Assembly: GCF_014874095.1 (NCBI RefSeq)
Contig: NZ_JADBEB010000001.1
Location: 3,472,001 to 3,536,000 of the forward strand
Direction: 5' to 3'
Length of the DNA: 64,000 nt
DNA from: Plantactinospora soyae
Lineage (GTDB): Bacteria; Actinomycetota; Actinomycetes; Mycobacteriales; Micromonosporaceae
The position numbers and the translations under genes are program-made. The stretch's first letter is position 1; every line of letters starts with the position of its first letter. This document shows, one piece after another, positions 1 through 64,000 of the stretch. A model generated the notes under the pieces. The model saw nothing but the letters and a program-made list of their open reading frames with translations. It did no database searches and was not told the DNA's origin.

Positions 1-509
1 ATCTGGATCTCGTCGCGGTCGTCGCCGGGCCCGACCCGGAGCGCCCCGGGCAGCCGTCCGACCTCCCGGTAGCCCAACTGCCGGTAGAACTCCTCCACAC
101 CCTTGCCGTCCCGCACCGTCAGGTGCAGGGCGTCCCAGCCGATCTCCCGACCGATCCGTTCGGCCTCCCGCATCAGCGCCTGGCCGTGGCCGTACCCCTG
201 CTGGTCGGGATGCACCATCACCCGCTTGAGGACGCACCAGTGCGCCTTGAGCCGGAACCGGTTGTCGGTGAAGAAGAGCAGGGCGACCGGCCGCTGCCGG
301 TGGAATCCGACAAGCATCCGGTCCAGCCCCTCGGCCGCGTCCCGGAGGGTGGCCAGGGCCAGCGGCCGGACGTCGTCCTCGGTGACCGGCCCGACGAAGC
401 CGACCGCACCGCCGGCGTTCGTCACCGCCGTCCACAAGGTGACGATCTGGTCGCGTAGCTCGGAAGTCAGCGGAGGATCGAGTACGAAGCGGATGCCCAC
501 GCCGGCCAT
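1..509 (-). CDS. GNAT-family N-acetyltransferase (3' end outside window)
   Basis: Predicted acyl-CoA-dependent N-acetyltransferase; the substrate cannot be read from sequence. Reading leftward from an ATG at 509, about 169 codons are visible before the window ends, so the C-terminus is missing. The typical GNAT acetyl-CoA loop is present as VHPDQQGYGHGQALM (about residues 97-111), followed by ALHLTVRDG and the YRQLGY motif that ends many GNAT domains. An overlapping long ORF on the other strand has no recognisable content. The gene stands alone, upstream of tRNA-Leu on the same strand. Confidence 0.85.
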   Translation of the reverse strand, partial: MAGVGIRFVLDPPLTSELRDQIVTLWTAVTNAGGAVGFVGPVTEDDVRPLALATLRDAAEGLDRMLVGFHRQRPVALLFFTDNRFRLKAHWCVLKRVMVHPDQQGYGHGQALMREAERIGREIGWDALHLTVRDGKGVEEFYRQLGYREVGRLPGALRVGPGDDRDEIQ

Positions 510-606
510 CCTCGCCCCCGGGCCGTCGGCCCCGGCGCCGCCCGGTACCGGTCGTGACAGCGCTAACAGCCGACAGCGGGACGCGGCGGGCGAGGGAACT
601 CAGTTG

Positions 607-687
607 TGCGGGAGAGGGGAGTCGAACCCCTACGCCCGAAGGCACAGGAACCTAAATCCTGCGTGGCTGCCATTACACCACTCCCGC
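607..687 (-). tRNA. tRNA-Leu (anticodon TAG)
   Basis: Read on the minus strand, the acceptor stem GCGGGAG pairs with CTCCCGC. The anticodon stem CAGGA/TCCTG encloses the loop TTTAGGT with TAG at 34-36. A class II variable arm (TGCCTTCGGGCG) and a T-arm with GGTTCGACTCC follow. Length is about 81 nt with discriminator A; CCA is not encoded. The long variable arm plus the anticodon identify leucine. Confidence 0.93.
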
Positions 688-718
688 TCGCGAGGACGAG
701 TCTAGACGGCCGGCGGGC

Positions 719-1195
719 TCAGTCCAGGCCGAGGTCCCTGCGGAGTTTCGCGACGTGTCCCTTGGCCTTGACGTTGTAGAGCGCCCGTTCGATCCGGCCC
801 TCCTCGTCGATGACGAAGGTCGAGCGGATCACTCCGGTGACCGTCCGGCCGTACGACTGCTTCTCGCCGTACGCCCCGTACGCGGTGAGCACCGACTTGT
901 CGGTGTCGCCGACCAGCGGGAAGGTGATGGCGTCCCGGTCCCGGAACTTCGCCAGCTTCTCCGGCGAGTCGGGCGAGATGCCGATCACCTCGTAGCCGGC
1001 GGCCTGGAGCGAGGCGAGCGAGTCCCGGAAGTCGCAGGCCTGCGTGGTGCAGCCCGGGGTCATCGCCGCCGGGTACGCGTAGAGCACGACCTTCCGGCCA
1101 CGCAGCTCCTTGAGCGAGAGCGTGTTCCCGGCGTCGGTGGGCAGCGCGAAATCGGGCGCGGTGTCGCCGGCTTCGAGGCGGCTTGGCGAGGTCAT
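719..1195 (-). CDS. bcp: Thioredoxin-dependent peroxiredoxin, BCP/PrxQ type
   Basis: Reduces hydrogen peroxide and organic hydroperoxides in the cytoplasm using thioredoxin. The protein is 158 aa, the normal PrxQ length. It has the AhpC/TSA fold with APDFALP at residues 13-19 and the active-site segment TPGCTTQACDFRD, which gives peroxidatic Cys49 and resolving Cys54 five residues later, the PrxQ arrangement. The reading frame stays open far upstream, but the extension is low-complexity shadow of the opposite cbiM gene, so I place the start at ATG 1195. The intergenic region to cbiM is divergent (about 150 bp) and holds a Nur-like box that could affect both promoters. Confidence 0.93.
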   Translation of the reverse strand: MTSPSRLEAGDTAPDFALPTDAGNTLSLKELRGRKVVLYAYPAAMTPGCTTQACDFRDSLASLQAAGYEVIGISPDSPEKLAKFRDRDAITFPLVGDTDKSVLTAYGAYGEKQSYGRTVTGVIRSTFVIDEEGRIERALYNVKAKGHVAKLRRDLGLD

Positions 1196-1247
1196 GGCCA
1201 CGACCCTATCGCCAGATGGACCGGAGATTGCGGTTGGTGTACAGCTC

Positions 1248-1264
1248 TTGCAAAATCTTGGCAA
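1248..1264 (+). promoter_or_regulatory. Nur-like (Ni-responsive Fur family) operator
   Basis: The sequence TTGCAA-AATCT-TGGCAA matches the published actinobacterial Nur box form tTGCaa-N5-ttGCAA with one mismatch in the right half. It overlaps the -35 element of the predicted promoter of the downstream ECF metal transporter, the right place for repression. Binding is inferred, not shown. Confidence 0.6.
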
Positions 1265-1287
1265 TAACGCCGGCTGGCTCTTAGGCT
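1258..1287 (+). promoter_or_regulatory. Predicted sigma70-type promoter of the cbiMNQO operon
   Basis: TTGGCA at 1258-1263, an 18-bp spacer and TAGGCT at 1282-1287 fit a HrdB-type promoter. Predicted initiation is about 1294, some 45-60 nt before the first gene. The -35 lies inside the Nur-like box. Confidence 0.5.
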
Positions 1288-1351
1288 GACCCGGCCGGCG
1301 GGGCCGATCCCACGCCGACGTAGGGGAGGTGGTGGAGTGGAAACCCAGGCG

Positions 1352-2059
1352 ATGCACATCGCGAACGGGATCATCAACGGTCCCGTGGCCGCGGCGTTCG
1401 CGGCGCTCGCCCTGGCGGCGCTCGCGCTCTGTGTGATCCGTGGCCGGCAGGACCTCGACGACCGGCTGGCCCCGATGGCCGGCCTGGTCGCCGCGTTCAT
1501 CTTCGCCGTCCAGATGCTGAACTTCCCGATCTTCACCGGCGCGGTCAGCGGTCACCTGCTCGGCGGTGCGCTCGCCGCGGTGCTGGTCGGGCCGTGGGTC
1601 GGGGCGCTCTGTGTGGCCGTGGTGCTGATCGTGCAGTCGCTGATCTTCGGCGACGGCGGGGTGGCCATGCTCGGCCTCAACATCACCAACATGGCGATCC
1701 TCGGTACGGCGGTCGCCTACCTGCTGATCGCACTGCTGCTGCGGATCCTGCCGCGTACCGTGAACGGACTGGCGATCACCGCCTTCGTCGCCTCGGTGCT
1801 CAGCGTGCTGGTCGCCTCCCAGGGCTTCGTCGTGCAGTACTGGCTGGGCGGCACCACCGACGTCGGCAGCAGCCTCGGCGGCCTGGCCGGCACGATGGCC
1901 GGCGTACACCTGTTGATCGGTATCGGTGAGGGCCTGATCACCGCGACCACCGTGGTCACGGTGGCGAAGGTCCGACCCGACCTGGTCTACGCCCTGCGCT
2001 CCCTGCGACCCGTGCCGGCGACGGCGACGCAGCTGCCGGTCGGCGGAGGTGCCCGATGA
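1352..2059 (+). CDS. cbiM: ECF-type metal transporter S component, CbiM/NikM family
   Basis: Substrate-binding membrane subunit of a cobalt or nickel energy-coupling-factor importer. The family N-terminus MHIANGIINGP and the conserved SGHLLGG loop are present, with about six hydrophobic segments. In NikM proteins the N-terminal amine, His2 and the loop His coordinate the ion, so I chose ATG 1352, which puts His second. A GTG at 1337 has the better-spaced GGAGG (1325-1329) and would add five residues ahead of the Met-His; this is a real ambiguity. The gene overlaps cbiN by ATGA. The Nur-like operator upstream favours nickel over cobalt as substrate. Confidence 0.88.
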   Translation: MHIANGIINGPVAAAFAALALAALALCVIRGRQDLDDRLAPMAGLVAAFIFAVQMLNFPIFTGAVSGHLLGGALAAVLVGPWVGALCVAVVLIVQSLIFGDGGVAMLGLNITNMAILGTAVAYLLIALLLRILPRTVNGLAITAFVASVLSVLVASQGFVVQYWLGGTTDVGSSLGGLAGTMAGVHLLIGIGEGLITATTVVTVAKVRPDLVYALRSLRPVPATATQLPVGGGAR

Positions 2060-2529
2060 CGACCGGAGGAATCCGGATGACGAAGCGCACCGGCGCGTTC
2101 ATCCTCGGCGGCCTGCTGGTCGCCCTGCTGCTCGCCGGGGTGGTCAGCAACTTCGCCTCGGCCCATCCGGACGGCCTGGACTCGTCGCTGCGCCAGGGCT
2201 GCACCTTCGACGCCGACGACAACATCACCGGCGGCAGTTGCCCCGCCCAGCAGAGCCGGGACCACGAACTGGCCGACTCGCCGCTGGCCGACTACGGGGT
2301 CCGGGGGATCGACAACTCCTACCTCTCCACCGGCCTGTCCGGGGTGCTGGGCGTGCTGCTCACGTTCGCCATCGGTGGCGGCCTGTTCTGGCTCGTCCGG
2401 CGGCGCTCCACCGACGGTGTCGACGCCGGCCGGGTCCCCACCGACGGCGACGCTGCCGGTAGTGGCCGAGTCTCCGCCGACGGTGTCGGTGCCGGCGCCG
2501 GCCGGACGTCCACCGACGTTCCGGAATAA
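2056..2529 (+). CDS. cbiN: CbiN/PDGLE-domain component of ECF metal transporter
   Basis: Small membrane partner of the CbiM-type S component. An N-terminal membrane segment is followed by the exported SAHPDGLD motif, the PDGLE-domain signature of CbiN/NikN-like proteins. A second membrane segment near residues 95-115 precedes a low-complexity Gly/Asp/Thr-rich tail of about 40 residues that looks dispensable. Two starts each have a GGAGG about 7 nt away: ATG 2056, overlapping the cbiM stop, and ATG 2077. The second gives a shorter, more typical N-terminus (MTKRTGAF). It lies in an operon with cbiM, cbiQ and cbiO. Confidence 0.85.
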   Translation: MTTGGIRMTKRTGAFILGGLLVALLLAGVVSNFASAHPDGLDSSLRQGCTFDADDNITGGSCPAQQSRDHELADSPLADYGVRGIDNSYLSTGLSGVLGVLLTFAIGGGLFWLVRRRSTDGVDAGRVPTDGDAAGSGRVSADGVGAGAGRTSTDVPE

Positions 2530-2541
2530 GGGGTACGCGAC

Positions 2542-3312
2542 ATGGGCGCCGGGCACGCGCACGTTCTGTACCGGGACCGGCCGTCGCCGGTGCACCGGCT
2601 GCCCCCCGAAGTCAAGATCGCGGCGATGGTGGCCTTCACCATCGTCGTGGTCGCCACCCCGCGCGAGGCGTTCTGGGCGTTCGGCGGCTACGCCGTACTG
2701 GTCGTGGTGTTGGCGACGCTGGCCAGGGTGGGCCTGCGCTGGCTCGCCACCCGGTCGCTGATCGAGCTGCCGTTCGTGCTGTTCGCGTTCGCGCTGCCGT
2801 TCCTCGGCACCGGTGAGCGGATCACCTGGCTGGGGCTGGAACTGTCGGTGGACGGGCTCTACGGCGGCTGGAACATCCTCGCCAAGGGAACCCTCGGGGT
2901 ACTCGCCTCGCTGCTGCTCGCCGGCACCACCACCATGCGGGACCTGATCCTCGGCCTGGACCGGCTGCACTGTCCGCAGATCCTCACCCAGATCGCCTCG
3001 TTCATGCTGCGCTACCTGGACGTGCTGATCGGCGAGGCCCGGCGGATGCGGGTCGCCCGGATCTCCCGTGGCGACGATCCCCGGTTCCTGTGGCAGTTGC
3101 GTGGCTTCGCCGCCGGGGTGGGCGCGCTCTTCCTCCGGGCCTTCGAGCGGGGCGAACGGGTCTACCTGGCGATGGTCTCCCGGGGTTACCAGGGCAGGAT
3201 GCCGGGGGCGTGGCGGACCGCCGGAGCCGCCACCGCCCGGCACTGGCTGGTCGCGGCGACGGTGCCGCTCGCCGCGACCGGCATCGCCGCCGCCGCGGTC
3301 GTGCTGGGATGA
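2542..3312 (+). CDS. cbiQ: ECF transporter T component (transmembrane), CbiQ/NikQ
   Basis: Energy-coupling membrane subunit that links the S component to the ATPase. The protein has 256 aa and several membrane spans. It carries the two cytoplasmic coupling-helix motifs of the T-component family, here ARISRG and MVSRGYQG, with the conserved Arg-Gly pairs. The start ATG 2542 has AAGGGG 9 nt upstream. The stop overlaps the ATPase start (ATGA at 3309-3312), which implies translational coupling. Confidence 0.92.
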   Translation: MGAGHAHVLYRDRPSPVHRLPPEVKIAAMVAFTIVVVATPREAFWAFGGYAVLVVVLATLARVGLRWLATRSLIELPFVLFAFALPFLGTGERITWLGLELSVDGLYGGWNILAKGTLGVLASLLLAGTTTMRDLILGLDRLHCPQILTQIASFMLRYLDVLIGEARRMRVARISRGDDPRFLWQLRGFAAGVGALFLRAFERGERVYLAMVSRGYQGRMPGAWRTAGAATARHWLVAATVPLAATGIAAAAVVLG

Positions 3313-4100
3313 TCGGGTACGTGGACACCGCTCCCGCCGTCACCTCGCTGGACGTACGTGGCGTGCACTACAGCTACCCCGACGGGCAGGTCGCGCTGCG
3401 CGGCGTCGACCTGACCGTGCCGCGCGGCGAACGGATCGCCCTGCTCGGCCCGAACGGTGCGGGCAAGACGACCCTGGTGCTGCACCTGAACGGAATCCTC
3501 GCCGGGGGTGAGGGCACGGTCACCGTCGGCGGGCTGACCGTGAGCCGGGACCGTGCCACCCTGGCCGAGATCCGGCGGCGGGTCGGGATCGTCTTCCAGG
3601 ATCCCGACGACCAGCTCTTCCTGCCGACCGTCGCCGAGGACGTGGCGTTCGGCCCGGCGAACCTGGGGCTGCGCGGTGCCGAACTCGACGCCCGGGTGAC
3701 CGAGGCACTGGACGCGGTCGGGATGACCGAGCACCGGGAGCGCGCCCCGCAACACCTCTCGTTCGGCCAGCGCCGCCGCGTGGCGGTGGCCACCGTCCTC
3801 GCCATGCGCCCGGAGATCCTCGTCCTCGACGAACCCTCCTCCAACCTCGATCCCGCCGCCCGACGGGAACTGGCCGCGATCCTGCGCGGACTTCCGGTGA
3901 CCCTGCTCATGGTCACCCACGATCTGCCGTACGCCCTCGAACTCTGCGACCGGGCGCTGATCCTCGACACCGGCCGGATCGTCGCCGACGGTGCGACCGC
4001 CGACCTCCTCGCCGACACCGACCTGCTGGCCCAGCACCGCCTGGAACTCCCCTACGGCTTCCAGGTGCAAGGAAGGGCCCCTTCTTATCGGATTCCGTAG
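3309..4100 (+). CDS. cbiO: ECF transporter ATPase, CbiO/NikO
   Basis: ATP-binding subunit that powers metal import at the cytoplasmic membrane. Walker A is GPNGAGKTT (about residues 45-53), the Q-loop is VFQDPDDQLF as in ECF A-components, the signature is LSFGQRRR (Q replaces the usual G of LSGGQ), Walker B is ILVLDEPSSNLDP, and the switch His lies in MVTHD. The frame is open upstream, but ATG 3309 overlaps the cbiQ stop and gives the family N-terminus. The last dozen codons and the stop fall inside a GC-rich inverted repeat at 4071-4116, so the C-terminal tail is set by that repeat. Confidence 0.93.
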   Translation: MIGYVDTAPAVTSLDVRGVHYSYPDGQVALRGVDLTVPRGERIALLGPNGAGKTTLVLHLNGILAGGEGTVTVGGLTVSRDRATLAEIRRRVGIVFQDPDDQLFLPTVAEDVAFGPANLGLRGAELDARVTEALDAVGMTEHRERAPQHLSFGQRRRVAVATVLAMRPEILVLDEPSSNLDPAARRELAAILRGLPVTLLMVTHDLPYALELCDRALILDTGRIVADGATADLLADTDLLAQHRLELPYGFQVQGRAPSYRIP

Positions 4101-4116
4101 AAGAAGGGCCCCTTCC
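4071..4116. terminator. Inverted repeat, probable bidirectional terminator
   Basis: GGAAGGGCCCCTTCTT (4071-4086) pairs with AAGAAGGGCCCCTTCC (4101-4116), 15 of 16 positions, around a 14-nt loop. It separates two convergent genes and contributes stop codons to both (TAG 4098-4100 plus, TAG 4116-4118 minus). The sequence resembles a repeat I associate with Micromonospora intergenic regions. There is no U-tract. Confidence 0.7.
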
Positions 4117-5357
4117 TAACGCGCGACGGACCAGCGGGCGGGGCGGGTGGCGTCGCCGGGGCGGGCGGCGGGGGGACGCCGGGAGCCGGCCCGGCCGGGG
4201 GTGGAACGGCCGGTGGCGCGCAGTCGCAGGGCGCCGGCCACGGCCAGACCGGCGCCGCTCGCGATCACCACCGCGATCACGATCCGGGCCCACTCCGCCG
4301 GCCACGGCACCGGGACCACCGAGCGGAGGAAGACCGCCGCGTTCGTCACGCCGGTGAAGAGCGCCAGGCAGGTACCGGCCAGCGCCAGCGCGAAGTCGGC
4401 GCTCGGGCGCCGGGTCAGCGCGTACGCCGCGGCGGCCAGCGCGGCCGTACCGGTGAGCGTGGGCCAGAGCTGTGCGGTGACGAGTCCGAGCAGCATGCCC
4501 CCGAGTCCGGCGTCGGCGCCACGGGCCAGCGCGAAGCAGATCGCCGCCGCCCCGCCGGTGCCGGCCAGTGCGGCCAGTACGACGGTGGCCCGGCGACCCG
4601 GTCGGGAGGCCCGGGGAAGCAGCCCGAGCGCACCCACGGCGAGCGCCCCGAGCAGGCTCACGCTCCACCAGGGCAGTGGGTCCGGCGGTGGTAACCAGTC
4701 CAGGGTGCCGCGCAGTTCCATCGTCGTGGTGCCGTCGCGCAGCGGTACGACCCAGTCCCGTACCCGGTGCTGCCGGTCGGGCCGGGCCGCGACCACGGGC
4801 GGCGGCGCGGACTCCAGCCACCGGCCGCGCTGGTCGTGCCAGCGCACCACCGGCTCGGTGCCGACCCGGCGCCAGGACGGCGGCCGGGTCGGGTCCGCCG
4901 TCGCCGGCGGCTCGGTGTCTCCCTCGACGGTCCGGTTCAGGTACGTCGCCGGGGAGGCCGTGTTCTCCCACACACCGTCGGGCCGGATCTCCAGGTACGG
5001 CTCGCCGGCGTAGCCCAGCACCTCGATCGTGCGACCGGTCCGGTTCACCAGTTCGAGCCGGGCGCCGCCCTCCACCACCCGGACGGCGAGCCCGGGAACG
5101 GCCGGAGTGAGCCCGCTGACGGCGCTGCGGTAGTTCGAGCCGTCCGGGGCGTCGGCGGCGTGCGCGGCGGCCGGTGTCGCGATCGAGAGCGCCCCGACCA
5201 GACCCGCCGCCAGTGCCAGCCCGAGCCGGCGAAGCGGCCCGGACCGCCGGGCGCCGGACGTGACCTGGTTAACCAGCGCGCGGCTGACCCGGCTCGCCGG
5301 CCCGCCACCGGCCCGGCCGACGGGTTGGCTCGTCATCCGGCCAGTGGTACGGCTCAC
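4116..5357 (-). CDS. Secreted/membrane protein of unknown function next to DsbA-like gene
   Basis: I recognise the general type (an actinobacterial exported membrane protein found near copper and thiol-redox genes) but not a named family. An N-terminal signal or anchor (hydrophobic stretch ending PAAAHA) is followed by about 170 extracytoplasmic residues containing LVNRTGRTIEVLGYAGEPYL and a WHDQRGRW segment, then six to seven membrane spans and a basic tail. The GTG at 5357 overlaps the TAG of the DsbA-like gene by one base, which suggests coupling; ATG 5336 is the alternative. It is the third gene of a leftward operon with the MauE-like and DsbA-like genes. Confidence 0.75.
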   Translation of the reverse strand: MSRTTGRMTSQPVGRAGGGPASRVSRALVNQVTSGARRSGPLRRLGLALAAGLVGALSIATPAAAHAADAPDGSNYRSAVSGLTPAVPGLAVRVVEGGARLELVNRTGRTIEVLGYAGEPYLEIRPDGVWENTASPATYLNRTVEGDTEPPATADPTRPPSWRRVGTEPVVRWHDQRGRWLESAPPPVVAARPDRQHRVRDWVVPLRDGTTTMELRGTLDWLPPPDPLPWWSVSLLGALAVGALGLLPRASRPGRRATVVLAALAGTGGAAAICFALARGADAGLGGMLLGLVTAQLWPTLTGTAALAAAAYALTRRPSADFALALAGTCLALFTGVTNAAVFLRSVVPVPWPAEWARIVIAVVIASGAGLAVAGALRLRATGRSTPGRAGSRRPPAARPGDATRPARWSVAR

Positions 5358-6073
5358 TAGCCGGCCGCTGCCACGGCCGCGCTGATCGCCTCGGCGCTGG
5401 CCTGTACCTGCTTGCCGGCGACCAGCACGGTGGGCGTGCCGTTCACGCCCGCTCGGGCGGCCTCCTCGGTCACGTGCTCGGTCCACTTCTCGAAGGTATT
5501 CTCCCGGACGCACGCGGCAAAACTGTCCCCGGCCAGCCCCACGCTGGTGGCGACGTTGACCAACTCGTCGTCGCTCAGTCCGGCGCTACCCTCGGGCGGC
5601 TGCCGGTCGAACAGCGCCTTGGCGTACTCGCGGAATTTTCCGCTCTGCGCGGCGCAGCCGGAGGCGGCGGACGACCGGGTCGAGTACTCGGTGCTGGAGA
5701 AGCGGTTCAGGAACGCGACCGGGTGGTACGTCACCCGTACCTTGCCCTGGGCGACGAGTTGGTCGAGCGTACCGCCGGCCTGCTGCTCGAACTGCCGGCA
5801 GATCGGGCAGATGAAGTCCTCGTAGACGTCGACGTTGACCGGTCCGGTGCCGAGGACGATGCCGGTGCCCTCCGGATTCGCGCCGCCGGGCGGGGTGAAG
5901 TCGCCCGCGTCCTGGCTGGCGGAGACGGCCCAGCCGATCAGGCCGGCGACGACCAGTACGAGGACCGCGCCGACCGAGGTCCACAGGGTGCGCTTGCGGC
6001 GCCGTTCCCGGGCCATCTGCTCCCGTACCACCTGGGCGGGCCGGCGCTGCGGCTTCTTGCCCCGATCACTCAT
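5357..6073 (-). CDS. Membrane-anchored DsbA-like thioredoxin-fold protein
   Basis: Predicted extracytoplasmic thiol-disulfide oxidoreductase. It has a basic N-terminus, one membrane anchor (about residues 29-50), then a DsbA/Thioredoxin_4 domain starting near VDVYEDFICPICRQF with the active site CPIC. A second conserved segment, GVNGTPTVLV, carries the cis-Pro loop. An extra Cys pair lies further on (SGCAAQ and AACVRE). The length of 238 aa is typical of actinobacterial DsbA-like proteins. The start ATG 6073 overlaps the end of the MauE-like gene, which probably supplies electrons across the membrane. Confidence 0.9.
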   Translation of the reverse strand: MSDRGKKPQRRPAQVVREQMARERRRKRTLWTSVGAVLVLVVAGLIGWAVSASQDAGDFTPPGGANPEGTGIVLGTGPVNVDVYEDFICPICRQFEQQAGGTLDQLVAQGKVRVTYHPVAFLNRFSSTEYSTRSSAASGCAAQSGKFREYAKALFDRQPPEGSAGLSDDELVNVATSVGLAGDSFAACVRENTFEKWTEHVTEEAARAGVNGTPTVLVAGKQVQASAEAISAAVAAAG

Positions 6074-6608
6074 CAGTGTCTCCTTCTGCCGTGTTCCGGC
6101 CCAGTACGGCGTCCACCGAGACCGGCGTACGCGGCCAGACCAGCAGGAATCCGGCGAGCACCAGGAAGCCCAGGTCCCGCAGCACCTCCGTGCCGTACGT
6201 CGGATCCTGTCCGGCGGCGAGGTCGCCGCCGCTGCCGAAGCAGCCGCAGTCGATGGAGAGCCCGCGGGTCCACGCCGAGGCGATGCCCGCGATGAAGATC
6301 ACCAGTAGGAACGCGGAGATCCCGGCGGCGAGCCGGGTGGCGAGGCCGACCAGGAGGATCAGCCCCAGGGCGAGCTCCACGAACGGCAGCGCCGCGCCGA
6401 TCACCACGGACAGGTCGTACGGAAAAATCTGGTAGGCGTTCACGGCCCGACCGGAGGCGGCGAGGTCCCCGATCTTGGATCCTCCGGCGACGAGCCACAC
6501 GGCGGCGAGGCCCAGCCGGGCTGCCGTTCCGAGCCACGGCCGGGCGGCCAACCAGCGGTTGGTGCCCGAACCCCGGGCGCTTCCTGTGCTCCGCTCAGTC
6601 ACGATCAT
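6066..6608 (-). CDS. MauE/DoxX-family membrane redox protein
   Basis: Four-helix membrane protein of the MauE/DoxX family, 180 aa. The conserved extracytoplasmic CGCFG motif (DCGCFGSGGD) in the third loop is the likely redox-active cysteine pair. MauE proteins are known to work with thioredoxin-like partners, and here the next gene in the overlapping operon encodes a DsbA-like protein. The first membrane helix contains the family pattern AAVWLVAGGSKI. Start ATG 6608. Confidence 0.87.
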   Translation of the reverse strand: MIVTERSTGSARGSGTNRWLAARPWLGTAARLGLAAVWLVAGGSKIGDLAASGRAVNAYQIFPYDLSVVIGAALPFVELALGLILLVGLATRLAAGISAFLLVIFIAGIASAWTRGLSIDCGCFGSGGDLAAGQDPTYGTEVLRDLGFLVLAGFLLVWPRTPVSVDAVLGRNTAEGDTDE

Positions 6609-7028
6609 TGGACGTCACGCCGGATGGGGTAGTTCCAGCCGTCCGTGCGGGTGCGCTGGTCCGCCCTGGTGTCGCACTGGGTGGGATCACGTTCAATTAC
6701 GCTACGCGGGCATCAGCGGAATATGTGGGCGTTCCGGTGCAGAATGGTCGACGTCCGACCGGATCCCGTGCCGTCCCCGGAAACCCTCGAAAATCCCCGG
6801 GAACTTTTCCGCCGACAATGCCGACTATCGAAACGTGGCAGAGGACGGAACTCGGCAGCGGCCGGGCGACTCGGTTCCGGCGCCCCGGGGAGTGCCCCGG
6901 CGCCGTCGGCGGTCCGATCCCACGCCGACCCGTACGCCCCTTCCGGCGGCACCGGGAAGCGCCGGCAGTGTGATCGAGACGGGTCGCAGGTGACCCGAGG
7001 TCGCGCCCGAGCCGGTCGGTCGGCCACC
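6609..7028. other. Divergent intergenic region (420 bp) without a gene
   Basis: It lies between the leftward MauE-like operon and the rightward copper genes, so it must hold both promoters. A lower-GC patch (about 6690-6740) contains short TTCAATTACGCT and AATATG tracts. I cannot assign a -10/-35 pair or a CsoR-type copper operator with confidence, and no ORF here is convincing. Confidence 0.5.
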
Positions 7029-8873
7029 ATGTCCGGCATGATTGCTGCGAATCGTCGATGGTTGGCGCGCGCGGGCGCCAGTCTCGGCCTGCTGCTGGCC
7101 GCCCTCGCCCTGCTGCTCGGCCCGGCCCTGCCGGCCAGCGCGCACGCCGTACTGGTCAGCAGCAGTCCGGCGGCTGATGCGGTGCTGTCCGGTGCGCCCG
7201 CCGAGGTGGTGCTCACCTTCAGCGAGGCCGTCCGAGAGGTGCCGGACAAGATCCGGATCCTCGGTCCGGACGGCGCCCAGGTCAACCGGGGTGATCCGAC
7301 GTTCAACGGCGCCGTGGTGACCATCCCGATCGACCCGTCCGGGGCCCGCGGCACGTACCTGGTCAGCTACCGGGTGATCTCGGCGGACAGCCATCCGGTC
7401 GCCGGGGCGTACACCTATTCGGTCGGTGCGCCGTCGACCCCGCCATCGGACAGTACGGCGGACGAGGTCCACCCGGCGGTCGGCGGGGCGGTCCGGGTCT
7501 TCAAGTACCTCGGGTACGCCGGCCTGCTCCTGCTGATCGGTCCGGTGCTGGTGCTCAGCCTGCTCTGGCCACGGCGGCTGCCCCGGCGCGGCCCGAGCCG
7601 GCTGATCTGGGCCGGCATCGGGCTGATCGTCCTGTCGACCGTGGGCGCGATCTGGCTCCAGGTGCCGTACACCACCGGGGGTGGACCGTTCGCGGTCACC
7701 GGCAGCGCCCTGGGTGACGTTCTGGGCAGCACCTTCGGCGCGGCCCACCTGGTCCGGCTGGGCATCCTGGCCGCGGCGGCGATCCTGGTCGGCCCCCTGA
7801 TCGCCGGTCGGGCCGGGCGCAGTGACCAGATCCTGCTGACCGTCCTCGGGCTGGCCGGGCTCGGCACCTGGCCGATCGCCGGGCACGCGGCGGCCTCACC
7901 GGTGCCGGCCGTCTCCGTGGTCGTGGACACCGTGCACCTGGCGGGTATGGCGGTGTGGCTCGGCGGTCTGGTCATGCTCGGCGGCTTCCTGCTCCGCCAG
8001 GCGAACGACCGGGAGCTGGACGCGATCCTGCCGGTCTGGTCCCGGTGGGCGACGCTGGCCGTCTCCGCGCTCCTGCTCGCCGGAGTCGTCCAGGCCCTCA
8101 TCGAGGTGAGTACGCCGTCCGCGCTCGTGTCGACCACGTACGGACAGCTGATCATCGCCAAGGTCGTGCTGTTCGCACTGGTCATCGCGGTGGCCGCGTA
8201 CTCCCGGCAACTGGTCCGGCGGCGGATCCTGGCCGACCAGCCGGTCGAGGAGGAGCTCGCCGAGGAGGAGCCGACCGAGGACGGGTTGACCGGGGACGAG
8301 GCCGCCGAGGAAGAGGTGGCCGAGGAGAACGGGACTGAGGACGGGGACGAGGGGACCGGGGAGGCCGGGGACGAGGCTGTCACGCCGGACTCCTCGACCG
8401 AGCCGGTGCGGCCGGTCCGGTCGGCGCGTCGGATCCGCCGGGCGGTCTGGGCGGAACTCGCCATCACCGCGATCGTCCTGGCGCTGTCCGCTGTCCTGGT
8501 CCAGACCCCGCCGGCCCGGACCGCCGACACGTACGGCGACGCCGGTGGGCCCGGCTACTACTCCACCACGCTGACGAGTTCGATCTACTCGCTCCAGGTC
8601 GAGGTGGACCCGGCCCAGCAGGGCAGCAACTCGGTGCACCTGTACGCGTACACCCCGGACAACAAGCCGTTGCCGGTGGCGGAGTGGCGGGCCACGGCCG
8701 CCCTGCCCGATCGGGGCATCGAGCCGATCGCCATTCCGCTGTTGCCGCTGACGGACAACCACGCCACGGGAGAGATCAGCCTGCCCTCTCCGGGCAACTG
8801 GCTGCTCACGTTCACGGTCCGTCTCACGGACATCGACCAGGCCACGGTGACCAGCACCGTGCCGATCACCTAG
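7029..8873 (+). CDS. CopC-CopD fusion: copper-binding domain plus copper-transport membrane domain
   Basis: Predicted copper acquisition or resistance protein. Residues 1-38 are a signal peptide ending ALPASA. The mature protein starts HAVLVSSSP, which puts a Cu-binding His at the new N-terminus, and the CopC domain carries the second site DSHPVAGAY. Residues about 150-390 contain eight or so membrane spans of the CopD domain, including GHAAASP and the HLAGMAVWLGGL helix. An unusual acidic cytoplasmic insert of about 55 residues, rich in Glu-Glu repeats (8246-8405), precedes the last helix. A C-terminal extracytoplasmic beta domain of about 110 residues follows. The start is ATG 7029 or ATG 7038. 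The gene sits 11 bp before the YcnI-like gene, a common copper pair. Confidence 0.9.
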   Translation: MSGMIAANRRWLARAGASLGLLLAALALLLGPALPASAHAVLVSSSPAADAVLSGAPAEVVLTFSEAVREVPDKIRILGPDGAQVNRGDPTFNGAVVTIPIDPSGARGTYLVSYRVISADSHPVAGAYTYSVGAPSTPPSDSTADEVHPAVGGAVRVFKYLGYAGLLLLIGPVLVLSLLWPRRLPRRGPSRLIWAGIGLIVLSTVGAIWLQVPYTTGGGPFAVTGSALGDVLGSTFGAAHLVRLGILAAAAILVGPLIAGRAGRSDQILLTVLGLAGLGTWPIAGHAAASPVPAVSVVVDTVHLAGMAVWLGGLVMLGGFLLRQANDRELDAILPVWSRWATLAVSALLLAGVVQALIEVSTPSALVSTTYGQLIIAKVVLFALVIAVAAYSRQLVRRRILADQPVEEELAEEEPTEDGLTGDEAAEEEVAEENGTEDGDEGTGEAGDEAVTPDSSTEPVRPVRSARRIRRAVWAELAITAIVLALSAVLVQTPPARTADTYGDAGGPGYYSTTLTSSIYSLQVEVDPAQQGSNSVHLYAYTPDNKPLPVAEWRATAALPDRGIEPIAIPLLPLTDNHATGEISLPSPGNWLLTFTVRLTDIDQATVTSTVPIT

Positions 8874-8884
8874 AGAGGTACACC

Positions 8885-9658
8885 ATGATCCGTCACCGTC
8901 GGGCGGCGTTCTCCGCCGCCCTCGTCCTCGGGGCAACCGTGGTCGGCGTGTTCGGGCTCGCCTCTGCGGCGTCCGCGCACGTCACGGTGAACCCGAGGGA
9001 GGCGACCCAGGGCGGCTACGGACGGTTGGCGTTCCGGGTGCCGACCGAGAGCGACACCGCGTCCACCGTCAAGCTGGAAGTGACACTTCCCGACAACGCG
9101 CCGGTCGCCTCGGTCTCCACCATGCCGGTGCCGGGCTGGACGGTCACGACCGAGAGGCGCAAGGTCGACCCGCCGGTCGAGGTGCACGGCAGCCAGGTCA
9201 GCGAGGTGATCTCCAAGATCACGTGGACCGCGTCGGCCGCCGCCGGCATCAAGCCGGGGGAGTTCCAGGAGTTCCCGGTCTCGATGGGCCCCCTGCCGAC
9301 CGTCGACCAGATGGTGTTCCGGGTCCTCCAGCACTACTCGGACGGCAAGACCGCGCGTTGGATCGAACCGCCGGCCGCCAACGGTGCCGAGCCGGAGAAC
9401 GACCCGGCGCCGGTGCTGAAGCTGCTTCCGGAGGCAGCGGCGGCGGGCGGTGCTCCAGCCGCCCCCTCGCCGGCTGGTGGGGCGCCGCAGCAGCCGTCGT
9501 CGTCCACCGGGGACGATGGTGACGCCGCCGCGCGGGGCCTGGCCGCCGCGGGCCTCGGCGCCGGCCTCGCCGGACTGGGCGCCGGCCTCGCCGGACTGGC
9601 GCTGGGCGGGCTGGCGTTCGCCCGTACCCGGCGGCAGAGCGCGCCACCCGCAGCCTGA
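8885..9658 (+). CDS. YcnI-like (DUF1775) copper-binding exported protein
   Basis: The signal peptide ends SAASA, leaving His as first mature residue (HVTVNPREATQGGYG). This is the DUF1775/YcnI signature in which that His and a downstream Trp (PVPGWTV) contribute to copper binding. The domain runs to about residue 165 and is followed by an Ala/Pro-rich linker and a C-terminal membrane anchor with an Arg tail (FARTRRQ). The anchor is encoded by a 21-bp sequence repeated exactly twice (9557-9577, 9578-9598), giving GAGLAGL twice. Start ATG 8885 has GAGAGG upstream. It likely works with the CopC-CopD fusion in copper handling at the cell surface. Confidence 0.9.
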   Translation: MIRHRRAAFSAALVLGATVVGVFGLASAASAHVTVNPREATQGGYGRLAFRVPTESDTASTVKLEVTLPDNAPVASVSTMPVPGWTVTTERRKVDPPVEVHGSQVSEVISKITWTASAAAGIKPGEFQEFPVSMGPLPTVDQMVFRVLQHYSDGKTARWIEPPAANGAEPENDPAPVLKLLPEAAAAGGAPAAPSPAGGAPQQPSSSTGDDGDAAARGLAAAGLGAGLAGLGAGLAGLALGGLAFARTRRQSAPPAA

Positions 9659-9788
9659 TCCACAGCTTTCCACTGGCCCGTCGGCACCTGCCGGCGGGCC
9701 AGTAGCGATTTCAGCCAATAATCCGTGTTAAAGCGATTTCGCTCGGTATGGTCGGCGAGTTACTGCGACCCCAGAGGGAGAAACGCGA

Positions 9789-11759
9789 ATGCGGTTCGTG
9801 CGACTGATCGCCGGGATACTCCTGCTCACGATCGGGTTGCCGATGCTGTTCATCGGCGGTGCACTATGGACCGTCCTGGAGCAGCGCAGCCCCAACGGTG
9901 CGTTTGGCGGCCCGCTGGAGCGGGTCGACACACCCGGACACGCGGTCGTCGTACCGGACCTGGACGCGCTGCTGCAACAGGATGCGCCCTTCCTGCGTAC
10001 CAGTCGGACCGGCATGCGGATCATCGTGCGTACCGGATCGGACCCGGCGTTCATCGGGCTCGCCCCCGCCGCCGAGGTCTCGCAGTACCTCTCCACCACC
10101 TCCTACGCCCGGATCGACCGGGTGAGCGTGACCCGGGGACAGTTGCCGCTGCACGTCAGCCCCGCCGAGCCGGCCGGCGAGAACGCCACCGTCGGCGTTC
10201 CCGGAGAACAGAGTCTCTGGATCCGGCACGGCGTGGGGGTGCTGGACCTGACCCCCGACGACGTACGCGGCCACCGGCTGAGCCTGGTCGTCATGCGTCC
10301 GGACGCCCGGCCCGGAGTCGACGCCAACCTGCGGGTCGAGGTACGCCCCGGCTGGCTCAGCCCGGCCGCCTGGACGCTGCTGACCGTCGGCGGCCTCCTG
10401 GTGCTGGCCGGCATCGTGCTGCTGGCCCGACCGGTTCGCCCGCGCGAGGTGGTATTCGTCGTCGAGCCCGAGCAGGTTCCGGCCTTCGCCGCCAGGCTCG
10501 GCATCGCCGCGTTGAACGAGATGGGGCATTCACCGGACCGGCCCCACCGAACGGTCCGCACCAACGTCTCGGCCCGCTTCCGGGCGGGACTGCCCGACGA
10601 GCCCCCGACGGCGTGGCCACTGCCGGCCGAAACACCGGGTTCCACCGGGGTACCGTCGTCGCCCCGGCCCGCGACCCTGGCGGATGTGCTCACCTCGTCG
10701 AGAAACGGCGCCGCAGGCGCGGGGCCGGACACCGAGCCGACCAACCGCCTGGTCTGGCCGTCACTGAACTCGTCGACCGGTTCGTCGACGGGTCCGTCCC
10801 TGAACTCGTCGACCCGGCCGTCGGGCAGCTCGACGACCCGGTCGTCGGTCAACCCCTCCACCGGTACGACGGTCAACTCGTCACCCCGATCGTCGGTGCA
10901 GCCGGCGATCAGTTCGTCGGTCAACTCGTCGGTGCAGCCGGCGATCAACGCGATGGCGGATCCGGCGGTCAGGCACACGTCGGCGGTTCGGTCCGCCCGC
11001 GCTCCCGCGCCCGCTCCCGCCCCGGCTCCGATGCCGACGCCTCCGCCCGCCCCGGTGCCCGCCCCCACGCCCGCTCCACCGCTGCCGTCGCCGGCACCGC
11101 CGATGCCGGCACCGCCCAGGCCCGTACCGGTCCCTGCGGCCGCCGTGCCGACCCTGGCCACTCCGACCCCGTCCACCCCGGCCCCGCCCGCCTCGAACCC
11201 ACCGGGGCCGGCTCCGGCATCCTCCGGGTCGGCGCCGGCATTCTCCGGGTCGGCTCCGGCCGCGTCCGGGTCGGCGCCGGCATCCTCCGGGTCGGCTCCG
11301 AGCGGGGCTGTTCCGGCGGCCGCCGGTTCGACGGCTCCCGCCCCGACTCGGTCCTCCTCGCCCAGGGCGGCCGGTCCGGTCGGCCCGGTAGCGGAGGGGT
11401 CCCCGACGGTGGCGTCCGGAGGACCGGTGGCGCCCGCCGGTCCGGTGGTGCCGACGGTCGTGTCCGCCGGTCCGGTGGAGCCGGATTCCGGACCGGCGTC
11501 GCCGCCGAATGCCGCACTGGCCCAGCGGTTCGCACTCCGGCCCGCCAGTCCGGGAGCCGCGCTGTACGACCTGGGACAGCACCGGACCGCGCGGAACGGG
11601 CTGAACCGTTCGAAGGGCTACGAGCCGGTGATCCGGTCGGCGGGAATGGACGCGTCGTCGGGTCGTCGTACCGGTGAGGGCGTACCGGAGTCAGCGGACG
11701 AGCCGGTGGAGCGGAGCAGGGACGTACGGCGGCCGAGCCCGAGTTCGTGGGCTCCCTGA
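9789..11759 (+). CDS. Two-helix membrane protein with long Ser/Thr- and Pro/Ala-rich tail, function unknown
   Basis: I do not recognise the family. Residues 1-28 form a membrane helix, residues about 30-195 an extracytoplasmic domain, and residues 196-215 a second helix, so the remaining 430 residues should be cytoplasmic. That tail has a Ser/Thr/Asn stretch with repeats of NSSTGSS type, a Pro/Ala stretch (PAPAPAP), and four tandem copies of a seven-residue SGSAPA unit. The composition resembles actinobacterial proteins with disordered cytoplasmic tails, but the direction of the tail is inferred only from the helix count. Start ATG 9789 has GAGGGAG upstream. It is single and followed by a terminator hairpin. 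Confidence 0.75.
   Translation: MRFVRLIAGILLLTIGLPMLFIGGALWTVLEQRSPNGAFGGPLERVDTPGHAVVVPDLDALLQQDAPFLRTSRTGMRIIVRTGSDPAFIGLAPAAEVSQYLSTTSYARIDRVSVTRGQLPLHVSPAEPAGENATVGVPGEQSLWIRHGVGVLDLTPDDVRGHRLSLVVMRPDARPGVDANLRVEVRPGWLSPAAWTLLTVGGLLVLAGIVLLARPVRPREVVFVVEPEQVPAFAARLGIAALNEMGHSPDRPHRTVRTNVSARFRAGLPDEPPTAWPLPAETPGSTGVPSSPRPATLADVLTSSRNGAAGAGPDTEPTNRLVWPSLNSSTGSSTGPSLNSSTRPSGSSTTRSSVNPSTGTTVNSSPRSSVQPAISSSVNSSVQPAINAMADPAVRHTSAVRSARAPAPAPAPAPMPTPPPAPVPAPTPAPPLPSPAPPMPAPPRPVPVPAAAVPTLATPTPSTPAPPASNPPGPAPASSGSAPAFSGSAPAASGSAPASSGSAPSGAVPAAAGSTAPAPTRSSSPRAAGPVGPVAEGSPTVASGGPVAPAGPVVPTVVSAGPVEPDSGPASPPNAALAQRFALRPASPGAALYDLGQHRTARNGLNRSKGYEPVIRSAGMDASSGRRTGEGVPESADEPVERSRDVRRPSPSSWAP
11214..11300 (+). 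repeat. 21-bp in-frame tandem repeat, about four copies
   Basis: Units of the form nnCTCCGGGTCGGCNCCGGC repeat head to tail within the gene at 9789-11759 and encode (A/S/F)SGSAPA. Copies differ only at one or two positions, which suggests recent slippage and likely length variation between strains. Confidence 0.75.
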
Positions 11760-11814
11760 GATCTTCCCACTACACGCACGGCAGCCGGGGCCCGTGGACT
11801 GTTCCGCAGCGGCA

Positions 11815-11849
11815 AGTGGCCCCCCGCGCTGCCGACACGGGGGGCCACT
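11815..11849. terminator. Strong hairpin terminator between convergent genes
   Basis: AGTGGCCCCCCG (11815-11826) pairs perfectly with CGGGGGGCCACT (11838-11849) across an 11-nt loop. No U-tract follows, as is common in actinomycetes. It lies downstream of the Pro/Ala-rich membrane protein gene and faces the end of the GT87 gene. Confidence 0.8.
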
Positions 11850-11955
11850 CTCACCGGGGGATCGGTGTACCGAAGGGACGTTTCAGGTGTTGTCCCCAGA
11901 TTAACCGCATCGAGACGTACTAGATAGATCTGTCCATTTGGTGCAACTTCTGCTA

Positions 11956-13248
11956 CTAGCGGACGCTTGGTTCGCGTCTCGGGGTGTTGGTCCCCGTACT
12001 CGGCTCCGTCGACCCCGCCCGGATGGGCAGGAGCACGAGCAGGAGCAGCGCGAACAGGACGTACACGTTCCGGAGCAGGAACTCGCCCGGCGAGTTGGTC
12101 CGATCGAACGCGTCGCCCCAGTCGTGGTACGACACCACGCCGTAGATGATGCCGGCCGTGAGCAGTACGGCGAACGTCAGCAGGCCGACCCTGCGCCGCC
12201 GTCCCGCCGCGCCGGCCGCCGGATCGGGCCGCCGGAGGCCGGCGTCGACCAGCACCACGACGGCGGGAATGAACCAGTAGGCGTGATGCGTCCAGGTGAT
12301 CGGGCTCACCAGGGCGCCGACCAGTCCGGTGAGGGTCAGCCCGGCCAGATGGTCCCCCGCCCGCATGGCTCGGGCGGCCCGCCACAGCCCGTACCCGGCG
12401 ATGATCACCACCAGCAGCAGCCAGAGTGCCTGGTTCGGTTTGCCCGGGGTGGTGAACCGGCTCAGCAGGCCGAACAGCGACTGGTTGCCGGTGTAGTCGG
12501 GTCGGCCGACCCGGTCGGTCAGCCACAGCTCGTGGGTCCAGAACCGCCACGAGTCGCCGGGCGCGATCGCCGCCGCGAGCAGGGTCGCCCCGGCGGCGGT
12601 GGCGCTGGCCACCAGCGCCGCCCGCCACCTGCGGGCGGCGAGCAGGTAGACGATGAAGATCCCCGGATACAGCTTGAGCGCCGTCGCCAGCCCGATGCCG
12701 ACGCCGGACCAGCGGGACTTACGGGGTACGGCGAAGAGCAGGTCGGCCAGGATCAGTGTGACGAGCAGCATGTTGATCTGCCCGAACGAGAGGGTCTCCC
12801 GGGTGCTCTCCACGGCGAGCACCAGCGGGACGGCGATCCCGACCGCGAACCACCAGGGCAGCCGGTGCCGGGCGGCGACCGGCTTCACCAGCCACCAGGT
12901 GGTCACCACCAGCGCGATCACGGTCAGGATGGTGAAGAGCGTCACCGTGACCCCGATCCGGAGCCCGGCGAACGGCCGGAGCAGCAGGGCGGCGAAGGGG
13001 GGATAGGTGAAGAACAACTCACCCTGTACCCGGTCGCCCTGCACGTAGTCGTACAGCGGATGGCCTTCGGCCCACCACTGCATCGCACTCATGTAGATCT
13101 TGAGGTCGAAGAAGTTGTGCGGGGTGTCCAGCAGGTAGAGGAGTGGGACCAGGGCGATGATCACCACCATGGCGGCGACCAGGCGTGCGGTCCTGCCGCC
13201 GGGATCGTCCTCGTCGGTGGCGGATGGCACGGGGGGATCGGCTGGCAC
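11956..13248 (-). CDS. GT87-family polyprenol-phosphomannose-dependent mannosyltransferase
   Basis: Integral membrane glycosyltransferase of the GT87/DUF2029 (GT-C fold) type; family members transfer mannose from polyprenyl-phosphomannose to lipoglycans outside the membrane. About ten membrane spans are visible. The first extracytoplasmic loop carries FFDLKIYMSAMQWW with the acidic residue expected for catalysis. Other family-like segments are LFFTYPPFAALLL, FGQINMLL and ALKLYPGIF. The length of 430 aa is typical. The first codon is GTG 13248; a second GTG six codons on is possible. The gene is divergent from orn. Confidence 0.85.
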   Translation of the reverse strand: MPADPPVPSATDEDDPGGRTARLVAAMVVIIALVPLLYLLDTPHNFFDLKIYMSAMQWWAEGHPLYDYVQGDRVQGELFFTYPPFAALLLRPFAGLRIGVTVTLFTILTVIALVVTTWWLVKPVAARHRLPWWFAVGIAVPLVLAVESTRETLSFGQINMLLVTLILADLLFAVPRKSRWSGVGIGLATALKLYPGIFIVYLLAARRWRAALVASATAAGATLLAAAIAPGDSWRFWTHELWLTDRVGRPDYTGNQSLFGLLSRFTTPGKPNQALWLLLVVIIAGYGLWRAARAMRAGDHLAGLTLTGLVGALVSPITWTHHAYWFIPAVVVLVDAGLRRPDPAAGAAGRRRRVGLLTFAVLLTAGIIYGVVSYHDWGDAFDRTNSPGEFLLRNVYVLFALLLLVLLPIRAGSTEPSTGTNTPRREPSVR

Positions 13249-13309
13249 GGGAAAACCCTAGCGGGCCGTTCTGTCCGCAGCGTTGAGGCGCGGGTTGCCG
13301 GGCTACGCG

Positions 13310-13315
13310 TAGTCT
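13310..13315 (+). promoter_or_regulatory. Predicted -10 element giving a leaderless orn transcript
   Basis: TAGTCT ends 6 nt before the GTG start codon of orn at 13322, so transcription would begin at or next to the start codon. No Shine-Dalgarno sequence is present there. Leaderless mRNAs are common in actinomycetes; this case is inferred from spacing, and no convincing -35 is seen. Confidence 0.4.
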
Positions 13316-13321
13316 GGGCGC

Positions 13322-13912
13322 GTGGCTGATCTTCTCGTCTGGGTCGACTGTGAGATGACCGGGCTCGACCTCGGCAAGGATGCGCTGATCGAGGTCGCGG
13401 CGCTGGTTACCGACCGGGATCTCAATGTGCTCGGTGAGGGCGTGGATGTCGTGATCCATGCCGACGACCAGGCTCTGGCGGACATGCCGGAGATTGTCCA
13501 GGCGATGCACCTACGGTCGGGCCTGACCGAGGAGGCGCGCCGCTCGACGGTGACCCTGGGCGAGGCGGAGGACCTCGTCATGGACTACGTCACGTCGTTC
13601 GTCAAGGATCCCCGGACCGCGCCCCTGTGTGGCAACTCCATCGCCACCGACCGGGGCTTTCTGGCCCGGGACATGCCACGGCTGGACACCCACCTGCACT
13701 ACCGCATGATCGACGTCTCCTCGATCAAGGAGCTGTGTCGCCGCTGGTACCCCCGGGTCTACTTCGGCCAACCGGCCAAGGGACTGGCCCACCGGGCGCT
13801 GGCCGATGTCCGGGAGAGCATCCGGGAGCTGGAGTACTACCGGCGAACCCTCTTCGTTCCGCTGCCGGGGCCGGACGTCGACGCCGCCAAGGCCATCGCC
13901 GCCGAACTCTGA
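13322..13912 (+). CDS. orn: Oligoribonuclease (3'-5' exoribonuclease)
   Basis: Degrades 2-5 nt RNA oligomers to mononucleotides, including pGpG from cyclic-di-GMP turnover. The 196-aa protein has the DEDDh exonuclease pattern: VDCEMTGLD (Asp9, Glu11) at the start, a middle [12 protein letters not shown] segment with the second Asp, and [15 protein letters not shown] with the catalytic His and last Asp. The WYPR and [18 protein letters not shown] segments match oligoribonucleases closely. The GTG 13322 start gives the canonical N-terminus. Confidence 0.97.
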
Positions 13913-14046
13913 GCCGGGCGGGCGGTCCGTCCGTACGGGTCCGCAACCCGGTCGACGGCGGGGGTAGGGGTGTGGCTATCATTGGTCGTCGCACCGGCCG
14001 GGTCGGATGATCCGGACAGGGCGCATGTTCCAGATCAAGTGAACAT

Positions 14047-14120
14047 GGTGGCTGTAGCTCAGTTGGCAGAGCACCGGGTTGTGGTCCCGGGTGTCGCGGG
14101 TTCAAATCCCGTCAGTCACC
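14047..14120 (+). tRNA. tRNA-His (anticodon GTG)
   Basis: Acceptor GTGGCTG (14048-14054) pairs with CAGTCAC (14113-14119). The anticodon loop is TTGTGGT with GTG, and the T-arm contains GGTTCAAATCC. The extra G at 14047 opposite discriminator C14120 is the G-1 that identifies histidine tRNAs. CCA is not encoded. An intrinsic terminator follows at 14149. Confidence 0.95.
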
Positions 14121-14148
14121 CTTGTCGTGGATCTCCTGATCCATCAGC

Positions 14149-14174
14149 AAGCCCCCTCAGTCCGAGGGGGCTTT
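14149..14174 (+). terminator. Rho-independent terminator of tRNA-His
   Basis: AAGCCCCCTC (14149-14158) pairs with GAGGGGGCTT (14164-14173) around AGTCC, followed by a short T-rich run. It also lies about 130 bp beyond the end of the convergent L,D-transpeptidase gene. Confidence 0.88.
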
Positions 14175-14301
14175 GCTCGTTTTCAGGGGCGTTCCGGGGC
14201 GTCGCGCGATCCTCCAGGCAGACCGGGGCTACTACGGGTCCCAGCGTGGCGCTGGGGCCGTCACCGGCCTGCCTGGTGTCGTGCTCCCGGCTCCTGCTGG
14301 C

Positions 14302-15621
14302 TCAGCCCGCGGTGGTGGCGGTCGGCTCGGTCGACGGCACGGTGGTGGCCTCGGGCGAGGCGGCCTCCGGCGGAATCGCACTGCCCTTGACGTAGTCGCC
14401 CCAGCTCATGTTCCAGTCGGTCCAGCCGTTGCCGTTCTCCAGCTTGCGTTCGGTGCCCTTGACCACGATCGGGTCGCCGACCCGGGTCTGGTTGAACAGC
14501 CAGCTGGCGTTCGCGGTGGACATGTTGACGCAGCCGTGCGAGACGTTGGTACGCCCCTGGGAGGCGACGGACCACGGCGCGGCGTGGATGAACTCGCCAC
14601 CCCAGGTGAGCCGCTGGGCGTACTCGATGTCGGTGACGTAGCGGTTGGCCGGGTTCGGGTCGTCCATGGTGTCGAAGACGGTCTTCTTGAGCTTCTCGAT
14701 GACCACCATCGTGCCGCTGGACGACGGGGTGCTCTTCTTGCCCAGGCTGATCGGGATGGTCTTGATGACCTTGCCGTCCTTCTTGACCGTCATCTTCTTG
14801 TTCTTGTTGTCGACGGTCATCACCACCGCCGGCCCGACCTTGAGGTCGACGGTGAGGTCGGAACGGCCGTACCAGCCGCCGCCCATCGGCAGGCCACCCG
14901 CCTGGATCTTGTAGAAGATCTTGGTGTTCGCCTTCCAGTACGTCTTCGGGCGGTACCGCACCTCGGTCGGGCTGACCCAGTGCCAGATCCCCTCCTGGGC
15001 CGGAGTCGCCCGCACGGTCATCCGGCGCTGCACGTCGTCCCGGAAGTCCTTCGGAATCGGCTGGTTGAACTTCACGATCAACGGCATACCGACGCCGACC
15101 GTCTGGCCGTCGCCGAGGAAGCTGGTCACCCGGATCTGCTTGCCGGGCTTGGCCATGGTGGTGAAATTGCTGGTCACCGTCGCCGGCTTGCCGTCGTCGC
15201 CGGTCGCCGTCACGGTCGCGCTGTACGTCGTACCGTATTCGAGCGCGTTGTCCGGGAGCCAGGTCCCGGCGGCGCTGAGCGTGCCCTTGACCGCCGCGCC
15301 GGCCGCGTTCTTCACCACGACGGTGGTCTCGACGGCGTCCTTGCTGTTGAACGAGATCTCCGTCGACGCCGGCACGTCCTTCGCGTCCGCGGCCGGGGCG
15401 GTGATCGCGGCGGTGGCCTTCGGCTGGTCCCCGGCCTCGCTGCCGCCCTGGAAGGACGGACCGCCGCCCTTGTCGCCGCCGCTGGTGCACGCGGTCGCGG
15501 TGAGCGCGAGGGCACCGGCGAGCAGGACCGAGGCGAAGGCCCGGAGCGGCGTGGGCCGCCGCCGCGACGCCAGCGCCAAGCCGGTCGTACGACGTATCAA
15601 CTGATTTCGGCCTGCTCGCAT
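14302..15621 (-). CDS. L,D-transpeptidase lipoprotein (ErfK/YbiS/YcfS/YnhG domain), copy 1
   Basis: Peptidoglycan L,D-transpeptidase that makes 3-3 cross-links outside the membrane. The signal peptide has lipobox LTATAC, so Cys lipidation is expected. Two Ig-like beta domains (about residues 65-250, with segments TVTSNFTTMAKPG and VRYRPKTYW) precede the YkuD catalytic domain with HAAPWS and the active-site motif SHGCVNMS. The architecture equals mycobacterial LdtMt2-type enzymes. Start ATG 15621 has GAGGG 5 nt upstream. A paralogue follows at 15794-17032 on the same strand, an apparent tandem duplication. Confidence 0.93.
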   Translation of the reverse strand: MRAGRNQLIRRTTGLALASRRRPTPLRAFASVLLAGALALTATACTSGGDKGGGPSFQGGSEAGDQPKATAAITAPAADAKDVPASTEISFNSKDAVETTVVVKNAAGAAVKGTLSAAGTWLPDNALEYGTTYSATVTATGDDGKPATVTSNFTTMAKPGKQIRVTSFLGDGQTVGVGMPLIVKFNQPIPKDFRDDVQRRMTVRATPAQEGIWHWVSPTEVRYRPKTYWKANTKIFYKIQAGGLPMGGGWYGRSDLTVDLKVGPAVVMTVDNKNKKMTVKKDGKVIKTIPISLGKKSTPSSSGTMVVIEKLKKTVFDTMDDPNPANRYVTDIEYAQRLTWGGEFIHAAPWSVASQGRTNVSHGCVNMSTANASWLFNQTRVGDPIVVKGTERKLENGNGWTDWNMSWGDYVKGSAIPPEAASPEATTVPSTEPTATTAG

Positions 15622-15793
15622 GATTCCCTCACAGTGCTGGTTCCCACGGCCATCCGACTCGGTCCCTACGGGTCATCCTCTCCCAATGACGCTCGTCGGC
15701 ACGTTTTTGGTTTCCTGCCGTGCCGGAGAACACCATCGGACTGGGCCGATTTAGCCGGTTAGTTCAACAATTGTCGGCACGATCGGTTTGTCG

Positions 15794-17032
15794 TCAGGTG
15801 CCCAGGTCGGCCGGGACCGGTAGGGCGCTGCCCTTGATGAACTCTGTCCAGGACTGGTTCCAGGCGGTCCAGCCGTTGCCGGCCTCCAGCTTCCGTTCGG
15901 TGCCGGTGATCGTCACCGGGTCGCCGGCCTTGGTCTTCTCGAACAGCCAGCGCGCGTTCGGGGTGGAGACGTTCACGCAGCCGTGCGAGACGTTGCGCCG
16001 GCCCTGGTCGCCGACGGACCACGGAGCGGCGTGGATGTACTCCCCGCCCCAGGTCAGCCGCTGGGCAAAGTCGATTTCGGTGACGTAGCGGTTCGACGGG
16101 TCCGGGTCGTCCCGGGTGTCGAAGACGGTGGAGGACTTCTTCTCCATCACCACCATCTTGCCGCTCGACGACGGGGTGGCCTTCTTGCCGAGGCTCACCG
16201 GGATGGTCCGGACCAGCTTGTCGTTCTCGAAGACGGTCATCTTCTTGGTCTTGTTGTCGACCTTCATCTCGAACTTGCTGCCGATCTTCGAGGTGGCCTT
16301 CCGGTCGACGTTGCCGTACCGACCGTTGCTCAGCGGAATGCCCTCCAGGCCGATCCGTACGGTGAGCGTGGTGCCCGGCTGCCAGTACTCGGGCGCCCGG
16401 TAGTAGGCCTGGGTGCCGTTCGAGACCCAGTGCCAGGCGCCCGGCTGCGGCGGGTTCGAGTTGACGAACATCCGGTTCTGCACCTTGGCCCGGTCCTTCT
16501 TGGTGATGCCCGGCGAGAACTCCACCACCACCGGCATGGCCACGCCGTACGTCTTGTCGTCGAAGAGGTAGAGCCCGGAACCGATGACCGACCTCGGCTT
16601 CGCCATCGTGGTGAAGGAGGTCGTCTTGGTCTCGCTCTGCCCGCTCGCCGTGGTCGCGGTCACCTTGGCGGTGTACGTCTTCGAGTACTTCAGCGGTGCG
16701 GCCGGTACCCAGGAGGAGCCGTCCTCCCGCATGGCGCCCTTGACCGTGCCCACGCCGGCGGCGGTCAGGCTGACGCTGGTGATCTTTCCACCAGTGATCT
16801 TGGTGCCGATCTCGGCGCTGACCGGTTGCTTCTTCGCGCCGCTGGCCGGTGTGATGCTGAAGGCGAGCGGCTCGGCCGCTGGTGTCGGCGTCGCGGTCGC
16901 TCCGGCGCTGGTACCGCTACCGTTCCCGAACTGCGGTTTCTCGCCTCCGTCGCCGCCGCAGGCTGCCAGACCCAATGGCGCGACGACCGCCAGCGCGACG
17001 ATCATCGCCCAGCTGCGCGTGTTCCTGCCCAT
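15794..17032 (-). CDS. L,D-transpeptidase lipoprotein, copy 2
   Basis: Paralogue of the neighbouring gene: lipobox PLGLAAC, two Ig-like domains, then the YkuD domain with LTWGGEYIHAAPWS and catalytic SHGCVNVS. The N-terminal half has diverged strongly while the catalytic half stays close (for example NRYVTEIDFAQRLTWGGE here, NRYVTDIEYAQRLTWGGE in copy 1). ATG 17032 has GAGG 6 nt upstream and is preferred over the GTG two codons earlier. The gap between the two genes is 172 bp, enough for a separate promoter, so independent expression is possible. Confidence 0.93.
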   Translation of the reverse strand: MGRNTRSWAMIVALAVVAPLGLAACGGDGGEKPQFGNGSGTSAGATATPTPAAEPLAFSITPASGAKKQPVSAEIGTKITGGKITSVSLTAAGVGTVKGAMREDGSSWVPAAPLKYSKTYTAKVTATTASGQSETKTTSFTTMAKPRSVIGSGLYLFDDKTYGVAMPVVVEFSPGITKKDRAKVQNRMFVNSNPPQPGAWHWVSNGTQAYYRAPEYWQPGTTLTVRIGLEGIPLSNGRYGNVDRKATSKIGSKFEMKVDNKTKKMTVFENDKLVRTIPVSLGKKATPSSSGKMVVMEKKSSTVFDTRDDPDPSNRYVTEIDFAQRLTWGGEYIHAAPWSVGDQGRRNVSHGCVNVSTPNARWLFEKTKAGDPVTITGTERKLEAGNGWTAWNQSWTEFIKGSALPVPADLGT

Positions 17033-17221
17033 CCCCACCTCGGTCCACTCGAATCCCGGGGGACATCGTGCCCTATCACCGCCACACTTTTGACCCCGGA
17101 CATCTAGACTAGTGGGCGGAATATGGCGATTTGTCGCATCCGGTGGGTTGGTGCGGGCAGCTGGGTAACTGGTTGGAGGAGCCTCGTCAGCCCGTGTTAG
17201 GGTTTCTCCCGTTGTCAGCGA

Positions 17222-17297
17222 GCGCCGCTAGCTCAACTGGCAGAGCAGCGGACTCTTAATCCGCGGGTTCGGGGTTCGAGTCCCTGGCGGCGCACCA
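17222..17297 (+). tRNA. tRNA-Lys (anticodon CTT) with encoded CCA; insertion site of the island
   Basis: Acceptor GCGCCGC (17222-17228) pairs with GCGGCGC (17287-17293), the discriminator is A17294, and CCA is encoded at 17295-17297. The anticodon loop ACTCTTAAT reads CTT. The T-arm is GGTTCGAGTCC. The 3' 45 nt recur exactly at 54497-54541, so this complete copy is the functional gene reconstituted by an integrated element. Confidence 0.95.
17253..17297 (+). repeat. attL: left 45-bp direct repeat (3' end of tRNA-Lys)
   Basis: The segment from the anticodon to CCA is identical, base for base, to 54497-54541, and the match stops sharply on both sides (A versus G before it, C versus A after it). 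This is the classic signature of tyrosine-integrase insertion into a tRNA 3' end. Confidence 0.9.
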
Positions 17298-17303
17298 CTG
17301 AAG

Positions 17304-17345
17304 TAGGCCCTGACCTGGGTATCCACCTGGGTCCGGGCCTTTTTC
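17304..17345 (+). terminator. Terminator downstream of tRNA-Lys
   Basis: A hairpin built from AGGCCC / GGGCCT with an inner CCTGGGT / ACCTGGG pairing ends in TTTTT. Related hairpins follow the other two copies of the tRNA 3' end (21478-21516 and 54548-54588), so the terminator travelled with the attachment site. Confidence 0.8.
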
Positions 17346-17588
17346 ATTGCCGCCGGCGTGCCCGGGGGCGCTCGACGGGTGCTCGGGAGCCGTTGGACTG
17401 GGTCGACGATGTCGGTACCCGGCGCCGGGCTCGTGGACGTCGGCGGGCCGCCACGACGTTCGTTGCGGGTGCACCTGGTCGGAGCTAACCACGGAGCATC
17501 ACCGACGCTGGCCGGGCTTGTGTGGATGGCTCGATCCGCCGTTATTCGTCTTGCATCGATGCTTGCAGTCCGGTCATACCATGCGCGG

Positions 17589-18254
17589 GTGCAACCGATC
17601 GACAGGGAAGAGTTCGCTGCCGGTGTCCGGTGGTGGCAGACGAAGACGAGTTGGCCGAACGACTTCCACAACAATGCCTACGTGGAGCTGGCCGCTCTGA
17701 ACCCGGATGGAGAATTTCTGGACGACTGGTGGCCGAACTTCCTTCGACGGTTGAGCAGGTGGAGGGCGGTGCGACCGCTCTCTAAGGCCGCCGTGACCGC
17801 TCTGCTTGTTGCTAACCGGGAACACCTGGGCGGCGCGTGGCATCAGGCATGCGCGCCGGTGAAGGACCTGGACATCACCGGCGTCACCTGGGAGCAGGTG
17901 CGGGCGTTCCCCGAAGTGGTCGCGCGGCTGAAGCCGACGAAGTCGAGGTCTCCGGTGTTCCCGTCGAAGTTCTGCCACTTCCTTCTTCCCCGGATTTTTC
18001 CGGTCTTCGACAATGCGGCCGTAGGTGATTCTCGGAGCCGGGGCGGGCGTGGTCCGTCGACCCCGCTCACTTACGAGGGATACTTCAACTTGGTCAAGGA
18101 GACCTGGGCGGCCACACCCGCCGAGCTTCAGGCCGAGTTCGTCGCGGAGCTGACCCGCCTTGTCGAAGGCGAGGGTCGCAGCCCTCTGTGTGACGGCTTT
18201 CCGATGGCAACCAAGATCACTGAGCTGGCGCTCATCGGACGTCGCCACGCTTGA
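17589..18254 (+). CDS. Hypothetical protein, helical, with DUF6308-like C-terminal pattern
   Basis: The 221-aa product is not assigned by me to a named family. The conserved-looking core is SPVFPSKFCHFLLPRIFPVFDNAAVG, and the pattern K-F-x-H-F-L-x-P-x-x-F-P-x-x-D resembles helical proteins with a lysine followed by an acidic residue, as in DUF6308-type proteins and DNA glycosylase-like folds. The frame is open further left into tRNA-flanking DNA, so I use GTG 17589, where codon use becomes convincing (VQPIDREEFAAGV). It is the first gene in the island. No partner gene is evident. Confidence 0.55.
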   Translation: MQPIDREEFAAGVRWWQTKTSWPNDFHNNAYVELAALNPDGEFLDDWWPNFLRRLSRWRAVRPLSKAAVTALLVANREHLGGAWHQACAPVKDLDITGVTWEQVRAFPEVVARLKPTKSRSPVFPSKFCHFLLPRIFPVFDNAAVGDSRSRGGRGPSTPLTYEGYFNLVKETWAATPAELQAEFVAELTRLVEGEGRSPLCDGFPMATKITELALIGRRHA

Positions 18255-18306
18255 TGCTGCGTCACGTCTCCTGGCAAACCGGAGTCGGGTCACGACATCG
18301 CCGATC

Positions 18307-18945
18307 TCATGATTTCCTCCGGTCCGGCCCGTACAGCACCAGGAGACCTTCGTGCAGCGAGACCAGTTCGGCCTCTGCTTGCTCGACGTCCCGCTCGGCG
18401 AGCAGCAACATGGCGATGCCGCGGCGCAACGCCGGAGCGATACAGGAGGCATCGCCCTCGATCATGCGTACCTGGGCTGGGATCTGGCGGAACTGACGTA
18501 GTGGGGTAATGGAGTGGCTGAGGTTGGCACGCCAGTGGGCCGGCCGCCGGAGGCAGGCCATCGCCTCGCCGTTGTTCGGCCTCTCGCCCGGGCGAACGCC
18601 CCGAGGAGCGCGTCGAACTCGGGCAGCGCCTCGCGGAAGTCTCCACCGATGACGGGGACCGCCCGGCGTTGGCGTATCTGCAGTACGCCCGGGCTTTCCA
18701 GCCCCAGTCCGGCAGCGGCCGGCCCGATGACCTGGCGCGGCGCCTTGGCGGCCTGGGTGCAGCGCTCGTCGGCAAGCAGGGTCGTTCGAGTTCGCAATGG
18801 CCTCGCTGATCACGTCCCGAAGTGCGGTTCCGGGAGTGGTCTCCGACGGCTGCGTCAGAGCGGCCGACCTGTGCGGGAGATGAAACGGTTTTCGGTGCGT
18901 CGGCGAGAAAATGCCCGCAGCCCAGGCGCAATAGGTTGACGGCAA
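18307..18945 (-). pseudogene. Possible frameshifted remnant
   Basis: Two minus-strand frames alternate in coding-like character. The N-terminal part (from 18945) reads PGTALRDVISEAIANSND, the middle part (18797-18550, another frame) reads LEFALLGAF-type helical sequence around GGDFREALPEFDALLGAF, and the C-terminal part returns to the first frame with GIAMLLLAERDVEQAEAEL ending at 18307. This fits one gene broken by two shifts, in a 760-bp stretch that otherwise lacks a gene. It could also be chance; I do not recognise the family. Confidence 0.3.
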
Positions 18946-19018
18946 TCATACTGGCGGCCACCGACTATCGGATGACCGGAGGAGTGATCCAACCCAAGAT
19001 CGCCGTTATGTTGCCAAT

Positions 19019-21394
19019 GTGGCTGCGACGATCCCGCCTTCGGGTTGGCAGATCAGCGTGATGCTGCCGGTTTACGGCCGGTGGCAGCAGTTTCGGTTGA
19101 GGGCTCCAGTTCGGTACGTCTGTGCTGCCTGCGGCATGGAGAAGACCACACAGCTTGTTGCCGTAAGCGGGCGCGACTGGTCGGAACCGACCTGCGGCGA
19201 GTGCTACCGCTTTGCCATAACCGCAGAGAATCCTGGACATTCTGACAACCCAGCGGACAACGGCGAGCCGGAGCGGGCACCGCTCGGGCTGCCCCAGTCA
19301 TCGGCCCCACAGCGGCTGACCCGAGGTCTTCGGGAGCTCGTCGATGTCTTGATCGCGCGCGCTGCTGGTCGGGAGCTGACTCTTGAAGAGGATGGGCTGG
19401 TTGCCAAATACTCTAGCGAGGTCGTCTACCCTGCGGCTCTCAGGTACGCCTACGCGCTCATCGACCGCGAGGCGTCCCCCGGTGAAGAAGATGTCAACGC
19501 CGACCGCGGCCGCGTACGCGCGCTGCTCGACCAGGAACTCCGGGCGGTCATCACCGAACGGGGCCGCCGCCAGGAGGAAGAACGTACTGTTTTCGGATCG
19601 ACTGAGCGCGTTCAGGACCCGCTACCTGCCCTGGTGCTGTCGAGGCTACGCACCGCAGAGTTTCGCGATGCGTTGACTAAGGTTCTAGCGGAACAGGGGG
19701 TGATGCTAAGGGACCTTGACATGCCAGCCGTAACGCTCTGGGAATGGCTGAGCGTCCTGCGGCAGAAAGATAATCCCTCAATACCGCCGGAAGTGCGTGA
19801 CCTGCGACGACTCAGTACTAAGTCTTTCAAGCAGCACCTCGTGAGGATGGCCCGCGAACCCGAGCCATCCCTGGCGGCCCTATCCCACCCATCGATTCTG
19901 GAACGGTGGGCGGCCTACGCCAACGATGTTGTGAAACTACTCAACCAGGAGCGCCGCCGCGTCGCGAAGAAGCTTGCCAAGACCCCTATAGAGGAGCGTA
20001 ACGGGCTGCGGCAACCGACGACGGAGATAGACGCGTACGCTATGGCCTGTGCCATGGAGACGATGGCGACACTGCGGCTGCAGAACCTGAAGCACCGGGT
20101 ACACCGGATGTTCCAGGGGTCAAGTACACGCCGGGAAAGAGCGGCTCGGCTTGTCCAGGCTGCGAACATCGTGGTACGCAACGAGCCGCGCCTTGCGGTA
20201 CCGACCCGCGACATTTGCGTCGCGCACACGGCCAGCTGTCCGATCGCCGCGCGCGGCGAATCGTGCGCGGAGTGCGTGCCGGTGATCCTGGCCCGCTTGC
20301 AGGCTTTGTTGTCCGCTCCACCTCCTCGGCCGGTCGTGACCGCAGCGCCAAGGAAGGTGCCGAACCCGCTCGCTCGACCCGCTCCGAGGCCGTCCGCAAG
20401 CAGGCTTCCGGCGCCCCGGTTGCTGACACCCGACCAGACCTCTCACGTGCGATGGGCGCCCGGCAGCGACCGAATCCGCGTTGGCCCAGTCAAGGCGATG
20501 TGGCAGGTGGCCGTTACCCGCGACGACGTGGCCCGCGGTCGATGCCCACTACCTGAGGGGACGGTGCTGCCACCGGATGAGGTCCGACAGCTGCGTCTGT
20601 ACTTCGAGCACGCCGGCAGCGCACTGCCTCCGCAGCGGGTGACGTTGCGCTGCCTTGCGGGACGGTGGGAGCTAAGCCGTGTTCGGTGGCCTAAGTCTCT
20701 ACGGTCAGGGCTGCTTGTCACCTTCATCTGGCGTACGGATGGCACAACTCTCACCGCAGCAACTAAGCCGCTGCGTCAACCGGAACGGATCGACGGCATC
20801 GAGTTCCGACACGAGTTCGATCGTTTGGTGGTTACGCGTGAACTGGCGCCGGGGGGACGCCCCAGCGGAGGAGCCCTCTCCCTTTCGATGGAGAACTGGG
20901 TCCTGCGCACACTTCGTGTACTTGGCCATCTCTGCCCACAGGGCACAGCAACCCTCGCCGAGGACGCGCTGTTACGCAACTGCCTCAGGCTCGGCATGCC
21001 CCCCGAGATGACAGACGAGATCCCCAAGGCGGTCAAGGCACTCGTTGCCGCAGGCCGGATCCGCCAGGTACGTGGTGGCCGTGACACCTATGGTGATCTA
21101 TGGTACCCGGCCCGCCGTGGCGACATGCCCACCGACCTACTCCGCTATCAACCCACCATTGAAGTAATGAAACCGCAGCGTGTAGGCCGGACAGGTGTGC
21201 CGACCAATCGCAGTGCCCACCCGGTGCACGGCTTTGTCCGCCGGCTTCCCGCCGGCGCCCATGCCTCGGAGAAGCAGATTGAGCTGCACAGCGAGGCGGT
21301 GGCTGCGGCAGAGGTCGCAAACCGCCCCCTCGACCCCGACCGCTTCACCTTCGTGGCCAAGTTCCGGCGTGACGCCACGCGTCGGGGTCGCTGA
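19019..21394 (+). CDS. Large protein of unknown function with Cys-pair (zinc-ribbon-like) N-terminus
   Basis: The 791-aa product is not recognised. The N-terminus has CAACGMEK and, 20 residues later, CGEC, a four-Cys zinc-ribbon pattern. A second Cys/His-rich knot, CVAHTASCPIAARGESCAEC, lies near residue 400. Between them is a helical, charged region; after about residue 430 a Pro/Ala linker leads to a C-terminal region with beta-rich and winged-helix-like segments (GALSLSMENWVLRTLRVLG, AVKALVAAGRIRQV). The start is GTG 19019 or ATG 19061. Codon use is less GC-biased than the chromosome, in line with transfer. It ends 42 bp before the decayed att copy, so it belongs to the first insertion layer. 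Confidence 0.65.
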   Translation: MAATIPPSGWQISVMLPVYGRWQQFRLRAPVRYVCAACGMEKTTQLVAVSGRDWSEPTCGECYRFAITAENPGHSDNPADNGEPERAPLGLPQSSAPQRLTRGLRELVDVLIARAAGRELTLEEDGLVAKYSSEVVYPAALRYAYALIDREASPGEEDVNADRGRVRALLDQELRAVITERGRRQEEERTVFGSTERVQDPLPALVLSRLRTAEFRDALTKVLAEQGVMLRDLDMPAVTLWEWLSVLRQKDNPSIPPEVRDLRRLSTKSFKQHLVRMAREPEPSLAALSHPSILERWAAYANDVVKLLNQERRRVAKKLAKTPIEERNGLRQPTTEIDAYAMACAMETMATLRLQNLKHRVHRMFQGSSTRRERAARLVQAANIVVRNEPRLAVPTRDICVAHTASCPIAARGESCAECVPVILARLQALLSAPPPRPVVTAAPRKVPNPLARPAPRPSASRLPAPRLLTPDQTSHVRWAPGSDRIRVGPVKAMWQVAVTRDDVARGRCPLPEGTVLPPDEVRQLRLYFEHAGSALPPQRVTLRCLAGRWELSRVRWPKSLRSGLLVTFIWRTDGTTLTAATKPLRQPERIDGIEFRHEFDRLVVTRELAPGGRPSGGALSLSMENWVLRTLRVLGHLCPQGTATLAEDALLRNCLRLGMPPEMTDEIPKAVKALVAAGRIRQVRGGRDTYGDLWYPARRGDMPTDLLRYQPTIEVMKPQRVGRTGVPTNRSAHPVHGFVRRLPAGAHASEKQIELHSEAVAAAEVANRPLDPDRFTFVAKFRRDATRRGR

Positions 21395-21435
21395 CGAGGC
21401 AATCGCCAATACCGCAGTGCAGAGTTTCGGGCTAT

Positions 21436-21470
21436 CGGGTTCGGGGCTCGAGTCTCTGGCGGCGTACTAC
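21436..21470 (+). repeat. Decayed third copy of the tRNA-Lys 3' end (ancestral att site)
   Basis: Thirty-one of 35 positions match the tRNA-Lys 3' end from the T-arm to CCA, and all four differences are C/T transitions. It is followed by a terminator-like hairpin (21478-21516) and by a GGGTGTTCGGGAGCGGTTGGAC segment (21548-21569) that also follows the other two copies. This marks a former insertion boundary. Confidence 0.8.
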
Positions 21471-21646
21471 TGATCATGGGCCTGACCTAGGGTTCCTTTC
21501 CGGGTTCGGGCCTTTTCGCGCTCCGTGCCGTGGCCGAGGTGTCCGAAGGGTGTTCGGGAGCGGTTGGACCGGGGCGGCGTGGCCGGGACACACGATGTAT
21601 TCGGAGCATCCCTTCCGGACCCGTCGTAGACAGTTACCCTGGCCGC

Positions 21647-21943
21647 GTGGGAGCGCGGTCACGGGTTCGAGTGCAGGGGGACCTCTACCACCCTGTGGTG
21701 CCGTCCGGCGCCGTCTATGTCGGGCGGCAGGGGTTCGGGTTGCGGCGTTCTCCCTGGGCCAATCCGTTCAGTCTTCGCAGTCATGATCGGGTTGAGGCGT
21801 TGCGCCTGTATAGGCAGTGGCTTGTGGGGCAGCCAGCGCTCGTTGAGCGGGCACGGCGGGAACTCGCCGGAAAGCAGTTGGCGTGTTGGTGCCGCGTTGA
21901 GGATGCCTGTCACGCTGATGTGCTGACCGAGATCATCGGTTGA
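21647..21943 (+). CDS. DUF4326-domain protein
   Basis: Small protein (98 aa) with the DUF4326 pattern: VYVGRQGFGLRRSPWANPF, then RVEALRLYRQWL and the Cys-rich end LACWCRVEDACHADVL. DUF4326 proteins are frequent in phages and mobile islands; their function is not established. The GTG 21647 start is chosen because the frame upstream is junction DNA from the att region. It converges on, and overlaps by 11 bp, the next gene on the other strand. Confidence 0.8.
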   Translation: MGARSRVRVQGDLYHPVVPSGAVYVGRQGFGLRRSPWANPFSLRSHDRVEALRLYRQWLVGQPALVERARRELAGKQLACWCRVEDACHADVLTEIIG

Positions 21944-22823
21944 CGCGTCGTCGGTATCGAGGGGTGGGTCGTCGGGGTGCGTAGACGCCGCCGATGCTGA
22001 AAGATTGCGGTCTTGCCGCTTGGTTGCCCACGTAGAAGGCGACGTCGCGGTCGGCGGAGCAGAGTTGGGTGAGGAACTTGTGTTTCAGCTGATCGGCAGC
22101 CTCCGCGTCGGTGAGCTGGCTCAGACGACGTTGTAGGGCGACGAACTCCCAGTCCCAGAGCGTCTGCTGGTGACCGCGGCAACGGCGGTCTGCGCATCGG
22201 TAGCGGTAGGCGCCGGTGAATCGCGGTGCCTGAAGAGGGCTGCGCTTGGACGGCTCCAGTAGGTCGAGCTGGTGGAGGTAGCCGGCTATCTTCTTGCGAT
22301 CCTCCACCGACCAGCCGGGATGGCGCTTGACCTGTAAGGCCGAGATGTCGGCGACGCGAACCAGTGCGATCGATCGTGCGCTCGGGTCGTCGCGGGTCTG
22401 CTCGTTGAGCCGGCACATGGAGTCTTCGACGAGTGGATCGAGAAGATTTCGGCGTGACTGCTGGTTGGTCAGGTGCTGCTCGGTGGTGATGCTATCCACG
22501 ATCGGCTTCCAGCTCTCGCGACGCTGGTCCTGCCTGGCCGGCAGCGCATCGAGGTGGACGATGTCGTACTTGCGGAACTTGCTCTCGTCGGCCAGATCCC
22601 GAAAGTGGATCGGGTAGAGCCGAATCCAGCCGGTCCAGGGCGTGTCCAGGCCGAGCGCGCCGACGCAGACTGTCTCCCCGTAGCGGGCCGAGGGATTGGG
22701 GGCCGCCTTCACGGTGATCAAAAGGCGGAGTGTCGCTGGTCGTGTCAGTACTGGCTTCGATGGCGGATTCTCATCCGCGCCCGGTCCCCACAACGGAAGT
22801 TGTCCCAACGGAACCACCAACAT
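21933..22823 (-). CDS. Hypothetical protein with Cys/His motif
   Basis: About 296 aa, not assigned by me to a named family. The N-terminal half has LLITVKAAPNPSARYGETVC and an aromatic stretch TPWTGWIRLYPIHFRDLAD; the C-terminal half has YRYRCADRRCRGHQQTLWDW, a C-x4-C-x2-H pattern that could bind a metal. Similar proteins occur, in my memory, as lone genes in actinobacterial islands. I use ATG 22823 (an AGGAAG lies 12 nt upstream); GTG 22847 is the alternative. Tail-to-tail with the DUF4326 gene. Confidence 0.6.
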   Translation of the reverse strand: MLVVPLGQLPLWGPGADENPPSKPVLTRPATLRLLITVKAAPNPSARYGETVCVGALGLDTPWTGWIRLYPIHFRDLADESKFRKYDIVHLDALPARQDQRRESWKPIVDSITTEQHLTNQQSRRNLLDPLVEDSMCRLNEQTRDDPSARSIALVRVADISALQVKRHPGWSVEDRKKIAGYLHQLDLLEPSKRSPLQAPRFTGAYRYRCADRRCRGHQQTLWDWEFVALQRRLSQLTDAEAADQLKHKFLTQLCSADRDVAFYVGNQAARPQSFSIGGVYAPRRPTPRYRRRVNR

Positions 22824-22924
22824 CGCTGAATGTGGCTTCCTGTGCACTTCTCGTTACATAGATAGCTTCGCATCTAAATCGATGAGGCGCTAGCCATCGG
22901 AGGCGACCTAGCTATTGCCTGAGT

Positions 22925-23710
22925 TCATCTGAGGGTTGTGGTTACCGAAGCTGTCAGGGCATCAAGGGGCGCGCAGTGTTCCAGGAGCTCGCGGTCGGGT
23001 GCGCTGAGCTGGCCGTATCCGTCGAGGAAGCTGCCGCGTAGGTCGGGGCGGAGAGGCCAGATGCGGGTGGCGAGGCGTACGAGGTCACGGGCGGGCAGGT
23101 CGTAGCGGCTGTGCTCGAAGTCGATCAGGCGAACAATGCCGTCGTCTCCGTAGATCATGTTGCGGGGCATGAAGTCGAGGTGGCACGGCACGGTCGGCAG
23201 CGGGGCGAGGTCCTGGAGGGCTCGCATGTGGGCGCGTACCTCGGCCCGGTAGCTGGGCGTGACGCGGTCTCCGGCTTGGTGGATCCAGTACTCGGCGCGT
23301 TCGGCGAGCCAGGCTGTCCAGTCCGGCTCCAGCCTCGGCGGTCCGGCTGCGTGGAGCGTCTTGAGCAGCCGTCCTGCCTGGCGGTAGGTGTCCTGCTCGG
23401 CCTCGAGGGAGAGTCTTAGCTGGCTGAGCGGGACACCGGGCACGGCGGTGATGACAATCGCGGGCGGCTCGTCGGTTGTCGCGAGTAGGCGGGGCGCCCG
23501 GTCACCGAGGGCCAGGACCCAGGTCCGGTAGGCGTGCTCCTCCTGCGCGTGCCGTTCATGGCTGCGGTGTGGTTTGACGATCACCTCCCTGTGCGCGGCG
23601 GTTGAGGCGCGTAGTACCTGGGTGCCCGCGTGGCCCGGGTGCCAGGCCACCGGTACGGCGTCGGTGTCGAGAAGACGCCGGCAGAGTTGAAGGAGATCGT
23701 TGCTGGTCAT
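22925..23710 (-). CDS. APH-family phosphotransferase (operon gene 9)
   Basis: Kinase of the aminoglycoside/choline/homoserine kinase superfamily. The catalytic loop HLDFMPRN (H-x-D-x4-N) and the metal motif LIDFEHSRYD are intact, and an ATP-site Lys is seen in REVIVKPH. The 261-aa length is usual. The substrate cannot be deduced; in this operon a nucleoside, sugar or amino alcohol intermediate, or self-resistance by phosphorylation, are all possible. ATG 23710 overlaps the end of the histidine phosphatase gene (ATGA type), so it is the last gene of the leftward operon. Confidence 0.85.
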   Translation of the reverse strand: MTSNDLLQLCRRLLDTDAVPVAWHPGHAGTQVLRASTAAHREVIVKPHRSHERHAQEEHAYRTWVLALGDRAPRLLATTDEPPAIVITAVPGVPLSQLRLSLEAEQDTYRQAGRLLKTLHAAGPPRLEPDWTAWLAERAEYWIHQAGDRVTPSYRAEVRAHMRALQDLAPLPTVPCHLDFMPRNMIYGDDGIVRLIDFEHSRYDLPARDLVRLATRIWPLRPDLRGSFLDGYGQLSAPDRELLEHCAPLDALTASVTTTLR

Positions 23711-24357
23711 CGCTCAGGTTGGAGGTGTCGGGTGTCGTTGTGGGCGGCGAGTTGCCAGATGGTGCGGCCGAACCGGTTGGTTGGTCGCTGCCATCGGGTC
23801 ACCGAGGCGTGATCGGTGACGAATCCGAGCCGCAGGCAGGTGTTTTGGGGGAGTGCAAGGAGGAGATTGTTGGCCGCCTCGATGGTCTCGCCATGGGCGG
23901 CGATGAGGATCCGTTCACCGTCGTGCCGGGCGAGGATCTTCTGCAGGGCTTTGGTCGCCCGCGCGAGGTACTGGTTCCACGTCTCCGAGCCGTTGGCGTA
24001 CGGGATATCCGGAGCGTGTTGGGGTGGACCTTGAAAGGCGGTCTTGACGTCCGCCCACGGTTGGCCGTCGGCGTCGCCGTGGTCAGGCCCGCGAAGTTCC
24101 GGCTCGACGTCGGGTGGCAGTTGGAGGGCCTGCCTGATGATCTCGGCAGTCTGGACTACCCGGAGTCGAGGCGTGGAGTAGAAGATTGCGTACGGTCGAG
24201 CTGTGTGCTCGACGGCCAGCCGGGCAGCGAGCCGGGTGACCTGGTGGCGACCCCGGTCGGTCAGTCCGGTGCAGCCGTGTTCGCCGCCGACGATTCCGGT
24301 GACGTTGCAGGCGGCCTCGCCGTGACGGGCGATGACGAGTTCGGTGGTTGGGGTCAT
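23707..24357 (-). CDS. Histidine phosphatase family protein (operon gene 8)
   Basis: Phosphoglycerate-mutase-like phosphatase, 216 aa. The phospho-accepting motif RHGE is near the N-terminus (LVIARHGEAACN), followed by the family segments GLTDRGRHQV and FYSTPRLRVVQTAEII, and the second catalytic His in IAAHGETIEAANN. ATG 24357 has AAGGAG 9 nt upstream and removes an unconvincing extension. It probably removes a phosphate from a pathway intermediate, for example a nucleoside monophosphate or sugar phosphate; this is inferred from neighbours. Confidence 0.87.
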   Translation of the reverse strand: MTPTTELVIARHGEAACNVTGIVGGEHGCTGLTDRGRHQVTRLAARLAVEHTARPYAIFYSTPRLRVVQTAEIIRQALQLPPDVEPELRGPDHGDADGQPWADVKTAFQGPPQHAPDIPYANGSETWNQYLARATKALQKILARHDGERILIAAHGETIEAANNLLLALPQNTCLRLGFVTDHASVTRWQRPTNRFGRTIWQLAAHNDTRHLQPER

Positions 24358-24380
24358 CGGCAGGGCTCCTTCGGGGACGG

Positions 24381-25118
24381 TCAGGTTGACGCGAACGGGT
24401 CGGGCCAGGGCCGGACGGTGGGCCACGGGTGCTGGTATCCGTTGGCGCCGAGGTATCGAAGCGTCAAGAGGTGGTGCAGTTCGGCGTACTGCCGCAGCTC
24501 ATTCAGCTCACAAACGTTGGGCACGATCGCAACCCGGTAAGCCTCGACGCAGTCCGTGAGGATCCGCTCGTCGAGCCGGCCGTACGTCATCGAAGCGGTG
24601 ACGAGCAGTCCGGCCAAGTCGTAGCCGAACGGGGCGAGGGTGAGGTCGTCGAAGTCGACGACGGCGACGTTCTCTCCCTCGACGAGGTAGTTGCGGACGT
24701 TCGGGTCCTTGTAGAAGGCCGCCGGCCGGCAAGGCCGGTCCAGGACAGCGTCGAGTGCGGCCAAGTCGACGCAGGTGACACGGGCGGCACGGTGCAGCGC
24801 CTCCCGACGGGGGCCGGCGAAGTCGGGAAGCACCAGCCCGGTCGACGTGGTGTGAGGTTGGTCGAGGCACGCGGAGTGCAGTTCCCTCCGGTACGCAGCG
24901 TCGTGCAGCCGGCCGAGTGTGGACGCCACACGGGGCAGGTCAGCTACCTCGGGTGTCCGGCCCGGTAGCCGTTCGAAGACCAGATGTCGACTTGCCCGCG
25001 TGATCAGGTGCGGGAGGCGGACCTCGGACTTCAGCCCGGTGAGCCAGTCGTGGTGGGCCGCCGCTGCCGAGCAGCGCCGCACGTCGTCGTACCGCTTGAT
25101 GAAGAGGTTGCTGCTCAT
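24381..25118 (-). CDS. APH-fold kinase with altered catalytic loop (operon gene 7)
   Basis: Phosphotransferase of the APH fold, 245 aa. The metal motif VAVVDFDDL is clear. The catalytic loop reads FYKDPNVRNYLV: the Asp and the Asn four residues apart are kept, but the usual His two residues before the Asp is Tyr. The nucleotide lobe is short, with FIKRYDD and HLVFERLPG. It may be a divergent small-molecule kinase. ATG 25118 overlaps the methyltransferase stop (ATGA). Having two APH-fold enzymes in one operon suggests two phosphorylation steps or one biosynthetic plus one protective kinase. Confidence 0.75.
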   Translation of the reverse strand: MSSNLFIKRYDDVRRCSAAAAHHDWLTGLKSEVRLPHLITRASRHLVFERLPGRTPEVADLPRVASTLGRLHDAAYRRELHSACLDQPHTTSTGLVLPDFAGPRREALHRAARVTCVDLAALDAVLDRPCRPAAFYKDPNVRNYLVEGENVAVVDFDDLTLAPFGYDLAGLLVTASMTYGRLDERILTDCVEAYRVAIVPNVCELNELRQYAELHHLLTLRYLGANGYQHPWPTVRPWPDPFAST

Positions 25119-25930
25119 AGCCGCGCCGCCAGGGCGTAGCTGACGGTGGACTGGGTCAGATAGGGCGGCGCCGGCAACCGCTCCCGGAGGATCGTGGCGA
25201 GGTCGGCCGGTCCGTCGGCCGGGCGAATCCGGTACTTCGGGGTCGTGGCGAGGTATCGGGCGAGCTGCGTGACCCCGGCGAATTCGAAGACGTGTTGCTC
25301 GTGCAAGACGTCGAGCACGGCGAGGTGGCTGGCGGCGATGTCGAGCAGGTTGCCGCTGTGGAAGCTTCCGTAAAGGCTCGGGCGGCGGGCTGCGTCGGGG
25401 TCGAGGTCCGCGGCTTGGACGAGTTGGTCGAGCTCGGCGTAGCTGTCCAGCGACTTGGTCACCAGGACGGCAACACCCCCGGGACGGAGGCAACGGGCGA
25501 TCTCCGCGACTGCGGCGGCCGGTGTCGGCGAGTGGTAGAGGCAGAACGCGGCTACCGCCGCGTCGGCCACCGCACGGAGCAACGGCAGGTGGTGAAAGTC
25601 GGCGCAGATCACCGAGCCGACCGCTCCGGCCTCGGCCAACCGGGCACGGACGGTGTCCAGCAGCGCGGCCGAGGCGTCAACAGCGATGAGGCGTCGAGGG
25701 CGGAGACGGGCGGCGATGCGGAGCGTGCTGGTACCCCGTCCGCAGCCGATGTCGAGCACCACGGCACCGGGCAAGGTCCGCCGGGCGAGCAGGTCGGCGA
25801 TGACCTCAGCGACGTCTCGTCCGGCGACCTTGGCTTCGCGCAGCGCACGGGTGCGTTCCGCCAGCCGTTCGCCGGTTCGGTAGAGGTCGCCGTGGACCAG
25901 AGCGGAGTCGAGGAACGGGTTAGCCGACAC
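25115..25930 (-). CDS. Class I SAM-dependent methyltransferase (operon gene 6)
   Basis: Methyltransferase, 271 aa. Motif I VLDIGCGRGTST (about residues 57-68), the acidic ribose-binding residue in RLIAVDAS, motif IV AVAAFCLYHSP and the post-motif RCLRPGGVAVLV define the Methyltransf_11/25 type. The N-terminal 50 residues (FLDSALVHGDLYRTGERLAERT) and a C-terminal domain likely bind the acceptor, which is unknown. It follows the P-loop kinase by 24 bp and overlaps the next kinase. Confidence 0.87.
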   Translation of the reverse strand: MSANPFLDSALVHGDLYRTGERLAERTRALREAKVAGRDVAEVIADLLARRTLPGAVVLDIGCGRGTSTLRIAARLRPRRLIAVDASAALLDTVRARLAEAGAVGSVICADFHHLPLLRAVADAAVAAFCLYHSPTPAAAVAEIARCLRPGGVAVLVTKSLDSYAELDQLVQAADLDPDAARRPSLYGSFHSGNLLDIAASHLAVLDVLHEQHVFEFAGVTQLARYLATTPKYRIRPADGPADLATILRERLPAPPYLTQSTVSYALAARL

Positions 25931-25954
25931 CGGTCGCCTCCCGTCCCGCCCGGG

Positions 25955-26476
25955 TCAGGTCATCGGCTGGGCCTGTCGCCGTAGTCGGTCGACCAACTGG
26001 TTGGCTTGCCGGCGGCTGGTTAGTGAGATCAGCCGGACGTGCGGCCCGTGTTCCCGCATGAGGTCCTGGACCCGGGGTCGCATAGTACGTCGGTAGTCGA
26101 GGATGTACCGGACAAAGTTCCAGGTGATCCGGTCGTAGACTCCGTCGGCTTGATGCTGGCCGCCCCGGTAGCGCCGGCGTCGCTGGGCGATGCCCCAGAG
26201 GCATGTGGCGGCGGGAAGGTCGAGAAAGATCACGGTGTCGGCGGCGGCCAGCCGTATCGGCAGGGTGCCGGCGTAGTTGCCTTCGATGATCCACCGCTCG
26301 CCTGCGACGAGTTTCTCCTGCTTGGCGGCGAACTCGTCCTGAGACAGCGGGTTCCACTGCTCGTCGTAGTAGGTCGCGTCGAGGTGGGTCAGAGGCGCGT
26401 CGAGGATCTGGGCGAGTTGCCGGGCGACCGTCGACTTGCCGCTGCCGCCGCAGCCGATGATGGCGATCCTGTCCAT
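25955..26476 (-). CDS. Small P-loop kinase, adenylate-kinase/FlaR-like (operon gene 5)
   Basis: Nucleotide-kinase-like protein of 173 aa. Walker A is GCGGSGKST at the N-terminus, followed by HLDATYYDEQW (acceptor-binding region of topology-modulation/FlaR-type proteins), WIIEGNYAGT, and a lid with RRRRYRGG. The Walker-B-like strand is TVIFLDLPAA. In this setting a (deoxy)nucleoside monophosphate kinase acting on a modified CMP is plausible; that is inference. ATG 26476 gives the standard N-terminus (MDRIAIIG); the longer frame adds nothing recognisable. Confidence 0.8.
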   Translation of the reverse strand: MDRIAIIGCGGSGKSTVARQLAQILDAPLTHLDATYYDEQWNPLSQDEFAAKQEKLVAGERWIIEGNYAGTLPIRLAAADTVIFLDLPAATCLWGIAQRRRRYRGGQHQADGVYDRITWNFVRYILDYRRTMRPRVQDLMREHGPHVRLISLTSRRQANQLVDRLRRQAQPMT

Positions 26477-26527
26477 GGTCCTCCAGAGTAGGGGCGGTGC
26501 GGGGCGAGGTTGGGCGGACACGGCGGG

Positions 26528-27574
26528 TCATGATGGCACCGGATCCGGATGGCGCAGGAGACGATCGAGCACGCTGAGCTGGGTGGTGAGCCGGAACGGG
26601 CCGAGGCGCCGTAGGCAGTCGGCGATCAGGTCGGCGTGGTCGCTGGTTGCAACGATCTCGGCGAGCCAGCCGACCCGGTCCCGGACGTCGGTGGCCTGCC
26701 TGGCGTGCAGGCTCACCGGTACGAGTTCGGCGGCGCCGCGGACGCTGGTGGGCAGGAGCGGCACGCAGCCGGCGAGGACCGCTTCGAAGATCCGTTGAGT
26801 GACCTGGCCGGCCTGGGCATAGCGCTCCGGAAGCAGCAGCACGGTGGCGAGCGCATCGGCGTGGATCTCGGCGACCTGGGGGAATGAGACCCGGCCGATG
26901 AAGTTGAGGCCGGGCCAGCGGCGGGTATCGGTCCACTTGCCGGCGATCAGGTGCGGCAGGTGCATGGCGGCGGGGGCGAAGAAGGTGTCGAAGGCGTCGT
27001 CGCGGTCGTACTGGTTGCCGACGTAGACCAGCGGCATCGAGCGACGCTGGCCAGCGAGTTTGTCGGGGTCGGTAGCGTCGAGGATCGTGTCGGCGATGGG
27101 GAAGAGCAGCGTCGTCGCGCCGGGGCTCGGGCGCAGGGCCGGTTCGCAGACGGTGACGTTGCTGCTCTGTCGGAGCGGGTCGGCCGGGTCGAGCCGCCGG
27201 TCCTTGTCCCAAAGGATCGTCGGGGTGCCGAGCCGGTGGGTGTAGTGGGTGACGAGTTCGGCCTGTCGGTGTAGGTCGCAGGTGTGTCCGGGCCGGCCGC
27301 AGGGGGTGGTGTTGCGGCCGGGGATGGGCCAGCGCCATTCGAGGAACAACGCGTCGAGGTCGGGCATCCCGGCGTCCCACCGGTAGCTGCTGCTGAGGTC
27401 GAGACCGGCGTCGCAGAGGTCGCGGTTGGGCTGGAGGAACACGATGTCGTGTCCGGCCTGGCGTAGCCCGTCGACCAGGGGGCTGCGGTGGCTGCGTCCG
27501 CCGTCGGGGGTGTCGACGACGCCGGGGCCGAGGAATCCCCAGAAGCTGTACCCGATCAGCACTTCGTCACCCAC
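26528..27574 (-). CDS. GT-B-like glycosyltransferase (operon gene 4)
   Basis: Predicted glycosyltransferase of 348 aa. The C-terminal half carries the nucleotide-sugar-binding pattern of the GT4-like Glycos_transf_1_2 group: FPQVAEIHADALATVLLLPE, then TQRIFEAVLAGCVPLLP with the conserved Glu. The N-terminal half starts VLIGYSFWGFLGPGV, contains HRSPLVDGLRQAGHDI, and has two cysteines in TPCGRPGHTCDLH. The GTG 27574 start overlaps the carbamoyltransferase end by 19 bp and follows GAGGG. The frame extends far upstream, but that part is shadow of the carbamoyltransferase. Confidence 0.75.
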   Translation of the reverse strand: MGDEVLIGYSFWGFLGPGVVDTPDGGRSHRSPLVDGLRQAGHDIVFLQPNRDLCDAGLDLSSSYRWDAGMPDLDALFLEWRWPIPGRNTTPCGRPGHTCDLHRQAELVTHYTHRLGTPTILWDKDRRLDPADPLRQSSNVTVCEPALRPSPGATTLLFPIADTILDATDPDKLAGQRRSMPLVYVGNQYDRDDAFDTFFAPAAMHLPHLIAGKWTDTRRWPGLNFIGRVSFPQVAEIHADALATVLLLPERYAQAGQVTQRIFEAVLAGCVPLLPTSVRGAAELVPVSLHARQATDVRDRVGWLAEIVATSDHADLIADCLRRLGPFRLTTQLSVLDRLLRHPDPVPS

Positions 27575-29292
27575 CAGCCCTCGATAAGCAGGGCGTCCAG
27601 GCCGGTCTCGAGGAGGCAATCGAGGGCCATGTCCGGGGTACCGCAGATCGGTCTGCCTTTGATGTTCAACGAAGTGTTGATCAGCACCGGATGTCCGGTG
27701 ATCTCGCCGAACGCGGACAGCACGCTCGCGAGAAACGGGTGCTGCGTGCGGGTCACGGTCTGGACCCGCGCGGTGCCGTTGCCGTGCACAATCGCGGGCA
27801 GGTGGGTCCGGGTCAGCTCGGTGACCGGCGCGGCGATGGACATGAACGGCGAGGACTGGCGGAGCCGGACGTAGTCGGCAGCCTTGTCTGCGAGGATCAC
27901 CGGGGCGAACGGACGGAAGGGTTCGCGGAACTTCACTGTGCCGTTCAGTCGATCCACGACCTCGTTTGCGAAGGGCGAGGCGAGGATGGACCGGTTGCCC
28001 AGCGCGCGTGGCCCGGCCTCCAGCCGGCCGGTAAAGAGTCCGACGATCACTCCGTCGGCGAGCTGCCGAGCGAGGTGCTGGACCGGGTCGGCCGGACGTT
28101 CGGCGACAAGACCAGGCCGTGGTTGGCCCGACAGAGCCAGATCGGGGTACGCCGGGCCGAGGTAGCAGTGCCCGCCGATGCCGGTGGGTGGGCAACGGGT
28201 TGCCTCGAGCCAGGCGGCTGCGGCGGCCCCGATCGCGGTACCGGCGTCTCCCGGCGCGGGTGGGATGTGGACCTCGTCGACGATGCCGGCCCGGGCGACC
28301 TGCCCGGCAGCGACGCAATTCATCGCGACGCCGCCGCCGAGACACAGCAGACCGGAGCCGGTCAGGCGGGCGGCTCGCCTGGCCAGGTGCAGCATCACCT
28401 GCTCGGTGCGTTCCTGTAGGGCGGCGGCGAGGTCGGCGTGCACCGGTTCGACCGGCGCGTCCGGTGGGCGAGGCGAGCAGGTGGCGGAGGTGAACACCGG
28501 GCTCGTCCGGCGGTACCGGCTGGACAGGACCCGAAGCGGCAACAACCCAGGATTGAGGGCGAAGCCGTCCGTGGTCAGCGGGATCGCGCGGGACATCAGG
28601 TCACCGAAGCGTGCGGGTTCGCCGAGGGCGGCCAGCGCCATGACGGTGCCCTCCTCATCGCCGCGACGCCAGCCGAGGTGTTCGGTCACGGCGCCGTACG
28701 CGTAGCCGAGCGACGCCGGGTCCTTGACGGCAGCGGCCAGGCGGAGGTGAAGAGTCTGCTCGTCGCGGTGCGCGGCGTGCCAGATCGTGGTGGTTTGCAG
28801 CTCGCCGAGACTGTCCACGACCAGGACCGCCGCGTCGTCCACGCCAGCGGACAGGAAGGCGTAGAGGGCGTGTGCGCGGTGGTGCAGCACGGGGACGAGC
28901 CGGGCGAGCGGGAAGCGTCGCGCCAGGTCCCGCATGCGCGCCTGGTAGCGGCGGTGCACGGTGAGGAAACTGCGTGAGCGGGCGACCGCTCGGCTGCGGG
29001 TCGCGGCTCGGGCCAGGTGCGCGGGAAACTGGCCGAGTGCTGGCAGGTAGCGGCGGCCGTCGAAGTTGTACGCGACCGTCGTCACCTCGTTCGCGGTCAA
29101 CCCGGCCTCGTCGAGGAGCCAGGCGACGGCCTTGGTGGGGTACGCCTTGCTGTGCTTGACCCCGTCGAGGCGTTCCTCTTCGGCGAAGCCGATCAGGTGG
29201 CCGTTGACCAGGAGCGCGGCGGCGGAGTCGTGCGTGTAGGCGCAGAGCCCGAGTACCACCTCGGCGCCTCGTGCGGATCGTCGCGCGATCAT
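27556..29292 (-). CDS. NodU/CmcH-type O-carbamoyltransferase (operon gene 3)
   Basis: Transfers a carbamoyl group from carbamoyl phosphate, via carbamoyl-AMP, to a hydroxyl. The 578-aa protein shows the family order: an ASKHA N-terminal domain (VVLGLCAYTHDSAAALL, then HHRAHALYAF and DDAAVLVVDSLGE), GGGVAMNCVA, and the C-terminal YrdC-like part with RLEAGPRALGNRSILASP, FKFREPFRPFAP-like sequence and the ending GRPICGTPDMALDCLLETGLD. Known substrates include antibiotic scaffolds, sugars and 5-hydroxymethyl-cytosine. Start ATG 29292 overlaps the end of the thymidylate-synthase-like gene by 4 bp, which argues that the two act in sequence. Confidence 0.92.
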   Translation of the reverse strand: MIARRSARGAEVVLGLCAYTHDSAAALLVNGHLIGFAEEERLDGVKHSKAYPTKAVAWLLDEAGLTANEVTTVAYNFDGRRYLPALGQFPAHLARAATRSRAVARSRSFLTVHRRYQARMRDLARRFPLARLVPVLHHRAHALYAFLSAGVDDAAVLVVDSLGELQTTTIWHAAHRDEQTLHLRLAAAVKDPASLGYAYGAVTEHLGWRRGDEEGTVMALAALGEPARFGDLMSRAIPLTTDGFALNPGLLPLRVLSSRYRRTSPVFTSATCSPRPPDAPVEPVHADLAAALQERTEQVMLHLARRAARLTGSGLLCLGGGVAMNCVAAGQVARAGIVDEVHIPPAPGDAGTAIGAAAAAWLEATRCPPTGIGGHCYLGPAYPDLALSGQPRPGLVAERPADPVQHLARQLADGVIVGLFTGRLEAGPRALGNRSILASPFANEVVDRLNGTVKFREPFRPFAPVILADKAADYVRLRQSSPFMSIAAPVTELTRTHLPAIVHGNGTARVQTVTRTQHPFLASVLSAFGEITGHPVLINTSLNIKGRPICGTPDMALDCLLETGLDALLIEGWWVTKC

Positions 29293-30236
29293 CGCGGGTC
29301 CCCGACCGTGGTTGAGGTGAGGTGGTCGTACCAGCTCGACAGGGCGGCACCGAGCGGATCGGGGGTGTCGGCGGCGAGCTTGCGTGCCTGGTCGCGCTCA
29401 CTCGACTTCCAGGCACGGTAGCTGGCGAGCGTCCGGCCGAACGCGTCCCAGGTCGGGCCGTCGCCAGAGCCGGTGTTGCCGGAAATCACGCGCTGGAGGA
29501 GAACATCGAGATCCGGCCAGGGCACGGCGATCGGGTCCAGTTCCGCCGTGCCTACGGTGCCGTGCAGGGAGGCGGTGGCTGCCTGCGAGTTGTCGGCGTA
29601 CAGGTGTAGGGAGTCGACGTGATGGTGGTACTCGCCCAACTCGACGCCGAGCCAGCCGGCCATCAACTCCTGAATCAGGGTGGTGGTGAAGATGTCGTAC
29701 GGGAAGCCGAGCCACAGGTCCTGGCTACGCATGCTGGTGTGCATGATCAATCGGCCGTCCCGGATGAAGAACCGGTAGCCGAGGGTGCACGGCACGTCGC
29801 GGTAGCCGCGATGGTCCCGGGACGGGTCGTAGAGCTGGATCACCCCGCGCCGCGACTCCGGGTCCTCGTGCAGTTGCCGTCGTACCGCGTCGAGCTGGTC
29901 GAGCCGGCCGTCCCACCGGCGCAGCCGTGGCCCGTACGCGCCGCGTAGCACGCCGTCGTCGGCGTAAGCCCGCAACCTGTCGTTGTAGTCGAAGATCCAT
30001 GGGGAGTCGGAGCCGGAGAGGATCCAGAGTGCCTCCGCGACCGCGAAGGCGGGATTGATCACCCGGACAGGCGGTACGTCGACAAACCGCCGCCGAGGGT
30101 TGGTCAGGCACAGGTGTGCGCCGATCACCTCGGTCGTGGTCAGGTCGCGGGGGCATGCGGTCCGGCCGTTGAGGAGTACGGCCTGGCAGGCGGCGGTGAA
30201 CAACTCACTCGCCGAGCCGGCGGTTAACACGATCAT
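29289..30236 (-). CDS. Thymidylate-synthase-fold enzyme, predicted (d)CMP hydroxymethylase (operon gene 2)
   Basis: The 315-aa protein has the ThyA fold: Glu68 in EALWILSG, GAYGPRLRRW, the phosphate arginines in ESRRGV, catalytic Cys150 in DVPCTLGYRF, Arg170-Ser171 in MRSQD and His211/Tyr213 in DSLHLY. Where thymidylate synthases have the conserved Asn that selects dUMP (Asn177 in E. coli, GLPFN), this protein has Asp181 in LGFPYD. Asp here is the hallmark of T4 dCMP hydroxymethylase and CMP hydroxymethylase MilA, which add hydroxymethyl to C5 of cytosine. The PCH motif is PCT, also unlike housekeeping ThyA. I predict 5-hydroxymethyl-(d)CMP formation; ribo versus deoxy cannot be decided. Start ATG 30236, 21 bp after the epimerase. 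Confidence 0.82.
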   Translation of the reverse strand: MIVLTAGSASELFTAACQAVLLNGRTACPRDLTTTEVIGAHLCLTNPRRRFVDVPPVRVINPAFAVAEALWILSGSDSPWIFDYNDRLRAYADDGVLRGAYGPRLRRWDGRLDQLDAVRRQLHEDPESRRGVIQLYDPSRDHRGYRDVPCTLGYRFFIRDGRLIMHTSMRSQDLWLGFPYDIFTTTLIQELMAGWLGVELGEYHHHVDSLHLYADNSQAATASLHGTVGTAELDPIAVPWPDLDVLLQRVISGNTGSGDGPTWDAFGRTLASYRAWKSSERDQARKLAADTPDPLGAALSSWYDHLTSTTVGDPR

Positions 30237-30257
30237 GGGCAGGCTCCTTCGCGGAGG

Positions 30258-31229
30258 TCAGGAGGTGAAGGCGGCGAGTCGGTCGCGGGAGAGGTTGACC
30301 AGCCAGGTGGCCTGGCGGGCGAGGCCCTCGCGGAGCGCCACGGTGGGCCAGTAGCCGAGCAACCGGCCGGCGCGGGTCAGGTCGGCTGCGGTCCCGGGTA
30401 CGTCGCCCGGTTGGACGGTCACGACCTTCACCGGCACTTGGCGGCCGGTGACCTTGGTCGCCTCGTCGATCACCGCGAGCATCGACACACTCGCGCCACC
30501 GCCGACGTTGACCACCACCGCCTGGGCGTCGAGGTGTCCGGCGGCGAGGGTCGCGGAGACGACATCGCTGACGAAGGTGAACTCGCGACGTTGGCTGCCG
30601 TCCCCGAACAGGGTGACCGGAAAGCCGGTGTAGGCAGCAAACAGGATTCGGCCGATCGCCATGTCGGGTCGCTGCCGGGGCCCGTACACGGTGAAGTAGC
30701 GCAACGCGACGACGCTGAGCGGGCTGTCGGCTCGTCGGGCGTAGGCGAGACAGAGTTGCTCGGCGGCGAGCTTGCTCACCCCGTACGGGGAGACCGGGCA
30801 GGTCGGGTCGTCCTCGCGGCTGGACCGGTCAGCCGGGCCGTAGACGCTCGACGACGAGGCTACGACCAGCCGGCGTACGCCCCGGCGGGTGCAGGCATCG
30901 ATCAGTCGGTGGGTGCCGAGGACGTTCGCCTGGGTGTAGTCGACGAACTCGCGACCCCATGATGACCGGACGCCAGGCCGAGCGGCGAGGTGGAAGACGG
31001 TGTCACAGCCAGCCACTGCCTCGTCGAGCTGGTCGGTCGCCAGGTCCAGGCAGTACGGCGTGAACAGCGGACTGACGGTGGCCCTCGCCAGGTTCTCGTT
31101 CGCGAGGGCGTGCTCGCCGAGCCGGCGACGATCCAGGCCGACGACCCTGATTCCTCTGGCCAGGAGGGCGTCGACCAGATGCGAGCCGATGAACCCGGCC
31201 GCGCCCGTCACCAGCACCTGAGCCATCAT
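30258..31229 (-). CDS. NAD-dependent sugar epimerase/dehydratase (operon gene 1)
   Basis: Extended short-chain dehydrogenase of the nucleotide-sugar epimerase type, 323 aa. The Rossmann motif is GAAGFIG at the N-terminus, the catalytic YxxxK is YGVSK with upstream ASSSSVYG, and the sugar-binding segment RYFTVYGPRQRPDMAI resembles UDP-glucuronate or UDP-glucose 4-epimerases. It likely supplies an NDP-sugar to the operon's glycosyltransferase. First gene of the leftward operon; the start is ATG 31229 or the adjacent ATG 31226. Its promoter must lie in the 31230-31631 divergent region. Confidence 0.9.
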   Translation of the reverse strand: MMAQVLVTGAAGFIGSHLVDALLARGIRVVGLDRRRLGEHALANENLARATVSPLFTPYCLDLATDQLDEAVAGCDTVFHLAARPGVRSSWGREFVDYTQANVLGTHRLIDACTRRGVRRLVVASSSSVYGPADRSSREDDPTCPVSPYGVSKLAAEQLCLAYARRADSPLSVVALRYFTVYGPRQRPDMAIGRILFAAYTGFPVTLFGDGSQRREFTFVSDVVSATLAAGHLDAQAVVVNVGGGASVSMLAVIDEATKVTGRQVPVKVVTVQPGDVPGTAADLTRAGRLLGYWPTVALREGLARQATWLVNLSRDRLAAFTS

Positions 31230-31631
31230 CGGCGTCCGTCAGTCCGAGGCTGCTGCCGGATCAAGAAGCCCGCCGCCTCTGCCGGTCCTGCCGGACTGGC
31301 GGCAGGTCCGCCAACGCGAGCGGGCAAGCGCTGCGCGTCCTCGAACCGTGCGTTCCGCAAATACGTTGCCACAGGTCCTCCAGGGTCATCGAAATGATGG
31401 GCGGGGCGGCGGCCAGCAGGTCATGCGAGCTCGCTCCAGCCGACTCGATGGCCGCCGCCGCGCCCGAGACCCGGCGGCCCGGTCGTCACGGCGCGGACCG
31501 TCGCATCTCTCGATAAACAGGTTGGTCGCTGCCCGGCTTCAGGTTGAAGCCCTCGCCTGTCAGCCGGCGTCAGCAGACACGGCGCGCCGCAGGGCGAGTA
31601 CAGGCAGCTGACACCTCGATAGGGTTCGGAC
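31230..31631. other. Divergent promoter region (402 bp) of operon and NUDIX gene
   Basis: No gene is convincing here. The stretch lies between the epimerase and NUDIX start codons. Near the NUDIX end it contains CTGTCAGC and GCTGACAC half-sites about 50 bp apart and a TAGGGT that could be a -10. These may be binding sites for the nearby XRE regulator, but I cannot show it. Confidence 0.4.
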
Positions 31632-32195
31632 ATGAGTACCCAGGCTCGACGGGCAAGTGAGTGGACCATCCACGGCGAACGGGTGGTCGACGACACCAGA
31701 CGCGCCGTCCTCGGCATCGCCGACGTCGAGTTGCCCAACGGCGTCCGGTTCGAGCAGTACGTACTCCGGGTACCGCCCGCCGCCATGGTCGTCGTCCTCG
31801 ACGACGATGAACGCGTACTCATGATGTGGCGGCACCGGTTCGTCATCGACCGGTGGGTCTGGGAACTCCCCGGCGGCTACCTCGACCCGGACGAGGATCC
31901 GGCTACGTGCGCGGCCCGAGAGGTCGAGGAGGAGACCGGCTGGCGACCGCGAACGATGGAGCCGGTTCTCGGGTTCCAGCCGATGGTCGGCACCATCGAC
32001 CAGCAGAACCTGGTCTTCCTGTCCCGGGGCGCCGAGTCCACCGGCGCGGCACCCGACGTCAACGAGACCGAGCGGCTCGGGTGGATCCCGCTGACCGAGG
32101 TGGAACAACGCATCCACACGGGGGAGATCGTCGGCTCGGGGTCGGTCGCCGGCCTGCTCGCCGTCCTGCTTGCCAAGGCGAACGGACGTCTCTGA
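31632..32195 (+). CDS. NUDIX hydrolase, ADP-ribose pyrophosphatase type
   Basis: Hydrolase of nucleoside diphosphates linked to another moiety, 187 aa. The Nudix box is complete: GGYLDPDEDPATCAAREVEEETG (G-x5-E-x7-R-E-V-x-E-E-x-G), following WVWELPGG as in ADP-ribose/NDP-sugar hydrolases. It is divergent from the operon and ends directly against the XRE gene, stop codon to stop codon. It may clear NDP-sugar or modified nucleotide by-products. ATG 31632 has AGGG about 8 nt upstream. Confidence 0.92.
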   Translation: MSTQARRASEWTIHGERVVDDTRRAVLGIADVELPNGVRFEQYVLRVPPAAMVVVLDDDERVLMMWRHRFVIDRWVWELPGGYLDPDEDPATCAAREVEEETGWRPRTMEPVLGFQPMVGTIDQQNLVFLSRGAESTGAAPDVNETERLGWIPLTEVEQRIHTGEIVGSGSVAGLLAVLLAKANGRL

Positions 32196-33572
32196 CTAGA
32201 CAGGCTGAAGAACCGGTCGCACCCGTTCAGAGAACGCCCGCACCTCAGGCAGTCCGACGTGCGGCGCAAGCCGAGCCGCGAGGGCCGCGAGATAGTCGCG
32301 CGACCGGACCGACCCAAGTCCTTCAGCCGCCTCGACGGCCTGTACTCCCACCGAACCGGCCTGCTCGATCTCCCCGGACTGGGCATGGGCGACGGCCAAC
32401 AGGGCGAAATTGAACTGCCGCCCTCGTGCAAACTTGCGACCATCCATCTGCAGCGACCGCTTTGCGAACCGCGTGGCAAGTTCACCACGGCCGAGCGCGG
32501 AGAAGCAGTGCCCGAACTTCGCCGCCAGGTACGACTCGTCGAAGTAGCCGATCCACTGCGGAGCGCTGGTGCGGTCCGCACGGTCGAAGGCGCGTTCGGC
32601 CCGGTCAAGCGCGTCCGCGCAGGCCGCCTCGTCACCCCCGACGGCATGGCCCTGCGCCTCTAGGACAGCGGACTCGGCTTGGATGGCACCCACGCCGGCT
32701 TCGGCAGCGGTGCGCCCTGCGGCACGAGCTAGATCGACCGCTTCCGCCGAGGCGCCCAGGTAGGCCGCCTGATGGCTCATCGCCGCGAGGATCTCCGCGC
32801 CAAACGGTTGGTCGCCGGCTGCCGCGGCCAGTCGCAACGCCTGGACCAGGTACCGCTGCGCCAAGCCATGCATGCCGACGTCGTAACATGCCCAACCGGC
32901 GAGTTGGGTAGCTTCCGCTGCGGCGGAGAAAAGGGCGGCACCGGTGCGGGCGTCGTACCGGCCCTGCAGCATGGGGGCGACGTCGGCGTTGAGGAAGCGG
33001 ACCAGCCCGTCACGAACGTGCGCACCGCCGTACTGGTTGTCCAGGGTTCGGTAGACGTTCGTGATCTGTCGGACCGTCTCGACGTTCGGCGCGCCCACGA
33101 GACGATCCCCGTCCCCGGCCGGTCGTTCATCAAGCCGTGTGGTCAACCACCGCAGCGCCGGAGTGAGGAACAGCGCCGCGCTGAAACCCGTACCCACCAG
33201 CAGATCTCGCCGTTGCATGTCTTCCCGCCAGAGCTTCGTCGCGACCACCACGCCATGTCGCCAGTCCGGCGCGAACTCTAGCCCGGTGCCCGGTACACCA
33301 ACCTGCTCGGCAGACGGTGCGAGCCGTCCGCCGCTGTCGGCTGACACCGTCCGGACAAGGGCGGACAGTTGCCCACCAGCGTCCAACGCGGCGTCGAGCA
33401 AGGTCACCACGGACAGGCTTGGCCGTTTGCCGCCGGCCTCGAGGTCCCATAGGTATCCATGTGAACAGTGGACTTGCTGCCCGAGCCGGCGAAGCGAAAG
33501 CCCTCGCCGCTCGCGTAGCTCCTTCAGTCGTTGCCCGAAGGTCGGGTCGACGGCGACGATCTGTCGCGGCAT
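32196..33572 (-). CDS. XRE-family regulator with helical-repeat domain
   Basis: DNA-binding regulator, 458 aa. The N-terminal helix-turn-helix (FGQRLKELRERRGLSLRRLG to LWDLEAGGKRPS, about residues 12-50) is of the Cro/C1 type. The remaining 390 residues are helical and TPR-like, with repeated Ala/Leu-rich pairs such as AAEATQLAGWACYDVG and AEAVDLARAAGRTA. This layout is common in actinobacterial XRE regulators beside biosynthetic operons. Its stop abuts the NUDIX stop. It is a candidate regulator of the adjacent operon; the ligand is unknown. Confidence 0.85.
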   Translation of the reverse strand: MPRQIVAVDPTFGQRLKELRERRGLSLRRLGQQVHCSHGYLWDLEAGGKRPSLSVVTLLDAALDAGGQLSALVRTVSADSGGRLAPSAEQVGVPGTGLEFAPDWRHGVVVATKLWREDMQRRDLLVGTGFSAALFLTPALRWLTTRLDERPAGDGDRLVGAPNVETVRQITNVYRTLDNQYGGAHVRDGLVRFLNADVAPMLQGRYDARTGAALFSAAAEATQLAGWACYDVGMHGLAQRYLVQALRLAAAAGDQPFGAEILAAMSHQAAYLGASAEAVDLARAAGRTAAEAGVGAIQAESAVLEAQGHAVGGDEAACADALDRAERAFDRADRTSAPQWIGYFDESYLAAKFGHCFSALGRGELATRFAKRSLQMDGRKFARGRQFNFALLAVAHAQSGEIEQAGSVGVQAVEAAEGLGSVRSRDYLAALAARLAPHVGLPEVRAFSERVRPVLQPV

Positions 33573-33579
33573 GACACGC

Positions 33580-34072
33580 TCCTCAGCGGAGGTCGTGATA
33601 GTCCGGTTGCCGCCTGGCTGGCGGCGACAACGTGACTTGACCGTACCCGCTGGAAGGTGACGACGCGATCACGAAACGTATCGGCTGCCGCTCGATTCGA
33701 CGATGTCCGTCCGAATGAGAGCGCTTCGTATATGAACCCGATCTGAGTGGGCTGGCCGTCGACGCCTTGGACATCGTCGTCCGCGCCGAGGTTGCCACCG
33801 GTCGGGCCGCCCTTCCCGGTGGTTACCGGCCGAGTCGTTGTGCTTGCGGACGAGGTCGGGGAGCTCGGCCAGGGAGCCGAGCTGCAACAGGCAGCGGTCG
33901 ATGAACCTTGTTGTCGAGGATGTAGCCCCACGGGCCACGTCGGACCAGCGCGGTCGCGATCCCCGCCTGCTGTGCCCTCTGCTCTCAGCTGGATCAACGT
34001 GCGCCCCAAATCGTCCGGCGAGTCAGTGCTCGGGGTGCCCTCTGCGACGGTGGCGATCATCCTCCGTCTCAC
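33580..34072 (-). pseudogene. Frameshifted remnant upstream of XRE gene
   Basis: Three minus-strand pieces look coding but lie in alternating frames. The N-terminal piece reads MIATVAEGTPSTDSPDDLGR with RTLIQLRAE (from about 34060), the middle piece RFIDRCLLQLGSLAELPDLV (about 33910-33850) is in another frame, and the end returns to the first frame with QIGFIYEALSFGRTSSN and TFRDRVVTFQ (about 33760-33650). A single gene with two compensating shifts explains this best. The family is not recognised. Confidence 0.4.
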
Positions 34073-35061
34073 TTTTTGAGATCGAAGGCCATGCGAGCCA
34101 AGATTCTTTAGACCTGTTCAGGCGGGAAACCCGTCCGGACTGGTACCGACGCGGTTTGACCAGTCCGGAGGGGTCCGGCTGAGTCCGGAGGCGTCATGAT
34201 CGGCCGCCGATGCGGCTGGTTGACAGGGTGCTGGTGGTGGAGGCGTACTGGGATGCGTGCGACCGCTTGGCCGGTCTGCCTTCCGGGTTACCCGGTCGGT
34301 CTGGTGGCGCTCCTTCGGGCGCGTCGCCGATCGTTGCGGGCTCGGGAGTGGGGTAGGCCGTCGATGGTCATGAGTGACAGGGGGAACGCGATGAAGGATT
34401 CCTACCCGGCTGGTTGAGCCGCTGGTGTGATGCCGCGCCGTTGGTGGCTGAGTCCGTCTGCGTGCCCTGTCCCTGAATTGCGTTCGACCAGATCTGCCTT
34501 GAACACCGGGCGCTTGCCGGTTCGGCTTCCTCGTCGTCGCACGTCTTCTGCGCGTCCTCGCTGGTCAGGGTCATCGGTTGTTGGCTCTGCGTGGTGACGT
34601 GACCGCATGGTCGTCCCGGCTTCGGGGCGGCTCGTTCGTTGACAACTCCACAGTGACGTTTGCGCTGTCTCGCCCTCGGCTGGAGGGCGCTCCGCTGCTG
34701 ACACTGCCCGACGGCGCCGCCTGGCGCCCGGTGGGCAGGGTCAGTGGCTTCCATCCGACGTCGGACCGCCGGCGTCGGCGACTTACTCAACAAGGAGTTC
34801 CGTTGTTTTCCATGCTTTCGACCGCTGCCGTTGCTGGTGGCGGTGACAGTTTCCGGCTTGGCCCCCGTTCGGGGGTCAGGCTTGCCGTCCGGGTTGGGGT
34901 CGGTCTTCACCCGGACCCCCGGACGGACCCCTGGTTCGTTCTCACACCGCAGGTCGACCGGTCTGTCAGTAGTGGTCGATTGTCCTGCGACAGACCTGTC
35001 CTGGTCTCGGGTCTCTCCCCCTGGGGAGGCCGAATGCTTATCGGAGAGGAGGCGACGGTAG
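34073..35061. other. About 1 kb without a convincing gene, upstream of the mobility module
   Basis: Open frames exist on both strands, but none shows recognisable motifs, a good ribosome site and consistent codon use together. Features seen are a small hairpin GCCCCCGTTCGGGGGT near 34862 and one copy of CCGGTCTGTCAG (34958-34969) that recurs downstream. The position suggests regulatory and possibly transfer or replication sequence, or decayed DNA. Confidence 0.4.
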
Positions 35062-35946
35062 ATGGATGATCCTGTTCTGCGGGTCCAGTCGCAGATGACC
35101 GCCCGTGATCGGGTGTTGCTGGGCTGGCTCTACGACCACGGGGTGCTGACCTCGTTCCAGATCGCGCATGCCCTGTTTCCGTCCCTTGATTTCTGTCAGC
35201 GCCGGTTGCGGACGTTGTACCGGTTGCGGTTGGTGGGGCGGTTCCGGCCGCAGCGCGCCGACGGTGGCTCGTACCCATATCACTACGTCATCGATCAGCT
35301 CGGCGCGGAGGTCGTGGCCGCTGGCCGTGATGAGCGGCCACCCCGGCGTGATCACGCCCGGGTGGAACGGCGCCGCTGGACGTCGAGCCGCGCCCTGGAG
35401 CACCGGCTCGGCGTGAACGGCTTCTTTGCCGACCTCGCCGGCTACGCCCGCACCCACCCCGAGGCCCGCCTGGGGGAGTGGTTGTCGGAGTCGGCGTGCC
35501 AACGCTCGGGGATGTTCACCCGGCCGGAGGATCCGGGTCTGGTACGCGCGTATCAGCCCCGGGTACGCCCCGACGGCTACGGCCTGTGGCTCGTACGAGG
35601 TGTCGAGGTGCCGATCTTCGTGGAGTTCGACACCGGTGGTGAGCAGTTGTCGGTGCTGACCCGCAAATTGGTCGGCTACCGGGAGTTGTTCGTCAGGCTG
35701 GGGCGGGCGTGGCCGGTGCTGTTCTGGCTGCACTCCGCCGCCCGGGAACGCAACCTGCGCCTGCTGCTGGCCGAGATGCCGCCGCTGGTGCCGGTCGCCA
35801 CCGGAGCCCGCGACCACGCCACCACAGCGGGCCTGTGCCCCGCTGAGGCGGTGTGGGCGGTGGCCGGCGGCGACGGACAACGACTGACGCTCGCCGACCT
35901 GACGGTCGTCGACGACCGTGACCGGGCAGGGGAGGTAGCGGCGTGA
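35062..35946 (+). CDS. Replication-relaxation family protein
   Basis: Winged-helix-type protein of the Replic_Relax family found on actinobacterial plasmids and integrative elements, 294 aa. The N-terminus (MTARDRVLLGWLYDHGVLTS, FQIAHALFPS, RRLRTLYRLRLVGRF) forms a winged helix, and the middle has RRWTSSRALEHRLGVNGFF, a family hallmark. GGAGAGGAGG lies upstream of ATG 35062. A piece of a homologous gene survives outside the island at 54841-54945. It is followed by a spacer with repeats and then by DUF2637, xis and int. Confidence 0.85.
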   Translation: MDDPVLRVQSQMTARDRVLLGWLYDHGVLTSFQIAHALFPSLDFCQRRLRTLYRLRLVGRFRPQRADGGSYPYHYVIDQLGAEVVAAGRDERPPRRDHARVERRRWTSSRALEHRLGVNGFFADLAGYARTHPEARLGEWLSESACQRSGMFTRPEDPGLVRAYQPRVRPDGYGLWLVRGVEVPIFVEFDTGGEQLSVLTRKLVGYRELFVRLGRAWPVLFWLHSAARERNLRLLLAEMPPLVPVATGARDHATTAGLCPAEAVWAVAGGDGQRLTLADLTVVDDRDRAGEVAA

Positions 35947-36016
35947 GCCTTGACAGATCACCGAACGCCCTCCGGACACGGTCCGCGTACGGGACCGCAG
36001 CGGGGTGGTCCTCTTG

Positions 36017-36057
36017 CCGGTCTGTCAGCGTCGCACCGGAGGCGGCTGACAGACCGG
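36017..36057. repeat. Inverted repeat with CCGGTCTGTCAG motif, candidate operator
   Basis: CCGGTCTGTCAGC (36017-36029) and GCTGACAGACCGG (36045-36057) are perfect 13-bp inverted copies separated by 15 nt. The first 12 bases occur again upstream of the replication-relaxation gene at 34958-34969, and CTGACAG recurs at 36075. The position between two mobility genes suggests a shared regulator site. Confidence 0.6.
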
Positions 36058-36210
36058 TGACAGAACCGGAACGCCCTGACAGTGCGAGAGCAGAGGTATC
36101 GTCCCGGCCCTCATCCTGCGGGTCTGCGGTCCACGTCTGGGTCGGTCCACTTACGGTCCCGGACCGGCTCGCCGGGACCACCCGTCGGCTCGCCCGGTCC
36201 GCGCGGCCGG

Positions 36211-37209
36211 GTGGACCGGGAGCGCTTGTGGTCCGGTCCGGGGAGGTGGTCCGCCACGGCTGCATCAGGTGACCCAGATGCCCGCTCGGGACGTAGCCGG
36301 GCCGAGGGCTTCGTCCAGGTCGTGATCATGCTCGCTATCGGTGGGGCGGCTGGTGCGGCCAGCTTCAGCCACGTCCGCGACGTCGCCGCCGCTCACGGCC
36401 AGCCGGGTTGGTTGGCCTGGGCGGACGCGATCGTGCTGGAACTGATGTCCATCGCCTCCGGACTGGAACTCCGCCGCCGCAAACGGGCCGGCGTCTCGAC
36501 GGTGTTCCCGGCGACGGTGCTGGCCTGCGCGGTGACGCTGTCCCTCGCAGCGCAGGTCGTGGAGGCCGAGCCGTCACCGATCGGCTGGATCGCCGCAGCC
36601 GTGCCCGCGCTCGGCTTCCTCGTCATGGTCAAGATCGCCCTCGGCTACGCCGACACCACAACCGCGTCCGCGCAAGCAAATGCCGACGCGCAGACTGTCC
36701 CGCCGGTGGACCAGTCCACCGCCAACCCGTCCCAGTCCGACGGGGACTACGACAGCCGGTCCCCACGACCGGCTGCGGACCGAACCCCGCGCACACCGAC
36801 CGTCCATGACACCAGCAACCACGATCACATCGAGCCGGACCGTCCCCGTACTGGTGGACCCGTCCACCGACACCGGGGCGGACCGTCCACCCACCCCACC
36901 GACGAATTGCTCGCCATCGCCAGACGCACCCAGGACCAGCTCGCCGCCGAAGGCCAGCCGCTGACCCGGGCTGCCCTGGCAGCCGCGCTGCGCTCCACCG
37001 GACACACCGTGTCCAACACCAGAGCATCGCAGCTACTGAAGATTCTCAAAGCTGAACCGCCCTCGGCGTCTCCGTCTCGTAACGAGGCAGCCGGGGGACC
37101 GGCCAGGGACAGCGCACCACCGACAAGGCCGGCACCCGCCGGTGCTCCGCCCGCTACCGCACTCGCATCTCAACAGCTTCAACCGCAGTCAGGAGACCCA
37201 ACCCCATGA
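36211..37209 (+). CDS. DUF2637 membrane protein with C-terminal winged helix
   Basis: Mobile-element protein of 332 aa. The N-terminal 130 residues have four membrane helices of the DUF2637 type (VVIMLAIGGAAGAASFSHV, then GWLAWADAIVLELMSIASGL and RRRKRAG). A disordered Thr/Pro/Asp-rich linker follows, then a helix-turn-helix-like segment (LTRAALAAALRSTGHTVSN, RASQLLKIL). DUF2637 proteins are frequent beside integrases in actinobacterial integrative elements and may take part in plasmid spread or DNA transfer. GTG 36211 is my best start; the frame runs further left without recognisable content. The stop overlaps xis (ATGA). Confidence 0.75.
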   Translation: MDRERLWSGPGRWSATAASGDPDARSGRSRAEGFVQVVIMLAIGGAAGAASFSHVRDVAAAHGQPGWLAWADAIVLELMSIASGLELRRRKRAGVSTVFPATVLACAVTLSLAAQVVEAEPSPIGWIAAAVPALGFLVMVKIALGYADTTTASAQANADAQTVPPVDQSTANPSQSDGDYDSRSPRPAADRTPRTPTVHDTSNHDHIEPDRPRTGGPVHRHRGGPSTHPTDELLAIARRTQDQLAAEGQPLTRAALAAALRSTGHTVSNTRASQLLKILKAEPPSASPSRNEAAGGPARDSAPPTRPAPAGAPPATALASQQLQPQSGDPTP

Positions 37210-37604
37210 GCGCCAACACGACCTCAACCCAAGACACCCAATTGACCAGCGCACACCCCGCGACCAGTACTCCGTGGACCGCCGAGCGGATCCGCGCGCT
37301 CGGCGCCGCCACCACACTGCCCACCGCCGCAGCCGTACTCGGCATCAGCCGATCCCAGGCCTACCGACTGGCGGCCACCGACACTTTCCCCACACCGGTG
37401 ATCCGGGCCGGCACCCGCATCATCGTTCCGGTCGCCGGACTCCTGCGACTCCTCCTGCTCGACAGCGCCACCCCGACCCCCGACGACGGCCGACGACTTG
37501 ACCCGGTCGCGGTGCTGAGCGTGGATGCAACGACCCCGTCACCAGCGGACTACAACCGTCACCGCTGGCGGCACCACGCCGAGCATCCAGGAGGCGATGA
37601 ATGA
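37206..37604 (+). CDS. xis: Excisionase-like helix-turn-helix protein
   Basis: Directionality factor candidate, 132 aa. The central helix-turn-helix TLPTAAAVLGISRSQAYRLA with the wing TFPTPVIRAGTRIIVPVAGL is the MerR-type excisionase fold seen in actinobacterial integrative elements. The start overlaps the DUF2637 stop, and its own stop overlaps the integrase start by 4 bp, so the three are one transcription unit. Confidence 0.8.
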   Translation: MSANTTSTQDTQLTSAHPATSTPWTAERIRALGAATTLPTAAAVLGISRSQAYRLAATDTFPTPVIRAGTRIIVPVAGLLRLLLLDSATPTPDDGRRLDPVAVLSVDATTPSPADYNRHRWRHHAEHPGGDE

Positions 37605-39076
37605 AGGGATCTACCTTCAAACGCTGTGGATGCCGCGACACCACCACGGGCCGACGACTGGGACGCTCCTGTCCCCAACTTCGCCGGTCCGGCGGCGGCT
37701 GGTCACGCAACCACGGCCAATGGCACTGGCAGATCGAAGTACCGGCCCGAGCCGACGGCACCCGCCGCCCGCTCCGCCACGGCCCCTACACCAATCAGAC
37801 CGACGCCGACGCCGTCCTGGACCAAATCCGGGCCGCGCTCGCCGTCCCCGATCCCACCGACCCCCACGTCACCGTCAAGACCGGCGACCTCATCGAAACC
37901 GCCGTCAAGACCGGCGCGCCCATCCCCACCCCGGACCAGATCCGACGAGCGCTGCACCTGGACATCACCCCGACCGAACTGCCGACGATGTCCGTCTACC
38001 TCACCGAGTGGCTCGCCGGGCGAAAGAACATCAAGAAGGGAACGCTGCGCTCGTACGAGGGCCACGTCCGGCTGTACCTGATCCCGTACCTCGGCCACCT
38101 GCGCATCGACCGGCTCCGCCCCGGCCACATCGACGCCATGCACGACGCCATCGACGAACGTAACACCACCATCGGCATCCTTCGCGCCAGCCGCGACCAG
38201 ACCAAGCGCGACCAGGTCAAGAACCAGCGCATCGTCGGCCCAGCAACCCAACACCGCATCCACGCCACCCTGCGCAAGGCCCTCAACGACGCGATGCGCC
38301 GCCACCGACTCATCGACACCAACCCAGCCCTGATGGTCGAACTACCCCCGGCCCGGCCACCGAAGCCGACCATCTGGACCGACCAACGCGTCAAGACCTG
38401 GCGCGACACCGGCAAGACCCCCAGCCCCGTCATGATCTGGACCCCCGAACACACCGGCAGATTCCTCGACCACACCCACGACGCCAACGACCGGCTCTAC
38501 GCCCTCTACCACCTCATCACCTTCACTGGCCTACGCCGAGGCGAAGCCTGCGGCCTGCACTGGGACGACCTCGACCTCGACGCCCACACCCTCACCGTCC
38601 GCTGGCAACTCGTCCAACACGGCTGGGCCACCGCCATCGACACCCCCAAAACCACCGACAGCGAAGCCGCGGTCGCTCTCGACACCGAAACCGTCGCAGT
38701 ACTGCGCGCCCACCGCACCCGCCAAAACCGCGAACGCCTCGCGGCCGGTGCGGCCTGGACCCCCACCGGGCTCGTGTTCACCACCCCGACCGGTGGTCGG
38801 CTCCACCCTGCCGACGTCACCGACCACTTCCACCACCTCGCCATCCAAGCCGGACTACCACCCATCCGACTCCACGACCTTCGGCACGGCGCCGCCACCA
38901 TGGGCCTTGCCGCCGGCGTCCAGATGAAGGTCATCTCCAGCCGGCTCCGCCACTCCAGCCCACACTTCACCGCCAAGTTCTACGGCGACGTCCTACCCGA
39001 GCTCTCCCACGCCGCCGCCGAGGTGACAGCGGCTGTGGTGCCTCGACGGCGGGGTGGCGGAGCGAAATCGGCATAG
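37601..39076 (+). CDS. int: Tyrosine-type site-specific integrase
   Basis: Recombinase of 491 aa. The N-terminus GSTFKRCGC and an Arg/Cys-rich arm-binding region are typical of actinobacterial element integrases. The core-binding domain begins near YLTEWLAGRKNIKKGTLRSY. The catalytic residues are the Arg in TGLRRGEACGLHW (about 312), the His and Arg in HDLRHGAATMGL (about 425-428), a His in RLRHSSPHF and the Tyr in FYGDVLPEL (about 460). It could catalyse insertion into the tRNA-Lys 3' end, but it lies 15 kb from the right repeat, unlike the usual att-adjacent position, so the match of this integrase to those repeats is not certain. Confidence 0.93.
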   Translation: MKGSTFKRCGCRDTTTGRRLGRSCPQLRRSGGGWSRNHGQWHWQIEVPARADGTRRPLRHGPYTNQTDADAVLDQIRAALAVPDPTDPHVTVKTGDLIETAVKTGAPIPTPDQIRRALHLDITPTELPTMSVYLTEWLAGRKNIKKGTLRSYEGHVRLYLIPYLGHLRIDRLRPGHIDAMHDAIDERNTTIGILRASRDQTKRDQVKNQRIVGPATQHRIHATLRKALNDAMRRHRLIDTNPALMVELPPARPPKPTIWTDQRVKTWRDTGKTPSPVMIWTPEHTGRFLDHTHDANDRLYALYHLITFTGLRRGEACGLHWDDLDLDAHTLTVRWQLVQHGWATAIDTPKTTDSEAAVALDTETVAVLRAHRTRQNRERLAAGAAWTPTGLVFTTPTGGRLHPADVTDHFHHLAIQAGLPPIRLHDLRHGAATMGLAAGVQMKVISSRLRHSSPHFTAKFYGDVLPELSHAAAEVTAAVVPRRRGGGAKSA

Positions 39077-39455
39077 CAAGCCGTACTCACGGTAGACGTT
39101 CCGGGAGTGGCCTTCGCCGCCGCCGCCCGCACCGACCCCCACGTAACTGCGGGTTCGCTCGTGCGACTGGAGCCCTCGCCCCATTTGGAAGGTTAACTCT
39201 GTCTTGAGCTGCGGGATTGGTGAAGGGGTTGCCTGCCCAGATGGGGCTCGAACCGCGAAGCGTCGATCGGGCACTAACTTGAGGGACCGACTGCGTATCC
39301 AAAGCAATGCGATTTTATGTCGGTAATCAGACTGAGGTCGCCACTTGGTCATCTGTGGCCGTCTGGATGGCCGACCTGCCGACCCGGGTTCTCGATATCC
39401 GGTTGCGAGCCACGGCGCTAGATTCGTCGGACCGTCGTGACGATTGAGGGGAAAA
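39077..39455. other. Intergenic stretch (379 bp) 3' of the integrase
   Basis: No gene is seen. This is where an att site of the integrase would normally lie. A T-arm-like GGGGCTCGAACC (39244-39255, inverted) is the only tRNA-like piece and it does not fold as a T-stem. The GC content drops around 39300-39350. Confidence 0.4.
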
Positions 39456-39829
39456 GTGGCATACCGATTCAATGCACCGCCGAACTGGCTAACGCTGCCT
39501 GTTGGATGGGTGCCGCCTACCGGCTGGACACCAGATCCCACCTGGAGTCCGGCCCCGCCCCCAGACGCCTTCTGCTCCCGTAGTCGGCCCACAGCAGGGC
39601 GGCGGAAGTCCGGGAGATTCTTCTGTTCGGTGGCCGGGGCAAGGCGTGTGAACTGGCTGTGGAGAATGCCCAGCTCCGCAGCGAGCTGGACCATGCGCGC
39701 GTCGAGCTGACGGGCCTGCGGGCGGAGCTCCGACAGCAGGTCGTTGTCACCGAGGAGGCTGCACTGCTGCAGGATGCCGCTCAGCGGTGTCGGCTCACCG
39801 TCTCTGGCCCCAGCCTCGGCGCCGACTGA
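39456..39829 (+). pseudogene. Frameshifted fragment of a coiled-coil T5orf172/DUF4041-type protein
   Basis: From GTG 39456 (preceded by GAGGGG) the frame gives the Trp/Pro-rich start AYRFNAPPNWLTLPVGW and TGWTPDPTWSPAP, an N-terminal decoration known in actinobacterial surface and nuclease proteins. Between 39584 and 39611 the coding character jumps to another frame, which continues ILLFGGRGKACELAVENAQL, RSELDHARVELTGLRAEL and ends at TGA 39829. The second part matches the coiled coil that precedes DUF4041/T5orf172 (GIY-YIG-like) domains, but no nuclease domain follows. A broken gene is the best reading. Confidence 0.6.
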
Positions 39830-39975
39830 GCCCACGATCCGCCCCTTCGAGGAGGCCTTAGACTCTGGCAAGCCAATATCCGCTCGTCGGCCACGGGAGG
39901 GGTTCCGCGCCCTGGCGATATGGGGCGGATAAGGGGGCCTTGGACAGTTATGGAACGAACGCAGGAGGTACCGGA

Positions 39976-42900
39976 ATGACCAAATCATCCGGGGACTCTC
40001 TGTTCTCCGTTCTCGCAGTTGGGGCCAGGGTCACCGGTCTCTCGGGACCTGCTCCGTCCAAGATCCTTGCTGTCGACCGGCTCACCGACGACTCCGCCAG
40101 CGTCACCTACCGCACGGAGGACAATCTCCTCGCGGAGAAGATCGTGTTCGCGGACATGCTGCCGCACCTGAAGGCCGTCAAGCCCGGCATCGCGTTCACC
40201 TTCGACGCCTCCCCCGAGGCGTTCCTGCTCGCAGCCGAAGCGCGTCGGATGCGCCTGGCGCACCTGTTCGACCCCCTCGCGGCGCTCGGCACCTCGGATG
40301 TAGACCCGCTGCCGCACCAGTTGCGTGCCGTCTACGCGGAGATGCTCCCCCGGCAGCCGCTGCGATACGTCCTCGCGGACGACCCCGGCGCGGGGAAGAC
40401 CGTCATGGCTGGGCTCCTGGTCAAGGAACTCCTCCTGCGCGGCGACGCCGCCAACGTTCTCGTCGTCTCGCCCGGGGTGCTGGTGGACCAGTGGGACGAG
40501 GAGATGCGGGAGAAGTTCGCGATCGAGTTCGAGATGCTCACGCGCGACAAGATCCTCGGTGAAACGAACCCATTCGGCCGTGGTGGGCTCTGGCTCGCCC
40601 GGCTCGACGTGCTCGCTCGCAACTCCGAGGGGGTGCTGGACAAGGCGTGCACCGTGGACTGGGACCTCGTTATCTTCGATGAGGCCCACAAGATGTCCGC
40701 CTCCGTATGGGGCGGGGAGGTCAAGAAGACCAAGCGGTACCAGATGGCCGAGGAACTCGGCAGGCACACCCGCAACCTGCTGATGATGACCGCTACCCCG
40801 CACTCGGGGAAGGAGGAGCAGTTCCAGTTGTTCATGGCGCTGCTCGACTCCGACCGGTTCGAAGGGGTGGCTCGCGAGGGCACCCGCAAGGTCGATGTGT
40901 CGGACATGATGCGTCGCCTCGTGAAGGAGGAACTTCTCACCTTCGACGGCACCCGCTTGTTTCCCGAACGGTTCGCCTACACCGTGCGGTACGAACTCAC
41001 CGGCCCGGAGAAGGACCTCTATAGGGCCGTCACCGAGTACGTGCGGGAGGAGATGAACCGCAACGACGCCTCGGATGAGAACAAGCGTAAGAAGGTCGCC
41101 GTCGGGTTCGCCCTCACCACGCTGCAGCGTCGTCTCGCCTCGTCCCCGGCGGCGATCCACCGGTCGCTAGAACGCCGCAGGAAGCGGTTGGAGACCGAAC
41201 TCCACGAGGCCCGGCTCCTGGTGTCTGGGCCGAAGAGGGACGGCGACTTGGAGGTGCCCGAGGACGAGGACGACCTCGGAGACCTCACCGACGCCGAACG
41301 CGAAGCCCTCGAAGACGCCGCCGTCGCCGCGGCGTCCGCGTCCCGGACTCCGGAGGAGCTCGAAACCGAGATCAAGGTCCTCGACCGGCTGTTGGTCAAG
41401 TCGCTGAAGGTGAAGACCAGCGCCACCTACGCAAAGTGGGACTCGCTGCGCGACACCCTCGACGAGGCCGACGAGATGCGCGACTCCACCGGTGCCCGCC
41501 GCAAGGTCATCATCTTCACGGAGCATAAGGACACCCTCGACGACCTCGTCGCCCGGCTCACCAACCACCTGGGCCGCAAGGATGCCGTCATCACCATCCA
41601 TGGCGGCACCAAGCGCGAGGATCGAAAGAAGGCCAAGGAGACGTTCGAGCAGGACCCCAAGTGTGTGTTCCTCGTCGCGACCGACGCCGCGGGTGAGGGC
41701 GTCAACCTGCACAAGAATGCCCACCTGCTCATCAACTACGACCTGCCGTGGAACCCCAACCGCATCGAGCAGCGGTTCGGACGCGTCCACCGCATCGGAC
41801 AGCCCAACGTCTGTCACATGTGGTCGCTGGTCGCGAAGGACACCCGCGAAGGTGACGTGTACGCCCGGCTGCTGGAGAAGTTGGAGGAACAGCGTGCCGC
41901 CCTCGGCGGACGCGTCTACGACGTGCTCGGCAAGCTGTTCGAAGGCAACAGCCTGCGCGACCTGATGATCCAAGCCATCAAGGAAGGCGACGCCCCCGAA
42001 CGGCAGCGGTACCTCACCGAGATCGTCGACGCCCGGGTCGGCGATGGCATCCCCGAGATCCTGGCCGAGAACCAGCTGGTCCCCACACGCCTCGACCAAG
42101 TCGAGGTCGACGAGGTCCGCAAGCAGATGGAACGCGCCGAAGCCGCCCGACTCCAGCCCCACCACGTCGAGGCGTTCTTCCACAAGGCGTTCAGGGACCT
42201 CGGCGGGAACCTCCGTATGCGCGAACACCACCGGTACGAGATCAAGTCCGTGCCGAGCGACATCAAGGAACACGATCGGGTCACCGGCTACGGGGCACCC
42301 ATCGTGAACTCCTACCACCGCATCACCTTCGACCCGAAGTACGTGCGCGTCGCCGGCAACAACCACCTCGCTACCCTCATGCACCCCGGACACCCGCTCA
42401 TGTCCGCAGTCATGGGCGTCATCACCGACCGGCACCACGACGCCCTACGCCGCGGCAGCCTCCTAGTCGACCGCGCCGAGCTCAACACCCAGCCCTACGT
42501 CGTGTGCCTGCTCGAACACGACGTCACCGACGGCAGGACCGGCCGCGACGGCCAGCCCCAGGTCGTCTCCCGCCGCGCCCAGTACGCGCGCGTCGACCCC
42601 GGCGGCACCATCACCGCCCTCACCCAAAGCCCCATCCCGAACCTGGACGCGGTCACCGACGACGAACACGCCCAAGCACAGGTCCTGCTCAAGCAGCCGT
42701 GGCTCAACGCCGCCGACCTCGACACCCGGGTCATCCGGCACGCCTCCGCAACCGTCGCCCGCGACCACGCCGACACCGTCAAGGAACGCACCATCGCCCG
42801 CCTCAACAAGACCGAACGGTTGGTCCGTGACAGGCTGACCAAGGAGATCAACTACTGGGACCAGCGCGCCTTCGACCTCCGCGAACAGGAACGCGCCGGC

Positions 42901-43482
42901 AAGAAGACTCGGCTCCCCGCCGCCCAGATCGAACAGCGCACGGAAACGCTCGCCCGCCGACTCGACCGCCGCCTCAAGGACCTCGACAAGGAACGTGACA
43001 TCTCCGCCCGACCACCACGGATCACCGGAGCATGCCTCGTCATCACCCAAGGCTGGCTCGACGCCCAGGTCGACGCCCAGGCAGCCGAGCACCGCGCGAA
43101 AGAAACCACCCGCATCGAACGGCTCGCCGTCGACGCAGTCCTGCGCGTCGAGAAAGCGCTCAAGCACAACGCCACCGAGATGCCGCACAACAACCCCGGC
43201 TACGACATCGAGTCAGAGACCGCCGACGGCCTCGACTTCATCGAAGTCAAGGGCAGGTTCGACGGCGGCGCCACCTTCATCCTCACCCGACAGGAGGCCG
43301 TCACCGCCCTCAACAAGGGCAAACGCAGCGTCCTCGCACTCGTCCGGGTCCTGTCCGACGACACCACTGCCGTTCGCTACCTACGCCAGCCGATAACCGC
43401 ACCGATCGACCCGCGAGCCGCCCGCGTCGAGTTCGACTGGGACCCGTTCTGGAACGAAGCCACTGAGATGGAGCAGCAGTGA
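39976..43482 (+). CDS. SNF2-family helicase with C-terminal DUF3883 domain (defence cassette gene 1)
   Basis: DNA translocase of 1168 aa. Walker A is DDPGAGKTVMAGLL (about residue 136), motif II FDEAHKM (about 233) and motif III TATPHSG. The C-terminal RecA lobe has HGGTKREDR, VATDAAGEGVNL and QRFGRVHRIGQ. A charged linker (about 420-470) and a long middle region lead to a DUF3883-like end, NPGYDIES and LDFIEVKGRF (about 1071-1090), with an Asp and E-V-K that resemble a restriction-endonuclease fold. ATG 39976 has GGAGG 8 nt upstream. Its stop overlaps the methylase start, so the two are coupled. Helicase plus methylase plus DUF499 ATPase is a recognised defence-island grouping. Confidence 0.88.
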   Translation: MTKSSGDSLFSVLAVGARVTGLSGPAPSKILAVDRLTDDSASVTYRTEDNLLAEKIVFADMLPHLKAVKPGIAFTFDASPEAFLLAAEARRMRLAHLFDPLAALGTSDVDPLPHQLRAVYAEMLPRQPLRYVLADDPGAGKTVMAGLLVKELLLRGDAANVLVVSPGVLVDQWDEEMREKFAIEFEMLTRDKILGETNPFGRGGLWLARLDVLARNSEGVLDKACTVDWDLVIFDEAHKMSASVWGGEVKKTKRYQMAEELGRHTRNLLMMTATPHSGKEEQFQLFMALLDSDRFEGVAREGTRKVDVSDMMRRLVKEELLTFDGTRLFPERFAYTVRYELTGPEKDLYRAVTEYVREEMNRNDASDENKRKKVAVGFALTTLQRRLASSPAAIHRSLERRRKRLETELHEARLLVSGPKRDGDLEVPEDEDDLGDLTDAEREALEDAAVAAASASRTPEELETEIKVLDRLLVKSLKVKTSATYAKWDSLRDTLDEADEMRDSTGARRKVIIFTEHKDTLDDLVARLTNHLGRKDAVITIHGGTKREDRKKAKETFEQDPKCVFLVATDAAGEGVNLHKNAHLLINYDLPWNPNRIEQRFGRVHRIGQPNVCHMWSLVAKDTREGDVYARLLEKLEEQRAALGGRVYDVLGKLFEGNSLRDLMIQAIKEGDAPERQRYLTEIVDARVGDGIPEILAENQLVPTRLDQVEVDEVRKQMERAEAARLQPHHVEAFFHKAFRDLGGNLRMREHHRYEIKSVPSDIKEHDRVTGYGAPIVNSYHRITFDPKYVRVAGNNHLATLMHPGHPLMSAVMGVITDRHHDALRRGSLLVDRAELNTQPYVVCLLEHDVTDGRTGRDGQPQVVSRRAQYARVDPGGTITALTQSPIPNLDAVTDDEHAQAQVLLKQPWLNAADLDTRVIRHASATVARDHADTVKERTIARLNKTERLVRDRLTKEINYWDQRAFDLREQERAGKKTRLPAAQIEQRTETLARRLDRRLKDLDKERDISARPPRITGACLVITQGWLDAQVDAQAAEHRAKETTRIERLAVDAVLRVEKALKHNATEMPHNNPGYDIESETADGLDFIEVKGRFDGGATFILTRQEAVTALNKGKRSVLALVRVLSDDTTAVRYLRQPITAPIDPRAARVEFDWDPFWNEATEMEQQ

Positions 43483-46178
43483 CCGACAGCAACCGCAGGC
43501 GCAAGTTGATCGAAGTTGCGCTGCCCCTCGACGAAATCAACGCCGCCTGCAAGGCCGACAAGGACCGCAAGACCGGCACCATCCGCAACCTCCACAAGTG
43601 GTTCGCTCCGATGCCGCTCCCTGCTTGGCGGGCGCTGCTCTTCGCAGCACTCGTTGACGACCCTGCAGACGACAACCAGCGTGTCTACCTGCTCGATCTG
43701 GTGAAGCGACTGGTGGAGAACGGAGCAGGCCTCCCAGACGAGGAGACGCTTGAGGAGGCCAAGGCCATACTCGCGAAGCAGTTCCCAGGGGGCGTGCCAA
43801 CCGTCATGGACCCATTCTGCGGCGGGGGCTCCACGCTGGTCGAAGCGCAGCGGCTCGGTCTGCCGTCCTTCGGCTCAGACTTGAACCCTGTGCCTGCGCT
43901 TATCAGCCGGACCCTCACCCAGGTTCTTCCACGCGTTGCAGGGCGAATGGCGACTGCCCCGGAGGCCGGCTCAGACCCCAACGGTGCAGCTCTCTTCGGA
44001 GTCGACGGGCATAGGAATGACCCTTTCCACGGTCTCAGGGAGGACGTCGCCTACTTGGCCAAGCAGATCCGCGATCGTGCTTGGAAGCGGTTGTCGCACC
44101 TCTATCCTCTGGGCGACCACGAGAATCCCGTGGCTTGGCTTTGGGCCCGTACCGCTCGATGCCCCAACCCTGCCTGTGGGATCGAGACGATCCTGGCCAC
44201 GACATGGTGGCTGTCGAAGAAGCGCGGGAACCTGGCCTGGATCGAGCCGAGGGTCGTAGATGGGCGCGTTGAACTGGATGTCGTCAGTGGCTTGGCGCAT
44301 GGCGAGGCACCGGCCTCACCCAAGATCGGCGACGGTGTGTTTGCATGTGTGAGCTGTCGCACCCCCCTAGATGGCGCGCACCTACGAGAACTCGGAGCGC
44401 GGGGTGACGTTGGTTTTCGTTTGACGGCCGTTGCGGTCGAAGTCGGCGGTGCCCGGAAATACCGGGCAGCGACTGCCGTAGACATGGAGGCGGCAGATGT
44501 CCATAGCGAGGACGACGCGTTCGCTGATGTTCCTCTGGATCCAGACGCAATGGGCGTTCGAGTCGGTGGGTACGGCGTGTCCACCTGGCGACAGTTGTTC
44601 TCAGGCCGTCAGTTCTTAACACTCACATCGTTCGCGGACCTCATCGCGGAGACACACGATGAGTTGCTCAACCGCGGGGTGGCACGCGAATGGGCCGACG
44701 CGGTCGCATCTCTGCTCACGTTGTCACTGGGAAAGATGGCGCAGTACAACTCGACCCAATGCCGCTGGCTTCTGCGCCCAACAGCGGAGGCCAAGGTTGT
44801 CTCGGCCTTCGATCGCAATGACCTACCGATGATGTGGGACTTCGCTGAAACATCGTTCATGTCGGAATCGGTGGGCGGCTGGCTGCTGCAGGTAACCACC
44901 GGTCTGCGGGCCCTTTCTTACGTCGTGCCAAATGGGCGCGGCGCGGTTGTTCGGCAGGACGCCCGACTCGTGAGTTCGGTCCCGGAACGGGGGCTTGTTG
45001 CCACGGACCCGCCCTACTTCGACGCGATCGGGTACGCGGATCTCTCTGACTACTTCTATCTCTGGCACCGCCGCGCGCTGAGACGGGTCTTTCCTGACCT
45101 CTACGCCACCGCGGCCACTCCGAAGACCGGTGAATTGACCGCTTCGCCGTCGCACCACGGAGGCGCTCGGGCCGCACGGGATTACTTCGTATCGGGTTTC
45201 ACCGAAGTCTTCGCGGGAGCCCAGCAGTCCCTTGGCGAGGGGCTCCCCATGCTCGTCGTCTATGCATCGAAGGAGCAGAAGGGCGGGCGAGGCGAAGAGA
45301 CTCGTTGGGCTTCAATCCTGACCGCGATGCTCGGAGCAGACCTGGAGATCACCGGTACTTGGCCCATTCACGGAACTGGCTCGGCGCGGATGCGGGGCAT
45401 CGGATCGAATGCGGTCGCCGCCTACATCGTCATGGTTTGTCGCCCTCGGCCAGCGACGTCGACTACCTGCTCCCTGTCTGAGTTCAACCGCGCTCTGCGG
45501 CGCGAACTCGGACCAGCCGTTCGAGATCTGCAGGCGGCGTCGATTCTCCCTGTGGACCTGGCGCAGGCCGCAATGGGCCCGGGGATGCAGATCTACTCGC
45601 GCTATCGTGCAGTGCTGGACCAAGCCGGGCGCGCTGTACCTGTCGAGCAGGCGCTACGGCTCATCAACGCAGCGCTCGCGGAGGTGTTGGAGGAGCAGGA
45701 AGGTGAACTCGACGCCGAATCTCGCTTCGCCGTCCGCTGGTGGGAGACCTACGGCTGGAATGCCGGGTCATTCGGCGATGCCGATAAGACGGTGCGACCG
45801 CTCGGGATCAGTGTTGATGACGTCGTCCGGGCACAGGTGGTGACCAGTCAGGGCAACAGGGTCCAACTTCTCGGCAATGGGAATCTTGACTACAAATGGG
45901 TCCCCTCTGCCGATGTGCGGCCGACGGCATGGGAGGCGGTTCACCACCTCGCTCACCGGTTGATTGACCGGGGCGGCGAGTTGGAGGCAGCGCGGCTCAT
46001 GGCGGTACTGGGGAACCTGCAGGACCCGGCGATGGCGCTGGTGTACCGCCTGCATGACATTGCTGCGAAGAAAGGCCGTACAGGGGACCAGGAGCGTTAC
46101 AACGCTCTGATCAACTCGTGGTCGGAACTGATCAAGTTGGCTGGGGACTCCTCGGTCACGAGCGAGGGGCTTTTCTGA
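43479..46178 (+). CDS. DUF1156-domain DNA adenine/cytosine-type methylase (defence cassette gene 2)
   Basis: N-methylating DNA methyltransferase of 899 aa. The N-terminal DUF1156 region (KLIEVALPLDEINAA, NLHKWFAPMPLPAWRA) precedes the SAM motif DPFCGGGSTLVEA (about 110). A large insertion contains CPNPACG and CVSC, a probable zinc site. The catalytic motif is TDPPYFDAIGYADLSDYFY (about 509), of the D/N/S-P-P-Y class. The GTG 43479 start overlaps the helicase stop by 4 bp, and the ATPase gene starts 1 bp after its stop. It probably marks host DNA so that the cassette ignores it; the recognition sequence is unknown. Confidence 0.9.
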   Translation: MTDSNRRRKLIEVALPLDEINAACKADKDRKTGTIRNLHKWFAPMPLPAWRALLFAALVDDPADDNQRVYLLDLVKRLVENGAGLPDEETLEEAKAILAKQFPGGVPTVMDPFCGGGSTLVEAQRLGLPSFGSDLNPVPALISRTLTQVLPRVAGRMATAPEAGSDPNGAALFGVDGHRNDPFHGLREDVAYLAKQIRDRAWKRLSHLYPLGDHENPVAWLWARTARCPNPACGIETILATTWWLSKKRGNLAWIEPRVVDGRVELDVVSGLAHGEAPASPKIGDGVFACVSCRTPLDGAHLRELGARGDVGFRLTAVAVEVGGARKYRAATAVDMEAADVHSEDDAFADVPLDPDAMGVRVGGYGVSTWRQLFSGRQFLTLTSFADLIAETHDELLNRGVAREWADAVASLLTLSLGKMAQYNSTQCRWLLRPTAEAKVVSAFDRNDLPMMWDFAETSFMSESVGGWLLQVTTGLRALSYVVPNGRGAVVRQDARLVSSVPERGLVATDPPYFDAIGYADLSDYFYLWHRRALRRVFPDLYATAATPKTGELTASPSHHGGARAARDYFVSGFTEVFAGAQQSLGEGLPMLVVYASKEQKGGRGEETRWASILTAMLGADLEITGTWPIHGTGSARMRGIGSNAVAAYIVMVCRPRPATSTTCSLSEFNRALRRELGPAVRDLQAASILPVDLAQAAMGPGMQIYSRYRAVLDQAGRAVPVEQALRLINAALAEVLEEQEGELDAESRFAVRWWETYGWNAGSFGDADKTVRPLGISVDDVVRAQVVTSQGNRVQLLGNGNLDYKWVPSADVRPTAWEAVHHLAHRLIDRGGELEAARLMAVLGNLQDPAMALVYRLHDIAAKKGRTGDQERYNALINSWSELIKLAGDSSVTSEGLF

Positions 46179-46179
46179 G

Positions 46180-49100
46180 ATGGCGTTGACAAACAAGGAA
46201 CGCGTGGGACGTGTCCTTGACCTGGTCGCCGACGGGCTCGGTCCGTGGATGATCGAGCGGCTCGAAGCTAAGTATGGCGCTGGTTGGGCTGATGAGGTGG
46301 TCCGGGCTGCCGGGCACACGAACCGCGACACGACGCCGAATGCCAGCGACCCGGCCTACCTGTTTTGGGTGTTCGACAAGCAGTGGCACAGCCTGAAGGA
46401 CCACGGACTGTCGTTCGAGGACAAGCGCGCCGTGTCGGCGCTGTGGGATGCCCGCAAGGAGTGGGCGCACGGCAAGCCGATCTCGTCCGAGCGCACGGAG
46501 CGTGTCCTCATGGACGGCGAGCATCTTCTGCGTTCGATCGGTGCGGTCAAGCAGGCCGACGACGTCGACGAGATGCGTCGAGAGTTCCGCCGGGTCATGT
46601 TCGAGGAGGACCAGAAGCGCCTCCAGCGCGCCAAGGAGAAGTCCCTGTCGGTACAGGTTGACTCGACTGGCCTACCCGCCTGGCGGGACGTGGTCGAGCC
46701 GCACGACGACGTGGCCCGGGGCTCGTTCCAGTTGGCCCAGTTCGCGGCTGACCTCCGGCAGGTGCACGCCGGGGTCGCGGGTCCGGAGTACGGCGATCCG
46801 TCCGAGTTCTTCGGTCGCACCTATCTGACTCGGGGCCTGCGGTACCTGCTCGAGCAGGCCGTGCAGCGGATGACCGGTGTCGGCGGTGAACCGGTCATCG
46901 ACCTGATGACCACGTTCGGTGGCGGCAAAACCCACTCCCTGCTCGCGGTCTACCACGCCGCTTCGGGCGAGTCCGCGGATAAGTTGCCGGGCATGCGCGA
47001 GGTCCTCGACAACCTCGGCGTCACCGAGCTCCCCACGAAGGTCAACCGAGCTGTCATCGTCGGCAACGACCTGTCCGTGCTCGGCCGCACCACCGACGAC
47101 GGCACCGCGATCAACACCATGTGGGGCGAACTCGCCTGGCAGTTGGGCGGCGCCGAGGGATTCGCGATGGTCGCACGGTACGACGCGAAGTCCGCGCCGC
47201 CGCCCACCAGCGACCTCGCGGCCCTGTTCGAGAAGTTCGGCCCGTGCGTCATCCTGATCGACGAATGGGTCGCCTACCTGCGCCAGTTGTGGTCACGAGA
47301 CGACACCACGCCGGCGGGCACGTTCGACACCCACATGACGTTCGTGCAGTCCCTCACCGAAGCCATCAAGGCCGTCAAGAACGCCCTCCTAGTGGTGTCA
47401 CTGCCCGCGTCGGACGTGGTCCGGGACATGCACATGGCGGACGCCCCCATCGCGAACGAGCACGAGATCGGCGGCACGGCCGGGCTCGAAGCGCTGCGCC
47501 ACCTCCGGTCGGTTATTCACCGGGTGGAGACCGCTTGGCAGCCCGCCTCAGTGGAGGAGTCGTTCGAGATCGTGCGGCGGCGCATCTTCAAACCGTTCAC
47601 CAGCCAGGAGACCGCCTCGCGTGACCTGGTGGTCAGCAAGTTCCTCGACCACTACCTCAAGCACGTCGCCGACCTGCCCAACGAGGTCATGCGGCCCGGC
47701 TACCGGTCCTCAATGAAGGCTGCGTACCCGATCCACCCCGAGTTGTTCGACCGGCTCTACCAGGATTGGTCCACGCTGGAACGGTTCCAGCGGACCCGTG
47801 GTGTCCTGCGGCTCATGGCGACCGTGGTGCACGCCCTGTGGACCAGCGGCGACAAGTCCCCGATGATCCTTCCGGCGTCCATCCCGATGGACAACCAGAA
47901 GGTGTTCGAGGAGATCACCAACCACCTCGACGACACGTGGAAGCCCATCGTGGATGCCGACATCGCCGGTGACTCCTCAGCCGCCTCGACCATCGACAAC
48001 GAGATCAAGATCCTTGGTCGGTCGATGGCCGCCAAGCGTGTCGCCCGCTGCGTGTTCCTCGGTACTGCGCCTATGGCGAATCGTCGCTCGCGTGACGGGT
48101 CGCAAGCCACCATCCGAGGCATCGAGCAGAAGCGTGTCGTGCTCGGAGCGACCTACCCCGGCGATAACCCCTCCCACGTCGCTGACGCGCTGCGTCGCCT
48201 CGGCGACCAGGGCAAGTACATGAACCGGGACCAAGACCGGTACTGGCTGAGCCTGCAGCAGACCGTCTCCCAGATCGTCCAGGAGCGCGCCGACGCCTAC
48301 CACGAGGACCAGGTCTTCGACGAACTCGCCGCCGTCGTGCGCGCCGAGACCGACAAGGGCCTCTTCGCCCGGGTCCACCGCTACCCCGCAAGCAGTATCG
48401 ACGTGGAAGACGACCCCGGCGTCGGCCTGGTCATCTTCGGCCCCAACCGCGCCTTCTCCAAGCGCTCCAAGTCGACAGCCGAAGCAGCCGCGAGGGAGTT
48501 CCTGAACAAACGCGGCACCAACGCCCGCATCCACAAGAACAGCCTGGTATTCCTCGCCCCCGAGGTCGACCGGGTCGGCGTCATGCTCAACGCTGTCCGC
48601 AACCGGATGGCATGGGAATACATCCTCGACAACAAGGGCTCCCTCAACCTCGACCAACACAACATCAAGTTGGCCACCAGCCGGGTCACCCAAGCCCAGC
48701 AGACCGTAAAGGACGCCATCAAGGAGGCGTACCGCTGGATCCTCGTGCCGCACCAGGAGCCCGGCAAGCCCGAGATCGAACTCGAGGCGATCCTCATGAA
48801 CGGGGACGGCACCCTCGCCGAGCGGGTCACCAAGAAGGCACGAGCAGGCGAGTTCGTCGTCGAGCGGTTCTCCCCGTCGCTACTGCGCATGGAGATCAAC
48901 CGGCTCAACCTGTGGAACGACAAGTCCTCCATCCCCGTGGGTACGGTGGCTGGCTACTTCAGTCAGTACGTGTACATGCCCAAGGTCGTCGACCCTAAGG
49001 TCGTCATCGACTGCGTGTGGATCCTCGACGAAGTGCTGCACGCCGAGATCGATGGGTTTGCCTACGCCGACGCGTACGAGCACGGTCGCTACGTCGGCCT

Positions 49101-49578
49101 CACGTTGAAGAAACCCACCGACGTTCGACCCGGTGGTCTCATCGTGGACCCCAAGGTCGCCCGGGAACAGATCGATGCCGACGCCGCGGCAGCCAAGGCC
49201 GCAGAAGAAGGCGGCAGCGGCGCAGCATCCGGCAGCACTACCGGTACCGGTACCGACGGCGCCGAACGAGGCGGCCCGGTCAAGATCACACCGTCCGGAA
49301 AGCCCACCACCCGCGGCGGCGGGGGCGTCACCACAGCCCCCAAGGTTCCCACCCGGTTCCACGCCACGAAGGAACTCACCTCCGCTCGCGTGGTCCGCGA
49401 CGTATCTGGCATCTACGAAGAAATCATCTCCCACTTCGTCTCGGCAGGCGTCGACGTCCAGGTCACCCTCGATATCGAGTCGGACCAGTTGGACCGCCTC
49501 ACCAACGACCAGCGCGCTGCCATTCGCGAGAATCTCAAGACCCTCGGATTCGGCGATGACGGCTGGTCAATGGACTGA
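46180..49578 (+). CDS. HEPN(Swt1-like)-DUF499 ATPase (defence cassette gene 3)
   Basis: AAA-type ATPase of 1132 aa. Residues 1-115 form a Swt1-type HEPN domain with DPAYLFWVFDKQWHSLKDHG and an intact R-x4-H motif (Arg92, His97 in RKEWAH), the catalytic pair of HEPN ribonucleases. The DUF499 ATPase follows with Walker A TTFGGGKTHSLLA (about 243-255) and acidic Walker-B-like VILIDEWVAYL. The C-terminal third has a Gly/Thr-rich linker (about 1010-1050) and a final helical region. ATG 46180 lies 1 bp after the methylase stop. In DUF499-type defence operons this protein is the likely sensor or effector partner; an RNase role for HEPN is inference. Confidence 0.87.
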   Translation: MALTNKERVGRVLDLVADGLGPWMIERLEAKYGAGWADEVVRAAGHTNRDTTPNASDPAYLFWVFDKQWHSLKDHGLSFEDKRAVSALWDARKEWAHGKPISSERTERVLMDGEHLLRSIGAVKQADDVDEMRREFRRVMFEEDQKRLQRAKEKSLSVQVDSTGLPAWRDVVEPHDDVARGSFQLAQFAADLRQVHAGVAGPEYGDPSEFFGRTYLTRGLRYLLEQAVQRMTGVGGEPVIDLMTTFGGGKTHSLLAVYHAASGESADKLPGMREVLDNLGVTELPTKVNRAVIVGNDLSVLGRTTDDGTAINTMWGELAWQLGGAEGFAMVARYDAKSAPPPTSDLAALFEKFGPCVILIDEWVAYLRQLWSRDDTTPAGTFDTHMTFVQSLTEAIKAVKNALLVVSLPASDVVRDMHMADAPIANEHEIGGTAGLEALRHLRSVIHRVETAWQPASVEESFEIVRRRIFKPFTSQETASRDLVVSKFLDHYLKHVADLPNEVMRPGYRSSMKAAYPIHPELFDRLYQDWSTLERFQRTRGVLRLMATVVHALWTSGDKSPMILPASIPMDNQKVFEEITNHLDDTWKPIVDADIAGDSSAASTIDNEIKILGRSMAAKRVARCVFLGTAPMANRRSRDGSQATIRGIEQKRVVLGATYPGDNPSHVADALRRLGDQGKYMNRDQDRYWLSLQQTVSQIVQERADAYHEDQVFDELAAVVRAETDKGLFARVHRYPASSIDVEDDPGVGLVIFGPNRAFSKRSKSTAEAAAREFLNKRGTNARIHKNSLVFLAPEVDRVGVMLNAVRNRMAWEYILDNKGSLNLDQHNIKLATSRVTQAQQTVKDAIKEAYRWILVPHQEPGKPEIELEAILMNGDGTLAERVTKKARAGEFVVERFSPSLLRMEINRLNLWNDKSSIPVGTVAGYFSQYVYMPKVVDPKVVIDCVWILDEVLHAEIDGFAYADAYEHGRYVGLTLKKPTDVRPGGLIVDPKVAREQIDADAAAAKAAEEGGSGAASGSTTGTGTDGAERGGPVKITPSGKPTTRGGGGVTTAPKVPTRFHATKELTSARVVRDVSGIYEEIISHFVSAGVDVQVTLDIESDQLDRLTNDQRAAIRENLKTLGFGDDGWSMD

Positions 49579-49760
49579 ACAACGCAGGCGGACCTCGTCC
49601 GACTGCGGAATCGGGTGGTGGCCACGTACAACGCGGCAGGCAATGTCTTGTGGCCACCAGATCCCGCGGTCCGCGAGATACAGGGCTGCGGGAACGGACA
49701 TTGGCTACCAGTGGGCTGGCAGGCTGCTCGCCCATCATCGTAAGCCGGAAGGCGCCACTA

Positions 49761-50799
49761 GGCCGTGTGTCGAAGTCGGTTACAGCCATTCGTTGATGGT
49801 GGCGAGGTGGATGGTGGCTTCGTAGCGGACGGCGAGTTTGTCGTATCTGGTGGCCACGGCGCGGTGGCGTTTGAGGCGGTTGATGCCGCACTCGACGGCG
49901 TGACGCTGCTTGTAGATGTTGGGGTCGAAGGCTGGGGGCCGTCCGCCTTTGGAGCCCTTGGCTCGCCGGTGGGCGTCCTGGTCGGTCTTGCTCGGGATGG
50001 TCGCGGCGATGCCGCGTCGGCGTAGGTAGGCCCGGTTGGCCTTCGAGGTGTACGCCTTGTCGGCCAGGACCCGGTCAGGACGGGTCCTGGGGCGTCCGCC
50101 GGCCGGGCGGGGTACGCGGATAGCGGCCAGGACCGGGACGAACTGCGGGCTGTCGCCGCGCTGCCCGGCGGTCAACACGATCGCGAGGGGTTTCTGTCCC
50201 TGCTCACATGCCAGATGCAGCTTCGTGGTCAACCCGCCACGAGAACGACCCAGGGCGTGATCGTCCGGCTCAGTGCTGACGCCGCCGGGTGGTTCAGCCT
50301 GCAGCGCCCCCTTTTCCTCGCGCCGGCGGCGTGCTGGTGGGCTCGGGCGGTGGTCGAGTCCACCGACACGTCCCAGGTGATTCGGCCGGCGGCGTCCGCC
50401 CGAGCCTGTAACGCGGTGAGGATCTGTTGCCAGGTCCCGTTGCGCTGCCAGCGCCGGAACAGGCGTACACCGCCGGCCAGGACCCGTACTGGGGTGGCAC
50501 GTCCCGCCACGGGGCGCCGACCCGAATCCGCCACCGGATCCCGTCGATCAACTGCCGTCTACTCCACAACGACGGTCGACCCGGCCGCTTCGGCGCTGGC
50601 AGCAGCGGCTTCAGCACCGCCCAGTGGGCGTCGGTCAGGTCGAACCGTCTCGTCACCGCTAGGGTGTCCACGAGGTCTCCGGTTTCAGGTTCTGCTTGGT
50701 CGCTGAACCATCTACCGGAGACCTCGCTACATCACGACCACCGACACGCGAAGATCCTCACGCCAGATCAAGCCCTGGCACCGACTTCGACACACGGCC
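49761..50799 (-). mobile_element. IS5-family insertion sequence (about 1.04 kb)
   Basis: Perfect inverted sequences mark both ends: CTAGGCCGTGTGTCGAAGTC (49758 onward) and its complement ending at 50802. The outer CTAG at each end fits a palindromic CTAG target duplicated on insertion, as in the IS427 group of IS5. The transposase runs leftward and its stop TAA (49780-49782) overlaps the inner edge of the left repeat. Confidence 0.88.
49780..50671 (-). pseudogene. IS5-family DDE transposase, split over three frames
   Basis: Frame 1 (from 50671) gives the N-terminal HTH part FDLTDAHWAVLKPLLP and [18 protein letters not shown]. The protein then continues in a second frame as [18 protein letters not shown] and [19 protein letters not shown], and in a third as [35 protein letters not shown] and [15 protein letters not shown] to the end INEWL. 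The second change lies at AAAAGGGGG, a likely programmed -1 slip site typical of this IS group. The first, near 50480 inside VYAC/LFRRW, looks like loss of one C and probably inactivates the enzyme. Confidence 0.85.
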
Positions 50800-50871
50800 T
50801 AGCCTTGCGCGACACGGCTGCTGTCGGGACCGTCGTCGCTGATCGTCAACATGCGCAGGCAGGAGGAAACC

Positions 50872-51564
50872 TTGTGCAAGGTGCCACCGATCGAGATCGC
50901 GGGCAGGACCGTGTCAGACCCGCTCGGCGTGGTGGCCGACTATTGCCGTCGGCACGCGGATACGCTGCGGCGCTACGACTGGCTCGCTGGTACCACCGAC
51001 ACCCTTACTGTCGAGCAGGTGGCCGCCACCCGGCGGGTTAACAGCCGCATCAGCAGGGCCGAGGAACGGTGACTCCTCGACCAGGCGGTGGATGCCTCTT
51101 GGGCGAAGGTCTCAGCGAAGGCGCTGTTACGCGACGCCAACCCTTTGGTCCGCGGCGGCCTCTACGACGACGCGGACGCCCTGTACCGCCACTTCCACCG
51201 AGCTCGGCCGACCGGCGTCAACCACGCGAAGATCAGAAAGTGCCTCTATCTGATGCGGCCCGGGCTGATCCCGGTGCTCGATTCACGGCTGCTGCGGCTG
51301 TACGGGGAGCCGGCTCGCGCCGCGGCACGGGACCTCACCGGCACCTACAGGCGCACCTACTGGGCGGCGATTCGTAACGACCTGCTTCGCAACGGCGACG
51401 CCTGGGATCTGCTGCGCGCCGGGATGCGCTGCGTCGACCCCGACGGCGGGATCGTCGCCGAGGCGGCGGACGGGCTCAGCGACCTGCGGCTACTCGACAT
51501 CCTGGCCTGGCGTATGGCCGCGACACATCACCCCGACGGCCCCGGGCAGAGTAAGTCCGCCTGA
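50872..51564 (+). pseudogene. DUF6308-type protein interrupted by an in-frame TGA
   Basis: One frame is intact from TTG 50872 (AGGAGG 6 nt upstream) to TGA 51564 except for a single TGA at 51070-51072. Before it: YDWLAGTTDTLTVEQVAATR and RISRAEER; after it: LLDQAVDASWAKVSAKALL, GGLYDDADALYRHFHRA, AKIRKCLYLMRPGLIPVLD and SRLLRLYG. These match the DUF6308 family, where an aromatic residue (usually Trp) stands at the stop position, so a TGG to TGA change is likely. It lies 70 bp beyond the IS end, so the IS may have replaced its promoter. Confidence 0.75.
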
Positions 51565-51666
51565 CAATCAGCAGAGCGGTTGTGCAACGTGGAACCCGAA
51601 GGTCCGCTTCGCCGGACATGATGTCCGTCGACCCGTCCGCTGACCGGCACAGACGGCAGCGGCAGT

Positions 51667-52144
51667 TCAGCGAGTGGGCCGCCCAGCATGCGGGCCGCAT
51701 GGACCGGACGTCACCCGTCGGCCCGGGATGTCGTCGTCACCCGTGCGGATGCCGTACCGCAGCAGCGCCGCCGCGTAGATGGCCGATGGCAGGGTTCGCA
51801 CACCGAAGCCGGCCCGCCGGCCGATCACACCCTCGGTGTCGTCCCCGTGTAGCAGCGCAGCGATCACCTTCCGCTCGTTGCCGTCAAACCTGCGCGGCGG
51901 GGCGCTCACCGCGCAGCCCACGCCGCTGCGCCTCCTGATGACACCACGGCACGATTAGCAGGTACCGCGCCCGGGTCTGCAGCACCGAGGTCCCTGGAAA
52001 CAGCAGGTCACTGAACGCGTCGCGGACCTGGCCAAGGCCCAACTCGTCCCGGCTCTCCGCGTTGCTGAACAGCTTGAGCAGCTCACGCATCCGGTTCTGG
52101 TCGTCGCGGGAACTGTCCAGCCAGCTCAATCCCGAGGCCATCAA
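51667..52144 (-). pseudogene. Truncated, frameshifted DUF6361-family gene
   Basis: From ATG 52144 the frame gives SGLSWLDSSRDDQNRMRELL, DELGLGQVRDAFSDLLFPGT and QTRARYLLIVPWCHQEAQRR, the start of DUF6361. It stops at 51884 after a shift near 51890; the next frame continues the family as GNERKVIAALLHGDDTEGVI and TLPSAIYAAALLRYGIR and then loses similarity. Family members are about 400 aa, so more than half is missing. The start overlaps the DUF429 stop (ATGA), the usual DUF429-DUF6361 pairing. Confidence 0.75.
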
Positions 52145-52911
52145 TCCCCTCCGCTCATCCCTTCTGCACCATCGATGAGGTCGCTGAGCGGACCGGTGGG
52201 CAGAGCGATCCAGCCCTCGACACGCGCGACCGTCCGCTGCTCGTCACTCGGCTGGACTGCCTTGCCGATCGCCGCAGCGCGCGCGTTCAAGGCCGCGATC
52301 ACCGAGTCGAACGCGTCATGGCTGCGCCGACACAGCCCCTCAAACGCACCCAACTCCAGCCAGGGCGCGGCCTCGCGAAGCGCAGTAACCAAATCAGCAT
52401 GCTGCACGTTCTGACCCCGGCCCTTGTAACCGCGGTACGCCAATCCCCAGCGGCACAGGGCCGCGGCCGGGTACACCTCTACAATCCTGCCGCCGCCGCA
52501 ACGGTCGACGTTGTGTCCGGCGGCAGCGAGCATCGCCAGCAATCCGACGCAACGGAAGGCAGCGTGAGCGATGCGGTCCGCGGCCACACTGAGTGGGATG
52601 ATGCTGGTCTCCTCGCGGACCACCTCGTCGGTCAGCCGGTAAGCCAGGTGACGCCGCCACTGGGCGCCGTCGGCATCGGTATCGGTGACGTGGCCGAATC
52701 GATGGGCCTGCACGAGCGCGACGAAAGGCTCCGGCCAGCCGAGGGGGCAGTCCAGTCCGACCTTGTCAGCGTGCTCACTGGCCTCGACGATGCGGGCGTC
52801 GCTGACGTCGAGGACCAGGTCCCGCACTATGGCGCGGTCCGGCAGCCATTCGACCGCGGCCATCGCCGTACGCATGTTGGCCGCTGCGAGGTCGACGCCG
52901 AGGGTCAGCAC
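52141..52911 (-). CDS. DUF429-domain protein (RNase H-like fold)
   Basis: Predicted nuclease-like protein of 256 aa. The N-terminal TLGVDLAAANMRTAMAAVEW has the first acidic residue of an RNase H fold, KVGLDCPLGWPEPFVALV the second, and SHDAFDSVIAALNARAAA with two Asp/Glu near the end completes the DUF429 pattern. VEVYPAAALCRWGL is a further family motif. The function is unproven; DUF429 genes are common in defence islands, here coupled to a broken DUF6361 gene. The frame is intact. Confidence 0.82.
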   Translation of the reverse strand: MLTLGVDLAAANMRTAMAAVEWLPDRAIVRDLVLDVSDARIVEASEHADKVGLDCPLGWPEPFVALVQAHRFGHVTDTDADGAQWRRHLAYRLTDEVVREETSIIPLSVAADRIAHAAFRCVGLLAMLAAAGHNVDRCGGGRIVEVYPAAALCRWGLAYRGYKGRGQNVQHADLVTALREAAPWLELGAFEGLCRRSHDAFDSVIAALNARAAAIGKAVQPSDEQRTVARVEGWIALPTGPLSDLIDGAEGMSGGD

Positions 52912-53123
52912 CGCACCACTCTAGGTGTCGTGAGCTCGGTAAGACATGGCTCGACCGACGGTCGTTAGCTGACGTTCAGCTGTATCCGGATCCGATGCGC
53001 TGAGCCAGGGGTGGGTGCGGTTCGGCGGCGTCGTCCACGCCGCGACCTTCCACAGCACACCGATACTTGTTCGTCCACTGGGTGGAACGGCCGATTGCGG
53101 TGCACCCGGCTCGCTTTTCGCGG

Positions 53124-54020
53124 TCAGGCGGCTGCCCTTCGACGTGGCCGGGCCCTTATGGTGGCGGCCAAGTCAGCGCCGGTTGCAGCCAGATCGATGG
53201 GCGTGCCGGCGAGTTGATTGGCCAGCTCATCGATGCGATATCGCAGCAGCCGCTGATATCGAACGGCGTAGACGGCGACATGAGTGACGCGGTGGCCATC
53301 GTGATGGGCGAGCAGGGCGTACGTCAGGATCTGACGGATCAGCTCGTCAAGGTAGCGGTCTTCGTCGAGTCGACCGCTCTTCACCTCCAGCACGGTGGTG
53401 CCAAGGAGGAAGTCGGCGTGGCGGCGTCCGTCGAGCAGGGACAGCTGCGCGGTCGCCGGCCCGTAGGAGCGGAAAGCGCTGTGGAAGCCACTGGAGTAGC
53501 TGGCCCAGACGGTACGGAATACACGCCTCGTGTGATACGTCTCCTTGATACGACCGCTGAGCAAACGTGGGTATTGCTCAAGGAGATGCTGCACGACGTC
53601 TTTGGAGTCTGAGCAATTACGGTCGAGGTCGTTGAGCAAGTTCCGGACGTGAGCGAGCCGACTGGCCACGGTGAAGATGCGCGCTGGCTGCAGCGCTGAG
53701 CCGCTACGGCGCCAGACGTCGTATGCCGTGGTGGCGTTGCTGGTGGGCCCGTAGCCGGCCATGTTGAGCAATTGGGCCGCAAGGTCGTGATCAAGGCAGT
53801 GGAGCAGGCGAAGGTACGGGCTCTGATCGCACAAGGCCAGACCAATCGCGAGTTCCACAACGTGGCCGAAGAACGACTTGTTCGGCGGGTCGATCAGCAG
53901 AACTGGACAGCGGCAAAGACCCGCCGCAATCTCGGCGCGCAGAACATGCTGGTACGGAAACGTCTCGGCCAGCAAGGCGCCGACGGGATCCTGCGAGACG
54001 CCGTCGGATCCGGCGAGCAT
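53124..54020 (-). CDS. Predicted PD-(D/E)xK-type nuclease, unknown family
   Basis: The 298-aa product is not one I can name. Residues 205-225 read GRRHADFLLGTTVLEVKSGRL, where Asp and E-V-K eight to ten residues apart match the PD-(D/E)xK nuclease core. The N-terminal half is helical with HVVELAIGLALCDQSPYLRL. ATG 54020 has GAGAGGGG upstream; the longer frame to 54245 overlaps att-proximal DNA and is not needed. It is the last gene before the right end of the island, in a run of defence-type genes. Confidence 0.6.
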   Translation of the reverse strand: MLAGSDGVSQDPVGALLAETFPYQHVLRAEIAAGLCRCPVLLIDPPNKSFFGHVVELAIGLALCDQSPYLRLLHCLDHDLAAQLLNMAGYGPTSNATTAYDVWRRSGSALQPARIFTVASRLAHVRNLLNDLDRNCSDSKDVVQHLLEQYPRLLSGRIKETYHTRRVFRTVWASYSSGFHSAFRSYGPATAQLSLLDGRRHADFLLGTTVLEVKSGRLDEDRYLDELIRQILTYALLAHHDGHRVTHVAVYAVRYQRLLRYRIDELANQLAGTPIDLAATGADLAATIRARPRRRAAA

Positions 54021-54496
54021 GGTGGTACCCCTCTCACGGCGGGAGTGACGACCACGGGTGCGGCAGCGTGGGGTAGGGAACGCGCGAAACAGGCGGCCCG
54101 TCCAGATAGGCGGAACGTCCTCAGTAACCAGATGGGTAGAGCCGCAAGCGGTCTGTAGCCCTCGGCGTTCACGCCGCGATGTGGGCTCCGCGAGAGGAAG
54201 CGGCAAGCAAGGGAGACGGATAGACCGGCGTCCCGACTCCTGCACCGTACGACGGACACGAGCGACGCACCAGGACCTCTACGCCCACCGCTCTGAGTAG
54301 CATGGCCGGCCAAGCACCGGTTCCGCTCAGCTGGCTTATGGTCGTCCGGGACGCGGTATGCGGGTGCTCGCCGGGTGCTCGCGCGCCGTGGACGACGGGC
54401 ATCCGGTGGCACACGGCGGCCCACAGGCAATCGACTGGTAGGGGGATGTGGGACTGCCAGCGCCGTGCGGGACCGATGAGCGCGGCATCGACGGGG

Positions 54497-54541
54497 CTCT
54501 TAATCCGCGGGTTCGGGGTTCGAGTCCCTGGCGGCGCACCA
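54497..54541 (+). repeat. attR: right 45-bp direct repeat (3' end of tRNA-Lys only)
   Basis: Identical to 17253-17297. The 5' half of the tRNA is absent upstream, where the sequence is unrelated, so this is a displaced 3' end and not a second tRNA gene. Confidence 0.9.
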
Positions 54542-54547
54542 ACGATC

Positions 54548-54588
54548 AAGGCCCTGACCTGGTGATTCACACCAGGCCGGGGCCTTTT
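54548..54588 (+). terminator. Terminator following attR
   Basis: AAGGCCC and GGGCCTT flank an inner CCTGGTG/CACCAGG stem with ATTCA as loop, followed by TTT. This is probably the original chromosomal terminator of tRNA-Lys before the island was inserted. Confidence 0.8.
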
Positions 54589-54840
54589 CGTGTACGTCGG
54601 TGGTGGGTGGTCGCTCGCCGGGTGCTCGGGAGCAGTTGGACCAGGCTGGACTGGCAGCCGCGTAGGTCGGCGACCGCCGGTCAGGTCATCGGACGTTGTC
54701 GTCTTGAGAATCAGCCCGTCGGATGATGAAAGACAGTCGCCTCGATAGACCGCGCCAAGCTTGGTCACGGCGTCCTCGAAGGCTCCGGGGCCCGTCCTTA
54801 GCTGACTGACCCAATTCGCCGGCAGAACCACGCGCTCGCC

Positions 54841-54945
54841 GACGGTGAGGGGCGGCGCTGGACCTCCAGCCGCAGCCTGGCGCACCGGCTCGGGCTCAAC
54901 GGCTTCTTCACCGACCTGGCCGGACACGCCCGTACCCATCGGGGC
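54841..54945 (+). pseudogene. Remnant of a replication-relaxation gene outside the island
   Basis: About 33 codons read RRWTSSRSLAHRLGLNGFF then TDLAGHARTH, against RRWTSSRALEHRLGVNGFF and ADLAGYARTH in the intact gene at 35062-35946. DNA similarity is high over about 95 bp and ends abruptly on both sides. It shows that a related element once occupied the same locus. Confidence 0.8.
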
Positions 54946-55153
54946 GGAGCTCCGTATTGGGTGCCGCGGTCCGGCCGGGCGGTTGGGACCGGGACCGCCG
55001 GCCGCCCGCCCGGAGTCCGGCGGGACAGCACCTCAGGAGATGAACGACGGCAGTGTCGGTGACCAGGATGGACAGGCGCCAGCGCATCATGCCTACCCCC
55101 GGCCGTGCCGGCCGTGGCGATGATTCCTGGATCCGTGCCACCGGGAGGAAGAA

Positions 55154-55603
55154 ATGCCCATCGAGGACCTCGATCCGGCGAAGCTGGACGCTCGCGAGCT
55201 CGCCCTGCTCGTCAAGGCGACCTCGACCGACGAGCTGCGCGAGCTTATGTCCGGGAGCCGGCGCCGGGCCGTGCTGGACACGGTGCTCGCGCGGATGCCG
55301 GGCGTCTTCCGGAGCGACCGGGCCGGCGGCACGTCGGCCGTGGTGCACTGGAAGATCGGCGACGGCCCGGACGGTGCCGTGGACGTCTACGAGATCGTCA
55401 TCGACGGTGGGACCTGCGCCCTGTCGGCCGCGCCGCAGCGGCAGCCGAAGCTCACGCTGACCGTCGGCGCGGTCGACTTTCTCCGAATGGTCACCGGAAA
55501 CGCCCACCCGGTAACGCTCACGATGAAGGGAAGGTTGAAGACAAAAGGCGACCTCGCGCTGACCGCGAGGTTTCCACATATGTTCGACGTTCCGCGGGTC
55601 TAG
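55154..55603 (+). CDS. SCP2 sterol-binding-domain protein
   Basis: Lipid-binding-fold protein of 149 aa. The SCP2 pattern is seen in the region VVHWKIGDGPDGAVDVYEIV, then PKLTLTVGAVDFLRMVTGN and VTLTMKGRLKTKGDLALTAR, which ends the domain. GGGAGGAAG precedes ATG 55154. SCP2-domain proteins bind hydrophobic ligands; some act as carriers in actinobacterial specialised metabolism. First intact gene after the island and on the same strand as the next two. Confidence 0.8.
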   Translation: MPIEDLDPAKLDARELALLVKATSTDELRELMSGSRRRAVLDTVLARMPGVFRSDRAGGTSAVVHWKIGDGPDGAVDVYEIVIDGGTCALSAAPQRQPKLTLTVGAVDFLRMVTGNAHPVTLTMKGRLKTKGDLALTARFPHMFDVPRV

Positions 55604-55877
55604 GCGCACTCCCCGGTGAGTTCCGATATGCGCCCGGCGTTCGTCGCTGGCATCGGAGAGTATCGGCCGCGACCGCACCACGGCTGGGCCTGTTCAATTC
55701 TCCGGTCCCGATTTCTCTCGCCGGCGCCGTCCACTGTGGCAGCGCGCAACCGGTTGGTGAGGCCGCAAGACCAAAGATGCGGCGTTCCGGCCCGCATGCC
55801 AGGGTAAGTCCATCTGGGAATGCGCCGGTCGTCGGCGCCGCAACCGGTGCAGGACGCGACAGGAAGTGAGACGAGGC

Positions 55878-56303
55878 ATGACGATTACCGGCCCCACGAC
55901 AGCCACCACGGACGCCGATCACGCCGCGATAGCGGCGGTCCCCGCCCGCATGACGGAAATCTGGGCCAAGCACGACGCCGACGGATTTGCCGAGCTTTTC
56001 ACCCAGGACGGCACACTCATTCTCCCCGGGGTATACCGGAAGGGTCGCGACGAGATCCGCGCTTTCATGGCGGCGGGATTCGCCGACGCCTACCAGGGCA
56101 CCCGTGTGACGGGTCAGCCCGTTGGGGTCATCCCGCTCGCGCCCGGCGCGGTCGCGCTGACCACGGTGGGCGGTGTGCTGGCTCCGGGGAAGTCGGAACT
56201 CTCCGCCGAGGCGGCCATCCGGGCGTCCTGGATCTTGGTGAAGCGCGGTGACGCGTGGCTACTGGCGGTCTACCACAACTGCCCGCGCGACCCTGCCGAA
56301 TAG
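55878..56303 (+). CDS. SgcJ/EcaC-family NTF2-like protein
   Basis: NTF2-fold protein of 141 aa. The SgcJ/EcaC pattern is clear: AIAAVPARMTEIWAKHDAD, GFAELFTQDGTLILPG, GRDEIRAFMAAGF and ASWILVKRGDAWLLAVYHN. The prototype SgcJ comes from the C-1027 enediyne cluster; family members also occur elsewhere, and catalytic activity is uncertain. ATG 55878 is chosen over GTG 55866, which sits directly on the AGGAAG sequence. It is followed 21 bp later by the DinB-like gene. Confidence 0.85.
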   Translation: MTITGPTTATTDADHAAIAAVPARMTEIWAKHDADGFAELFTQDGTLILPGVYRKGRDEIRAFMAAGFADAYQGTRVTGQPVGVIPLAPGAVALTTVGGVLAPGKSELSAEAAIRASWILVKRGDAWLLAVYHNCPRDPAE

Positions 56304-56324
56304 CGTACGAGAGGTGGCAGACGG

Positions 56325-57125
56325 ATGAACGAGACAAGAGTGGTCCTGGACCTCGTCGCGGAGGGCGACGAACTGGACCGGATGGTTGGCAAGCTTGACG
56401 CGTCCGAGTGGGCGCTGCCCACGCCGGCGCCCGGCTGGACGATCGCCCACCAGATCGCCCACCTGGCGGCCACCTTCCGGATGGCGGCGCTGGCGGTGGC
56501 GAGTCCGGACCGGTTCAGTGCCATGACGGCGCGGCTCGGCGGCGACTTCGACGCGAACGTGGCCAACGCGTTGGCCGAGTTTCTGGCCGAGCCGCCGGAC
56601 GTCCTGCTGACCCGGTGGCGTGCCGAACGTGCCCGCGCGGAGCAGGCTCTCGCGGCCGTGCCGCCGGACCTCGTCGTGCCCTGGCTGGTTCGTCCGCTGC
56701 CTGTGGCGGTGTTGGCCTCGGCCGGTCTCATGGAGCTGTTCGGGCACGGCCAGGACATCACCGACGCGCTCGGCGTACGACGTGAATACACCGACCGCGT
56801 CGGTCATCTGGTCGCCTTCGCGGTGCGCACCTGGGACTTCGGATACCAGGCGCGTGGCCTCGCCACCCCGGATGTCGAGTTCCGCTTCGAACTCACCGCG
56901 CCGTCGGGCACGGTGTGGACGTTCGGCCCGGCCGACAGCGAAAACCGGATCACCGGTCCGGCCGTCGACTTCTGCCTGCTGGTGACACGGCGCCGGCACC
57001 GCGACGACCTCGGGCTCACGGCGACGGGCGTGGACGCCGACCGGTGGCTCGACATCGCACAGGCATACCGGGGGCCGGCCGGGCCTGGGCGCCGCCCCGG
57101 TCAATTCGTGACTCCGGTGCGGTGA
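56325..57125 (+). CDS. DinB-like TIGR03084/maleylpyruvate-isomerase-type protein
   Basis: Predicted metal- and thiol-related enzyme of 266 aa. The DinB-type four-helix bundle has the metal ligands in GWTIAHQIAHLAATF and in ELFGHGQDITDALG, the usual three-His arrangement. The C-terminal part (FELTAPSGTVWTFGP) matches the wHTH-like tail of TIGR03084 and mycothiol-dependent isomerase families. AGAGG lies upstream of ATG 56325. The substrate is unknown. Its 3' end overlaps the convergent MerR gene by 25 bp. Confidence 0.82.
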   Translation: MNETRVVLDLVAEGDELDRMVGKLDASEWALPTPAPGWTIAHQIAHLAATFRMAALAVASPDRFSAMTARLGGDFDANVANALAEFLAEPPDVLLTRWRAERARAEQALAAVPPDLVVPWLVRPLPVAVLASAGLMELFGHGQDITDALGVRREYTDRVGHLVAFAVRTWDFGYQARGLATPDVEFRFELTAPSGTVWTFGPADSENRITGPAVDFCLLVTRRRHRDDLGLTATGVDADRWLDIAQAYRGPAGPGRRPGQFVTPVR

Positions 57126-57778
57126 CCGACGGCTCCCGTCTCACCGGTTGCCGGCGAAGCCGCGTCGAAGCGCTGCGCCACGAAGTGCTCCTGCGCCATC
57201 CGGTGCACGGTCGCCAGCGCGGCGTCGAGGAGAACCATCCGTGCCACGGCGGCGGCCCGGTCGGTGCTGGCCGCGTCCGACGGGAGCAGGTCGAGCTCCT
57301 GGACGACGAGCCGCTCGGCCGCGGCCGCGTACGGGCCGAAGAAGTCCATGTCGCACTCGCAGCCGAGCTGGCGCAGTGTCACCACCACCTGCGCCAGCCT
57401 GCCCGCCACTTCCGGGTCGACGTGCCAGCCCAGCCTCTGGATGAAAAAGTCCACGTCGGATCGCGCGCCACTCATTCCGCTGACGTCGTCGAGAGCCGGC
57501 TGCTCCTGGAAACGCGCCCGGTTCACGACCTCGTACAGGTCCGGAACCGACAGTCGCTCGTTACCGATGGCTGTGAGCAGCTCGCCGACGGTGGAGAGGT
57601 CGAGCTGTCCGATGTTCGTGAAGGCCCTGATGAGGCGGATCAGGTGCAGGTGTCTCTCGCCGTACTCCGCCTGGTTCCGCTGCGTCGGTACGCCTCGGGG
57701 GAGCAGACCCCTGCGTAGATAGAACTTGATCGTCGCAACAGGGACCCCCGTCCGCCGGCTGAGATCGGAGATGCGCAT
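57101..57778 (-). CDS. MerR-family transcriptional regulator
   Basis: Regulator of 225 aa. The N-terminal MerR helix-turn-helix MRISDLSRRTGVPVATIKFY followed by GLLPRG, the wing AEYGERHLHLIRLIRAF and a linker lead into a helical effector domain of about 150 residues with CECDMDFFGPYA, whose two Cys could sense metal or redox state. I use ATG 57778; the longer frame starts in the AraC tail. It may control the divergent genes around it. Confidence 0.88.
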   Translation of the reverse strand: MRISDLSRRTGVPVATIKFYLRRGLLPRGVPTQRNQAEYGERHLHLIRLIRAFTNIGQLDLSTVGELLTAIGNERLSVPDLYEVVNRARFQEQPALDDVSGMSGARSDVDFFIQRLGWHVDPEVAGRLAQVVVTLRQLGCECDMDFFGPYAAAAERLVVQELDLLPSDAASTDRAAAVARMVLLDAALATVHRMAQEHFVAQRFDAASPATGETGAVGHRTGVTN

Positions 57779-58736
57779 CAAGCCCCCCGCGGGCGTTGCT
57801 TGTGGTTCCAGAGGTGCCGCACCGCACCTGGCTGAGTTCGCCAAAATTATCACTAACGTCAACGCAGGCATTTGTGTCGATATGCGTGGCTCTGCCCGGT
57901 ATGGCGATCTCCACCGAGGTGGCGTCCCCGGTCGGGCGGGTCGCTGCGGCGCGGGGTGGCTCAGACTCCGGCACTCCGCCCAACGCCGTGTTCCGGGCGT
58001 CGAGCAGGGCCAGTAACACGGGTGGGTCCAGTGTGCCCGCCGGCTTGAGTGCCAGATCGGCCTGGATGAGCGTATCGCGGCTGATGGTCAACGGACCGTT
58101 CGTGGCGACTGAGACCGCTCCGTCGGAGCCGTCGGACTCGCCGATCGCCGCCCGTGGATCCCCGGTCACCTCCTGCGCCAGCAGATACCACGTGCCGGGC
58201 GGCACGCTGTCGAACCGGTACTGGCTGGGCCCGGACAGAATGGCGCACCGCACGGGCCGGCCCTGTGGTATCCGATCGGGAAAGAGTCCGACGAAGATGA
58301 GGCTGATTTCCTCCGTCTGGGCCGGCCACACTCGTCCCGAGACCCGGCCGGACGAGCGTCTGTCCATGCCACCAAAATGCGGGTCCAGGGGTATGTTCGG
58401 CGCAAATCCGGACCGCCGACGATAGGTTGTCGGCGACATTCCTACACTTCTGCTGAATCGGGTACTGAAGGTGCCGACACTGTTGTAGCCGACGCGAACG
58501 CTGATGTCTGCCACATTGAGAGATGTCGACACCAGTAGATGCTTCGCCCGCTGCAACCGCAATGCAGAAAGGAAGCGACCAGGAGAAACGCCGGTGGCAC
58601 GTTGAAATATGCGGGTGAAGTGAAACTTGCTGAACATGGCGGCACGTGCGATGTCGTCTACTGTGAGCTGTTCTCCGAGGTTTTCGCGCATCGCGGCGAT
58701 AGCGCGACCCACGGCCTGCTCGATTGGATCGTCCAC
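57561..58736 (-). CDS. AraC-family regulator with unusual 3' overlap into the MerR gene
   Basis: The N-terminal AraC helix-turn-helix pair (LTVDDIARAAMFSKFHFTRI, SLNVADISVRVGYNSVGTFS, GMSPTTYRRR; residues about 20-105) is typical. The following 185 residues form a beta-rich domain (LIFVGLFPDRIPQG, GTWYLLAQEVTGD) seen behind some AraC domains. The frame has no stop until 57561, 218 bp inside the MerR gene, and its last 70 residues are shadow-like. A frameshift or sequence change near 57850, where the alternative frame has TGA/TAG/TAA stops, probably removed the true end. The start is GTG/ATG at 58736. Confidence 0.75.
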   Translation of the reverse strand: MDDPIEQAVGRAIAAMRENLGEQLTVDDIARAAMFSKFHFTRIFQRATGVSPGRFLSALRLQRAKHLLVSTSLNVADISVRVGYNSVGTFSTRFSRSVGMSPTTYRRRSGFAPNIPLDPHFGGMDRRSSGRVSGRVWPAQTEEISLIFVGLFPDRIPQGRPVRCAILSGPSQYRFDSVPPGTWYLLAQEVTGDPRAAIGESDGSDGAVSVATNGPLTISRDTLIQADLALKPAGTLDPPVLLALLDARNTALGGVPESEPPRAAATRPTGDATSVEIAIPGRATHIDTNACVDVSDNFGELSQVRCGTSGTTSNARGGLDAHLRSQPADGGPCCDDQVLSTQGSAPPRRTDAAEPGGVRRETPAPDPPHQGLHEHRTARPLHRRRAAHSHR

Positions 58737-59081
58737 CCCTGCTCCTCTCGAGGACTCGAATGGTCGGCCTTGAATCGGTTACCAAAACGCGTCGGCAGTG
58801 GTCGAACCAGCAGAGACGTAGAAAGCAGGCAGGCTTGCCAACTCCGGCTGCCCGTCAGTATCAGTCACTGGGTAGATAATAGAAGTATTGTCGTCGGAGC
58901 CCCCTGCTCCGGCTGTGCCTGGTCGCTAGCCCCCGTCGATGCGCTGCGCCATGTCGAGGTTAACTTAGCCAGGGCCGTCCAGCAACACTGAGATTCGTTC
59001 CCGTCGATACTTTGAGCAATCGTGAAGTGAAAATCGGATAGCGGTGCGCACCACTTCACCGGCGTAGCTGCCTCGTCATCG
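58737..59081. other. Intergenic region (345 bp), AraC promoter side
   Basis: No gene is seen. The stretch is less GC-rich than its surroundings. On the minus strand TATTAT (complement of 58876-58881) could be a -10 for the AraC gene. The end of the AhpD-like gene borders the other side. Confidence 0.4.
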
Positions 59082-60188
59082 TCAGGAAACGTCCAGGTCC
59101 AATTCTGTCGCCCCTGTCTGCGGCGCCGACCCGGTCCGCCACAACCGGGCACCGATCGCTCGCGCCGCGGCGAAGCTTGCCCATGACGTGAGTTGGACCA
59201 GCCCCGCCTCGTCGAGAGCGCCCCGGACCTCGTCGACCAGTCCGCCGGTCACCCGGTAGGGGGCGAACGCGGTGAGCAGGCCGAGCCGCGCGGCCGGCCG
59301 GTCGCCCACCGGCACGGCCGCGATCGCCTCGTCCAGCCAGGCCGGCGCGCCGAGCCCCGGCTCGATGCCGATCCGGCCGGCCAGCGTATCCAGCACCAAA
59401 CCTCGTACCTCGGCGGTCACAGCACGCCGCCCGCCGTCCTCGAAGGCCGCGGCGGCCCGGGCGAAGGCGGCCGCGACTGGCGGCCGACCGGCTGCCCAGG
59501 ACAGGTCCGGCGGCAGCGGCGCGTCAGCCAGGAGGTCCAACGAGGTGCCCGGCGCGGGACGTCGCCGTGCCAGGCTTCCCATGACGAACCTGGCCCCCCG
59601 CCGCGCCGCTCCCAGCGCCGACGCCGGCACCGGCGGCAGCGGTGACTCGGTGAGGAACACACTGACCATCCGGTTGATGTAGTGGAAGGTCACCACCACC
59701 CCGATGATCTCCGGTGCCTGCCCGGCGGGGAAGGGCGCCGACCGCCCGGCGCCCTCCGACTTCCCGCTCGCCCAGGCCCAGCGGGCCAGCTCCCGCAGTC
59801 GCGGGTCGGCGACAGCCTCGAACCGGCCGGCGACGATCGCGGCGGCGTCCCGGCCGGACGACAGGCCCGCCAGCGCCGCCCCGTGCACCTCGACGCAGTA
59901 CGGGCACCGGTTGGCGACCGACACCGCCGCCGCCACCGCCTCTTTGACCGGACGGCCGACCACGCCACCCGCCAGCAGTGACTCCCGCAGCATCAGCCAG
60001 CTGGCGGCGAGAGTGGCCGGCGCGGGCGCGTGCAGCCCTATCGGCGGCGCGACCATGCCGAAGTCGGCCTCCATCTGCTGGTACACCTGGGCCACCAGGC
60101 CCGTCTCGGTACCCGGTGCGACCGGGGCGACGTGCCGGATGTGCGCCAAGGACGCCCGGCGCGCGACGCGTGCGAACAGCGATCCCAT
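59082..60188 (-). CDS. AhpD-like/carboxymuconolactone-decarboxylase-fold protein
   Basis: Protein of 368 aa with the AhpD core helix AAAVSVANRCPYCVEVHGAA, where the CxxC and following His form the redox site. The segment VVTFHYINRMVSVFL supports the family. A C-terminal half of about 180 Ala-rich residues (LDTLAGRIGIEPGLG, GLLTAFAPYRVT) repeats the helical pattern without cysteines. The family includes peroxidases and decarboxylases; the role is not clear. Start ATG 60188. It follows the GMC oxidoreductase by 12 bp in one operon. Confidence 0.8.
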   Translation of the reverse strand: MGSLFARVARRASLAHIRHVAPVAPGTETGLVAQVYQQMEADFGMVAPPIGLHAPAPATLAASWLMLRESLLAGGVVGRPVKEAVAAAVSVANRCPYCVEVHGAALAGLSSGRDAAAIVAGRFEAVADPRLRELARWAWASGKSEGAGRSAPFPAGQAPEIIGVVVTFHYINRMVSVFLTESPLPPVPASALGAARRGARFVMGSLARRRPAPGTSLDLLADAPLPPDLSWAAGRPPVAAAFARAAAAFEDGGRRAVTAEVRGLVLDTLAGRIGIEPGLGAPAWLDEAIAAVPVGDRPAARLGLLTAFAPYRVTGGLVDEVRGALDEAGLVQLTSWASFAAARAIGARLWRTGSAPQTGATELDLDVS

Positions 60189-60200
60189 GACGCACCCCCG

Positions 60201-61841
60201 TCATGCCGTCTGAGCCGTGGCGACCCGGGCGGCCGTGCCGGCGCCGGGCGCGGGTGCGCCGTACCTCACGGCGACGCCCCGCTCCTGGGCCGCCCGGACC
60301 ATGCCGGGCATGGCCCGCTCCGCCAGCGCCGCGATGGTGAGCGCCGGGTTGACCGTCAACGCCCCCGGCACCGCCGAGCCGTCGGTGACGAAGATGCCGG
60401 GATGCCCGCGCAGCTCGTGCCGGTCGTCGAGCGCCGACGTCGCCGGATCGTCCCCGATCCGGCAGGATGCCAGCGGGTGCACGGTGTAGGCACCGACCAG
60501 ATCGTTGGTCCACGGCGCCACCCGCGCCAGCCCGTCGCGCTCCAGGATGTCCTTGACCTCAGCGTCCGCGAGCGACCACCCGCGCCAGGTGTTGGGCGTG
60601 GGCCTGTACCGCAGCGGCCCGTCACCCAACATCTGCATGGAGAGCCGGTGTGCGTTGCCGGTTTCCGGCGGCGGCCCGAAAACGCCCTCGTTGTCGTCCT
60701 CGGACATCGTGAAGATGGTCAGCCACGACTGCCAGCGCCGCAGCATCTCCTTCTTCGGCAGACCGAACCAGGACGGGTCGGCGGCGCCGGGCGCCTGGGC
60801 CAGGATGGTGCCGAGCCCGGGCGGGAAGTACAACTGCTCAAGCGAGAAGCGCTCGTACTCCGGCAGGCGGCCGTCCAGCCGGTCCCAGCTCGCCACGGTC
60901 GGCCCGCGGCCGATCTGGTACGCCGCGTAGGCGTGTCCACCGGGGCGTGACAGTCCCAGGACCTCGCGCACCCGGTCCTCGTCGAAGACCGCTGTGTTGA
61001 GGCGTTCGCCGTTGCCGGAGAAGTACCTCCCCACCGCGTGCGGCATCGGGCCGAGGGCGGCCTCCGAGCGCTGGAGGATCACCGGCGTCGCGCCCGCGCC
61101 CGCCGCCAGGACGACCAGCTTGGCGTCGATCGCGCCGCTCTCGTGCAGGATCCGGTAGTCCTCGTCGTCGATGATCCGGTAATGCACCCGGTAGCCGCCG
61201 TCGTCGTTCCTGGTCAGCTGCTGGACCTCGTGCAACGGCCGGATGCCGGCGCCGTGGGCGAGCGCGGCGGGCAGGTAGTTGAGCAACAGCGAGCGCTTGG
61301 CGTCGAACCGGCAACCGGCCATCATCCAGTTGCAGTTGACGCACTCGTCCAGATCGACGGCGGCCGGCGGCGGGTTGGCGGTGCGGCCGGCGTGCGCACA
61401 GGCCGCCGCGAACAGGCCGCCCGCGTACGGCACCCTGTCCCAGGACTGCCGAGTGACCGGCAGCGCCTCGGCGACCCGGTCGTACCAGGGATCGAGATTG
61501 TCCCTGCTGATGCTGGCCGGCCACATCCGGCGGCCGATGCTGCCGTGCCGCTCGAAGACGAACCGCGGCGCTCGCGGCATCGTGGCGAAATAGACCACGC
61601 TGCCCCCGCCGACGCAGTTGCCGCTGAGTACGCTCATCCCGTCGCCGACCACGAAATCAAAGACGCGGGTGTACGACGAGCCCAACTTGTAGTCGTGCTC
61701 GAATTCTTCGGCCTTGAGCCATGGTCCGCGTTCCAGGACCACGACGCGGGCTCCGCCGGCGGCGAAATGATAGGCCGCAATGGCGCCGCCGAAGCCGCTG
61801 CCAATCACGACGACGTCTGTCGACTCGGTGGCTGTTGTCAT
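60201..61841 (-). CDS. GMC-family FAD oxidoreductase
   Basis: Alcohol or sterol oxidase type flavoenzyme of 546 aa. The FAD motif is VVVIGSGFGGAIAAYHF with downstream VVVLERG. GNCVGGGSVVYF matches the GMC signature. A Cys cluster in DECVNCNWMMAGC is typical of the cholesterol-oxidase-like subgroup. The C-terminal catalytic region has TVHPLASCRIGDD and VNPALTIAALAERAM. ATG 61841 overlaps the DUF5987 stop (ATGA). The association with DUF5987 and AhpD-like genes suggests a redox unit in a biosynthetic cluster; the substrate is unknown. Confidence 0.9.
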   Translation of the reverse strand: MTTATESTDVVVIGSGFGGAIAAYHFAAGGARVVVLERGPWLKAEEFEHDYKLGSSYTRVFDFVVGDGMSVLSGNCVGGGSVVYFATMPRAPRFVFERHGSIGRRMWPASISRDNLDPWYDRVAEALPVTRQSWDRVPYAGGLFAAACAHAGRTANPPPAAVDLDECVNCNWMMAGCRFDAKRSLLLNYLPAALAHGAGIRPLHEVQQLTRNDDGGYRVHYRIIDDEDYRILHESGAIDAKLVVLAAGAGATPVILQRSEAALGPMPHAVGRYFSGNGERLNTAVFDEDRVREVLGLSRPGGHAYAAYQIGRGPTVASWDRLDGRLPEYERFSLEQLYFPPGLGTILAQAPGAADPSWFGLPKKEMLRRWQSWLTIFTMSEDDNEGVFGPPPETGNAHRLSMQMLGDGPLRYRPTPNTWRGWSLADAEVKDILERDGLARVAPWTNDLVGAYTVHPLASCRIGDDPATSALDDRHELRGHPGIFVTDGSAVPGALTVNPALTIAALAERAMPGMVRAAQERGVAVRYGAPAPGAGTAARVATAQTA

Positions 61842-62407
61842 GCTGGATCACCTGTCACCGTGGTCTGCGGATGGCTCGGGGCAAGGACTCGTCCGTACGA
61901 ATACTGCGGAAACCGGGAAAGACCGTCGGCATCCGGCGGAAAATAGCCGATCGTCAACAGGCCCGGATGCCGGCTGGCCAAAGCCTCGGCCGTGCTGATG
62001 TGCGCGGCGCTGTCGAATGCCATGTTGCTGAAAAGTGCCAGAGCCACCCACATCTGTTTCTCGGGATGTTCGGGCGCGGTGAGTTCGCGCACCAGCGCGG
62101 TGCGGTGCTCGAAGGGGAGTGCGACGAAGGCGGGTACGTCGTCGTCGAGCACGAGACCGTGCTTCGCGGCGTATCCGGCAGCGTGGTCGTTCAGCGTGTA
62201 GAACAGCGAATCCAACGCCTCCGCCAAACCACCGCCGGGTTGTTCGAGCAGCTCGAGGGCGCCCGCCGCGACCGCTCCCCCGGTCGAATCGGCGCCCGCG
62301 ATGGCCCGGTCGCCCGGTGACCGCTTCTCTCCGGGGATGATGGTGTCGGCGAATGCCTCTATGGTGGCTGTGCGGGCCGGCCCTGCGTCGTGTTCGTCGG
62401 GCTGCAC
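61838..62407 (-). CDS. DUF5987-type protein, likely partner of the GMC oxidoreductase
   Basis: The 189-aa product resembles small helical subunits of GMC-type dehydrogenases (gluconate-2-dehydrogenase subunit 3 like; DUF5987). Features are IEAFADTIIPGEKRSPGDRA, AALELLEQPG-type helix and FYTLNDHAAGYAAKHGL, with FSNMAFDSAAHISTAEAL near the C-terminus. GTG 62407 has GGAGGGG 8 nt upstream; the longer frame to 62503 is not needed. It is the first gene of the leftward operon DUF5987, GMC, AhpD-like. Confidence 0.75.
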   Translation of the reverse strand: MQPDEHDAGPARTATIEAFADTIIPGEKRSPGDRAIAGADSTGGAVAAGALELLEQPGGGLAEALDSLFYTLNDHAAGYAAKHGLVLDDDVPAFVALPFEHRTALVRELTAPEHPEKQMWVALALFSNMAFDSAAHISTAEALASRHPGLLTIGYFPPDADGLSRFPQYSYGRVLAPSHPQTTVTGDPA

Positions 62408-62701
62408 GGCATCCCCTCCTTTCGTGACGGAGCCTGTCGTGGGCGTCCTGCTCCAGACGATCGGGTCCGCCGGGGCGGTAATCGTGTCGGGGAAGATGCG
62501 CACGAATGGTCGGGGAATTCCGATCCGTTAGACAACGATCCTCCCGATACAGGGGTTGGAAATCATCTTCTGCGTTGCGCTGGCGTCGGGCGGCCGGAAA
62601 CCGGGGCCCGAGCCCGACAGCGCACGGCAGGAGACGGATTTTTCGAGATGGCCGCGCCACGATGAGATGAGTTGTCCACGTTATCGGATTAGGAGCCACG
62701 C

Positions 62702-63694
62702 ATGCCGATGCTCGGTTCGCTGCGCCGTTTGGCGTTGACGCCGTCCTTCGCCGAGGTGACCTTCGGGGCGCGCGGCTTTCCGGTCCGTGCCAGCGAGGCG
62801 ACTCGCCGGCTGGAGGCCATTCCTCAGGCCGTCCTGTGCGGCTTCGAGTGGGCGATCGAGGTGCGGGCCCGCTGGGAGGTCGAACGCCGGCTGGAGCTGG
62901 TGGAAGCCGAGATGCGGGGGTTCGCGTACGAGGGTGCCGCGATGGCCTACACGGTGCGCGACGCGATGGCGGGCGGTCGCGGCAACCGGGCCCGGGACCT
63001 GTTGCGGGGACCCGGCCGGCCGCACACCTTCCTCACGTACATCGGCATCGGGTTCGCGATGGCCCGGTTGCCCCGGTTCCTGTGGCGGAACGTGCTGCCC
63101 GACCTGAGCGGCGTGCCGTACTACCCGACCATGAGTTGGCTGGCCGTCGACGGGTACGGCTTCGACCGCGCCTACTTCGAGACCGACCGCTGGGTCACCC
63201 AGCAGCAGCGGCCGGCGTCGTACCCGTGGCAGGGCCGGGCCGACTACTTCCCGCGCGCTGTCGACCAGGGCATCGGCCGCGCCCTCTGGTTCATCCACGG
63301 CGGAGTGTCGCCGGATGTGGCGACGGCCGTCCACCGCTTCGCCACGGAGCGCCAGCCCGACCTGTGGAGTGGTGTCGGCCTGGCGGCCACCTTCGCCGGC
63401 GGCAGCGACGCGCACGGCCTCACGGTGCTGCGTAGCGCGGCCGGTGACAGGCTGCCGTACCTGGCGCAGGGTGCGGTGTTCGCGGCCAAGGCCCGGGACT
63501 TCGCCGGCTTCGTGCCTCCGCACAGCGAGCTGGCGACCCGCGTCCTCGCCGGGATGACGGTCCGGGCCGCCGCTACGCTGGCCGACGACGTCGCGGCGGA
63601 CGGGTTCGGTCCCGGACCCGAGCCTGCCTACGAGCTCTGGCGGCAGCGGGTCGAGGCGCGGGTGGCGTCCCAACTGCACGACACCCCGAGTTAG
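62702..63694 (+). CDS. DUF1702-family protein
   Basis: Protein of 330 aa with the DUF1702 pattern: LLTPSFAEVTFGARGF-like start (here ALTPSFAEVTFGARGF), VLCGFEWAIE, EMRGFAYEGAAMAYTVRDAM, GIGFAMARLPRFLWR, SWLAVDGYGFDRAYF, DQGIGRALWFIHGG and HSELATRVLAGMTVR. DUF1702 members are known to me mainly from enediyne and related polyketide clusters, in the size class of the UnbL-type cassette protein; the biochemical role is unknown. ATG 62702 lies divergent from the DUF5987-GMC operon. An IS701-type element begins at its stop codon. Confidence 0.85.
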   Translation: MPMLGSLRRLALTPSFAEVTFGARGFPVRASEATRRLEAIPQAVLCGFEWAIEVRARWEVERRLELVEAEMRGFAYEGAAMAYTVRDAMAGGRGNRARDLLRGPGRPHTFLTYIGIGFAMARLPRFLWRNVLPDLSGVPYYPTMSWLAVDGYGFDRAYFETDRWVTQQQRPASYPWQGRADYFPRAVDQGIGRALWFIHGGVSPDVATAVHRFATERQPDLWSGVGLAATFAGGSDAHGLTVLRSAAGDRLPYLAQGAVFAAKARDFAGFVPPHSELATRVLAGMTVRAAATLADDVAADGFGPGPEPAYELWRQRVEARVASQLHDTPS

Positions 63695-63747
63695 TACTGC
63701 AACGGCACTGACCGAGTCGAGTTGTGTTCACGTTCGTTGGGTATCGC

Positions 63748-64000
63748 GTGACGGATGTCGATGTTGTTCGGTGGCATGCTGAGTTGGACCAGCTCCACGG
63801 TCGGATAGCGGCCCGGTTTCGTCGGGCGGAGCCGAGACGGCGGGCTCGTCAGTACATGTGTGGGCTGGTCACCAGCCTGGACCGGAAGAACGGGTGGACC
63901 CTTGCGGAGCTGGCCGGGGATGTGTCGCCGGACGGGATGCAGCGGTTGTTGCGGTGGGCGGACTGGGACGTCGACGCGGTCCGTGACGACGTTCGGGACT
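63748..64000 (+). mobile_element. IS701-family transposase gene, 5' part (continues beyond window)
   Basis: From GTG 63748 the frame gives VTDVDVVRWHAELDQLHGR, RFRRAEPRRRARQYMCGLVT, SLDRKNGWTLAELAGDVSPD and GMQRLLRWADWDVDAVRDDV, the N-terminal region of IS701-type DDE transposases. The left end is probably just after TTAG (63691-63694), a usual YTAR target, so the insertion overlaps the DUF1702 stop codon. The remainder lies outside the window. Confidence 0.85.

Follow-up and report, generated by a model that had tools for sequence, protein, structure and literature searches.

Organization and Conservation of the Operon

A conserved locus of soil-dwelling relatives of Streptomyces, analyzed here in Plantactinospora soyae, raises the question of what product is made by a gene set that joins a thymidylate synthase-fold enzyme (TS) to a glycosyltransferase (GT), an O-carbamoyltransferase (CARB) and several kinases. 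The locus was analyzed within a window of 64,000 nucleotides (contig NZ_JADBEB010000001.1, positions 3,472,001 to 3,536,000), where gene calling and annotation confirmed all nine leftward genes at 22925..31229 (Table 1), seven of them with Pfam matches above the curated cut-off and none encoding an exporter. The genes are as tightly packed as the initial annotation had claimed, with overlaps of 4 bp (TS-CARB, MT-APH1 and HP-APH2) or 7 bp (CARB-GT, with the GTG start of GT at 27562) and gaps of 21 bp (EPI-TS), 23 bp (APH1-HP), 24 bp (KIN-MT) and, at the widest, 51 bp (GT-KIN).

Table 1. Features of the operon and of the element that carries it (window positions)
Feature	Position	Strand	Evidence
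EPI, NAD-dependent sugar epimerase, probable UDP-glucuronate 4-epimerase	30258..31229	-	PF01370 E 3e-57
TS, TS-fold dCMP 5-hydroxymethylase (predicted)	29289..30236	-	PF00303 E 2e-25; R129, C150, S171, D181
CARB, NodU/CmcH-type O-carbamoyltransferase	27556..29292	-	PF02543 E 2e-37, PF16861 E 3e-60
GT, glycosyltransferase, distant T4 DNA β-glucosyltransferase relative	26528..27562	-	70-sequence profile, hhalign; GTG start
KIN, P-loop nucleotide-kinase-like protein (FlaR/cytidylate-kinase-like)	25955..26476	-	NF005994 E 3e-46, below cut-off
MT, SAM-dependent methyltransferase, accessory	25115..25930	-	PF13649 E 6e-20
APH1, APH-fold kinase 1	24381..25118	-	PF01636 E 4e-11
HP, histidine phosphatase, accessory	23707..24357	-	PF00300 E 9e-33
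APH2, APH-fold kinase 2, accessory	22925..23710	-	PF01636 E 4e-26
Nudix hydrolase, between operon and regulator, uncertain operon link	31632..32195	+	PF00293 E 6e-21
NsdA-family HTH/TPR regulator, candidate operon regulator, upstream	32196..33572	-	NF053720 E 2e-103, over cut-off
Replication-relaxation protein of element	35062..35946	+	PF13814 E 7e-52
Phage-type integrase of element	37601..39076	+	PF00589 E 4e-17
Element left end, 3' part of tRNA-Lys (CTT)	17253..17297		45-bp exact direct repeat
Element right end, second tRNA-Lys 3' repeat copy	54497..54541		45-bp exact direct repeat

That the nine genes form one operon was borne out by the recurrence of the same arrangement in 7 other genomes when 397 genomes of the taxonomic order were sampled. 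Thirteen TS-bearing loci were retrieved from other genomes, and 7 of them kept the gene order: all nine genes are present in five, and two lack MT and have eight. Because the order recurs there at 38-90% amino acid identity, the arrangement is not due to chance; in the most distant sampled operons the nine-gene order held at 38-67% identity. The co-occurrence of TS and CARB elsewhere, set beforehand as a check, was also found: among 70 actinobacterial loci detected via GT, which represent 69 species-representative genomes (two loci come from one genome), TS, CARB and GT stand together in 56, and KIN accompanies them in 54. Many of these 70 further loci show the same order. Three of the 59 CARB-bearing loci are without TS; the contig of one (L153) begins at CARB, and no TS was detected within ~8 kb upstream in the other two (L154 and L156), even at E 1e-2. 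Since MT, HP and APH2 are absent from some operons uncut by contig ends (MT, for instance, from L018 and L019), they are accessory. Relatives of the operon add cytidylyltransferase, sulfotransferase, radical-SAM or NDK genes.

TS Is a Predicted dCMP Hydroxymethylase

The best PDB match of TS was MilA (E 5e-36; best thymidylate synthase, 3e-19). As the initial annotation had implied, an Asp (Asp181) occupies the position of Asn177 of the Escherichia coli TS, and the catalytic Cys150 is present. Like MilA and BcmA, from mildiomycin and bacimethrin secondary metabolism, the window TS thus has the cytosine-type Asp on a TS fold, and we know of no counterpart of the other operon genes in those two pathways. 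MilA and BcmA are TS-fold enzymes that supply nucleoside or base natural products, and the CMP-type MilA carries Lys, Ala and Asp at the discriminating positions (PMC5175136). In contrast, at the two ribose-selecting positions (MilA 133 and 176) the window TS has Arg129 and Ser171, as does T4 gp42, instead of the Lys and Ala of CMP hydroxymethylases (PMC5175136). Because Arg129, Ser171 and Asp181 agree with T4 gp42 and not with MilA, the predicted substrate is dCMP and the predicted product 5-hydroxymethyl-dCMP. The 5-hydroxymethyl-cytidine core proposed earlier therefore holds for the cytosine-type hydroxymethylase but probably not for the ribose, the signature being that of a 2'-deoxycytidylate enzyme and not of a mildiomycin-type (MilA-like) ribo hydroxymethylase.

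Asp181 was found in every operon TS read, and Gly replaces Ser171 in the TS of 9 loci. In nine other loci (type D), the TS adjoining the same GT family belongs to a distinct Lys/Gly lineage that resembles MilA at the Lys position; there GT and TS are kept without CARB. The host genome has ThyX, and therefore TS is not needed for dTMP in the host.

GT Resembles T4 β-Glucosyltransferase and Has Viral Relatives

The only Pfam match of GT was sub-threshold (PF13524, E 1.3e-3). When a 70-sequence GT profile was compared with the PDB, T4 β-glucosyltransferase (β-GT; 1bgt) was retrieved at E 9e-9 as the only match at E<=0.1, a relationship that had not been visible to the initial annotation. The likeness lies mainly in the donor-binding half of GT and leans on viral relatives: hhalign scored GT against β-GT at a probability of 97.4% with the viral relatives and at 73.6% with cellular sequences only (30 sequences), the controls TS and CARB giving 1.9% and 0.1%, and with 8 cellular GT sequences alone β-GT (E 0.85) was not significant and ranked below a chance match. 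The 30 sampled cellular GT copies form one group. Of the β-GT residues Arg191, Arg195, Tyr261, Arg269 and Glu272, which we take to be donor-site residues (Arg191 a donor contact), four align with like residues of GT (Arg186, Tyr247, Arg256 and Glu259; 343-residue numbering), and Arg191 aligns with Tyr184; Tyr261, Arg269 and Glu272 correspond to conserved residues of the GT family. By these profile comparisons, the GT family is a distant relative of T4 DNA β-glucosyltransferase.

In 45 of the 55 loci with a viral GT relative, a TS-fold gene lies no more than 8 kb away; counted as clusters at 70% identity, the figure is 33 of 40. Of these 45 TS, 43 were readable, and all 43 have the dCMP signature. 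A P-loop kinase, found with viral queries, accompanies GT in 47 of the 55 loci and an EPI homologue in 19; the window KIN, CARB, MT, APH1, APH2 and HP gave no match in them at E 1e-4, so that only GT, TS and, in 19 of 55, EPI are common to the operon and the viral loci. The arrangement of the operon recalls T4, where b-gt directly follows gene 42: in both, the TS-fold and GT genes are adjacent, TS has the Arg/Cys/Ser/Asp set and the GT donor halves are homologous. Unlike T4, the operon adds carbamoyltransferase, epimerase, methyltransferase, APH kinase and phosphatase genes, its GT is very divergent, and a small molecule is favoured as the GT acceptor over 5-hydroxymethylcytosine in DNA.

The Carbamoyl Group Probably Resides on a Sugar

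CARB contains both Carbam_trans domains, and its best matches among solved structures were antibiotic carbamoyltransferases (GdmN, E 3e-83; novobiocin carbamoyltransferase, E 1e-81). At the TobZ positions considered for a 5-hydroxymethylcytosine carbamoyltransferase (W408, G421 and R423), CARB has a Leu in place of W408, and G421 and R423 are kept, in a motif register counted by hand. Relatives of CARB act on diverse acceptors. The nearest solved epimerases to EPI were MoeE5 (E 6e-77) and then 6zl6 (E 7e-66), both presumably UDP-glucuronate epimerases, and the MoeE5 match suggests a galacturonic acid-type sugar. UDP-glucose dehydrogenase adjoins the operon in 6 of the 70 loci, and also in L021 and L022, where a Pfam match confirmed it. 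The moenomycin cassette likewise combines a UDP-glucuronate-type epimerase with an O-carbamoyltransferase and a methyltransferase (which we take to be MoeM5 and MoeK5, respectively), homology having been tested for MoeE5. However, moenomycin is built on a phosphoglycolipid scaffold and not on the nucleotide proposed here, and to our knowledge its cassette has no TS-fold enzyme.

The initial annotation had the core both glycosylated and carbamoylated. GT and CARB were confirmed, but both cannot use the single hydroxymethyl oxygen; since that oxygen carries one group and the operon has a MoeE5-like EPI, CARB probably modifies the sugar. A possible, if rather unlikely, arrangement, and the one nearest the initial model, is that CARB acts on the 5-hydroxymethyl itself to give a 5-carbamoyloxymethyl-dC nucleotide, the sugar being placed elsewhere or on other molecules. 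CARB directly follows TS with an overlap, and a phage NodU-type enzyme, also paired with a TS-fold gene on its contig, carbamoylates 5hmdC in single-stranded DNA and about 60% of 5hmdCTP (MetaGPA, PMC8670742); in that study, Asp occupies position 177 of most TS from the modified contigs, and the material drawn on from it describes no β-GT-type partner for the phage enzyme (PMC8670742). Nevertheless, the operon CARB adjoins a GT whose family is related to an enzyme using that same hydroxymethyl. In addition, the nine type D loci pair GT with TS without CARB, the viral GT loci gave no CARB homologue, and the closest solved structures are antibiotic enzymes.

Proposed Pathway

With moderate confidence, we propose a small molecule as the product of the operon: a 5-hydroxymethyl-2'-deoxycytidine nucleotide decorated with a sugar and assembled by means of a phage-type TS/GT pair. 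The chemical steps are all inferred from gene content and homology, as are the identity of the sugar, the site of the carbamoyl and the end use as a small molecule. TS would convert dCMP to 5-hydroxymethyl-dCMP, UDP-glucose dehydrogenase (sometimes beside the operon) and EPI would provide UDP-galacturonic acid, GT would join the sugar to the hydroxymethyl oxygen, and CARB would place a carbamoyl onto a sugar hydroxyl. MT may methylate the product. KIN, which matches PF02224 below the cut-off (E 1e-4) and whose sole PDB match was a cytidylate kinase (E 7e-4), may handle nucleotide phosphates, and our guess is that the APH kinases and HP attach phosphate and take it off again, serving activation or self-protection. 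Of the earlier view of an undescribed modified-cytosine nucleotide, the operon, the hydroxymethylase and the co-occurrence are retained, and the deoxy core, the β-GT kinship of GT, the shared-oxygen problem and the accessory status of MT, HP and APH2 are the amendments.

A small-molecule (nucleotide) product is favoured over DNA modification because TS with Gly171, or of the Lys/Gly lineage, adjoin the same GT family, which fits a nucleotide substrate better than DNA, and because relatives of the operon add the further genes named above. It is unlikely that a hydroxymethylated triphosphate is incorporated and then glycosylated and carbamoylated in the polymer to protect the element or the host: TS, GT and the nucleotide-kinase type do resemble phage DNA-hypermodification sets, and the operon adjoins a defence system within an integrated element (see below), but none of the nine genes matched a polymerase, a DNA-binding protein or a known dCTP-removing family, GT relatives paired with a Lys/Gly (MilA-like) TS would not serve DNA, and the aminoglycoside-kinase-fold, phosphatase and small-molecule-type methyltransferase genes suggest metabolite chemistry.

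In bacimethrin-type pathways, a free base or nucleoside is released from what the TS-fold enzyme makes. A similar fate here, with the sugar genes decorating another scaffold and GT not acting on hydroxymethylcytosine, would agree with the roles of MilA and BcmA (PMC5175136) and with the weak β-GT homology of the cellular GT copies alone. We regard it as quite improbable, given that none of the nine genes matched a nucleosidase and that GT and TS remain linked across locus types A to D, as they do in many viral loci. Finally, epimerase, GT and carbamoyltransferase genes do occur in surface-sugar cassettes, but a spare thymidylate synthase beside an unrelated polysaccharide cassette, serving ordinary nucleotide or cell-surface sugar metabolism, is hardly credible against the invariant Asp181, the host ThyX and the gene order held in the most distant operons.

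If the proposed pathway is correct, the T4 DNA β-glucosyltransferase superfamily would reach into cellular biosynthetic operons, virus-type chemistry would have been re-used by bacteria, and the loci found via GT would represent an unexplored family of cytidine-based metabolites. TS, GT and CARB each have a clear predicted substrate, and the viral GT relatives could be new DNA glycosylation tools.

Mobile Element and Flanking Genes

The operon lies inside a 37-kb stretch that has the 45-bp tRNA-Lys repeat at its ends (tRNA-Lys gene, 17222-17297), an integrase and an Hma defence system; judged by the tRNA-derived end repeats and the integrase inside, it is a putative integrative mobile element. 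We speculate, tentatively, that a phage pair of dCMP hydroxymethylase and T4-β-GT-like GT was captured by Actinobacteria, GT perhaps once, and gave rise to a family of hypermodified cytosine nucleotide pathways, deoxy and ribo, sometimes on mobile elements, whose products would be antimetabolites against phages or competitors.

Regarding the genes upstream of the operon, a Nudix homologue was found in 4 of the 70 GT-found loci at E 1e-6, and 25 of the 70 have an NsdA-like regulator no farther than 10 kb away.

Organization, distribution, and architectures of the operon

The nine-gene operon of the initial annotation was confirmed: nine leftward genes, with gaps or overlaps of at most 51 bp, encode in 5' to 3' order an epimerase (EPI), a thymidylate-synthase (TS)-fold enzyme (TS), a carbamoyltransferase (CARB), a glycosyltransferase (GT), a P-loop kinase (KIN), a methyltransferase (MT), an APH-fold kinase (APH1), a histidine phosphatase (HP), and a second APH-fold kinase (APH2). 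Seven of the nine were above the Pfam cut-offs, with KIN and GT matching only below them. Genes were called by a simple codon-position score, and unlabelled flanking genes are provisional. No account of this gene set was found among the literature matches listed, which covered few subscription journals.

When 397 genomes of the order were searched for TS homologues, 14 matched at E 1e-30, the window's own genome among them. The operon was present in the window order at 7 of the 13 other TS loci (55-90% identity); of these seven, five are complete and two lack MT. At the other six (37-41% identity; L023-L028) no further operon gene was detected at E 1e-8, and the idea that every MilA-like TS marks the operon was therefore rejected. 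A GT scan of one genome per species, covering 84,980 species, gave 70 loci in 69 genomes, all actinobacterial as judged from record titles or tree labels; they were retrieved by two GT peptide patterns, so that distant or GT-less operons were missed. Within 10 kb of the GT (n = 70, contig ends included, at which several loci end) we found TS in 65 loci, CARB in 59, KIN in 58, EPI in 56, MT in 55, APH1 in 53, HP in 33, and APH2 in 32. The anticipated co-occurrence of the TS-fold and carbamoyltransferase genes elsewhere was thus borne out, TS, CARB, and GT being together in 56 of the 70 loci, and KIN too in 54. The GT is uncommon, occurring in 2 of the 396 genomes of the phylum sample (one being the window's own). 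The order sample and the GT loci seem to overlap, since L016, L019, and L022 apparently duplicate L089, L091, and L111.

Fifteen of the 70 loci have the window order (type A). In type B, EPI is shifted to the end (14 loci plus three shorter ones that lack MT, HP, and APH2), and cytidylyltransferase, HAD phosphatase, and SAHH-like extras are often present. Type C ends with APH1 (14 loci, some ended there by the contig end), and some of these loci add radical SAM or sulfotransferase genes. Type D retains only GT and TS of the nine genes (nine loci: L115, L117, L121, L125, L136-L139, and L145); a Lys/Gly-type TS lies beside the GT, there is no carbamoyltransferase, and several loci have NDK-like, radical-SAM-like, and DnaQ-type exonuclease genes nearby, the "radical-SAM enzyme" (f15) being a by-eye reading of a gene without a Pfam match. 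The remaining 15 loci are irregular through truncation, a missing gene, or other oddities. Loci L154 and L156 carry CARB-GT-KIN-MT operons with TS and EPI absent from the available sequence, possibly as degenerate forms, rearrangements, or assembly artefacts.

Positions of features in the window and in other loci
Feature	Record	Positions	Strand	Remarks
Nine-gene operon	Window	22925-31229	-	
tRNA-Lys 3' end, 45-bp exact repeat	Window	17253-17297		
tRNA-Lys 3' end, 45-bp exact repeat	Window	54497-54541		
PDC-M19B phage-defence-candidate gene	Window	21933-22847	-	Directly downstream of operon
PDC-M19B gene copy	L017	16839-17753		85% identical, same place
Nudix hydrolase gene	Window	31632-32195	+	PF00293, E 6e-21; divergent, between operon and NsdA-family regulator
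HmaA/HmaB/HmaC-like defence genes	Window	39940-49578	+	PADLOC 1315, 677, 922 bits
Second TS-fold gene	L157	4099		
Second TS-fold gene	L021	12252-13322		
TS-fold gene trio	L160 (Pantoea plasmid)	8995-11968		
TS-fold gene trio	L162 (Arthrobacter plasmid)	7989-11011		
Two-TS-fold-gene cluster	L159 (Geobacillus plasmid pGeo12a)	4195-16808		

The TS-fold enzyme

The best solved relative of TS was the CMP hydroxymethylase MilA (E 5e-36), the best thymidylate synthase scoring 3e-19. In MilA itself, Lys133 and Ala176 favour ribose, the A176S/K133R exchange shifts the preference to dCMP, and Asp186 is the mark of cytosine enzymes (PMC5175136). The corresponding residues of the window enzyme are Arg129, Ser171, and Asp181, letters common to T4 gp42, the gene 42 dCMP hydroxymethylase, and to the seven order-sample operon orthologues. 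From these residues TS is predicted to make 5-hydroxymethyl-dCMP. The assignment of TS as a 5-hydroxymethyl-cytosine nucleotide enzyme agrees with the cytosine-type Asp181, but the cytidine core initially proposed is at odds with Arg129 and Ser171, which predict the deoxy form. A spare thymidylate synthase was rejected because Asp181 is present and ThyX is encoded by the host genome, in which one more PF00303 match occurs, a shorter, 215-residue frame at G000:C1:2161745.

The 66 TS sequences from the 70 GT loci all keep the Asp; 47 are Arg/Ser/Asp, nine (type B) have Gly replacing Ser, a further nine (type D) combine Lys with Gly, and one, the second TS of locus L157, has Ala in the place of Ser. 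In the TS tree the type B Gly forms are a nested subclade (support 99/96), the type D enzymes cluster with other Lys-type sequences (99/93), and the group of operon enzymes reaches 87/88 only, adjoined by a very long viral branch (L087). In L157 and L021 the second, divergent TS-fold gene lies immediately upstream of the operon.

The glycosyltransferase and its viral relatives

The window GT gave no Pfam match above cut-off, neither it nor two viral GTs matched PHROGs, and no GT match was found in 50,697 phage records queried with the window GT and one viral GT. In a PDB search with an E limit of 0.1, a GT profile of 70 members (hand-picked, like the tree input, from the window, 29 of the 70 cellular loci, and 40 of the 55 viral loci) matched a sole molecule, T4 DNA beta-glucosyltransferase (beta-GT; E 9e-9). 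The alignment covers the C-terminal donor half, including beta-GT Tyr261, Arg269, and Glu272; beta-GT Arg195 aligns with an Arg and Arg191 with a Tyr, all of these beta-GT residues presumably being UDP contacts. Compared profile to profile with a set of eight beta-GT sequences, all 70 members together reached a probability of 97.4% and the 30 cellular copies 73.6%, the TS and CARB controls giving 1.9 and 0.1%. Eight cellular sequences alone gave no significant PDB match to beta-GT (E 0.85), and the link to beta-GT therefore hinges on the relatives from viruses. The b-gt gene of T4 comes immediately after gene 42, and the operon likewise pairs its GT with a TS-fold gene.

Viral contigs yielded 55 loci with GT relatives, of which 45 have a TS less than 8 kb away, 47 a P-loop kinase that belongs to a viral thymidylate-kinase-like family, 36 a dCMP-deaminase-like gene, and 19 an epimerase. 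Because some viral contigs are near-identical, one vote was also given per 70%-identity cluster, and TS and the kinase were each near the GT in 33 of 40. The dCMP signature was present in 43 of the 43 readable viral TS sequences among the 45, two being cut before the full motif. As a rough yardstick from a different collection, without a matched control, any TS match occurred in 2216 of the 50,697 phage records. The window KIN, CARB, MT, APH1, APH2, and HP had no match in the viral GT loci. In the GT tree, from which, as from the profile, L115 was left out for its reading frame, all 30 cellular copies sampled fall into a single group (100/100) separate from the 40 viral copies, with type D as a nested clade (100/97). 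The tree is rooted only at its midpoint, so that a single capture of the GT from viruses is a tentative reading. Viral loci such as L030, L031, and L043 contain, in a row, genes for a P-loop kinase, a beta-GT-like GT, and a dCMP-type TS, in some cases joined by an epimerase gene; such runs are candidates for undescribed DNA glycosylation systems.

The predicted sugar and carbamoyl group

The best match of EPI was the moenomycin enzyme MoeE5 (E 6e-77), followed by 6zl6, both of which we take to be UDP-glucuronate 4-epimerases. A UDP-glucose dehydrogenase homologue adjoins the operon in 6 of the 70 loci, and Pfam detects one in L021 and L022 of the order sample, L022 apparently duplicating one of the six; two more lie elsewhere in the window's genome (one at 42% identity, its matched stretch interrupted by one in-frame stop, and one at 33%). 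These homologues, together with the proximity of EPI to MoeE5, suggest UDP-galacturonic acid as the sugar donor.

The best matches of CARB were GdmN and the novobiocin carbamoyltransferase. A phage NodU-type enzyme accepts 5hmdC in single-stranded DNA, 5hmdCTP, and more weakly RNA for carbamoylation (PMC8670742), so that direct carbamoylation of the hydroxymethyl group is possible. The initial proposal has the cytosine nucleotide carbamoylated and/or glycosylated, but the single hydroxymethyl oxygen cannot serve both GT and CARB; given a beta-GT-like GT and a uronic-acid-type epimerase, the sugar is the likelier carbamoyl acceptor. In moenomycin the carbamoyl is on the sugar. A search of viral contigs for the operon CARB gave 18 pattern matches, none confirmed, and the window CARB matched 140 phage records, all below 60% identity and mostly from cyanophages.

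Genomic context and nature of the product

Between the tRNA-Lys repeats lie the operon, genes for a replication-relaxation protein and an integrase, and the HmaABC-like defence system; therefore, at least in the window, the operon is probably mobile cargo. In L018, L020, L092, L094, and L156, too, the operon has replication-relaxation or integrase relatives nearby. An NsdA-family regulator is located upstream of the operon, and NsdA-like regulators occur within 10 kb in 25 of the 70 loci; Nudix homologues occur in 4 of the 70 at E 1e-6 and in 15 at E 1e-2. With thresholds of E 1e-6 and 80 residues, the PDC-M19B gene matched nothing in the 70 GT loci (one match at E 1e-2) and was therefore left out of the operon.

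The defence-gene neighbourhood and the parallel with phage TS/GT pairs would fit an operon that modifies DNA. A small-molecule product is nevertheless well ahead: one GT family occurs beside both deoxy-type and MilA-like TS lineages, the tailoring genes differ among loci as in secondary metabolism, the kinases, the phosphatase, and the methyltransferase belong to types that act on small molecules, and none of the nine genes matched a DNA-binding or known dCTP-removing family. As to this small molecule, all of whose chemistry we infer, the modified-cytosine product of the initial annotation is partly supported and would be refined to a deoxycytidine nucleotide with a probably uronic-acid-derived, carbamoylated sugar, made via a phage-type TS/GT pair.

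Other TS-fold clusters on plasmids

Loci L160 and L162 share, in the same order, genes for a TS-fold enzyme, an aGPT-PPlase3/ADDT-family protein, and an ImmA/IrrE peptidase. The middle proteins match PF18746 (E 2e-94 and 9e-87), a family whose name refers to phage thymine hypermodification, and are 38% identical to each other; the trio is possibly a plasmid-borne base-modification system. The pGeo12a cluster combines two TS-fold genes with those for an APH kinase, QueA, two PqqD, Nudix, CYTH, and an ABC transporter and resembles a further pathway of the nucleoside type.
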